Shown one piece after another: positions 1 through 35,262 of a stretch of DNA of 35,262 nt (its first letter is position 1; each line of letters opens with the position of its first letter). This DNA is from Chitinophaga pinensis (GTDB taxonomy: Bacteria; Bacteroidota; Bacteroidia; Chitinophagales; UBA10324). The notes beneath the pieces are model-generated. The model was not told where the DNA came from. It did not search any database and was given only the letters and a program-made list of their open reading frames with translations. Both the position numbers and the translations under genes were made by a program. The stretch is taken from assembly GCA_945903305.1 (NCBI GenBank), contig CAMDOA010000023.1:1-35262 (forward strand), read 5' to 3'.

Positions 1-60
1 CTTACGAAACTGTGTGTGACGCTTGGCGGGAATTTTTCCCATGCGCATGTAAAAAGGCAT
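1..60 (-). CDS. hmgA: Homogentisate 1,2-dioxygenase, N-terminal fragment (cut by window edge)
   Basis: Read on the minus strand from an ATG at 60, the first 20 codons are open to the window edge. They begin MPFY and contain KIPAKRHTQFRK. This matches the start typical of Bacteroidota homogentisate 1,2-dioxygenase (MPFY...GxIPxKRHTQFR), the iron enzyme that opens the homogentisate ring in tyrosine and phenylalanine catabolism. Only about 5% of a roughly 385-residue protein is visible, so no catalytic residue can be checked; the call rests on the distinctive N-terminal motif alone. It is transcribed divergently from the broken AAA ATPase gene to its right, and its promoter should lie in 61-196. 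Confidence 0.72.
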   Translation of the reverse strand, partial: MPFYMRMGKIPAKRHTQFRK

Positions 61-196
61 CAGGTATTATTTAGCCCGTAAATGTATAAAGCAGATTGAA
101 TAGATTGCTTCAATTGGCGAACTGAATATTCATATGCATGCAGATTAAAATTAAAAACCTTTTCTTCTGTCAGTGTTGATTTTTCAAATCAGCTAA
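61..196. other. Intergenic / degraded 5' end of the AAA gene
   Basis: Between the hmgA start and the first readable AAA codons all plus-strand frames contain stops. The AAA reading frame is closed by TAA at 194-196. A second plus frame runs open from about 103 to a stop at 220-222, overlapping the start of the AAA frame, so a second frameshift in the missing N-terminal part is possible but cannot be placed. The hmgA promoter should also lie here; no clear -33/-7 pair was recognised. Confidence 0.4.
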
Positions 197-995
197 CTGG
201 TTATAAACCGAATCGCTATTAAGCAGCACGGTAACATCCCGTGCCGAGCTGAGAAGCCGCGCATTAATCTGATTGAGGTTTCCGGAAATGCCTATACCAT
301 GACGGAGCGACCGGTTTCTGACAGCTTTGAAATTAAAGACCTTGATGTGAATTATGGATATGGCTTTGCAAAGTTTCATGATGATCTGATGAAACGATTT
401 GCTACCGGTTCAAAGGGATTGGTGTTGTTTCACGGGCAACCGGGCACCGGAAAAACTTACTACATCCGCCACCTGCTGCGCAATATGGCTTCTAATAAAA
501 AGGTGGTGATTTACATGCCGCCCAATATGTTTGACCACCTGGTTGAACCGGTGTTTATTACTTTTCTTTCGAAGGAAATCAGGAACTGGGCGGTACAAGG
601 AAATTTTTGTGTGTTTGCTGATTGAAGATGCCGAACCCTTGCTGGCAATGCGACAGCAAGGAGTGCGCATACAGGGTATTACCAATCTGCTGAACATGAC
701 CGATGGATTTCTTAACGATTTGCTCAACCTGCAAATCATCTGCACCTTTAATGTTGACCTGCGCAAATTAGACAGTGCCTTATTGCGCCCCGGTCGTTTA
801 ATAGCGCGCAAAGAGGTTAAAGCACTGAGTAAATTGGATGCCAATTTACTCGCGCAGCGATTGGGAATAAAACATCATTTTGAAGAGCCCGCCACGCGTG
901 GTGAATTTTATGCAATGCTCGAGAATCAAAACATATTGATTCACGATGTAGCACCCGATAAAGATTCATCAACTCTGATTGATGAAATACTTTAA
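197..995 (+). pseudogene. AAA-family ATPase, frameshifted and 5'-degraded
   Basis: Two plus-strand frames together read as one AAA ATPase. The first (open from 197, first ATG at 299) has a family-like N-terminal stretch (EKPRINLIEV, then a YGYGFAKFHDDL helix) and a Walker A motif, HGQPGTGKT. It stops at 623-625. The second frame, entered at about 605, supplies Walker B-like LLIEDAE, sensor 1 IICTFN and an arginine-finger region LLRPGRL, and ends at 995. Dropping one T from the run at 604-608 joins the frames as ...QGNFVCLLIEDAE..., so a one-base insertion explains the break. Upstream, the frame is also closed by TAA at 194 and lacks a start codon before 299, although the homology-like sequence begins earlier. 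This may be a true pseudogene or a homopolymer sequencing error combined with a second lesion. Cellular role unknown; AAA proteins remodel other proteins using ATP. Confidence 0.75.
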
Positions 996-1003
996 GGATT
1001 GTG

Positions 1004-1073
1004 AAAAGCTAAAAGCTAAAAACTAAAAGCTAAAAACTAACAGCTAAAAGCTAATAGATAATAGCTAAAATCT
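1004..1073. repeat. Heptanucleotide tandem array, 10 copies
   Basis: Ten consecutive 7-bp units with consensus AAAAGCT fill this stretch without gaps: units 1, 2, 4 and 7 are AAAAGCT, units 3 and 5 are AAAAACT, and the others differ at one or two positions (AACAGCT, AATAGAT, AATAGCT, AAAATCT). The array begins 8 bases after the stop of the AAA pseudogene and ends 34 bases before the ATG of the YciI-like gene, so it occupies the promoter/leader region of the latter. Confidence 0.9.
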
Positions 1074-1107
1074 TGTGAACTTTACCATTTACCATTTTAT
1101 TTGATGC

Positions 1108-1566
1108 ATGAAAAATCTGTTCACACTTTTTTTAATTTTAAATTATAGTTTATGTGCTTATAGTCAGTCTGACAATCCGCTATATGATAAAGCATTGGCC
1201 GATTCATTGGGAGCAGATGCTTATGGAATGAAGAATTACATTTTTGTTATTCTGAAAACCGGCCCCAATAAAATTGAAGACAAGAATTTATCGGATAGTC
1301 TTTTTAAAGGTCACATCGCAAATATTAATCGCCTCGCTGATGATGGAAAATTAGTGGTTGCCGGTCCGTTTGGCAAGAATGATAAAACCTATCGTGGTCT
1401 TTTTATTCTGAATGTAAAAACAGTAGCCGAAGCAGAGGCACTGCTGCAAACCGATCCCACGATTCAACAAAAAGTTTTTGAAGTCGAACTAATTCCCTGG
1501 TATGGCTCCGCCGCATTGCCCCTCTATCTCGACTTTCATAAAAAAATAGAGAAGGAAAAAATATAA
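1108..1566 (+). CDS. Exported YciI-like (YCII-domain) protein
   Basis: 152 residues. Residues 1-20 form a signal peptide (short basic start, hydrophobic LFTLFLILNYSLCAYS, then Q), so the protein is probably periplasmic. The remainder resembles YCII/YciI dimeric alpha-beta barrel domains: a beta strand YIFVILKTGPNK (about 44-55), a helix with GHIANINRLADDGKLVVAGPFG (68-90) and a GLFILNV...EAEALLQTDP segment (97-116), the usual end of the fold. Members of this superfamily are small dimers with a possible catalytic or ligand site; the substrate is generally unknown. An exported version is common in Bacteroidota. The gene stands alone, preceded by the heptamer array. The start at 1108 is the first ATG and gives a correct signal peptide. 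Family call fairly secure; function unassigned. Confidence 0.75.
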   Translation: MKNLFTLFLILNYSLCAYSQSDNPLYDKALADSLGADAYGMKNYIFVILKTGPNKIEDKNLSDSLFKGHIANINRLADDGKLVVAGPFGKNDKTYRGLFILNVKTVAEAEALLQTDPTIQQKVFEVELIPWYGSAALPLYLDFHKKIEKEKI

Positions 1567-1620
1567 ACACGGAGCCGGAAGTTCGATTTATAAAAACTCA
1601 AACGATAAATAAATCGCCCA

Positions 1621-1753
1621 ACACCTCCCTAACCCTCCTTGTTAGGAGGGAATAATACAGCGATAGAGAAATGAAATAACCATACATTAAAACCAAAACC
1701 ATATTCAAAATCAAACGCAATCCCCTCTATCAAGAGGGGTTAGGGGGTGTGTC
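1621..1753. repeat. MITE/REP-like element, copy 1 (133 bp)
   Basis: Begins with acacctccctaaccctcc and ends with aagaggggttagggggtgtg, which are imperfect inverted repeats of each other. Each end also folds on itself: ccctcctt..gttaggaggg at the left and cccctctatcaagagggg at the right. The left 44 bp recur almost identically at 1861-1904 and the right 32-33 bp at 1961-1992, while the interior has diverged. No transposase is present, so movement would have to be in trans. Confidence 0.8.
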
Positions 1754-1763
1754 GTCGCGGCTG

Positions 1764-1860
1764 ACACCTCCCTAACCCTCCTTATACCTCATCCGCCTTC
1801 GGCACCTTCTCCAAGAAAAATGGAGAAGGACAATTGCTAAGAATTTATTTTGGAGGGAAT
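1764..1860. repeat. Interrupted third element copy carrying another repeat
   Basis: The left end acacctccctaaccctcctt reappears at 1764-1783, then breaks off. The expected ggagggaat is found only at 1852-1860, immediately before copy 2. The roughly 67 bp between contain a different palindrome-bearing sequence: cctcatccgccttcggca followed by a perfect 9-bp hairpin, ccttctcca (1805-1813) and tggagaagg (1821-1829). This looks like one repeat family inserted into another, though independent juxtaposition is not excluded. Confidence 0.6.
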
Positions 1861-1992
1861 ACACCTCCCTAACCCTCCTTATTAGGAGGGAATAATACAG
1901 CGATGAAAAATTAAATTAACGATTTACAAAAACGCAAACAATATTATACGACATATGCATTCCCCTCTATCAAGAGGGGTTAGGGGTGTGTC
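1861..1992. repeat. MITE/REP-like element, copy 2 (132 bp)
   Basis: Same architecture and orientation as copy 1. The first 44 bp differ from copy 1 at a single position (gttaggaggg versus attaggaggg). The right hairpin cccctctatcaagagggg is identical, and the terminus has one g fewer (ttaggggtgtgtc). The roughly 56-bp interior is only weakly similar to that of copy 1. Confidence 0.8.
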
Positions 1993-2058
1993 TCATTTGA
2001 AGCAAGGACAAGATGTTGCAACAAACGAATCATTATTCATGGTTTCGCCTCTCGTGAA

Positions 2059-2517
2059 TTAATCGTTTCCGCAAAGATTAGAAATTGCCCTTGCTATATT
2101 TCTATCTCTACTCTCCTTGGTTTTTAAGGAAGATATGTAGCGCACAATTTCATTTTGTCGCGATGGCCGTAAATTCCTGAAAGCAATTTTTGCTTCCGGA
2201 TTTTTATTTAATGCTTTTGTAAATTCAGGATTTGGTTTAGTGGTTCGGTCAGAAGAATCGAAGCCCATGGTAATGGTAATTGATTCACCAATTCGTTCAG
2301 GCGAATTTTTCAGGATGGAAGCATTGATATATAACCGCCATTCACCTCTGAATTTCACCAGTGTTTGTTTATACGGTTTTTCATTTACCGTTCCGCATAT
2401 TGGAATAGGTCCCTTGCTTTTATCGGCTTGTTTAAAAATAAAATGAAGTATTTTTTCAGGAACAAATACAAATGGATTTATACCAATTATTTCTATTGTG
2501 GCTCTGAATTTCTGCAT
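2059..2517 (-). CDS. DUF1905 / YdeI-OmpD-associated family protein
   Basis: 152 residues, no signal peptide, predicted cytoplasmic. Residues 1-85 resemble DUF1905, a small beta-barrel: MQKFRATIEI, then a FVFVPEKILHFIF segment, VKFRGEWRLYINASILK, and a glycine-containing ITITMGFD strand. Residues 93-150 match the helical YdeI/OmpD-associated domain: NPEFTKALNKNPEAKIAFRNLRPSRQNEIVRYISSLKTKESRDRNIARAI, i.e. the usual 'L..NP.A...F..L.PS.....V..I..AK..ETR.RRI.K.I' pattern. The two domains commonly occur fused. The biochemical role is not established. The gene is monocistronic and converges on the repeat-dense region downstream of the YciI-like gene. Confidence 0.78.
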   Translation of the reverse strand: MQKFRATIEIIGINPFVFVPEKILHFIFKQADKSKGPIPICGTVNEKPYKQTLVKFRGEWRLYINASILKNSPERIGESITITMGFDSSDRTTKPNPEFTKALNKNPEAKIAFRNLRPSRQNEIVRYISSLKTKESRDRNIARAISNLCGND

Positions 2518-2613
2518 AGTTGAGTTACTGACTTTTAAGTTTTCAATTCATTTTTACAATGATTGAAAATATTAAAATAGTAAAAATAAAAACAGCTGAC
2601 GGGAAGTCAACAT

Positions 2614-2649
2614 ATAAAAAAAAGAGGCTGCCCTTTTGAGACAGCCTCT
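2614..2649 (-). terminator. Intrinsic terminator of the 2673-5792 gene
   Basis: A perfect 8-bp stem, agaggctg (2623-2630) and cagcctct (2642-2649), with an 11-base loop. On the minus strand it is followed by a run of eight T (complement of A at 2616-2623). It lies 24 bp beyond the stop codon of the minus-strand T9SS cargo gene. Confidence 0.85.
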
Positions 2650-2672
2650 ATAAGAAATTTATCTATTAAAAG

Positions 2673-5600
2673 TTATTTCGCTACCACTACTTTTTGCTTG
2701 GTAACACCATATTTATTCTGACCGGCTATCACAAAAATTCCACTACTTAAATTATCTATCACCTGAGTGAAATTGTTATCAGCACTTAAATTGAATGACG
2801 AAATCAAATGACCTGCTTCATCAATGATGTAGTATACACCGGCTTTCTCTCCCTTAACAGTAAAACTTCCGTTGTTCGGATTCGGAAATACAGAAAGCAT
2901 GATTGTTTTAGGAATTGAACTGCTTACCGAAACTTCTTCTTCAGGCTCAATTGCAACCGGACCATGTGCGCCAATTACCAAAGTGTAATCTTCCACTTCA
3001 CCGTAAGTGGATGTTCCGCACGATGTAATGTTCACTCCCGTATTGGAATCAGTCATTCGAATTCTCATTCTCACTGAACCCGAAACTGCAGATACCGGAG
3101 GATTGATGCTGGTTGTATATGGCCCACCACCAACTGCAGAAGTATAAACTGTTTCGCCTGCATCGGTAAATACACCATTGTTATTCCAGTCGCAGAAAAT
3201 GACAACAATAATGGTCGTATAATTTTTTCCTCTTGTAACAGTAATGTTTGTACCCGTTCCAACAGTTACATTGGTTGAAAGCGAGGTGTAGTTTGAATAA
3301 GTAGTAGCACCTGTTGTGTTGCTGATAGAACCCATCACAACTTTTTTAATGTACTGCCGAGTGGTGTTGGTTGAAGATGCGGTGCAATAAGTAACGGCCC
3401 CTGTTACAGTCATTGTAATTGAATTACTTGTAGCAGTAGTTGGACTTGCGCAAGTTGCATTCGAAGTCATAACACAGGAAACAATATTTCCGTTAACTAA
3501 TGATGTGGTTGTATAAGTTGCCGAGTTTGTTCCAACATTAGTGGTTCCTATTTTCCATTGATAAGCTGGAGTGGTTCCACCATTGGTTGGTGTTGCAGTA
3601 AATGTTACTGATGAACCAGATGGTGTTGGATTGGTTCCTGAAGTAATTGCAATAGCAACTGACGGAGTAACTGATGATGAAATGCTGATGATAATATCAT
3701 TGCTTGAAGCCGATACCGGACTTGCACACGAAAGTGATGAAGTCATTATGCAGTTAACTGTTTGTCCGCCTGTCAATGAATTTGTTGAATAAGTTGAAGT
3801 GGTTGTTCCGGTGCTTGAACCATCTACACGCCAGTCATAGGAAGGAGTTGTTCCTCCGTTGGTTGGTGTGGCGGTAAATGTTTTCGATGCATTGGCGCAC
3901 GATGGATTACTGCCTGTTGTTATTGCAATAGAAACAGCAGGGGTTACAGCAGAATTAATAGTCATTGTTATTCCATTGGATGTTGCGGGATTACCTGTAA
4001 CCCCTGAAAGATTAGATGTCATGATACAGGTTACAACTTGTCCGTTTGTTAATGAGGTAGTTGTAAATGTTGGGGAATTGGTTCCATCATTCGAACCATT
4101 CACCTGCCACTGATATGCAGGAGTTGTTCCGCCATTGGTTGGTGATGCAGTAAAAGTTACCGAAGAACCAATGCAGGTTGGGTTGGTGCCGGCAGTTTGT
4201 GAAATAGAAACACCTGCTGCCAATGAACATCCCGGAATCTGATAAGAAAAAATTCTGGTGCGCGATGCGCTTGATCCTGATGTGCCACCCATGTATTCGC
4301 TCGTGCTCCAGAAGGTAACACCATCGGGGTCAAGATTAGTTTGTGCGTAATCACCAACACGGTTAGTGCCTGTTTGATAACCTGTTCCTGCAATGACTAA
4401 AGTTTCAGTAACCGGTAATGTTCCAAGCGGGTCGCAGGTTCTTCTGCCTGTATAATAAAGTCCGGGATAAAGCGATATTGCATTCGACTTGATGTAACTG
4501 ATTCCAATAGAGCCATTGTTATCCATTGCCATAGTACCCATCCAGCGAGTATCAGCATCGGGCGAATAAATTCCTTCCTGATACATGCTCCACACTCCTG
4601 TTGATTGATTCTGCCTTAACTCGCACCATTTAATGTTGCGGGTTGTAGTATTAATTTTCACACCCCAGTTTAAAACCATTGTGTTATAACCTGCCCATGA
4701 TTTCCATTGTGCGCGATACATACACACTCCACCTATTCCATCTAACTTTTGCGTAGTTCCGGGCTGAGGACAATCATTCCAGCTTGAATTATAAGAAGCA
4801 TCAAATGCTGCAGTAGAAACATTAGCAGCTAAAGTAATAGAGGCAGTTGGTGTAACTCCCCAGGTTACTGCCATGTTATAAATATTTACAGCATCAAAGT
4901 ATCCTGCACCCCAGCCGTTGTCGGAATAAGAATAGATTGGGCACGGTGCACCGAGCGGAGGTAAAGCACCATCAGCAGCATCACCAGGCAGAGGACAGAA
5001 AAATCCGGATTTAGGAGGAGAATAATTTACATAAATTGTACGCGCACCGGGAGTTCCGGCAAGTATGGCATCTCTTTCAAAACAAAAAACTTTTTGAGTG
5101 CTTTGATTAGATGTCATGTAATATCCATCAGTCCAAACACTGAACTTCAGATAATCTGGAAACTGCGGTGATACATAAGTGTAAGTGTAATAAGAACCCA
5201 ACGGGTTGTTGGTGGTAGAAACAGCAATATATATTTTCCGGTCAGTGCTTGTACCAAACTGCGCCAAAAACCAGCGGTCAGCAGGTTTATCATACATCAC
5301 AATCGGGTCACCTGAATTTCCGGTTGCCGGAACCCATAAACTTCCCAATGAAGCAGTTAGTAAAACTGCCATTGTGGTTTTATCATACACTTTAAAAGTT
5401 GTGGAGTTAATCATTTGAATATAATGATTGGGACCAACAGCACCCGATGGATCAAACGGACGAAACCCCGAAGCGGTTTGTCCTGCAATATTTGCTTTCA
5501 GACCATCGCCGGGCACATCTCCCATTGTTCCCTGCATGGTAGCAATATCATTGCCGTATTGCGGGCCATCATTTACTGTGAATGGAAACTTTGCAGGCAC

Positions 5601-5792
5601 ACGATTTTCGCGGTCGCGCGATTCTTTTTCCGTATAAATTTTGTTTTCATCCACCGGATTCTCAGTGAAGATATCAATGAGCGGACGGGTTACATGAAAC
5701 TCGGATGCAGTAATTACACCGGTAGTGTTGTCTTGTGCGAACAGCATACTGAACGAACACAAGAGAAGAAGGGAAAGGAAAATTTTCTTCAT
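2673..5792 (-). CDS. Large T9SS-secreted protein with Ig-like repeats, GEVED domain and type A sorting domain
   Basis: 1039 residues. A signal peptide (MKKIFLSLLLLCSFSMLFA|Q) is followed by a roughly 430-residue domain with propeller-like features (FDPSGAVGPNHYIQM, DPIVMYDKPADRWFLAQFG, WTDGYYMTSNQ). Three tandem Ig-like repeats of about 90 residues follow at roughly 526-800, each with TNGGTTPxYxW and a CxMTS strand. A GEVED domain (about 800-943, CDWNNNGVFTDAGE...GEVEDYTL) comes next. The C-terminal region (about 966-1039) is a type A sorting domain: VFPNPNNGSFTV near its start and a terminal KQKVVVAK. These features indicate export by Sec and then by T9SS to the cell surface or medium. The N-terminal module and Ig repeats suggest binding or adhesion; no catalytic motif was recognised. 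The gene stands alone with its own terminator. Confidence 0.85.
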   Translation of the reverse strand: MKKIFLSLLLLCSFSMLFAQDNTTGVITASEFHVTRPLIDIFTENPVDENKIYTEKESRDRENRVPAKFPFTVNDGPQYGNDIATMQGTMGDVPGDGLKANIAGQTASGFRPFDPSGAVGPNHYIQMINSTTFKVYDKTTMAVLLTASLGSLWVPATGNSGDPIVMYDKPADRWFLAQFGTSTDRKIYIAVSTTNNPLGSYYTYTYVSPQFPDYLKFSVWTDGYYMTSNQSTQKVFCFERDAILAGTPGARTIYVNYSPPKSGFFCPLPGDAADGALPPLGAPCPIYSYSDNGWGAGYFDAVNIYNMAVTWGVTPTASITLAANVSTAAFDASYNSSWNDCPQPGTTQKLDGIGGVCMYRAQWKSWAGYNTMVLNWGVKINTTTRNIKWCELRQNQSTGVWSMYQEGIYSPDADTRWMGTMAMDNNGSIGISYIKSNAISLYPGLYYTGRRTCDPLGTLPVTETLVIAGTGYQTGTNRVGDYAQTNLDPDGVTFWSTSEYMGGTSGSSASRTRIFSYQIPGCSLAAGVSISQTAGTNPTCIGSSVTFTASPTNGGTTPAYQWQVNGSNDGTNSPTFTTTSLTNGQVVTCIMTSNLSGVTGNPATSNGITMTINSAVTPAVSIAITTGSNPSCANASKTFTATPTNGGTTPSYDWRVDGSSTGTTTSTYSTNSLTGGQTVNCIMTSSLSCASPVSASSNDIIISISSSVTPSVAIAITSGTNPTPSGSSVTFTATPTNGGTTPAYQWKIGTTNVGTNSATYTTTSLVNGNIVSCVMTSNATCASPTTATSNSITMTVTGAVTYCTASSTNTTRQYIKKVVMGSISNTTGATTYSNYTSLSTNVTVGTGTNITVTRGKNYTTIIVVIFCDWNNNGVFTDAGETVYTSAVGGGPYTTSINPPVSAVSGSVRMRIRMTDSNTGVNITSCGTSTYGEVEDYTLVIGAHGPVAIEPEEEVSVSSSIPKTIMLSVFPNPNNGSFTVKGEKAGVYYIIDEAGHLISSFNLSADNNFTQVIDNLSSGIFVIAGQNKYGVTKQKVVVAK

Positions 5793-6140
5793 GCTTTAGA
5801 AGTTTGGTTGTTGGTTAAGAGGGAATTTTGTTTTTATAAGTAGTAATAGTAGAACCATTATTTTATAAATTATACAAGTGGTTAATTTTTTTATAAAGAA
5901 CAAGGTTCGTTTGGCAAAATGCTGAGTTGAATAAAATATAACGATTGAAAATCCACAATCTCAAAGTCGGGACTTCTGTTTCAGCTGGATCTTTCTTCAA
6001 GTAGACCACCGCAAAATACGGAGTTCGAAACCTGCACATTATAACGCGGGGTCGCTTCGCCGCCCCCACAACATTACAAAGCCGCTAAATAAAAACCGAA
6101 GTGGTTTTGTAAATTATTCCACTATCGCAGATAAGAATTT
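5793..6140. other. Intergenic region, possible repeat remnant, no gene supported
   Basis: 348 bp between two minus-strand genes. It should hold the promoter of the T9SS cargo gene (right of 5792) and the 3' end of the ABC-F transcript. The stretch at about 5950-6075 reads, on the minus strand, as a short open frame containing RTPYFAVVYLKKDPAETEVP. It has no recognisable family, an unusual composition and a GC-rich hairpin-like end (gcggggtcgcttcgccgccc). I read it as a non-coding repeat-like element. No TAnnTTTG element was identified for the cargo gene. Confidence 0.4.
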
Positions 6141-7781
6141 CTAATTTGTTATTTTCTCTAAATACATTTCCGCTCTCAGCTCCTTCACTCTTTTATCATT
6201 TATATATTCATCAAAATCCATCAGGCGGTCAATGATTCCGTTCGGCGTAATTTCAATAATGCGGTTGGCAACAGTCTCCATAAAAGTATGATCGTGCGAA
6301 GTGAGTAATACAATGCCCGGGAATGATTGGCAACCTTCATTAAAACTTTGTATGCTTTCCAAATCAAGGTGATTGGTTGGCTGATCGAGAATAATCACAT
6401 TCGGATTTTGCAACATCATGCGGCTGATCATGCAACGAACTTTTTCGCCACCGCTCAGCACTTCGGTTTTTTTATTTATATCGTCGCCGCTGAATAACAT
6501 TTTTCCAAGATACCCACGAATAAAAGGTTCATCAGCATCAGTAATATACTTCGGCACAAACTGCCGCAGCCAATCCATTAAGTTCAACCCCGAATTAAAA
6601 AACACTTCGTTTTCCTGTGGCAGGTAGGCTTTGTAAACAGTTGTTCCCCACTCAAATTTTCCATGGTCGGCTTTTGCGTGTCCGTTTATAATTTCGAAAA
6701 AAGTAGTTACTGCCAGTGGATCCTTACTCAGTATAGCAATCTTCTCTCCCTTGTGAATGCTGAATGAAACTTTATCAAACAGTTTTCTTCCATCCACTGA
6801 TTTTGAAAGATGATCAACATTTAAAATTTGATTTCCAACTTCGCGCAGTGGACTGAAAATAATTCCGGGATATTTTCGGTTGCTCGGTTCTATCTCATCG
6901 ATGTTTAATTTCTCCAATGCCTTTTTTCTGCTGGTGGCTTGCCTGCTCTTACTGGCGTTGGCTGAGAAACGCGCTATGAAATCAAGCAGTTGTGCCCGCT
7001 TGTCTTCCGTCTTTTTATTCTTATCATTTAATTGTCGCGCCGCTAACTGACTGCCTTCGTACCAGAAACTATAATTGCCGGTGTACACTTTTATCTTGCT
7101 TTTGTCCACATCAGCCACATGTGTGCAAACGGTATCTAAAAAATGTCGATCATGGCTGACTACTAAAACAATGTTTTCATAATCAGCTAAAAAATTTTCC
7201 AACCAAATTATTGTTTCAATATCCAATCCATTGGTTGGTTCATCTAATAATAAAATATCCGGATTGCCGAATAATGCCTGAGCAAGCAACACACGCAATT
7301 TAAAATTGCTCGGGATTTCTTTCATCAACGATTGATGATACTCTTCCTGCACACCCAACTCACTTAAAAAAGTAGCTGCATCGCTTTCGGCCGTGTATCC
7401 ACCCATCTCACCAAACTCGGCTTCTAAATCACCGGCAATTAAAAAATCTTTTTCAGTTGAATTCGGATCGCTGTAAATAGTGTCTTTAATCAACTGAACT
7501 TCCATCATTTTTTTGTGCCCCATCATCACCGTATGCAACACCGTGAATTCATCAAACTCAAATTGATTTTGCTTCAGAAAACTCATTCGCTCTCCCTTGC
7601 CCACTTCCACTGTTCCTTTGTTGGGTTCAATTTCGCCGCTTAGTATTTTTAAGAATGTACTCTTGCCGGCGCCATTAGCTCCTATTACACCATAACAATT
7701 GCCCTTGGTGAAACTGATATTCACTTCATCAAACAACACACGCTTACCATAGCTTAACGAAACATTTCTTGCACTTAACAT
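6141..7781 (-). CDS. ABC-F family ATPase (YbiT-like), second ATP site degenerate
   Basis: 546 residues, no membrane segments: a soluble protein with two ATP-binding domains joined by a charged linker (about 240-300), as in ABC-F proteins that act on the ribosome. Domain 1 has Walker A GANGAGKS (34-41), the YbiT-type substitute for the signature motif (IPSNFKLRVLLAQAL, 156-170), Walker B plus catalytic glutamate LLLDEPTNGLD (177-187) and switch histidine SHDRH (209-213). Domain 2 keeps LSGGEK (442-447) and SHDH (495-498), but its Walker A region reads ILSKDPLAVTT (350-360) with no GxxGxGKS lysine, and its Walker B reads ILDQPTNHLD, with Q467 in place of the catalytic glutamate. Domain 2 is therefore expected to hydrolyse ATP poorly or not at all. 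Family membership is certain; the ribosomal role is by analogy. Monocistronic. Confidence 0.9.
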   Translation of the reverse strand: MLSARNVSLSYGKRVLFDEVNISFTKGNCYGVIGANGAGKSTFLKILSGEIEPNKGTVEVGKGERMSFLKQNQFEFDEFTVLHTVMMGHKKMMEVQLIKDTIYSDPNSTEKDFLIAGDLEAEFGEMGGYTAESDAATFLSELGVQEEYHQSLMKEIPSNFKLRVLLAQALFGNPDILLLDEPTNGLDIETIIWLENFLADYENIVLVVSHDRHFLDTVCTHVADVDKSKIKVYTGNYSFWYEGSQLAARQLNDKNKKTEDKRAQLLDFIARFSANASKSRQATSRKKALEKLNIDEIEPSNRKYPGIIFSPLREVGNQILNVDHLSKSVDGRKLFDKVSFSIHKGEKIAILSKDPLAVTTFFEIINGHAKADHGKFEWGTTVYKAYLPQENEVFFNSGLNLMDWLRQFVPKYITDADEPFIRGYLGKMLFSGDDINKKTEVLSGGEKVRCMISRMMLQNPNVIILDQPTNHLDLESIQSFNEGCQSFPGIVLLTSHDHTFMETVANRIIEITPNGIIDRLMDFDEYINDKRVKELRAEMYLEKITN

Positions 7782-7850
7782 CTATCTGATTTTTTTTGAG
7801 GCGGCGAATGTAAGCCGTTCGCCATTACATTCTGTTTAAAATAATAGGTA

Positions 7851-7870
7851 AGTTCAGGTGATAAGTGCCA
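7851..7870 (+). repeat. Dispersed motif, site 1 (agttcaggtgataagtgcca)
   Basis: A near match to sites at 9139-9157 (opposite strand) and 31949-31968. Like the third site it is followed closely by a T-rich run. It lies in the 303-bp AT-rich spacer between the divergent ABC-F gene and the T9SS cargo gene at 8085. That spacer otherwise shows only A/T-rich short repeats (ttttcaata twice, and attgaa-aa-ttcaat). Confidence 0.5.
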
Positions 7871-8037
7871 TTTTTTTTTGCACCAATAAATTCAGTGAAC
7901 TTTTCAATAGAGAATTTTTCAATAAAAAATCCGATTGAAAATTCAATTTCAAAAAAAAATATATACCTGTGTTTTAAAAAATAAACCGTTAATAAAACCA
8001 TTGCCATTTAAATTGGAAAATAAAATATTGTAAATGG

Positions 8038-8065
8038 TTGAATGCAATCTGAAATTTTATATTTG
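8038..8065 (+). promoter_or_regulatory. Bacteroidota-type promoter for the 8085 gene
   Basis: A perfect -7 element, TATATTTG (8058-8065), fits the TAnnTTTG consensus. A TTG at 8038-8040 lies 17 bp upstream, where the -33 TTTG element is expected. The -7 box ends 19 bp before the ATG at 8085, giving a very short leader. Confidence 0.6.
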
Positions 8066-8084
8066 CCCAAAACAAATTCAAACA

Positions 8085-9065
8085 ATGAAAAAAATTACAC
8101 TACCTTTTTTAATGCTTTTATCTTTTGCAACTTTTGCACAACGAAGTGCACCGGTTTCAAATTTCGTTTCAGTTGCGGATTTTTCAAATGAAAATTTCCG
8201 CGCTATCACCGATACATTGTTTCCTTTAAGTTTTACAACTGCAATGACCTGTACACTCACGGTTTATTCAGTAGTTGGCGATTCAGGTTATGTGGTTGGT
8301 ACTAATGGTTATGGTGATAAAGAAAAGGCACAACGATATGATTTGTCGTCGTATCAGTTATTGGAAGGTGATGTAACCGGAGCCTTAATCTGGGCTGGTG
8401 GAAAATCGGTTTCTTCCACTCCCGGTAATGTAGTTTTAAAAGTCTATGCGGTTGGCGGTACCGGAGCTCCGGGAACTTTAATCGGCACATCAAATCCTGT
8501 GACAATGGATTTAATTGATACTACCAATGCAAATGGTTTTACTTATTTCAGTTTTGCATCTCCTGCAGCAATTCCAACAAACGGAAACTTTTTTGTGAGC
8601 ATGGAAATGTCGCAAGTTACAGGTGATACTATTGGATTGGTTAGTACTGCAAATGGTTGTGTTGAAACCACCGGTTACTCTTATGAAAAATGGAGCGATA
8701 ATACCTGGCATTCATTCTTAACAGCCTGGCCTCTTGATATTGATATTGCCGTTTTCCCAATTATCGATCATGAATTTGGTGTGGGAGTGAACAGTATTAA
8801 TTCCGGTATTAATGCGATAAATATTTTTCCAAACCCAACAACTAAAAATATTAATTTGAATTATGTTCTGGCATGTAATTCTTCAGTTAATATTAAATTA
8901 ATGAATGCTGCAGGAATTGAAATTATGAATTTAAACGAGGGTTCACTTAATAAGGGAATACATAATAAATCAATTGACATTTCAAATGTTTCTAATGGTG
9001 TATATATGTTGAGTGTTGAAACCTTAACCGGAAAATCTATTCAAAAAATTGTGGTAGCTCAATAA
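8085..9065 (+). CDS. T9SS-secreted protein, type A sorting domain (paralogue of 9258-10268)
   Basis: 326 residues. I chose the ATG at 8085 rather than an in-frame ATG at 8034: it gives a clean signal peptide (MKKITLPFLMLLSFATFA|Q), and the upstream ATG lies inside the promoter. The body (about 20-240) is a beta-rich domain with GDKEKAQRYDL, VLKVYAVGGTGAPGTLIGTSNP and FFVSMEMSQVTGDTIGLVST; I recognise no named family. The last 82 residues are a T9SS type A sorting domain (IFPNPTTKNINLNY... ending SIQKIVVAQ), so the product should be exported across the outer membrane. It shares its middle domain with the convergent gene downstream, suggesting duplication. Function unknown. Confidence 0.85.
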   Translation: MKKITLPFLMLLSFATFAQRSAPVSNFVSVADFSNENFRAITDTLFPLSFTTAMTCTLTVYSVVGDSGYVVGTNGYGDKEKAQRYDLSSYQLLEGDVTGALIWAGGKSVSSTPGNVVLKVYAVGGTGAPGTLIGTSNPVTMDLIDTTNANGFTYFSFASPAAIPTNGNFFVSMEMSQVTGDTIGLVSTANGCVETTGYSYEKWSDNTWHSFLTAWPLDIDIAVFPIIDHEFGVGVNSINSGINAINIFPNPTTKNINLNYVLACNSSVNIKLMNAAGIEIMNLNEGSLNKGIHNKSIDISNVSNGVYMLSVETLTGKSIQKIVVAQ

Positions 9066-9090
9066 TCAGCAAGCATAATTTTACAGAAAC

Positions 9091-9130
9091 AAAAAAATCC
9101 GTTCCGGTTTCCCGGAACAGATTTTTTTTT
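9091..9130. terminator. Bidirectional intrinsic terminator between convergent genes
   Basis: A stem of gttccgg (9101-9107) and ccggaac (9112-9118) with a 4-base loop, extendable by two further pairs around a mismatch. On the plus strand it is followed by nine T (9122-9130). On the minus strand it is followed by seven T (complement of A 9091-9097). It can therefore stop transcription of both the 8085-9065 and the 9258-10268 genes. Confidence 0.85.
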
Positions 9131-9138
9131 GTTTTAGG

Positions 9139-9157
9139 TGCACTTATCACTTGAACT
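9139..9157 (-). repeat. Dispersed motif, site 2
   Basis: On the minus strand this reads agttcaagtgataagtgca, differing from site 1 at one position over the first 18 bases. It lies just outside the bidirectional terminator. Confidence 0.5.
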
Positions 9158-9257
9158 CAGGTAATAAATTAAAATAAAAACCTTTCTTCCTATCAAATGA
9201 AAACAGCACTTTTTAGCTGTTGGCTATTACAAATTTTAAAATATCCAAACAAAAAAA

Positions 9258-10268
9258 TTACTTGCGAGCAATGCAAATTTTGCTGAAGAGTCGTTCCTGC
9301 TGAGTTGAAATGGAATAATAATAATATCCGGCAGGCAAATGACTTATATTCATATTGCAGGTATGAACTCCTGATAACTGAAAACCCAAATCAATATTGC
9401 TGACTACTTGCCCCAATTCGTTTACAAAATCAACCTTTACTTGTGCAGGTTTTCTAATCGAAAATTTTACATTAAGAAAATCGGATGCGGGATTTGGATA
9501 AGCCCTAAACAGAGATAAATCTCTAAGAGAAATGGCGCTGTTGCCAACCGAAGAATCAGGAATAAAGACCGGCCAAATCCAGTAATCAGCATTTATTCCA
9601 TAAGTTCCTACACCTCCTAATGGCAAAAAATTTCCATTCGATTTTAAAACATAAGCCAATTGTTTTCCGCTATAACAATTATGCGGAGTTAAATAAACCG
9701 CAGCCGTATCACCTGAAACAGCAGGTAATTCAATAGCTGCAAAAAAAGAATCGTTAGTATAAATAACTCCCGGAAACGGAAATGTGGTAAACAATCCGGA
9801 AAAAGAATTGGTATCAATATCTGTCATCGAAACCGGATCGGTATAAGCCACCATTGTATCAGGTGCATGAGTAACCGGTTCAACAGAATACATTTTGGCA
9901 ATCATACTCCCGTTAGTCAAATTTGCCTTCTTACCAAACAACGCCAATATGGTGTAAACTCCACCACTTCCGGAAACACCAAATTTTTGCATAATTTCTT
10001 TGTCGCCATTCGAATTATTTCCGCCGATATAACCTTGCGCCGGAGAATTCAGTTTAAAAATTTTTAAAGTATCGCCACAAAAACCAAAGCCCAAACTATC
10101 CTGCGAACCGGGAATAAGTGTATCATAAAAAATCCGTTCAGTATTATGTGGTCGTAAAATGCTGGAAGCAGAAATTTCTTTTACTGAATGAAATCCTTGC
10201 TGTGCAAAAGCGTTGAAATTTAAAAACGAAACTGACAGGATAATAAAAATGTAAATGTGCTTTTTCAT
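9258..10268 (-). CDS. T9SS-secreted protein, type A sorting domain (paralogue of 8085-9065)
   Basis: 336 residues from the ATG at 10268, which gives the signal peptide MKKHIYIFIILSVSFLNFNAFA|Q; an in-frame ATG further upstream (10325) would add 19 residues incompatible with a signal peptide. The middle domain aligns with the product of 8085-9065: GYIGGNNSNGDKE against GYVVGTNGYGDKE, AKMYSVEPVTHAPDTMVAYTDPVSM against LKVYAVGGTGAPGTLIGTSNPVTM, and FFAAIELPAVSGDTAAVYLT against FFVSMEMSQVTGDTIGLVST. The last 83 residues are a type A sorting domain (FRAYPNPASDFLNVKF... ending LFSKICIARK). Exported surface or secreted protein of unknown function. Confidence 0.85.
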   Translation of the reverse strand: MKKHIYIFIILSVSFLNFNAFAQQGFHSVKEISASSILRPHNTERIFYDTLIPGSQDSLGFGFCGDTLKIFKLNSPAQGYIGGNNSNGDKEIMQKFGVSGSGGVYTILALFGKKANLTNGSMIAKMYSVEPVTHAPDTMVAYTDPVSMTDIDTNSFSGLFTTFPFPGVIYTNDSFFAAIELPAVSGDTAAVYLTPHNCYSGKQLAYVLKSNGNFLPLGGVGTYGINADYWIWPVFIPDSSVGNSAISLRDLSLFRAYPNPASDFLNVKFSIRKPAQVKVDFVNELGQVVSNIDLGFQLSGVHTCNMNISHLPAGYYYYSISTQQERLFSKICIARK

Positions 10269-10352
10269 TGGGGTGGTTTTTTTCTCATCAAAAATAATTT
10301 TTATTCGGAATTGTTTTGTCACCATTTTGCACAGCGATTTTGAAATTGTTAC

Positions 10353-11138
10353 ATGAATAAACTATTTACAACAAAAGAATTTTTGATTTATCTGATTAAA
10401 TCGAAATCAAAATACTATATCCACTCTCCTTTTGTATATACTTTTATTAATGAAGTACTGAATGATAAACGAAGTTTTTATTGTTATGAGGAAATTGAAA
10501 GTCTTCGAAAAAAACTGGAAGCCAATGATGCAAGAATTGAAGTAGAAGATTTCGGAGCCGGCTCTTTGTTGGAAAAGAAAAACACAAGAACAATTTCATT
10601 TATTGCAAAAACTTCTGCAGCACCGAAAAAGTATGCACAGTTGTTATTCCGAATCATTCTGCATTTCAAATGTAAAAACATGCTGGAACTTGGAACTTCA
10701 CTGGGAGTTACCACCGCCTACTTATCAGCAGTAAATCAGAATGAAAAAGTTTTTACTGTTGAGGGAAGCCAATCAATTGCTGAAGAGGCTGCCATAAATT
10801 TCAGCTTGCTCAACCGAAATAATATTAAATTGATTCAGGGAAAATTTGAAGAAAAGTTAATTCCAACTTTAGTTGAAATGAAACAGGTTGACCTCTTATA
10901 TCTGGATGGCAACCACCGGCTGAATCCTACTCTAGATTATTTTAATTCATGTCTCCCGTTTTTTACCGAATATTCTATTGTGGTCATGGATGATATTTAT
11001 TGGAGCAGTGAAATGAAGCAGGCCTGGGAGCAATTAAAAAATCATTCGTCGGTTACACTTAGTATCGATTTATTCAGAATGGGAATTTTGTTTTTCCGCC
11101 ACGACCGAAACAAAGAACATTTCCGGCTGTATTTCTAA
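10353..11138 (+). CDS. Class I SAM-dependent methyltransferase (Methyltransf_24-like)
   Basis: 261 residues, cytoplasmic. The SAM-binding motif I is MLELGTSLGVTTAYLSA (about 110-126). It is followed by the acidic end of strand 2 (VFTVEGS, about 132-138), a motif IKLIQGKFEE (about 153-162) and motif II DLLYLDGNHR (about 175-184, D/H typical of Methyltransf_24 and O-methyltransferase-like families), then VVMDDIYWSSEMKQAWEQL (about 206-224). The N-terminal 100 residues are helical (KEFLIYLIKSKSKYYIHSPFVYTFINEVL), as seen in many Bacteroidota homologues. The substrate cannot be inferred. It is divergent from the T9SS gene (84-bp gap) and 52 bp upstream of the M16-like pair, which has its own promoter-like box. 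Confidence 0.85.
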   Translation: MNKLFTTKEFLIYLIKSKSKYYIHSPFVYTFINEVLNDKRSFYCYEEIESLRKKLEANDARIEVEDFGAGSLLEKKNTRTISFIAKTSAAPKKYAQLLFRIILHFKCKNMLELGTSLGVTTAYLSAVNQNEKVFTVEGSQSIAEEAAINFSLLNRNNIKLIQGKFEEKLIPTLVEMKQVDLLYLDGNHRLNPTLDYFNSCLPFFTEYSIVVMDDIYWSSEMKQAWEQLKNHSSVTLSIDLFRMGILFFRHDRNKEHFRLYF

Positions 11139-11162
11139 TTTTCACAATCTGCCATTTTCGTT

Positions 11163-11170
11163 TAGGTTTG
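11163..11170 (+). promoter_or_regulatory. Possible -7 promoter element for the M16-like pair
   Basis: TAGGTTTG matches TAnnTTTG exactly and lies 20 bp before the ATG at 11191. No good TTTG -33 element is present at the expected distance (only TTTTC around 11139-11143). Confidence 0.4.
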
Positions 11171-11190
11171 TTGCAAACACAACTATAAAA

Positions 11191-12873
11191 ATGAATTACA
11201 GGTTTTTCCTGCTATTATTTTTTCTTCCGTTAGTGACAAAATCACAAGTTGATGAAAATATTTACTCTCAGAATTTTGAAAATGGTTTAACTTGTATCGT
11301 AATTGAAAATGCAACCATTCCACTGGTAACTATTGAATGGGTGGTGCGCGCAGGAACCATTTATGAAACCAAGGAGATAAAAGGTTATGCATCACTGCTG
11401 CAAAAATTATTTTTTGCCGGCAATAAAGATTATCCCACAAAAAATTTAATGAGCCAGAAACTAAATCAAATGGGTGCAGTTATCGGTTCCACTCAAAGCG
11501 AAGAACATACTTCGGTATATCTCACCTGCTCAAAACGAAATTTAGAAAATGCATTAAAACTTTTTTTGAGCGCTGTTAAGCAACCCCTGTTTCAAATGGA
11601 AGAAGTTGATTCAGCAATAATTGAATTACTTAACGAGCAGGCATATACTCAGGGCGATCCGTATTTTCTGTTTGATCAGCAGCTTAATAAAAATTTATTT
11701 CCAAATGCACTCGAAAAGAAAGATGCATTGATTACTTCTAAAATTGCCTCCACTACTTCCCCGGAAAAATTAACCCTGTATCAGAAATTATTTTATTCGC
11801 CAAATAATTCATGCATTATTATTTCAGGCGATGTAAATCACAAAGAAGTTTTTCGAAAAGCAGGAACTACTTTTTATGCCTTGTTAAAAAATAATTATTT
11901 ACCCGCTGATATCTATCAGACTGTTGCTATTAAAAGTTTAAAATATACCGGACAATTTGTTCTTGAAACTCCGCTTGCTCAAAATCCATTACTCGTAATT
12001 TCGTTTCCGGTTCCCGACCTTCGCGAAAATGCATTCACCTCTTCCGCTGGTGATTTATTGGAAGCTTTAATAAATTCATCAGGCTCTTCCTTAAATAAAA
12101 AACTGGTAGCCGAAGGATATGCGTATCAGATTAGCAGCCGGTATCGTAAATTAAAATTCGGTTCTTCCTTTGATTTTATTATTTCGCCAAAGCCCGAAAA
12201 ATTTGGTGAGTGTTATGATTTAGCACGGAAAGAAATTATGGCCTTGGCAAATTTCAGCAGTTACTCAACTGAACAAGTAAAACAGGCTTTCCAACTGCTT
12301 TATTCAAAAAACGCATTCAACACTGAAAAATGTGCTCTGTATTCACATTTTATTGCCGCCAATTGGGCAAAAACAAATTCAATTCCTGAATTAAATACGG
12401 GTGATTTTTCAGAGCAATTAAAATCATTAAACGAGGTAATTAATTATTGTCAACTCTATTTTCTTAACAAACCATTTATTGCCGGATTATTGATTTCGCC
12501 ATCGCAAAAAATCAATTTTAATTCGACCGCTATTTTCACAACTACTTTAAAGTTGAGCGACTATACTATTTCATTCACAAAAAGTGATGATCAGATTTTT
12601 GATCCGATTAACAAAGAGATGATAAATAGTCTTGCTCAGTTATTGAAAATAAATCCGGATTTAAATATTGAAATAATTAGCAATCAGGATGAGGTGGAGA
12701 AAAAAGAAACTGCGAAGGCAAGATTTTTAGCGGTATTTAAAATGTTGGAATCATATGGAGTAAGTGAAACAGTGTTAGATGCGATGACTGTTTCACTTTA
12801 TATCCGCCACAGCAACAACGAAGAACAATTACGAAACAACATGACCGTACAGTTTAAATTAATAATGCCATGA
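11191..12873 (+). CDS. Exported M16-like protein without zinc motif, fused to an OmpA-like C-terminal region
   Basis: 560 residues. A signal peptide (about 1-18, YRFFLLLFFLPLVTKS) leads into an M16 (pitrilysin-type) fold: ENGLTCIVIEN and VTIEWVVRAGTIYE (30-60), then a second M16 lobe at about 245-440 (TGQFVLETPLAQNPLLVISFPVP, LLEALINSSGSSLNKKLVAEGYAYQISSRY). The zinc motif HxxEH, expected directly after G65, reads S68-L-L-Q71-K72, so both metal histidines and the catalytic glutamate are missing and peptidase activity is not expected. Residues about 458-535 (ISFTKSDDQIFDPINKEMINSLAQLLKINPDLNIEIISN...ARFLAVFKMLESYGVSE) resemble a degenerate OmpA-like peptidoglycan-binding domain. Its stop overlaps the start of the next gene by 4 bp (ATGA), indicating translational coupling and probably a heterodimer. 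Probably periplasmic. Confidence 0.82.
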   Translation: MNYRFFLLLFFLPLVTKSQVDENIYSQNFENGLTCIVIENATIPLVTIEWVVRAGTIYETKEIKGYASLLQKLFFAGNKDYPTKNLMSQKLNQMGAVIGSTQSEEHTSVYLTCSKRNLENALKLFLSAVKQPLFQMEEVDSAIIELLNEQAYTQGDPYFLFDQQLNKNLFPNALEKKDALITSKIASTTSPEKLTLYQKLFYSPNNSCIIISGDVNHKEVFRKAGTTFYALLKNNYLPADIYQTVAIKSLKYTGQFVLETPLAQNPLLVISFPVPDLRENAFTSSAGDLLEALINSSGSSLNKKLVAEGYAYQISSRYRKLKFGSSFDFIISPKPEKFGECYDLARKEIMALANFSSYSTEQVKQAFQLLYSKNAFNTEKCALYSHFIAANWAKTNSIPELNTGDFSEQLKSLNEVINYCQLYFLNKPFIAGLLISPSQKINFNSTAIFTTTLKLSDYTISFTKSDDQIFDPINKEMINSLAQLLKINPDLNIEIISNQDEVEKKETAKARFLAVFKMLESYGVSETVLDAMTVSLYIRHSNNEEQLRNNMTVQFKLIMP

Positions 12874-14873
12874 GAATCAAAAACTTTTTGTTATTAATTT
12901 TTAGTTCACTGCTCGTCAATTCAGGATTTTCGCAAAGTATTTTTAAAGGAACTAAAACCAATTTTAATACAAACGCAAAAACAGATTTTAATTTCAGCCG
13001 CACATTTGTTACGCAGGGTACAAAATATATTTCTTCTTATAAATTAGTTGATATTACTGATGGAATACAATTCGCAAGCATTACTATAATCAATAGCAAA
13101 GCTGATTTTAAAATCACCGTTCAATTAACCATTCAAACTGACACAACACTTTTTGAAATTAGTTACAATGATAGCCTCGGAAGTATTTTTGGATTAAAAG
13201 GAACTTTTAAAAAAGAACCTGTAAATAAGTATCCGCTTTCAGTTGCATTCTTAACTGAGAACCGCACTTATCTGAAAGTGAATCAGATTATCAGAAAAAA
13301 CACATCATCGCCCGAACATTTTTTATTAGATAGAATTTTTGCCGATGATTTATTGGTCAACACCACTCTGCTTGAGAAACTCAAAGGCACACAACCAACA
13401 GGAACAGGAAATAAAATTTTAGTCATGGCCGATTTCGGAGTGCCAAATGCCAATGCATCAAAATCTGCTGATCAAAAAATTATTCCTGCTACCAATAATT
13501 CTGATAATACTAAAACTGCAATAACCACAGAACCTGTAAAACCGATTGAGCCAAAATCGGTTGCAAACCCAACTGTAACTGCACCAATTGAACAACCGGT
13601 AATAACTGCTCCGGCTCCACTCAAAATAAAATTCACCAACAGTAATGTAAAAGATTTTTCTATTGACAGTATCCGCACTATTCTGAAACCGGTGGAGAAT
13701 GAAATAGTTTCTGTTCAATTATTTATCAATGGCGGCACATCAAATTATACGGTTGCCAAGGAAGGTATTGAGGCATTAGCTATTAGCTGGGCTCTAAAAA
13801 GCGGGACAAAAACAATGACCGCCGAACAAGTGCAAATGAAAATGGAGCAATTAGGAATTAATATAAATTACTCGCTGTCGAATGATTTCTCTGTAATAAG
13901 TATGAACTGCCTGCGCAATCAATTTGATGAAAGCTGGCAATTGTTCAGTGATTTAATTGCCCGAAGTAGTTTTCAAACCGATGTGTTTGAAAGTGCGCGT
14001 GATGAAGTTATCAGTAGTTTAAACAATCAAAGTGCATTTGATATACTGAAACAAAGTGCCTTGAGTTATTCATTTGTAGGAAAACAATATGATAAAAATC
14101 CGAATGGTTCCACAGCGTCAATTAACAAATTAACTTCTGATGAAGTAAAAAAACATTATGCAACAATTATGGTTCGCCGACGATTGACATTAGTTGTTTG
14201 CGGAAATTTTTCATCTGACGATTTGAATCAGAAAGTGAAAACCGGATTAAAAGGAATGGTGAACGGAACAAACGCAACCACCGCAATTGGCGGTGTCGAT
14301 TTCAATGGCTCGACTTTCAAATTTGTCAGTATAAATGATAATAATATAAATCGCATTATTGCTTTTTCGGCAGCACCTGATGCCGGAAGTCAGGATGAAT
14401 TATCATTGACTATTGCCTTAACCATTTTAAACAATCGAATAAATACTGAGGTGGAACAAAAACGAAATCTGACCAATGATTGTGAACTAAATATTGTTAA
14501 CTGCCGCCAGAATTTTTGCATGTTACAGCTATCAGCCGCCGATCCGGAAAAAGCCATTCAGGCAATAATTGATGAAATTAAAAAGGCGAAGAAAATCGGA
14601 TTCGCTGCTGATGAATTGCAGATTGCAAAAGATCAGTTTATCACTCAATATTATTTACAAAATGAAAGCAACGAAGCTCTGGCTTTAGCAACCGGTAAAA
14701 GTGAAATAAACGATTCGTGGGAAGATGCTGAAAATTTATATGCCTCTATCAATAATCTTTTATTGAATGATGTAAACGCAGCTTTGCGTAAATACATAAA
14801 AGGCTTCAGGTTTTATTATTCGGGCGACAAAGATGCCGCGAACGAAATTATTTTTACACAGAAGCTGGATTAA
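12870..14873 (+). CDS. Exported M16-like protein without zinc motif, with extra N-terminal domain and Pro/Thr linker
   Basis: 667 residues. Signal peptide MRIKNFLLLIFSSLLVNSGF|SQ. Residues about 22-190 form a beta-rich domain of unknown family (FNTNAKTDFNFSRTFVTQGTKYISSYKL, FKITVQLTIQTDTTLFEISYND). A low-complexity Pro/Thr/Ala linker follows at about 195-250 (EPVKPIEPK, TVTAPIEQPVITAPAPLK). An M16-type region occupies about 265-665: SVQLFINGGTSNYTVAKEGIEALA, ISMNCLRNQFDESWQLFSDLIARSSF, LTLVVCGNFSSDDLNQKV and a second lobe after 480. The position of HxxEH (about 302-306) reads A-L-A-I-S, so no zinc ligand or catalytic glutamate is present. It overlaps the preceding M16-like gene by 4 bp. In other bacteria such pairs comprise one active and one inactive subunit; here neither looks active. 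Probably periplasmic; partner and role unknown. Confidence 0.8.
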   Translation: MRIKNFLLLIFSSLLVNSGFSQSIFKGTKTNFNTNAKTDFNFSRTFVTQGTKYISSYKLVDITDGIQFASITIINSKADFKITVQLTIQTDTTLFEISYNDSLGSIFGLKGTFKKEPVNKYPLSVAFLTENRTYLKVNQIIRKNTSSPEHFLLDRIFADDLLVNTTLLEKLKGTQPTGTGNKILVMADFGVPNANASKSADQKIIPATNNSDNTKTAITTEPVKPIEPKSVANPTVTAPIEQPVITAPAPLKIKFTNSNVKDFSIDSIRTILKPVENEIVSVQLFINGGTSNYTVAKEGIEALAISWALKSGTKTMTAEQVQMKMEQLGININYSLSNDFSVISMNCLRNQFDESWQLFSDLIARSSFQTDVFESARDEVISSLNNQSAFDILKQSALSYSFVGKQYDKNPNGSTASINKLTSDEVKKHYATIMVRRRLTLVVCGNFSSDDLNQKVKTGLKGMVNGTNATTAIGGVDFNGSTFKFVSINDNNINRIIAFSAAPDAGSQDELSLTIALTILNNRINTEVEQKRNLTNDCELNIVNCRQNFCMLQLSAADPEKAIQAIIDEIKKAKKIGFAADELQIAKDQFITQYYLQNESNEALALATGKSEINDSWEDAENLYASINNLLLNDVNAALRKYIKGFRFYYSGDKDAANEIIFTQKLD

Positions 14874-14972
14874 ACAAATAATTAGTTTTAATAAAAATTC
14901 ATCCTTTACTATTTCAGTTGAAAAGTAAAATCTTTATCCAGTTCTTGTTACAAATTTTATTAATTGCTATTA

Positions 14973-15836
14973 TTAATTTCTGAATCCAATCGCCATGCCT
15001 AAACGAATATCTCGCTCACGCGACCAATTCATTTCTATATTTTTTTTGCCTGAAATAGCATATCCATAACCCCCATAAAAACTGACTACAGTGCCATTGT
15101 TTCTGCCTGCAATAAATTTGTATCCAATGGTCGCACCTGCTTTTAAATATTCGTCGGTCAGGTGTTTTGCATTTGACTTATAGCTGCTTTCGGTAGCGAG
15201 GTGAATATATTTTAAATAGGTGCCTGCAAAAAAACCACTGCACCGGTTTCTATCAGCTTCTGCATCTGGATAGTATCGGAAATCGCAAAGCAGCTGAAAA
15301 GTATTATAGCGTGGTGGCTTACTAAAAATATCAAATGGACGAAAGCTATTAATGCCTGCTCCAAAATGTAAACCCATTCGCTTATTTATTTGCGGCTCTA
15401 TGTAAACCGAAAAGGGGCCAATCAGATTGGTGGTAACATCAACCAACGAATTTTTTTTGAAATTCGATTTCTGATGCTGACTGGGCAAAGTACTTGTGTA
15501 AATGGTGGTTGGGCAATCGCCGTTGATAGTACACTTTGTAATAAAGAAATAATTGGCACTCATAGTGCGCTCTTCAACTTCCCCATTTTTAAAAAGCACT
15601 TTTACTATAATGTTTGAATCGGCTAGCCTGAATAGTACTGCCTGAACAAATTGATTGGAAGTGTAATTTGGAAAAATATGATACTTCTGTTTTTCCCACA
15701 CATCAATCACAGCTCCAACTCGTGTACTGATAATAATTGTATCGGTAGATATTATAGTGCCTGTTACGGATTGTGAAAAAGCGAAAACCGAAAGTTGCAT
15801 CATGAAATTCAGGAACAGAAAAATTTTTGTTTTCAT
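14973..15836 (-). CDS. Exported outer-membrane-barrel-like protein, unknown function
   Basis: 287 residues from the ATG at 15836 (an ATG two codons earlier at 15842 is equally possible; the frame stays open to 15962 but those 40 residues are not signal-peptide-like). The signal peptide MKTKIFLFLNFMMQLSVFAF|SQ is followed by a beta-rich N-terminal segment (GTIISTDTIIISTRVGAVIDVWEKQKYHIF) that may be a small periplasmic or cargo-facing domain. From about residue 130 alternating strands suggest a barrel: FSVYIEPQINKRMGLHFGAGI, FQLLCDFRYYP, GFFAGTYLKYIHL, LKAGATIGYKF, GTVVSFYGGYGYAIS. It ends RLGMAIGFRN, an aromatic-containing terminal strand although not ending in F. No named family recognised. 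Converges on the M16-like pair; no strong terminator hairpin lies in the 100-bp gap. Confidence 0.7.
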   Translation of the reverse strand: MKTKIFLFLNFMMQLSVFAFSQSVTGTIISTDTIIISTRVGAVIDVWEKQKYHIFPNYTSNQFVQAVLFRLADSNIIVKVLFKNGEVEERTMSANYFFITKCTINGDCPTTIYTSTLPSQHQKSNFKKNSLVDVTTNLIGPFSVYIEPQINKRMGLHFGAGINSFRPFDIFSKPPRYNTFQLLCDFRYYPDAEADRNRCSGFFAGTYLKYIHLATESSYKSNAKHLTDEYLKAGATIGYKFIAGRNNGTVVSFYGGYGYAISGKKNIEMNWSRERDIRLGMAIGFRN

Positions 15837-16074
15837 TGCCATTTGTTTTTGTGATAGCAAAATTGCACTGGCTTTTTTCTGATGCGCTTGACTTATGTCA
15901 AGAAAAAAACTAGCAGGTAGTTTTGTATGACTCAGATGCAAACCAGAACAAGTGCAAAACAAAAACTGATTCTGAAATTTCTGATTTGCCTATCTTCTTG
16001 CTCCTGAACAAAATCGTTACAGTACATATTAACCATTCCCATAGCTGAAATATTAAATACTATTATTGCACTTC

Positions 16075-16395
16075 ATGCTCCGGTGGTTTAAACAAATTAC
16101 TGCGTTATTTTTTCTTTCCGGTTTTTTATTTACCGGTTTGTCGGAGCAGATTCATGCTTTGGAGCATCGCAATGATAGTCACTGTCACGAGCATGGCACA
16201 ATACATTTTCATGAGGCAGAACACCATTGTTTTATCTGCGATTATTATTCAGGCAATTCAAACGAAGCAGTTTCGAATAATTATTCATCCTTGGTTTATT
16301 CAGTATCGAATCAGTATTCATTTTTTTTCGAATGTGTAGCTATCAGTCATTTTTCATTTCATTATTCGCTTCGCGGGCCGCCTTTTATTTCCTGA
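16075..16395 (+). CDS. Small exported His/Cys-rich protein preceding a TonB receptor
   Basis: 106 residues from the ATG at 16075; a TTG at 16066 is in frame but the ATG gives the better N-terminus. Residues 4-22 are a hydrophobic signal or anchor (WFKQITALFFLSGFLFTGL). Residues 27-55 are packed with possible metal ligands: H27, H31, H36, C37, H38, H40, H44, H46, H50, H51, C52 and C55, including HHCFIC. The C-terminus ends LRGPPFIS, an RGPP-type tail that I associate with small proteins encoded just before metal-related TonB receptors in Bacteroidota (recalled, not checked). No enzyme family is recognised. It lies 93 bp upstream of the TonB-dependent receptor on the same strand and probably shares its transcript. 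A role in metal (zinc, copper or similar) sensing or chaperoning is inferred from composition and context only. Confidence 0.65.
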   Translation: MLRWFKQITALFFLSGFLFTGLSEQIHALEHRNDSHCHEHGTIHFHEAEHHCFICDYYSGNSNEAVSNNYSSLVYSVSNQYSFFFECVAISHFSFHYSLRGPPFIS

Positions 16396-16488
16396 TTTTA
16401 TTTTTCTTTTTATCACTTACTGCACGCAACCCATTGTGTGTGGTTTCGTGCATTTCAATTCGGAAATAATTAAACACCGCCATTCAAA

Positions 16489-18702
16489 ATGAAAAAAATA
16501 ATATCATTCATAATCTTTTTGCTGCTGTATAGCTCAATAGCTTTCAGTCAGCAATTCAACGGTCAGGTTTTAGACAGCAGCAGCAGGCAACCCATTGCGT
16601 ATGCAACTGTGTATGTGGTGGAACTGCACACCGGCGCCACAACAAATGATTCAGGTAAATTCATTTTATCATCAACCATTTCAGGGAAGGTGCATTTGCA
16701 AATTTCCTGCATCGGCTATCAAACCGGTATTTTTCTCATCAACCTTTCAACGGAAAAGGGGAATTCATTTTTACTTATTGAAAGCCATTTGCAATTGAGC
16801 GAAGTGGTGGTTTCTACTTCTTCAATTAAATTACAACACGATAATATTGTTTCTGTAGTTCAGAAAAGTATTTCGGAATTAAACCAAACCGCGCCCACCA
16901 ATTTAACCGAAGCACTCAGCAGCATTCCCGGAGTTGATAATTATTCAACAGGGTCGGGTATTGGTAAACCGGTTATTCGCGGCCTTACCGAAAACCGGAT
17001 TGTAGTGTATGCTCAAAATGTGCGGATAGAAAATCAGCAGTGGGGAGATGAGCATGGTTTGGGAATTGGCGATGTGGGAATTGAAAATGTGGAGGTAATT
17101 AAAGGTGCCGCTTCGTTGCTCTACGGTGCCGATGCCATTGGCGGTGTATTGTATTTTACCGATGAACGATATGCTGCGCTCAATTCGTTTCAGTGTTTTG
17201 CTTCGTCAAAATTTTTGTCGAACACATTAGGCACTGTTAACGATGCAGGAATTAAATTCAATCAGAAAAATTTTAAGATGAATTTATTCGGTGGCTATAA
17301 TTCCAATGCCGATTATCAATTGCCCGACTTGAATCGTGCATTGAACACGCGGTTCAGCGAAGCCACATTCAAAACCAGCATCGGATACAACTACAAAAAA
17401 TGGATTGGCAATTTGCGTTACAGTTACTTGAAAAATAATTTCGGAATAACCGAAAACGATACAGCATCAACTTCTATAGAGCGCAAACCGGATTTACCAT
17501 TTCAGAAAGTGTACAACCATCTTTTAACTTTCGACAATACCTTTTTCTTCAGCAAAACAAAACTCACTGCCACATTCGGTTACAACCAAAACAACCGAAA
17601 AGAATTTGAAGACACTGTTGCAACTCCTAACCTGAATATGATTTTGCAAACTTTTAATTATCACCTCAAAACCAACACTTCTTTTCTTAACAACAAATTG
17701 AATTTAATGACCGGACTGCAAGGAATGGTACAGCAAAACACAAACAGGGCCAATGAAGTATTGATACCTGATGCAACCATAAATGACATTGGCGGTTTTG
17801 CAGTGCTTAATTATTCACCATTAAATAATTTAGTTTTTGAAGGCGGAATTCGTTTTGACAACCGCAACATTTCAACCACCGAAATGCAAACGGCTGATAC
17901 TTATTTTCCGAAACTGAACAGAAATTTTTACAATTTCAATTTTGCATTCGGCTCTTCTTACCAAATAAAAATGATTGTGTTAAGAGCAAATGTGGCTTCG
18001 GGTTTCAGAGCGCCTAACACATCGGAGTTGCTTTCAAACGGAGTGCACGAAGGAACATTGCGTTACGAAATCGGCAACCATAATTTACTAAGCGAGAAGG
18101 CAACACAAATTGATTTCAGCATCAACTACGAACGGGAGCATTTCAGTTTTTTCATCAATCCGTTTTTCAATCACATCAACCATTATATTTTCTTATCGCC
18201 ATCCGACAGCATTATTGATGAATTACCGGTTTTCTTTTACCAACAAACCGAAGCTGATTTATATGGTGGTGAACTGGGTTTTCACTGGCATCCGCATCCC
18301 ATTGAGTGGCTTCATTTGGAAAGCAATTATTCATCGGTGTTGGCAATTGATAAATCCGGAAATGATTTGCCGCTGATGCCTGCCAATAAAATTCAAACAC
18401 TTATTAAGGGAGAATTTAAAACGAAAGGAAAAGTGAAATTTGAAAGTGTGTTTGTTGAACACATTTATCGGTTTGCTCAAAACCGGATTGCAGTGGATGA
18501 AACCGAATCGCCCGAATATCATTTGCTGAATGCCGGACTTGTGTTTCAAATAAAAGCGAAGAACAACTTTTTTGAAATTTCAACCGGAGTGAAAAACCTG
18601 CTGAACACAAAGTACATTGATCACCTTTCAAGGTTTAAAAATATTGGAGTTTATAATTCTGGCCTTTCCGGTTACATAGGGTTGAAATGGAAATTTCAGT
18701 AA
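16489..18702 (+). CDS. TonB-dependent outer-membrane receptor with carboxypeptidase-like N-terminal extension
   Basis: 737 residues. Signal peptide MKKIISFIIFLLLYSSIAFS|Q. Residues 22-105 form a CarboxypepD_reg-like domain (FNGQVLDSSSRQPIAYATVYV, GKFILSSTISGKVHLQISCIGYQ). The plug domain spans about 108-245, with VVVSTSS, the plug signature LTEALSSIPGVDNYSTGSGIGKPVIRGL, and VEVIKGAASLLYGADAIGGVLYF. The rest is a 22-strand-type barrel with TonB-receptor motifs GFRAPNTSELLSNGVHEG and KNLLNTKYIDHLSRFK, ending GLKWKFQ (terminal aromatic followed by Q). It imports a substrate across the outer membrane using TonB energy. The short plug segment and the His-rich neighbour are reminiscent of zinc/metal receptors (ZnuD-like), but the substrate is not proven. 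Confidence 0.9.
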   Translation: MKKIISFIIFLLLYSSIAFSQQFNGQVLDSSSRQPIAYATVYVVELHTGATTNDSGKFILSSTISGKVHLQISCIGYQTGIFLINLSTEKGNSFLLIESHLQLSEVVVSTSSIKLQHDNIVSVVQKSISELNQTAPTNLTEALSSIPGVDNYSTGSGIGKPVIRGLTENRIVVYAQNVRIENQQWGDEHGLGIGDVGIENVEVIKGAASLLYGADAIGGVLYFTDERYAALNSFQCFASSKFLSNTLGTVNDAGIKFNQKNFKMNLFGGYNSNADYQLPDLNRALNTRFSEATFKTSIGYNYKKWIGNLRYSYLKNNFGITENDTASTSIERKPDLPFQKVYNHLLTFDNTFFFSKTKLTATFGYNQNNRKEFEDTVATPNLNMILQTFNYHLKTNTSFLNNKLNLMTGLQGMVQQNTNRANEVLIPDATINDIGGFAVLNYSPLNNLVFEGGIRFDNRNISTTEMQTADTYFPKLNRNFYNFNFAFGSSYQIKMIVLRANVASGFRAPNTSELLSNGVHEGTLRYEIGNHNLLSEKATQIDFSINYEREHFSFFINPFFNHINHYIFLSPSDSIIDELPVFFYQQTEADLYGGELGFHWHPHPIEWLHLESNYSSVLAIDKSGNDLPLMPANKIQTLIKGEFKTKGKVKFESVFVEHIYRFAQNRIAVDETESPEYHLLNAGLVFQIKAKNNFFEISTGVKNLLNTKYIDHLSRFKNIGVYNSGLSGYIGLKWKFQ

Positions 18703-18753
18703 AATAAAATTATATTACATTAATTTTTTTGTAAGTGGATTTTGAAAAATTCT

Positions 18754-18783
18754 TTTGCCTTTAATTTTATAAAACCATATTTG
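18754..18783 (+). promoter_or_regulatory. Promoter for the FAD dehydrogenase operon
   Basis: TTTG at 18754-18757 and CATATTTG at 18776-18783 (one mismatch to TAnnTTTG), separated by 18 bp, 28 bp before the ATG at 18812. This is good agreement with the Bacteroidota -33/-7 arrangement. Confidence 0.6.
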
Positions 18784-18811
18784 CTATTGTTGAAAGCAAA
18801 CTACTTTCCCA

Positions 18812-20401
18812 ATGAAAAAAATTATAGAATTATCGTTACTGCCGCACGAGGCCGACAATAAAAAAATTATTGAAGAACGGGTCAGCCGTCAAAAACACTT
18901 AGGAAACATTACCGGTTTCCGTATCAACAAAAAATCTATTGATGCCAGAAGGAATCCGATTAAAGTTAATCTGCAGGTAGAGATTATTATTGAAGAAGAA
19001 TTTTCGATGTTCCGGTTTCTTCCGCATCAATTTATTGAAGCGGATAAAAATAAAAGTGTGGTGATTATTGGTGCGGGTCCTGCCGGTTTATTTACTGCTT
19101 TAAGATTATTAGAGGATGGAATTAATCCCATCATAATTGAACGAGGAAAAAATGTAAAAGACAGAAGAAGAGATGTAGCCAACATTAACAAGCAACAACT
19201 CATAAACCCAAACAGCAATTATTGTTTTGGCGAAGGTGGCGCCGGAACTTACAGCGATGGAAAACTTTATACACGCAGCAACAAGCGAGGCAACACGCAA
19301 AAAATATTAGAACTGTTTGTTCAGCATGGTGCTGATGAAACTATTTTAATAGAAAATCATCCGCACATCGGCACCAATAAATTGCCAAAAATTATTGAGC
19401 AAATCCGCAACACCATTTTAAGTTGCGGAGGCGAAATACATTTCAATACTTTGTTAACTGATATAAATATTATAAATGATAAAGTAGAAAGTATAACAAC
19501 TGCAGATGTTGCGTCGGGTATTGAAAAAAAAATCACAACAGAAAATTTAGTGCTTGCCACCGGTCATTCAGCACGCGATATTTATAAATTGCTTCATCAA
19601 AAAAAAGTAGTACTCGAAGCAAAACCATTTGCCATGGGAGTTCGGGTTGAACATCAGCAATCGCTGATTGATAAAATTCAATATCACTGTAATGATTTAA
19701 AAGCGGTAGAAAAAATTCGTGAACACTTACCGGCTGCTGCTTACAGCCTAGTGCAACAAGTGGAAGGGCGCGGAGTTTATTCGTTCTGCATGTGCCCGGG
19801 TGGAATTATTGCGCCATGTGCCACCGAACAAAATCAAATTGTGGTGAATGGATGGTCACCATCGAAAAGAAATAATCAGTATGCAAATTCTGGAATGGTA
19901 GTGAGCATTGAACCCGAAGATTACAAGGAATTTAAAAATCACGGTGCATTGGCCGGAATGTATTTTCAGCAACAATTAGAACAAGCATGCTGGCTCGCCG
20001 GTGGAGAAACTCAGGTTGCACCCGCACAACGATTACAGGATTTTGTGAATGGAAAAATTTCTTCATCGCTTCCTGATTGTTCGTACCAACCCGGAATTAA
20101 ATCAATTGCGTTGAATGAATTATTACCTGCTTCCATTTCAAAAAGATTGCGTGATGGATTTAAACATTTCGGAAAAAAGATGAATGGCTATTTAAATAAC
20201 GATGCAGTGGTGGTGGCGGTTGAATCGCGCACCTCCTCTCCTGTTCGCATTCCACGCAACCCACATACTTACGAGCATGTAACCGTCTCTGGTTTGTATC
20301 CCATTGCTGAAGGAGCAGGATATGCTGGCGGAATTATGAGCGCGGCAATGGATGGGCAGCAATGCGCCGCAAAAATTATTGAAAAAATGTTAGCGAAATA
20401 A
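18812..20401 (+). CDS. FAD-dependent dehydrogenase (COG2509-type, uncharacterised oxidoreductase)
   Basis: 529 residues, cytoplasmic. The N-terminal 75 residues are the small alpha-beta domain usual in this family (IELSLLPHEADNKKIIEERVSRQ). The FAD-binding Rossmann motif is VVIIGAGPAGLFTALRLLEDG (83-103), closed by the acidic residue in IIIERG. A family-typical glycine-rich loop, CFGEGGAGTYSDGKLYTR, lies at about 137-154, LVLATGHSARDIY is the second dinucleotide motif, and the C-terminal FAD contact GLYPIAEGAGYAGGIMSAAMDG spans about 497-518. Length and motif order match full-length members. The natural substrate is not known; homologues have been proposed to reduce polyprenyl or aromatic substrates. 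It is followed after 12 bp by the secreted alpha/alpha-barrel-like gene, so the two are almost certainly co-transcribed. Confidence 0.9.
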   Translation: MKKIIELSLLPHEADNKKIIEERVSRQKHLGNITGFRINKKSIDARRNPIKVNLQVEIIIEEEFSMFRFLPHQFIEADKNKSVVIIGAGPAGLFTALRLLEDGINPIIIERGKNVKDRRRDVANINKQQLINPNSNYCFGEGGAGTYSDGKLYTRSNKRGNTQKILELFVQHGADETILIENHPHIGTNKLPKIIEQIRNTILSCGGEIHFNTLLTDINIINDKVESITTADVASGIEKKITTENLVLATGHSARDIYKLLHQKKVVLEAKPFAMGVRVEHQQSLIDKIQYHCNDLKAVEKIREHLPAAAYSLVQQVEGRGVYSFCMCPGGIIAPCATEQNQIVVNGWSPSKRNNQYANSGMVVSIEPEDYKEFKNHGALAGMYFQQQLEQACWLAGGETQVAPAQRLQDFVNGKISSSLPDCSYQPGIKSIALNELLPASISKRLRDGFKHFGKKMNGYLNNDAVVVAVESRTSSPVRIPRNPHTYEHVTVSGLYPIAEGAGYAGGIMSAAMDGQQCAAKIIEKMLAK

Positions 20402-20413
20402 ATTAGAATTCAG

Positions 20414-21772
20414 ATGAAGCGACTGATGATTTTTATTTTTTCCTTTTTAATTTTTAATATCTCTCAGGCACAAAATTTTTCCGATTCAATTAATCACTCC
20501 ATTGATGGCGCAATAAATTTTCTCATCAACACGCAACAGAAAGAAACTATCGGCACAGATTATTACAAAGGCGAATGGCCAAGTTTTTTAACACAACTAA
20601 AATCGAGTGTTTATATGGGCTCACAAGGCGATTCAGCCTATGATTCAAATTGCTACAGTTCACTCATGGTTCACAATACACTCTGCGAAATAGTTTTGCG
20701 CCACCCTGAGTATTCACAACTGTTACCGGCACTTGGTCTTTCTTACAACAATATAAAATCGTATAAACGAGGCGATGGATTTGTATTCTGGCACGAGTTG
20801 CCACCGGCACAATGGTGGAATAAAAAAAGGTTTTCAAAAAATCCGCAACGATACCATGCCACACGGCCAAATCATTATCAGTATAAAGGCAATGCGCTGA
20901 ACAAATATGCAAACATTTTTAACGATGCCGATGATACATCGCTTGGTTACATGGCCTATTTAAATTCAAAAAAAATAAATCATAAATTTAATATATCCGA
21001 CACAATAACTTCTGTTTCATTTCCAGATACCCTTTTTAGTCATTGGCGCAATACTCGGAAAGTGCGCCGCAGTTTTTCCAATTATAATTTAACTTACGGA
21101 TATGCACGGCACACGGGAGCATTTCTCACCTGGTTTCATCGTGAACCGGTTTATAATCCATTAGGATTTTTATTTCCATCTAAGAAAAAACCGAATCTGC
21201 CAATGGGAGTAAATAATGTTGATTGTGTGGTGAACTGCAATGTTGTTCGGGCCTTAAATGCTTTTGGTCTTCAATCAACAAAAGGATATCAGGAGGCATG
21301 CTCGTTAATTTCACATGCTCTGACACATGAAAAACGCTGTTTCAGATGTGGCATTTATTATCCAAGTGAATTTACACTTCACTATTTCGCAAGTAAGGCT
21401 TTAAGCGAAGGTGTTCATGAATTGAATGATGCAGTAAAGCAATCGGTACCCTTTATTATTTCATCGCAAAATGCTGATGGAAGTTGGCGCGATCGGTTTC
21501 AGGAAAACGAATTTCATTTAACTGCCTTGGGTGTTAATTCACTTCTCAATTCGGGGTTAAAATCTGATTCAGTTTTAGCGGCAATCGAATCCGGAATTAA
21601 ATTTCTGCTTGTGAATAAAAAACAAAAAGATGAAAATTATTTTTGGACAGGAGGTATTTTTTTTTCCGCCGGTGAACCCCTGCGTTTCACTCATGTATGG
21701 CGAAGTGATGCAGTAACCACTGCGTTGGTTTTGGAAGCATTTATTCATTATAAAGAATCAATTAAGGGGTGA
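20414..21772 (+). CDS. Secreted prenyltransferase/terpene-cyclase-fold-like protein
   Basis: 452 residues. Signal peptide MKRLMIFIFSFLIFNISQA|Q, so probably periplasmic. The body shows the helix-pair pattern of alpha/alpha-barrel proteins such as squalene-hopene cyclases and prenyltransferases: AINFLINTQQKET (about 33-45), VNCNVVRALNAFGLQ (about 273-287), VPFIISSQNADGSWRDRF (345-362, with the QW-like NADGSW), HLTALGVNSLLNSG (368-381) and AVTTALVLEAFIHY. It also has DADDT at 171-175, fitting the class II cyclase acid motif DxDD. However, the chain is shorter than squalene-hopene cyclase (about 630 residues) and is exported, so true cyclase activity is doubtful; such folds also act as structural or binding modules. 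C309 and C312 (CFRC) could form a disulfide or bind metal. Second gene of the operon with the FAD dehydrogenase. Confidence 0.7.
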   Translation: MKRLMIFIFSFLIFNISQAQNFSDSINHSIDGAINFLINTQQKETIGTDYYKGEWPSFLTQLKSSVYMGSQGDSAYDSNCYSSLMVHNTLCEIVLRHPEYSQLLPALGLSYNNIKSYKRGDGFVFWHELPPAQWWNKKRFSKNPQRYHATRPNHYQYKGNALNKYANIFNDADDTSLGYMAYLNSKKINHKFNISDTITSVSFPDTLFSHWRNTRKVRRSFSNYNLTYGYARHTGAFLTWFHREPVYNPLGFLFPSKKKPNLPMGVNNVDCVVNCNVVRALNAFGLQSTKGYQEACSLISHALTHEKRCFRCGIYYPSEFTLHYFASKALSEGVHELNDAVKQSVPFIISSQNADGSWRDRFQENEFHLTALGVNSLLNSGLKSDSVLAAIESGIKFLLVNKKQKDENYFWTGGIFFSAGEPLRFTHVWRSDAVTTALVLEAFIHYKESIKG

Positions 21773-21852
21773 GATAATCCTGATGGTATTCACCTTATCA
21801 ACACCTCTTTAAACAATCTCATTTCATTTAACACAGAATTAATATCAGCACA

Positions 21853-21860
21853 TATATTTG
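21853..21860 (+). promoter_or_regulatory. -7 promoter element of pckA
   Basis: TATATTTG, a perfect TAnnTTTG match, ends 22 bp before the ATG at 21883. The -33 region reads ATTTCATTTA, so the upstream element is weak. Confidence 0.5.
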
Positions 21861-21882
21861 CCCCAACCAAACTAAAAATTGA

Positions 21883-23496
21883 ATGAACGAATCGGGTACA
21901 AAAAATCCGGCCGCTGATATTAGCCAACTCGGATTAGGTCAAGTGACCAATGCCTTCTGGAATTTATCACAAACAGAACTCGCTGAAAAAACAATTCAAT
22001 TAAATCTCGGAGTATTTTCAGATACCGGAGCACTCGCCATTAAAACCGGAGAATTTACAGGTCGGGCCCCCAAAGACAAATTCATTGTTAAAGACTCAAA
22101 AACTGCCGATACTGTACATTGGGGCGATGTGAATCTTGCATATGACGAAAATAAATTTCAACCTCTTTATGATAAGTTAGTTGCTTATCTTAAAGGAAAA
22201 GATATTTATATAAAAGATGCACGCGCATGTGCTAATGATTCTTACAGGTTAAATGTGCGTGTCATTTCCGAATTACCATGGGCAGCCATGTTTGCCGGCA
22301 ACATGTTTATCAGATCAAGTGCAGAAGAATTAAAAACATTTGCCCCGGATTGGTTAGTGATTCATGCTCCTGGATTTCATGCTGACCCGAAAATTGATGG
22401 TACACGCCAGCATAATTTCGCTATTTTAAATTTCACAAAAAAAATAATCATCATTGGTGGTTCAGGATACACCGGAGAAATAAAAAAAGGAATATTTACT
22501 GTATTGAATTACTGGCTTCCGCAGGAGCGCAATGTTTTAAGTATGCACTGTTCAGCGAACATGGGGAAAAATGGCGACACAGCTGTGTTCTTTGGATTGA
22601 GCGGAACAGGCAAAACAACTTTGAGCGCAGACCCCAATCGCGGGTTAATAGGCGATGATGAACATGGTTGGAGCGATGATGGTGTATTTAATTTTGAAGG
22701 CGGTTGTTATGCCAAGTGCATTGATCTAACTGCTGAAAAAGAACCTGAAATTTTTGGCGCTATAAAATTCGGAGCAATTTTAGAAAACATAGGATTTTTT
22801 CCAGGTACTCGTACCGTAAATTATACTGATATTAAACTCACTGAAAATACCCGTGTTTCTTATCCAATTGAATTTATTGAGAATGCAGTGAAGCCATCGG
22901 TTGGTGGCATTCCAAAAAATATTTTCTTTTTAACCTGCGATGCCTTTGGTGTTCTTCCTCCGATTTCAAAACTAACTCCTGGGCAGGCCATGTACTGGTT
23001 CCTGAGTGGTTACACCGCAAAAGTTGCAGGAACCGAAGCCGGAATTACAGAACCGAAAACAACTTTCTCCACTTGCTTTGGCGCACCGTTTCTTCCACTC
23101 AACCCAAATACTTATGCAAACATGCTGGGCGAGAGAATGAAAAAACACAATGTGAATGTTTGGTTAGTGAATACCGGTTGGTCTGCAGGTTCTTATGGTG
23201 TTGGAAAAAGAATGAAGTTGAATTATACCAGAGCGATGATTACATCGGCACTGAATAATGATTTAGAAAAAGTAAATTTTGAAACACATCCGGTTTTTGG
23301 ATTGGCCTATCCTGCTTCGTGCGCCAATGTGCCTGCTGAAATATTGAACCCGCGCAACACATGGGCAGATAAAAATGCTTACGACGAAAGAGCAAACGAT
23401 CTGGCAAAACAATTTATAATAAACTTTGAGAAATTTGCTCCTACCGCAAGTGTTGAAACTTTAGCCGCCGCACCTAAGATTCCGGTTGATGTGTGA
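21883..23496 (+). CDS. pckA: Phosphoenolpyruvate carboxykinase (ATP)
   Basis: 537 residues, the usual length for the ATP-dependent enzyme, cytoplasmic. It converts oxaloacetate and ATP to phosphoenolpyruvate, CO2 and ADP, the first committed step of gluconeogenesis. Visible motifs: substrate arginine in TGRAPKDKF (R61), SGYTGEIKKG (194-203) carrying the active-site lysine, the kinase-1a/Walker A loop GLSGTGKTTLSAD (238-250), metal-binding GDDEHGW (257-263) and the adenine/ribose region TEAGITEPKTTFSTCFGAPFLPL. The start at 21883 places the N-terminus correctly against the conserved LTExA-like region. Monocistronic, with a Bacteroidota promoter upstream and hairpins downstream. Confidence 0.97.
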   Translation: MNESGTKNPAADISQLGLGQVTNAFWNLSQTELAEKTIQLNLGVFSDTGALAIKTGEFTGRAPKDKFIVKDSKTADTVHWGDVNLAYDENKFQPLYDKLVAYLKGKDIYIKDARACANDSYRLNVRVISELPWAAMFAGNMFIRSSAEELKTFAPDWLVIHAPGFHADPKIDGTRQHNFAILNFTKKIIIIGGSGYTGEIKKGIFTVLNYWLPQERNVLSMHCSANMGKNGDTAVFFGLSGTGKTTLSADPNRGLIGDDEHGWSDDGVFNFEGGCYAKCIDLTAEKEPEIFGAIKFGAILENIGFFPGTRTVNYTDIKLTENTRVSYPIEFIENAVKPSVGGIPKNIFFLTCDAFGVLPPISKLTPGQAMYWFLSGYTAKVAGTEAGITEPKTTFSTCFGAPFLPLNPNTYANMLGERMKKHNVNVWLVNTGWSAGSYGVGKRMKLNYTRAMITSALNNDLEKVNFETHPVFGLAYPASCANVPAEILNPRNTWADKNAYDERANDLAKQFIINFEKFAPTASVETLAAAPKIPVDV

Positions 23497-23547
23497 AAAC
23501 TAAATAAGCGATTTAAGATTTAGAAGCGTGAACGACATAAAATAAAA

Positions 23548-23598
23548 AAAGGCAGGACCTCTACTTCCCGCCTTTAGTTTGACAGGTAATTGCCTGTC
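23548..23598 (+). terminator. pckA 3' hairpins
   Basis: A first stem pairs aaaggc (23548-23553) with gccttt (23570-23575), extended by gg/cc around one mismatch, but is followed only by agttt rather than a strong T-run. A second perfect 6-bp hairpin follows directly: gacagg (23581-23586) and cctgtc (23593-23598). Together they probably terminate or stabilise the pckA transcript. The rest of the gap to 23769 is AT-rich with nothing recognised. Confidence 0.55.
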
Positions 23599-23769
23599 GC
23601 ACGAACCACAATAAATTTTTTTATAAGTCCTATTATCTGAAATGTTTTTTCAGATCAAAATCTTTTTTATTTATCAAAACTTTTTTCATTTTATTTAAGA
23701 AAAATTTCCAAGCAGTGTACTAAGTTTTTAATATTATTAAATTCATTTACACTTGAATGATTGCGATAT

Positions 23770-24768
23770 CTAAAAACGCGGGCAATAAACTTTCTTGCTT
23801 CCCATTCCTGAAAGTCGGGTAGTGTATAAAAATGAAATTTCAGTTCCGCCTAAACCATGACTTGCTTTGGTTAAACTGCTTGTATTGACATCATAACTTA
23901 ATGCAAACGAAAAATTATCTATATCAAAACGGGTAACTATAATAAGCGCATCATTCCATCTGTACCATGAACCCAGATAAACATTGTATCGGTTCGATTT
24001 TGTTTTATCCATTTTAACCCTGATGAATGATCCTAAATTAAACTCGCGATATCCTCCCTGTATGGCATACAATGCTTTCGGAATTAATTGCAGGCGTTGA
24101 TTCAGTTTAATTTCAGCACTGGTATTGATTAAAAATTTTCGATATAAAATGGCATTCCAGGTTCCGCCAAATGAAAGCGATGGTTGGTTAATATGAAACA
24201 CAGCTGCTCCAATTGAAAAATTAGAAAATTGAGAAGGAAGGTAATCATATTCAACTCCAAGCGAAAAATCAGTAAAGCTGGTTGTTGAAATAAAATTTTC
24301 ATTGGCCGGTTTCCCTTCATACTCATTATCCCAGTGCAATGCGGTCATATCAAAATGACTGTTTGAATAGCTTGCCGCTCCACCCAGACTAATGAACTGA
24401 TTTCCCCATCGCCCTACTTTTTTATGATACGAAAAAGCACCACCTAATTGAGTAGTTGTATATCCTGCATCACCGGCTTTATCGGTAGTTGCCAAAAAAC
24501 CAAATCCAAAAATATTTTCTTTGTTCTTGCTGGTTGGCTTACTGAAATCAACAGAACCCGAAAAAGTAGAATACGGTGTAGTAACACTACTCCATTGATT
24601 TTTATAAATTCCGGCGAATCTCATGTTGCCATTAAACATTCCGGTTTGAGCCGGATTGATGTGCAATGGTGTGGTATAATATTGCGAGAAGTGAACATCC
24701 TGACCAACCACCTGATTGGTACAGGCCAGAAGCAACAGGCAAATGGATAACTGAATTTTAAATTTCAT
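23770..24768 (-). CDS. PorP/SprF family outer-membrane protein of the type IX secretion system
   Basis: 332 residues. Signal peptide about 1-22 (FKIQLSICLLLLACTNQVVG), followed by the family hallmark QDVHFSQYYTTPLHINPAQTGMFNGNMR (23-50) and KNQWSSVTTPYSTFSGSVDF. The rest alternates beta strands typical of this barrel: GFGFLATTDKAGDAGYTTTQLGGAFSYHKKVG, QFISLGGAASYS, FSLGVEYDYL, and a late NFSFALSYDVNTSSLTKASHGLGGTEISFLY. PorP/SprF proteins lie in the outer membrane and are needed for secretion or anchoring of specific T9SS cargo; SprF serves the adhesin SprB in Flavobacterium. The gene lies 65 bp downstream of the giant type B cargo gene on the same strand with no terminator between, so the pair is likely an operon and a dedicated cargo-anchor unit. 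Confidence 0.92.
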   Translation of the reverse strand: MKFKIQLSICLLLLACTNQVVGQDVHFSQYYTTPLHINPAQTGMFNGNMRFAGIYKNQWSSVTTPYSTFSGSVDFSKPTSKNKENIFGFGFLATTDKAGDAGYTTTQLGGAFSYHKKVGRWGNQFISLGGAASYSNSHFDMTALHWDNEYEGKPANENFISTTSFTDFSLGVEYDYLPSQFSNFSIGAAVFHINQPSLSFGGTWNAILYRKFLINTSAEIKLNQRLQLIPKALYAIQGGYREFNLGSFIRVKMDKTKSNRYNVYLGSWYRWNDALIIVTRFDIDNFSFALSYDVNTSSLTKASHGLGGTEISFLYTTRLSGMGSKKVYCPRF

Positions 24769-24833
24769 AATTTATTTTTTTATGAACGAACTGAATTTTA
24801 ATCTCTTGATTTTTTATTACTTAATTCTTAACT

Positions 24834-27800
24834 TTATCTTACCAATGTTACATTACCCTGCAAATCCAATCGCTGTCCGTTCACACAGGTACCTTCCATG
24901 TACCATACATATACACCCGGCATTCCGATTTTATTTCTCACATTTCCATCCCAACCGGTATCCTTATCATTTGTTTCAAAAATTAAAGAACCCCATCGGT
25001 CATATATTCTGAAATAACTGAGCGCTTTTAATCCTTTACTTCTTACATAAAGTTTGTCATTATTGCCATCACCATTCGGCGAAAAAGCGTTAGGAATATA
25101 AACCACATCAGAATTGCATCCCACTCTGATTATCACATCATCTTGTGATGTACATCCAAAGTCATTAGTGATATATAAAGTGTATGTTGTAGTAACATTT
25201 GGTTGAACAATTGTTTTCAAGCAACCTAGGCACTCCACATTTTCATCCGGTGTCCATAAATAAGTAACCCCGGTTCCAGAACCTGAAAGTGTTACATCAT
25301 CTCCTGATAAAACGATTTGATCTTCACCAGCATTTACTACCGGCAAGGCATGAACAATTACCTGCACATAACCCGTATCTGAGAAACAAATTCCATCAGA
25401 AACTATCACCATGTAGTTAGTTGATTGCCCAACATAGCAGGTTGGGTTAGGAATAAATGCATTATCTAATCCTGTTGAGGGTATCCACTCATAATAAGCC
25501 CCGCCGCTTGCTGATAATTGCGTTTGCATTCCCTGGCATACATCTACTTTATCAATGGTTGTTGCAGTCAGCGGATAAATGACGGTTACTAAAACAGTAT
25601 CGCTGTTCGAGCAGCCAATATTATCCTGACCAGTTACAATATAATTTGTAGAAACGGTAGTTGTGGTGGTTGGATTTGCCACCAGGTTATTATTTAAATC
25701 CTGCGCCGGCGACCACATATAACTAATTCCTCCAGTGGCACTAAGCCCCAATGGTGTTCCAAGACATAAAAACATATCGGGCCCGGCAACAATATTTGGC
25801 AATGGGTGAACAATTACATTCACCAAATCATTTGCAAAACAGCCATTAGTATCAGTAACTGTTACAGTATAATCTAATGTAGCTGTTGGCGAAGCAACAG
25901 GATTAGCAATTAAAGAATTATTTAAAGAGTTTGCTGGCGCCCATGAAAAACCAATACCGCCCGAAGCACCTAACATAACTGACTCCCCGAAACAAATAGC
26001 TGTGTCAGTACCAGCATATGCCGGCGGAGGAGCAAGCACACTGATTACTAAAGTATCATAGTTAATACATCCCCAGGCACTAATTCCTTCTACAACATAA
26101 GTTGTAGTAATTGTTGGTGAAGCTGTTGGATTTGAAATTCCGGCATTATTTAATCCTGTAAAAGGCAGCCAATTATAAGTAACACCACCAGAAGCATTAA
26201 GCTGAGTTGATGTACTGAAACAAATGGTGTCATCAATTCCTGCTGAAATTATTGGATTATTATGAACTGTGATAACAACATTATCTGAAGCAGTGCACCC
26301 GTTTACACCGGTTACCAATACCGAATAAGTAGTTGGTATTATTGGTGATGCAATTGGATTATTAATTATAGAATTACTTAATGAGCTATTCGGCGACCAT
26401 AAATAGGCAACTCCACCTGTAGCATTTAGCTGAGCTGTAAAATTGATACATATATCCTGATCAATACCTGCATTGGCAACCGGAATTGGAATTACGGTAA
26501 TGACCATTGCATCCATAGCGGAACATCCATTGGCATCAGTTACTATTACTGAATAAGTAGTTGACGAGATGGCATTTGCCACCGGATTTGAAATGGACCA
26601 TGATGTTAAGTTAATTGAAGGCGACCAATTATATCCATTACCGCCTGACGCATTTAACTGCACCGATTCGCCAAAGCAAACAGTGGTATCAAGACCTGCA
26701 TATGCCGGTGGTGCATTTACAACGCTGATAATAATATCATCGGTGTTTGTGCAACCCCATACATCAGTGCCAATTACATTATAGGTAGTTGTAGCCAATG
26801 GAGAAGCTATTACCGGGTTTACAACACCTGAATTTAATGTTGCTGCCGGTGACCATAAATAAGTTGTTCCGCCGGTTGCTGTAATTGTGCCGGTAGTTCC
26901 GATACAAATTGTTTGATCAGTTCCTGCAGAAATAGTTGGATAATTATGAATGGTTAAAACAATATCGTCAGCTTTACTGCAACCATTTATATCTGTTACG
27001 ATTACTGTATAGGTCGTTGAAACAGTAGTTGTTACAGCCGGATTTGATACATTAACTGCTGATAAATTTGTAGCCGGACTCCATAAGTAGGAGATTCCTC
27101 CAGTTGCATTGAATTGAGTAGAACTGTTTATACAAATATCCTGATCAATTCCGGCACTTGCCAGTGGCAAGCTATTTACATTTATAACAACATTATCGTT
27201 ATCAGTACAACCATTAACATCAGTTACAACCAAAGTGTAGGTGGTTGTAACAACCGGACTGGCAAACGGATTAGAAATGTTTACATTACTTAACGAAGCA
27301 TTATTGTTCCATAAAAAAGCAATCGCACCTGAACCATTTAGTTGCAAGGAATCATTCAGACAAATAGCGGCGTCAGTTCCTGCATTAGCAATTGGCAATG
27401 TGTTTACGGTTACAAAAACTGAATCCTGATTCACACAACCATTGATATCAGTACCGGTTAATAAATATTGTGTAGTAATCATAGGTGAAGCTGTAATTAC
27501 TGCATTACTTGTTGATGAAATACCTGATGAAGGCGACCAGGAATAAACTGTTGCTCCTGAAGCTGTTAGGGTAGTTGATGTATTCAAACAAATTGAAACA
27601 TCAGGTCCGGCATTTACAATAGGAAGCATATTTACATTTACAACAATATTGTCTGAACCGGTACATCCTGCAGCATCGGCCACCATCAATGTATAGGTTG
27701 TTGAAATGGTCGGATTAGCTACCGGGTTATTAATATTTGTTGCACTCAATCCTGTTGATGGACTCCATGAATAGTTTACACCGCCTGAGGAAACGAACGA

Positions 27801-30800
27801 AGCAGATCCGTATATACATATTGTTTGATCAGGGCCTGCACTGGCTGTTGGAGGTACATTTACTACAATTGATTGAATCAATGAATCAACACAACCAAAA
27901 TTGGTAATAACTTTTAACTTGATATTATATGTGCCTGAATTATTAAAAGTGTGTGAAGCGGTAGAAGTTGAAGCATAATTGCTGGCTCCGCTTGCTGCAT
28001 CACCAAAAGTCCATTGATAGGTTGCTATCGGGTCAAAAGAAGTTGATGTGGAAGTAAATGTGATGCTTCCGCCAGGGCAAATTGGATTTGCACTGATTAA
28101 AAACTGTGCATCCGGTAATTGATGTACTACCACAGTATCAGTAATTACTGATTGACACATCAAAGCATCAGTAACTGTTTGCGTTACAATGTAAATACCG
28201 GGAGATGTAAAATTGTGATTTGGGTTTTGAAGAGTGGAAGTATTTAAAGCACCACTTGCCGGATGTCCAAAATTCCAACTCCAATTTGAAAGTGCCACAA
28301 GTGAAGATGATGTATCAGTAAAGGCAACAATTCCATTATTGCATAAATCATTAGTTGATAATGTAAACCCAGGAATTACTTCTGAAATAATTAAACTATC
28401 TAAAGGCAGTGTATAAATACAACCTGTTGTTCCTAAAATAACTGCCGGAAAGTATATACCGGAATTATTATAGGTATAACAAACTGAATCGGTATTAGTT
28501 AAATCAACAGAACCATCACCAAAATTCCAGATATAATCATCTGTGTTATTTGATGTGGCATAAAAGCAAACTTGTTGTGGTGAACAGCCGGCTATTGGTG
28601 TAACAACAACCGTTGCCGATGGACCGGTAATATTTATATAATCATTAAAAGTTATTGTTGATACGCATCCGTTTGATGTGATCATAGTAAGCGTTACATC
28701 AAACAGGCCTGCCGTTGTATAAATATGGAACGCATCAAAAGAGGTGGAAGAAGAACCATCACCAAAATTCCATAAGAAATTAGTAGTAGAATCATATCCT
28801 GTAGAAAGATTTGAAAAATTTACTTGAAGCGGAGGACACACTGTAGTCGTGCTATCTCCAACAAAATCCGTAAAGGGTGTAGTAATATGAATATATAAGG
28901 GTAGCGTTAATGTGTCTTTGCAGCCCCACCAGTCTTGGGCAATTAGGGTTACATCAAAATAGCCGGTGTCGAGATAGGTATAACATGGTGTAGGCAAACC
29001 GCTTGTGCCAATTCCATCGCCAAAGTCCCATGAGTATTGCAATGAACCAACCACATCAAATGTATTATTGATAAAACAAATGGGTGTTCCCAAACAAACA
29101 GATGTATCGTTTGCTTCAAAGTCAATTTCGGGATGACCAACTGTAATGAAATTTGAATTTGTTGATTTAATGTTGACACAACCATGATTATCAGTTACAG
29201 CAAGCGTTACAGAATAGGTACCGCCATTTAAATAAGTATGCGATGGGTTTTGCAGAGAAGAAAAATTTGCGGCTCCGCTTGATGGATCACCAAAATCCCA
29301 GCTCCATCCGGTAATAATACTTGTGGTTGATGATGATAAATCTGTAAACTGAACCTGAAGCGGTGCACATCCGGTAGTAGCCGTTACACTGAAATTTGCA
29401 ACAGAACCATACACTGTTAAATAGCCAGGTTTCAACATGGTATCCTTACACCCGTTTACATCCGTTGCAATTAACTGAACTGTATAAATACCAGGCAATG
29501 GAAAAGTTAAGCATGGATTTGCAAGAGTTCCATTATAGGGTGAACCTGCTGAACTTGTATTCCAGATTTTCCAGTTATAAGAACTGGCGTCAACACTTAA
29601 ATTATTAATACAAAAATAAAATGGAGCGCAACCTGTTTGCGGAGTAATTGAAAAATCGGCCTGAACATTTTTTATCTGAATAGTTTGCGTGGTAGTATGC
29701 GAACATCCTGACGCATTATTTGTAACGGTCAAGGTTGCAACATAAGTACCTGTAGTATTAAAATGAACTGAAACTATTGGTGCATTTGAACTGCTTGGTG
29801 TTCCACCTGGGATACTCCATAAATAAGTATCAGCACCAATAGATGTTTCACCATGAAGTACAACATCAAATTTATTGATGCAACTTTTCTGCAGTGTAAT
29901 TTTAGCAAGCGGTGGATTGATATGTATATAATCATATAGAATTAATGTATCGCAACAACCGTTGTTGCAAGCTATTAACGACACATCAAAGTATCCGGTA
30001 TCAGTATAAGTATAAGTTGGATTTTTTAAAGTGGACATCGTAGTAAATGGTGGCCCACCATTAAAATCCCATTTATACGAAGTGGAGGGGAAAATATTAG
30101 TTGATAAATTGGTAAATAAAATGGGCACTCCAATACAAGTATTGACCGGATTTGCCGAAAAATTAACAACAGGTTCAGTACCTGAACACACATAATTATT
30201 TATCTTGAGTGTGTCTTTACAACCCTGCGCATTCGTAATAATTAATCGCACATTAAAGCAACCTGAAGTATTAAAAGTGTGTGTAGGATTTTGAAGAGTA
30301 GATTGTACAAGATTGGGGTTCCCCGTATCACCAAAATTCCATTCCCACATTATCGGAAATCCAAAACTTCCAGTACTGTTAAATGTTACATCAAATGGAA
30401 TGCAACCATATTGCCCGCTGGCCACAAAACTGGCAATCGGACAATCAATATGCACTAAACTATCCATGACAAGCGTATCAGCGCATCCTTGTGAAGATGT
30501 AGCAATAAGTGTAACATCAAATACACCGCACTGTGTATAATTAACAAGGGGTGGATTTGTTGCAGTTGATGTAGCCGGAGTACCGCCTGGAAATTTCCAT
30601 TGATAAGTTAAAGCCCCAGTTCCGGTTGAAAGATTTGTGAATTGAATATTGTTTAATGGTGGTGCACAAACATTTTGCAAACCGGAAACACTGAAATCAG
30701 CATTTGGAGTTGCTCCTACTACAACAGTTGTACAATTGGTTGCAATGCAGTTTCCGGGAAATGTTAATTCAACACATATTTGATATGTTCCCGCTGAATT

Positions 30801-31799
30801 ATAAGTGATTAAATTGTCGGAGTTATTTGGTGTTGCTGAAATCCCACCGATTGTTGTCCAGGTTACTGCAAGTGCCTGAGAATTTGGCGATATTGCACAA
30901 TAGACAGATAAAGGCGCACAACCTGTTAAAGCAGTAATACTGAAGTTAGCAGCATTAGAGCCAATAATTACATAATTATTTTTCTTTATGGTATCTGCAC
31001 AACCATTTGGGCCAGTAACTATTAATTGCGTAAAATAAGCTCCCGATAATGGATAGTTAACTGTTGGATTTTGTAAAACCGAAGTACCAGGAACACCTCC
31101 CTGAAATATCCATTGATAATTATAAGGACCATTGCTTCCAGGATTTATGGAAGTATAAGAAACTGATATCGGAGCAGCACAAGCAATTGGTGGAGTAGAT
31201 GTAAAATCAGCAAGTGGTGGAGCATCAGGGCAAATTGCATTTGTAACGGTAGTATCATCTGTACATCCATTGCCATCTGTAATTACTAATGTAACTGATT
31301 TACATCCGGGTGTTATATAAGTATGTGATGGATTGTTGCCACTTCCGCCAACGCCATCACCAAAATCCCAAACATAATTTGTAATAGCGCCACCACCTAA
31401 TATCGATGTGCTATTAAATGTGACAGAAACCGGTGCACATCCAATATTGCCCGGGAAACTATAACTGGCTTGTGGTTTACAATAAATAACTACTTGCTTA
31501 ACAAGAGTACTTTGCTGACCACTTCCATTTGTTACTGTCAGCGACACATTATATGTCCCACAAATTGAGTAAGTGGTACTTGGATGTTGCTGAGTACTAT
31601 TGACACCCGAGTTTACACCAAAATTCCATTGGTATGTTAATGGGGCGGCACCAGTTGATGTGTTTACAAATGTTACGAGCGAAGGCGCGCAGTTCGGAAA
31701 CGAATAATTGATGTTAAAGTCAGCATTTACCTGTGCTTGTGTTCGTGCACTTACAAGTAAAGAGGCTATGAGTGCCAGGTGGTAGAGGACCTTTCTCAT
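24834..31799 (-). CDS. Giant modular surface protein: 15 PKD-like and 12 Ig-like modules, T9SS type B sorting domain
   Basis: 2321 residues from the ATG at 31799, which gives the signal peptide MRKVLYHLALIASLLVSARTQA|Q; an ATG 8 codons upstream is less suitable. Residues about 24-1319 hold some 15 PKD-like modules of about 86 residues, each with a YxWxFGDG-like strand, a (S/T)HTY turn, GxYxVxLxVTxxxGC and a cysteine early in the module. Residues 1320-2227 hold 12 modules of about 76 residues, each starting xAGxDxxIC and containing (Y/W)SP, NP and TTTYxVxxTDxxGC. The last 94 residues (about 2228-2321) are a gliding-motility C-terminal (CHU_C, type B) domain: YIPNAFSPNGDGNNDKL, FRIYDRWGSLIFE, WDGN, GVYVWYMEG. 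It should be a long, disulfide-rich, cell-surface fibre, adhesin-like or gliding-related (SprB-like in organisation). It lies upstream of and probably in an operon with the PorP/SprF gene. Confidence 0.9.
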   Translation of the reverse strand: MRKVLYHLALIASLLVSARTQAQVNADFNINYSFPNCAPSLVTFVNTSTGAAPLTYQWNFGVNSGVNSTQQHPSTTYSICGTYNVSLTVTNGSGQQSTLVKQVVIYCKPQASYSFPGNIGCAPVSVTFNSTSILGGGAITNYVWDFGDGVGGSGNNPSHTYITPGCKSVTLVITDGNGCTDDTTVTNAICPDAPPLADFTSTPPIACAAPISVSYTSINPGSNGPYNYQWIFQGGVPGTSVLQNPTVNYPLSGAYFTQLIVTGPNGCADTIKKNNYVIIGSNAANFSITALTGCAPLSVYCAISPNSQALAVTWTTIGGISATPNNSDNLITYNSAGTYQICVELTFPGNCIATNCTTVVVGATPNADFSVSGLQNVCAPPLNNIQFTNLSTGTGALTYQWKFPGGTPATSTATNPPLVNYTQCGVFDVTLIATSSQGCADTLVMDSLVHIDCPIASFVASGQYGCIPFDVTFNSTGSFGFPIMWEWNFGDTGNPNLVQSTLQNPTHTFNTSGCFNVRLIITNAQGCKDTLKINNYVCSGTEPVVNFSANPVNTCIGVPILFTNLSTNIFPSTSYKWDFNGGPPFTTMSTLKNPTYTYTDTGYFDVSLIACNNGCCDTLILYDYIHINPPLAKITLQKSCINKFDVVLHGETSIGADTYLWSIPGGTPSSSNAPIVSVHFNTTGTYVATLTVTNNASGCSHTTTQTIQIKNVQADFSITPQTGCAPFYFCINNLSVDASSYNWKIWNTSSAGSPYNGTLANPCLTFPLPGIYTVQLIATDVNGCKDTMLKPGYLTVYGSVANFSVTATTGCAPLQVQFTDLSSSTTSIITGWSWDFGDPSSGAANFSSLQNPSHTYLNGGTYSVTLAVTDNHGCVNIKSTNSNFITVGHPEIDFEANDTSVCLGTPICFINNTFDVVGSLQYSWDFGDGIGTSGLPTPCYTYLDTGYFDVTLIAQDWWGCKDTLTLPLYIHITTPFTDFVGDSTTTVCPPLQVNFSNLSTGYDSTTNFLWNFGDGSSSTSFDAFHIYTTAGLFDVTLTMITSNGCVSTITFNDYINITGPSATVVVTPIAGCSPQQVCFYATSNNTDDYIWNFGDGSVDLTNTDSVCYTYNNSGIYFPAVILGTTGCIYTLPLDSLIISEVIPGFTLSTNDLCNNGIVAFTDTSSSLVALSNWSWNFGHPASGALNTSTLQNPNHNFTSPGIYIVTQTVTDALMCQSVITDTVVVHQLPDAQFLISANPICPGGSITFTSTSTSFDPIATYQWTFGDAASGASNYASTSTASHTFNNSGTYNIKLKVITNFGCVDSLIQSIVVNVPPTASAGPDQTICIYGSASFVSSGGVNYSWSPSTGLSATNINNPVANPTISTTYTLMVADAAGCTGSDNIVVNVNMLPIVNAGPDVSICLNTSTTLTASGATVYSWSPSSGISSTSNAVITASPMITTQYLLTGTDINGCVNQDSVFVTVNTLPIANAGTDAAICLNDSLQLNGSGAIAFLWNNNASLSNVNISNPFASPVVTTTYTLVVTDVNGCTDNDNVVINVNSLPLASAGIDQDICINSSTQFNATGGISYLWSPATNLSAVNVSNPAVTTTVSTTYTVIVTDINGCSKADDIVLTIHNYPTISAGTDQTICIGTTGTITATGGTTYLWSPAATLNSGVVNPVIASPLATTTYNVIGTDVWGCTNTDDIIISVVNAPPAYAGLDTTVCFGESVQLNASGGNGYNWSPSINLTSWSISNPVANAISSTTYSVIVTDANGCSAMDAMVITVIPIPVANAGIDQDICINFTAQLNATGGVAYLWSPNSSLSNSIINNPIASPIIPTTYSVLVTGVNGCTASDNVVITVHNNPIISAGIDDTICFSTSTQLNASGGVTYNWLPFTGLNNAGISNPTASPTITTTYVVEGISAWGCINYDTLVISVLAPPPAYAGTDTAICFGESVMLGASGGIGFSWAPANSLNNSLIANPVASPTATLDYTVTVTDTNGCFANDLVNVIVHPLPNIVAGPDMFLCLGTPLGLSATGGISYMWSPAQDLNNNLVANPTTTTTVSTNYIVTGQDNIGCSNSDTVLVTVIYPLTATTIDKVDVCQGMQTQLSASGGAYYEWIPSTGLDNAFIPNPTCYVGQSTNYMVIVSDGICFSDTGYVQVIVHALPVVNAGEDQIVLSGDDVTLSGSGTGVTYLWTPDENVECLGCLKTIVQPNVTTTYTLYITNDFGCTSQDDVIIRVGCNSDVVYIPNAFSPNGDGNNDKLYVRSKGLKALSYFRIYDRWGSLIFETNDKDTGWDGNVRNKIGMPGVYVWYMEGTCVNGQRLDLQGNVTLVR

Positions 31800-31948
31800 A
31801 GTTTTAGTATTTTTTTGTGGCACTCTTTACACAACCATTCCTAAAAGGTTTCTATTATTTTAAAAATATTTATATCTGCATTTTTATCTCTGAATTAACA
31901 GCGATAAAACAAAAAAACTTTTTAGAAATGAGAACTTTATGCAAATGC

Positions 31949-31968
31949 AAGTTCAGGTAATAAGTACA
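31949..31968 (+). repeat. Dispersed motif, site 3
   Basis: Reads aagttcaggtaataagtaca followed by atttttc, matching site 1 (7851-7870) at 16 of the 18 shared bases, and followed like it by a T-run. Confidence 0.5.
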
Positions 31969-32052
31969 ATTTTTCCTCAACAAAATAATCGTGCACGCTT
32001 TTATTATAAAAAAAACAAAAGAAATGACACTTCTTTTTGCATGCTATAAAAT

Positions 32053-32060
32053 TAATTTTG
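32053..32060 (+). promoter_or_regulatory. Possible -7 element for the carboxylase gene
   Basis: TAATTTTG matches TAnnTTTG and ends 29 bp before the ATG at 32090. The nearest TTTG (32036-32039) is only 13 bp upstream, shorter than the normal spacing. Confidence 0.4.
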
Positions 32061-32089
32061 TCAGAAATTAAATCTCATAAATATTCTGA

Positions 32090-33712
32090 ATGAAAAAAGT
32101 TTCTGAAAAGAGCCCCAATAATTTACTTATATCAATTCTCAATGAAAAAATTGAAGCTATTAAAATTGGAGGCGGAAAAAAAGCTATTGACAAGCAACAT
32201 GAAAAAGGTAAACTGACGGCTCGCGAACGGTTAGATTATTTATTTGATAAAAACAAACCTCGTTTTGAAATAGGCGCATTTGCCGGATACGATATGTATA
32301 AGCAATATGGTGGATGCCCTGCTGCCGGAGTTGTAATTGAAATTGGTTATATAAGTAACCGTCAATGTATCGTTGTAGCGAATGATGCAACTGTAAAGGC
32401 AGGTGCCTGGTTTCCAATAACAGGAAAAAAAAATTTACGGGCACAGGAAATTGCCATGGAAAACCGGTTGCCAATTATTTATCTTGTTGATAGCGCTGGT
32501 GTTTTTCTTCCATTGCAAGACGAAATATTTCCGGATAAAGAACACTTCGGAAGAATATTCCGGAACAATGCCCAAATGAGTTCAATGGGAATCAATCAGA
32601 TTGCAGCAATAATGGGAAGTTGTGTTGCAGGCGGAGCCTACCTTCCGATTATGAGTGATGAAGCCATGATAGTGGATAAAACCGGTAGCATTTTTTTAGC
32701 AGGTCCTTATCTTGTAAGAGCAGCAATTGGTGAAGACGCCGATCAGGAAACACTTGGCGGAGCAACTACGCACTGCGAAATCAGCGGGGTTACAGATTAC
32801 AAATGCAAGAATGATAAAGATTGTTTGGATAGAATAAAAAGTATTGTCGAAAAAATTGGTGAAAGCGATAAAGCGGGCTTTAACAGAATTCAACCCGCTA
32901 AACCGACAGTTGATGAAAATGAAATATTAAATATTATGCCCGATGATAATAGTCGTGCATATAATATGTATGAAATTATAAAATGCCTGGTTGATGAATC
33001 GAAGTACGATGAATACAAATCAGACTATGGAAAAAGTATTATCACCTGTTACGCCCGAATTGATGGATGGAGTGTAGGAATTGTAGCTAACCAACGAAAA
33101 GTTGTAAAAAGTAAAAAAGGTGAAATGCAGTTTGGTGGTGTTATTTACAGTGACTCTGCAAGCAAAGCCACTCGGTTTATTATGAACTGCAATCAAAAAA
33201 AAATACCGCTTTTATTTTTGCAGGATGTTACAGGCTTTATGGTTGGAACCCGTAGCGAGCATGGTGGCATAATAAAAGACGGAGCAAAAATGGTGAATGC
33301 CGTTGCAAATAGTGTAGTGCCAAAAATTACTATTGTAATAGGAAACAGTTATGGTGCCGGGAACTATGCTATGTGTGGCAAAGCATATGACCCACGAATT
33401 ATTGTTGGATGGCCTACGGCAAAAATTGCCGTAATGGGTGGCGATCAGGCAGCTAAAACATTATTACAAATACAGGTGGCTTCTTTAAAATCAAAAGGAG
33501 AAATAATTACTCCTGAAAATGAAAAGAAATTGTTAGATGAAATTACCGCCAAATATGAAAAGCAAACTACATCCTATTATGCAGCTGCCCGGCTTTGGAT
33601 GGATGCCATTATAAATCCATTGGATACCCGAAAAATTGTCTCTATGACAATTGAAGCAGCCAACCACGCTCCTATAACAAAACAATTTAACGCTGGCGTT
33701 TTACAAACCTGA
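32090..33712 (+). CDS. Acyl-CoA carboxylase, carboxyltransferase (beta) subunit, methylcrotonyl-CoA type
   Basis: 540 residues, cytoplasmic. The two crotonase-like lobes of a biotin-dependent carboxyltransferase are visible. The N lobe has KLTARERLDYLFD (41-53), ANDATVKAGAWFPITGKK (98-115), YLVDSAGVFLPLQDEIFPD (131-149), HFGRIFRNNAQMSSMGINQIAAIMGSC (152-178) and GGAYLPIMSDE (181-191). The C lobe has LFLQDVTGFMVGT and the oxyanion-hole region GNSYGAGNYAMCG (about 418-430). HFGRIF, the NQAxMS-like stretch and GGAYxPxMSDE are closest to methylcrotonyl-CoA carboxylase beta (leucine catabolism), but a propionyl- or other acyl-CoA specificity cannot be excluded. The usual 'DSGGAxLP' reads DSAGVFLP. 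The biotin carboxylase/carrier subunit is not in the window and must be encoded elsewhere. Confidence 0.9.
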   Translation: MKKVSEKSPNNLLISILNEKIEAIKIGGGKKAIDKQHEKGKLTARERLDYLFDKNKPRFEIGAFAGYDMYKQYGGCPAAGVVIEIGYISNRQCIVVANDATVKAGAWFPITGKKNLRAQEIAMENRLPIIYLVDSAGVFLPLQDEIFPDKEHFGRIFRNNAQMSSMGINQIAAIMGSCVAGGAYLPIMSDEAMIVDKTGSIFLAGPYLVRAAIGEDADQETLGGATTHCEISGVTDYKCKNDKDCLDRIKSIVEKIGESDKAGFNRIQPAKPTVDENEILNIMPDDNSRAYNMYEIIKCLVDESKYDEYKSDYGKSIITCYARIDGWSVGIVANQRKVVKSKKGEMQFGGVIYSDSASKATRFIMNCNQKKIPLLFLQDVTGFMVGTRSEHGGIIKDGAKMVNAVANSVVPKITIVIGNSYGAGNYAMCGKAYDPRIIVGWPTAKIAVMGGDQAAKTLLQIQVASLKSKGEIITPENEKKLLDEITAKYEKQTTSYYAAARLWMDAIINPLDTRKIVSMTIEAANHAPITKQFNAGVLQT

Positions 33713-33854
33713 TGTTTTCCTTATTCAAAATGCAGATTGAAATACAAAACATTAATAAAAATTTTTCAGGAAAACGATAAATAAAAATTCATAATCAATA
33801 AAATTAAATTACATTTATTTTTAGAAATTTTAATTAAAATAATTCACTTAGCCT

Positions 33855-34613
33855 ATGAAATTAATTTCAACTATTACATTACTTGCTGTTAATTGCCTAT
33901 ACAGTCAAGGGCAAACAAAAGTGAATACCGATTCCCTTATCAATTCGTTAACATCACAAAGTATTGTAACCAACCCTAATGATATGGGAGTAACTTTACT
34001 CAAGAGCGCCAACTATTCAGAAGCCACCAATTTTTACAGCGCCGAAATAAATAAGGATGCCGGAAATGCGAGCGCCTATTTTAACAGAGGAATATCGCAA
34101 TGGCAAACAAACGAACCTGCAAAAGCTTGTCAGGATTGGAGTGCTGTACTTGCTTTAGGCGATACCGCCACTTTTAAATTACTGGATGCAAATTGTCACG
34201 GTTTAATGGTTATTGATGAAGACACATTAAGTAAAAAGCAATATCGCCAAATGTTTGCTCCTGTAAAAACCGACTCTAAAACTGCTTCAGCTGGCGCCAA
34301 TGCTTTTATGGTTGTGGAACAAATGCCTGAATTTAAAGACGGCGATTTGGCGATGTTAAAATTTATTAATCATAATCTCAAGTATCCGAAAACTGCTTTG
34401 GAAAACAAAACTGAAGGCACAGTGATTATCAATATTATTATCAGTAGCAAGGGAAATGTGATGTTTCCTTATGTAAAAAAAGGAATTGGAAATGGATGCG
34501 ACGAAGAAGCGCTTCGTGTGATTCGAAGTATGCCTGCCTGGAATCCGGGGAAACAAGGAGGTAAACCTGTTTTAGTCCGTTACAATATCCCGATAAAATT
34601 TGCTATAAAATAA
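33855..34613 (+). CDS. Exported TPR protein with TonB C-terminal domain
   Basis: 252 residues. A short signal peptide (about 1-20, KLISTITLLAVNCLYSQG) is followed by a TPR-like helical pair at about 50-95: GVTLLKSANYSEATNFYSAEINKDAGNASAYFNRGISQWQTNEPAKACQDWSAVLALGD. Residues about 153-252 are a TonB_C fold: VVEQMPEFKDGDLAMLKFINHNLKYPKTALENKTEGTVIINIIISSKGNVMFPYVKKGIGNGCDEEALRVIRSMPAWNPGKQGGKPVLVRYNIPIKF. The pattern matches Bacteroidota 'energy transducer TonB' paralogues, but no N-terminal transmembrane anchor or proline-rich spacer is present, so it is unlikely to be a true energy transducer. It is more likely a periplasmic protein interacting with the envelope or with TonB boxes. It has no obvious operon partner. 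Confidence 0.85.
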   Translation: MKLISTITLLAVNCLYSQGQTKVNTDSLINSLTSQSIVTNPNDMGVTLLKSANYSEATNFYSAEINKDAGNASAYFNRGISQWQTNEPAKACQDWSAVLALGDTATFKLLDANCHGLMVIDEDTLSKKQYRQMFAPVKTDSKTASAGANAFMVVEQMPEFKDGDLAMLKFINHNLKYPKTALENKTEGTVIINIIISSKGNVMFPYVKKGIGNGCDEEALRVIRSMPAWNPGKQGGKPVLVRYNIPIKFAIK

Positions 34614-34640
34614 AGGGGCTTTATTTATTTTATTTTTTTA
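34608..34640 (+). terminator. Terminator after the TPR-TonB_C gene
   Basis: A perfect 8-bp AT-rich stem, aaataaag (34608-34615) and ctttattt (34619-34626), with a ggg loop, followed by a T-rich run (attttattttttta). The stop codon TAA lies within the left arm. The stem is weak in GC but the T-tract is good. Confidence 0.5.
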
Positions 34641-34673
34641 TAGTCGCCGCCGTTTTTTATTTTCTTTGCGCAC

Positions 34674-35262
34674 ATGGAAACAGTAGTAAGTGGAATAAGG
34701 CCAACTGGCAACATGCATCTGGGAAATTATTTTGGTGCAGTCAAAAATTTTTTAACTATGCAACATGAAGCAAATTGCTTTTTTTTTGTTGCTGATTATC
34801 ATTCGCTCACTACACATCCGCATCCCGATAATTTAAATGCTTCTGTTCGGCAGATAATATCAGAATACATTGCCTGTGGTTTAGATACGGAAATAGCTAC
34901 GCTTTATGTACAAAGCGATTTACCCGAAACAGCCGAATTATATTTAATGCTCAACATGCTTTCATATGTTGGTGAGCTGGAGAGAAGCGCATCATTCAAA
35001 GAAAAAATCAGAACAAATCCGGATAATGTTAATGCCGGATTACTGACCTATCCGGTTTTAATGGCAGCTGATATTTTAATTCACAAGGCATTCAAAGTAC
35101 CGGTAGGCAAGGACCAGGAACAACATTTAGAAATGACCAGAAATTTCGCTTCTCGATTTAATCATTTATATAAAACTGATTTTTTTCCTCAGCCTGTTGC
35201 TTACAATTTTGGCGCTCAGTTAGTAAAAGTTCCGGGTCTTGATGGCAGCGGAAAAATGGGAA
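34674..35262 (+). CDS. trpS: Tryptophanyl-tRNA synthetase, N-terminal 196 residues (cut by window edge)
   Basis: An ATG at 34674 opens a frame that runs to the window end. The product starts METVVSGIRPTGNMHLGNYFGAVKNF, which carries the TrpS 'SGIxPTG-x-HLGNY' start containing the class I HIGH-like motif (TGNMHLGNY). Further TrpS signatures follow: FFFVADYHSLTTHP, the helix ATLYVQSDLPETAELYLMLNM, LLTYPVLMAADIL, VPVGKDQEQHLEMTRNFASRFN, and VKVPGLDGSGKMG at the edge, the first part of the KMSKS-like loop (normally GSGKMGKS). The enzyme charges tRNA-Trp with tryptophan using ATP. Full length is usually about 320-330 residues, so about 60% is visible. Nothing looks abnormal. Confidence 0.96.
   Translation, partial: METVVSGIRPTGNMHLGNYFGAVKNFLTMQHEANCFFFVADYHSLTTHPHPDNLNASVRQIISEYIACGLDTEIATLYVQSDLPETAELYLMLNMLSYVGELERSASFKEKIRTNPDNVNAGLLTYPVLMAADILIHKAFKVPVGKDQEQHLEMTRNFASRFNHLYKTDFFPQPVAYNFGAQLVKVPGLDGSGKMG

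Follow-up and report, generated by a model that had tools for sequence, protein, structure and literature searches.

The two overlapping genes A and B of the window (the whole 35,262-nucleotide stretch analysed; Table 1) encode, with an estimated probability of about 60%, a maintained non-catalytic M16B heterodimer of the periplasm, a pseudo-peptidase clamshell. M16 pairs commonly serve as the example of an active subunit combined with an inactive one. That A and B are non-catalytic is well supported: as judged from the aligned sequences, the loss of the zinc/general-base motif in A and of the substrate-positioning R/Y (Arg/Tyr) pair in B is lineage-specific and hits both halves of a composite active site. 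Purifying selection maintains both genes. The preliminary description had taken them for a retained pseudo-peptidase pair, a view that is borne out in that the order keeps the active pair, both active-site halves are lost here and selection maintains the genes.

Table 1 Features of the A/B locus, with positions counted along the window.
Feature	Position	Strand	Remarks
Methyltransferase gene (Methyltransf_24)	10353..11138	+	stops 52 bp upstream of A
Gene A, M16B-type, 560 aa	11191..12873	+	zinc site lost; OmpA-like C-terminus (probable)
SLLQK, residues 68-72 of A	11392..11406	+	aligned on the HxxEH position
Gly99 of A	11485..11487	+	Asn in 26/26 active-type A rows
Glu149 of A	11635..11637	+	aligned with the distal zinc-ligand Glu; E or D kept in the genus
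C-terminal extension of A, putative degenerate OmpA-like domain	12511..12870	+	Asp500 and Arg511 at diaminopimelate-binding positions
Gene B, M16B-type partner, 667 aa	12870..14873	+	inactive-subunit type
Extra N-terminal domain of B, ~residues 20-165	12927..13364	+	partly beta in a low-confidence model
Pro/Thr/Asn-rich linker of B, ~residues 166-250	13365..13619	+	weakly constrained
ALAIS, residues 302-306 of B	13773..13787	+	at the HxxEH column; ordinary for a partner subunit
EQKRNLTN, residues 529-536 of B	14454..14477	+	E529/N536 replace the R/Y of active-type B

Gene organization and M16 domains

The open reading frames lie where the preliminary description had placed two coupled M16-like genes, and they share the ATGA overlap that it reported (4 bp, 12870-12873). 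Pfam assigns both products to M16 above cut-off, with E-values of 8e-19 (PF00675) and 9e-18 (PF05193) for A and 5e-12 (PF05193) and 3e-7 (PF00675) for B, and each chain has the N- and C-terminal M16 domains of the fold family. PDB sequence matches of A and B include chains of 3amj and 7v4y, and the closest relatives found for the two proteins are Bacteroidota pairs. Both proteins of the window, including A with its N-terminal stretch, have signal-peptide-like starts as judged by eye.

Structure models predicted from 8-row alignments were poor (pLDDT of 48.6 for A and 36.4 for B); that of A was used for a single Foldseek search and kept out of geometry. All 50 matches listed in this search are M16 entries (proteases, complex III and insulin-degrading enzyme), with TM-scores by query length of 0.21-0.28 among the matches listed.

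In another family, five genomes likewise have this methyltransferase neighbour of A directly 5′ of an active pair. A TonB-type receptor-like gene lies at position 16489 of the window. A link with the nearby type IX adhesin/SprF pair (23770-31823) was considered and rejected, since the closest SprF relatives lie on other contigs in four genus genomes; it is further weakened by the 9-11 matches present in each of 8 genomes. What had made the link look attractive is that large repeat proteins like those of the window are found near A/B in G004 and G010.

Loss of the zinc site in the first subunit

In the alignment, H, E and H occupy the HxxEH position in all 27 active-type A rows, which agrees with the earlier observation that SLLQK replaces the motif in the first product. 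Loci duplicating genus genomes already represented were omitted from the first alignment. Among the six genus A rows the first histidine is S or T and the glutamate is Q or L, both being lost throughout; the second histidine is lost in five, where K replaces it, and is present in one, L042, which reads SLLQH. With Gly99, A has also lost the asparagine that is invariant in active-type A; this column aligns with the N of NAFTSGEH in insulin-degrading enzyme, where this asparagine presumably has a role in substrate binding. At the residue 149 column three genus rows hold E and three hold D, and of a zinc site made of HxxEH and a distal Glu in one subunit only this distal acid remains.

An intact site elsewhere in either protein was sought by scanning for seven His/Glu spacings (H..EH, HE..H, H..E, H.H, H..H, H...H and H....H). 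Neither A nor B of the window shows any of them, and this is also true of the A and B proteins of five genus relatives (one B ends at a contig end); the earlier statement that neither protein carries an HxxEH-type motif therefore holds.

The pair may instead have acquired a new catalytic or metal-dependent activity through a rebuilt site, for which the acid retained at the former ligand position 149 could be cited together with H106 and five cysteines (C35, C113, C208, C341 and C420) that are invariant across the genus. Since E/D149 survives, a weak residual metal site would indeed fit, which counts against the preferred reading. A rebuilt site is nevertheless quite improbable: the six genus A proteins share two invariant histidines only, H106 and H540, and B adds one that is near-invariant (H150), all lacking motif-like spacing, and A has lost its zinc ligands and B its R/Y pair.

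The partner subunit

The preliminary description had counted both products as having no zinc motif. For A this stands as a loss, whereas ALAIS in B is normal for such pairs because the HxxEH motif is absent from that column in every aligned B row. The B protein of G035 contains an HFVEH, which was considered as a zinc site and rejected, as it sits in the second half of the protein, off the motif column.

The change in B lies in the R/Y pair, which all 25 active-type B rows of the alignment have. The partner subunit of the active pair that the window's genome encodes on contig C46 has it too. Window B, with E529 and N536, does not have the R/Y pair that marks the partner subunit of an active M16B enzyme. 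In the zinc-less group, none of the seven B proteins that can be read there has either residue (five of the genus including that of the window, G007 and G010), a count made on B rows that reach residue 529; the B protein of G002 (L041) is unreadable, its contig ending before that point. According to PMC12731061, the R/Y motif has a role in the partner subunit of most M16B proteins except MPP, and MPP and the core proteins of complex III are likewise described there as lacking the pair. Loss of R/Y alone would not prove inactivity, because MPP is active without it.

Ahead of its M16 part, B was said to carry an extra N-terminal beta domain and a Pro/Thr linker. The stretch itself is present, as is a linker that is rich in Pro, Thr and Asn, and the beta content is suggested by a low-confidence model. 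The stretch has no Pfam match, and it was found in 8 of 99 genomes, namely six of the genus, G010 and, as a weak match, G060.

The OmpA-like extension of A

The degenerate OmpA-like C-terminus suggested earlier for A is plausible. Window A matches Pfam OmpA (PF00691) with E = 0.02, which falls short of the curated threshold, and five of the related proteins that were scanned gave no Pfam OmpA match at E ≤ 5. A 19-sequence profile reaches Pal (4g4v) with a whole-sequence E-value of 1.2e-5 and a best-domain E-value of 0.0015, and in this comparison the two residues of the diaminopimelate site, Asp and Arg, are aligned. They are Asp271 and Arg286 in the OmpA-like domain treated in PMC5974059. The D500 column holds Asp in 15 of the 19 rows of A3 and the R511 column holds Arg in all 19; both residues are kept in the six genus rows. 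The C-terminus of A differs from Pal in its position under the Pfam cut-off and, in the genus, in a shorter stretch between the Asp and the Arg. The weak OmpA-like match and the kept Asp500 and Arg511 suggest that A/B is probably associated with peptidoglycan.

Selective constraint

Constraint was expressed as pN/pS since dS is near saturation (pS about 0.7); dN/dS values of '0.000' are infinite-dS artefacts. Mean pN/pS is 0.21-0.23 in each part of A, and in B it is 0.23 in the M16 part, 0.27 in the N-terminal domain and 0.58 in the linker. The absence of stop codons is built in, because the open reading frames were cut from stop to stop, and the evidence lies in their full and equal length, A having the same length in all six genus genomes. 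The conservation check called for by the preliminary description, which held that the pair is maintained, thus gave full-length frames and pN/pS of 0.2-0.3 outside the Pro/Thr linker.

Decay of the pair would be consistent with the long stem branch of the genus A proteins and with a constraint below that of an active M16 gene of the same genomes (pN/pS of 0.16-0.27 for zinc-less A versus 0.07-0.17, the control gene having lower pS in several pairs and hence being an imperfect match). Set against the full-length frames of the genus and the pN/pS of about 0.2, decay is extremely improbable.

Distribution and phylogeny

The genomic context of the pair, a search for which had been proposed, reveals an active-type pair elsewhere in the order. 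In an order-wide sample of 396 genomes, matches to A at E ≤ 1e-25 were counted in 47, of which 40 keep HxxEH intact and seven have lost it. The seven comprise six genomes of the window's genus and G007, which belongs to another genus of the same family. B adjoins A in all seven, and in G010 the end of an A gene stands before B.

Stand-alone zinc-less A-like proteins of 574-674 aa, which have no B partner, occur in twelve genomes from two other families, f7 and f21; they are missing from the above counts because their matches are weaker than the 1e-25 line. Their C-terminus, aligned in ten genomes, is similar to that of A. In three genomes (G048, G081 and G091) the stand-alone gene has the methyltransferase on one side and an intact active pair on the other; in G060 and G035 it lies immediately 3′ of the methyltransferase. 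In G060 a large repeat protein of the kind seen in the window is also found near it. As these relatives occur without B, pairing may not be needed for function.

These proteins, by their occurrence, their C-terminus and their place beside the methyltransferase, give some weight to the reading that A, rather than being a decayed active subunit, comes from an older family of zinc-less M16-OmpA paralogues in the order, captured its B partner in the genus and functions as the stand-alone paralogues do. The trees agree in separating two groups, genus A with G007 (98/93) and the main active-type clade (99/94); for the A tree, five near-duplicate active-type rows and the outgroups were dropped and the motif columns were masked. 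In one and the same search, however, A is closer to active-type A proteins, with 23-31% identity and E-values of about 1e-71 to 1e-39, than to the stand-alone proteins, with 19-26% identity and E-values of 4e-22 to 1e-7, and two genomes (G019 and G028) combine the same kind of C-terminus with an intact HLYEH. The AU test does not reject a grouping of genus A with active A of the same family (p = 0.14, or 0.22 with G007 added), and long branches join in every tree. Descent from such a family is thus possible though on the unlikely side. Because long branches meet in all trees, they leave unsettled whether the zinc site was lost once or several times.

Comparison with known systems

SPH2681/SPH2682 of Sphingomonas A1, TTHA1264/TTHA1265 and AlbE/AlbF resemble A/B in being encoded by two M16B-subunit genes, one of zinc-site type and one a partner (PMC12731061). 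A/B differs from these bacterial M16B heterodimers in having lost the zinc site in A as well as the R/Y pair in B, and in the extra domains that both subunits carry. FusC and PqqL are single-chain active enzymes. They are periplasmic M16 proteins of Gram-negatives that serve iron acquisition (PMC12731061), and A/B is likewise M16 and probably periplasmic; no FusC/PqqL-type gene context was identified beside A/B in the window.

Core I and core II of complex III form an M16B pair that is usually non-proteolytic, is kept in the complex and holds a bound subunit in its cavity; yeast core I is described as lacking HXXEH, and core II has a glycine-rich loop (PMC12731061). The core proteins are mitochondrial and part of a membrane complex, whereas A/B comes from a bacterium, its proteins start in a signal-peptide-like way and A carries an OmpA-like domain. 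A Pfam scan of 12 proteins of the window revealed no bc1 gene; A/B shows neither orthology to mitochondrial core I/II nor bc1 membership, and the comparison is of the works-like kind only.

Pseudo-peptidases that regulate their active cousins are a known class (PMC11266112), and M16 proteins with an intact motif are encoded in the window's genome: HLFEH on C13 and C46, and HLLEH in a long C19 protein. A/B might on this basis be a regulatory decoy, binding substrates or subunits of active M16 proteins such as the C46 pair and tuning their activity. Yet the motif-bearing protein of C46 shares only 24% identity with A, and a partner gene of its own lies next to it; the C46 pair is located on another contig, no tie between it and A/B having been found. 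We consider the decoy improbable.

Discussion

The preferred reading of A/B as a non-catalytic heterodimer suggests the following mode of action. From the signal-peptide-like starts, judged by eye, we infer a periplasmic location: A and B would be exported by Sec and would still pair. The chamber would bind a peptide or protein segment and leave it uncut, the OmpA-like C-terminus of A may tie the complex to peptidoglycan, and in B the linker may act as a flexible arm that brings the extra N-terminal domain to a partner. By analogy to core I/II of complex III, the role of the chamber would be structural or ligand-holding. Near the cell wall, the complex probably keeps something in place or organises it, without cutting it.

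Among open-licence PMC papers, we found no account of a bacterial M16 pair that has lost both sites, or of an M16-OmpA fusion; in two of them, "M16" is a mutant number (PMC7881567) and an M16 peptidase is merely listed (PMC4604654).

We tentatively suggest, at less than even odds, that A/B represents a doubly dead M16B chamber that arose independently of mitochondria, with an OmpA-like wall tether and a flexible arm, and that it serves periplasmic holding or assembly. On the same tentative footing, zinc-less M16-OmpA proteins, which recur in at least three families, may form a wider undescribed class of cell-wall-tethered pseudo-peptidases. A/B could represent a bacterial counterpart of the complex III core proteins, and a lineage in which both halves are dead, next to related genera with a working enzyme, would amount to a natural experiment on a non-cutting M16 chamber.

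Gene pair and genomic context

A and B each score above the cut-off for both M16 Pfam domains, and the open reading frames confirm the preliminary description of two adjacent, overlapping M16-like genes. Sequence relatives in the PDB include bacterial M16B subunits, MPP and the complex III core proteins for both products, and insulin-degrading enzyme for A only. The predicted structure models are poor, with pLDDT values of 48.6 for A and 36.4 for B; a Foldseek search with the A model gave low TM-scores, and the 50 rows shown are entries with M16 proteins. Judged by eye, both N-termini are hydrophobic and signal-peptide-like and lack a lipobox Cys, and the two proteins are probably exported.

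The genome assembly has 138 contigs, the window being one of them. Upstream, 52 bp separate A from the end of a methyltransferase gene. Directly downstream of B lies a convergent gene for an uncharacterised protein (14973-15962, minus strand), for which tblastn of a set of related loci retrieved nothing at E<=1e-6. Elsewhere in the window, two mutually similar proteins are encoded at 8034-9065 (plus strand) and 9258-10325 (minus strand), Pfam assigning a type IX sorting tail to the latter, and further copies occupy the same place in several genomes of the genus. A PorP/SprF-like gene adjoins that of a 2329-residue protein containing 13 PKD stretches as well as a CHU_C sorting domain (23770-31823, minus strand); the genome contains 11 SprF-like matches.

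Coordinates of the A/B pair and of zinc-less M16-like genes in related genomes
Feature	Position	Strand	Remarks
A	window 11191-12873	+	ORF, 560 aa
B	window 12870-14873	+	ORF, 667 aa; start overlaps end of A by ATGA
Zinc-less M16-like, family f21	L120:5964-7724	-	after same methyltransferase, without B; active pair beside, opposite orientation
Zinc-less M16-like, family f21	L122:4864-6624	-	after same methyltransferase, without B; active pair beside, opposite orientation
Zinc-less M16-like, family f21	L123:1330-3090	+	after same methyltransferase, without B; active pair beside, opposite orientation
Zinc-less M16-like, family f21	L124:3022-4770	-	after same methyltransferase, without B
Zinc-less M16-like, family f21	L064:5549-7270	-	after same methyltransferase, without B
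Zinc-less M16-like, family f7 and G071	L059-L063, L065, L066, about 5.3-7.5 kb in each		607-674 aa, similar C-termini

The composite active site

The SLLQK segment of A aligns on the HxxEH motif of its relatives, as had been proposed, and H, E and H are present at the motif in every one of the 27 active-type A rows, G028 being counted with the other 26. The six A proteins of the genus carry S/T, Q/L and K (once H) at these columns, and at the distal Glu position three have E and three D. Gly99 of the window protein stands against an invariant Asn in 26 active-type rows; the corresponding residue of insulin-degrading enzyme is the Asn of NAFTSGEH, which has a substrate-binding role. The position of ALAIS in B was likewise confirmed; none of the aligned B rows has HxxEH at that column, so ALAIS is the normal state of a partner subunit. 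One B protein (G035) has HFVEH elsewhere, in its second half.

By sequence, no intact HxxEH-type site, which would have spoken against the preliminary reading, was found elsewhere in A or B. The six A and six B proteins of the genus (one B cut short) contain no H..EH, HE..H, H..E, H.H, H..H, H...H or H....H. Each A has 4 to 8 His and each B 2 to 4, and only H106 and H540 are invariant His in A.

In the non-zinc half of M16 proteins an Arg/Tyr pair completes the active site; most members of the family keep it, MPP and the core proteins being exceptions (review PMC12731061, 2025). Both residues are present in 25 of 25 active-type B rows, and also in the partner subunit of an active pair on another contig (C46) of the window's own genome. 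Without exception, the seven readable B proteins of the zinc-less group (five of the genus, with E529 and N536 at these positions in the window, plus G007 and G010; that of G002 is cut by a contig end) lack both. This loss goes together with that of the zinc motif in one or two lineages, and the rows are not to be counted as independent events. MPP is active without the pair, so its loss alone is no proof of inactivity. From the alignments, both sides of the composite active site are gone in the same lineage.

Distribution and maintenance

At E<=1e-25, A matches were counted in 47 of 396 genomes of the order, and all 47 were read: HxxEH is present in 40 and absent in seven, namely the six of the window's genus and G007 of the same family. 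The 40 genomes with HxxEH yielded 38 B proteins, always with the R/Y motif (38/38); on the stretches examined in G028 and G086 no B was found. In G010, of another genus of this family, a contig edge leaves the last 26 residues of A (58% identity, E=1.5e-4); the B that follows has the N-terminal domain and lacks the R/Y pair. In the family, sampled by 16 genomes of 8 genera, two genomes of one genus gave no match to A or B at E<=1e-15. In the phylum sample, which shares G059 with the order sample, 16 of 395 genomes match and, the window's own aside, all 15 have an A protein with HxxEH.

The pair has been retained, as the preliminary description held. The six orthologous A genes all have 560 codons, and B has 665 to 699 codons in the genus, one copy being cut by a contig end. 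Synonymous sites are close to saturation, which makes dN/dS values rough. Over 15 genome pairs, pN/pS averages 0.21-0.23 in the three parts of A, 0.27, 0.23 and 0.58 in the N-terminal domain, M16 part and linker of B, and 0.25 in the methyltransferase; the zinc-less A is somewhat less constrained than the active C46 M16 in the same genomes (0.16-0.27 vs 0.07-0.17, ten pairs each).

Origin of the zinc-less subunit

The methyltransferase also directly precedes the active A in G027, G042, G054, G066 and G086, with B after A where the contig allows, and lies 0.7 kb before it in G019; this is the layout of the window. In G008, G011, G012 and G076 it lies away from the active pair. In G048, G081 and G091 the methyltransferase is followed by a zinc-less A-like gene (587 aa) and then by an intact active pair in the opposite orientation. 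Such a gene also comes after the methyltransferase in G035 and G060, where no neighbouring pair was found. Six further zinc-less A-like genes in family f7 and one in G071 have no B partner on the stretch examined. The aligned C-termini of L120, L124 and L064 resemble that of A.

In trees in which long branches meet, the A proteins of the genus group with that of G007 (98/93) and stand outside the main clade of active-type proteins (99/94); the HLYEH protein of G028 falls beside that clade with weak support (82/39). The AU test did not reject grouping with active A proteins of the same family (p 0.14; 0.22 with G007). Thus, A is either an active subunit that decayed where it stands or the descendant of an older zinc-less paralogue. 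In the B tree a single starred group (98/98) unites G007, G010 and the genus, with G010 among the genus rows; B is a relative of the active pair's partner.

Added domains

The last 120 residues of A match Pfam OmpA with E=0.02 as a single sequence, and the C-termini of G019 and G028 with 1e-4 and 0.004, all below the cut-off; at E<=5 no match was listed for L058, L059, L061, L063 or L064. A profile of 19 such regions found the Pal structure 4g4v (1.2e-5 for the whole sequence, 0.0015 for the best domain), followed by OmpA-type entries, with unrelated kinases from 0.09 on. D500 and R511 of A align with the Asp and Arg of Acinetobacter baumannii OmpA, described in PMC5974059 as binding diaminopimelate; Asp occupies the first column in 15 of the 19 rows and Arg the second in all 19.

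No Pfam family matches the N-terminal domain of B (about residues 20-165). It turned up in 8 of 99 genomes, namely all six of the genus, G010 and, as a weak hit, G060. The hit in G060 is a separate small protein (L072:2968-3432, minus strand; G060:C12:5967-6431; 25%, E=1.5e-5), which also has a sub-threshold HSP20 match (E=0.053). A stand-alone family of this domain may exist.

Because G007 combines a zinc-less, C-terminally extended A with a B lacking the N-terminal domain, and G019 and G028 have the extension with HLYEH intact, the order of events is suggested, not proved, to be the C-terminal domain, then loss of catalysis, then the N-terminal domain of B.

Proposed role

Three findings, the missing R/Y pair, the contrast with active pairs across the order and the selection test, support the main claim of the original reading, a pseudo-peptidase pair kept for a non-catalytic role. 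M16B pairs as such are not new, and mitochondria provide inactive examples; searches of open-licence PMC papers brought up no description of a doubly inactive bacterial M16 pair with an OmpA-like tail. The complex III core proteins are usually not proteolytically active, touch membrane subunits and hold another subunit in their cavity (PMC12731061). By analogy with these proteins, A and B would pair as a clamshell that holds a peptide or protein segment without cutting it. The C-terminal domain of A would tie the clamshell to peptidoglycan, and the linker and N-terminal domain of B may reach a partner.
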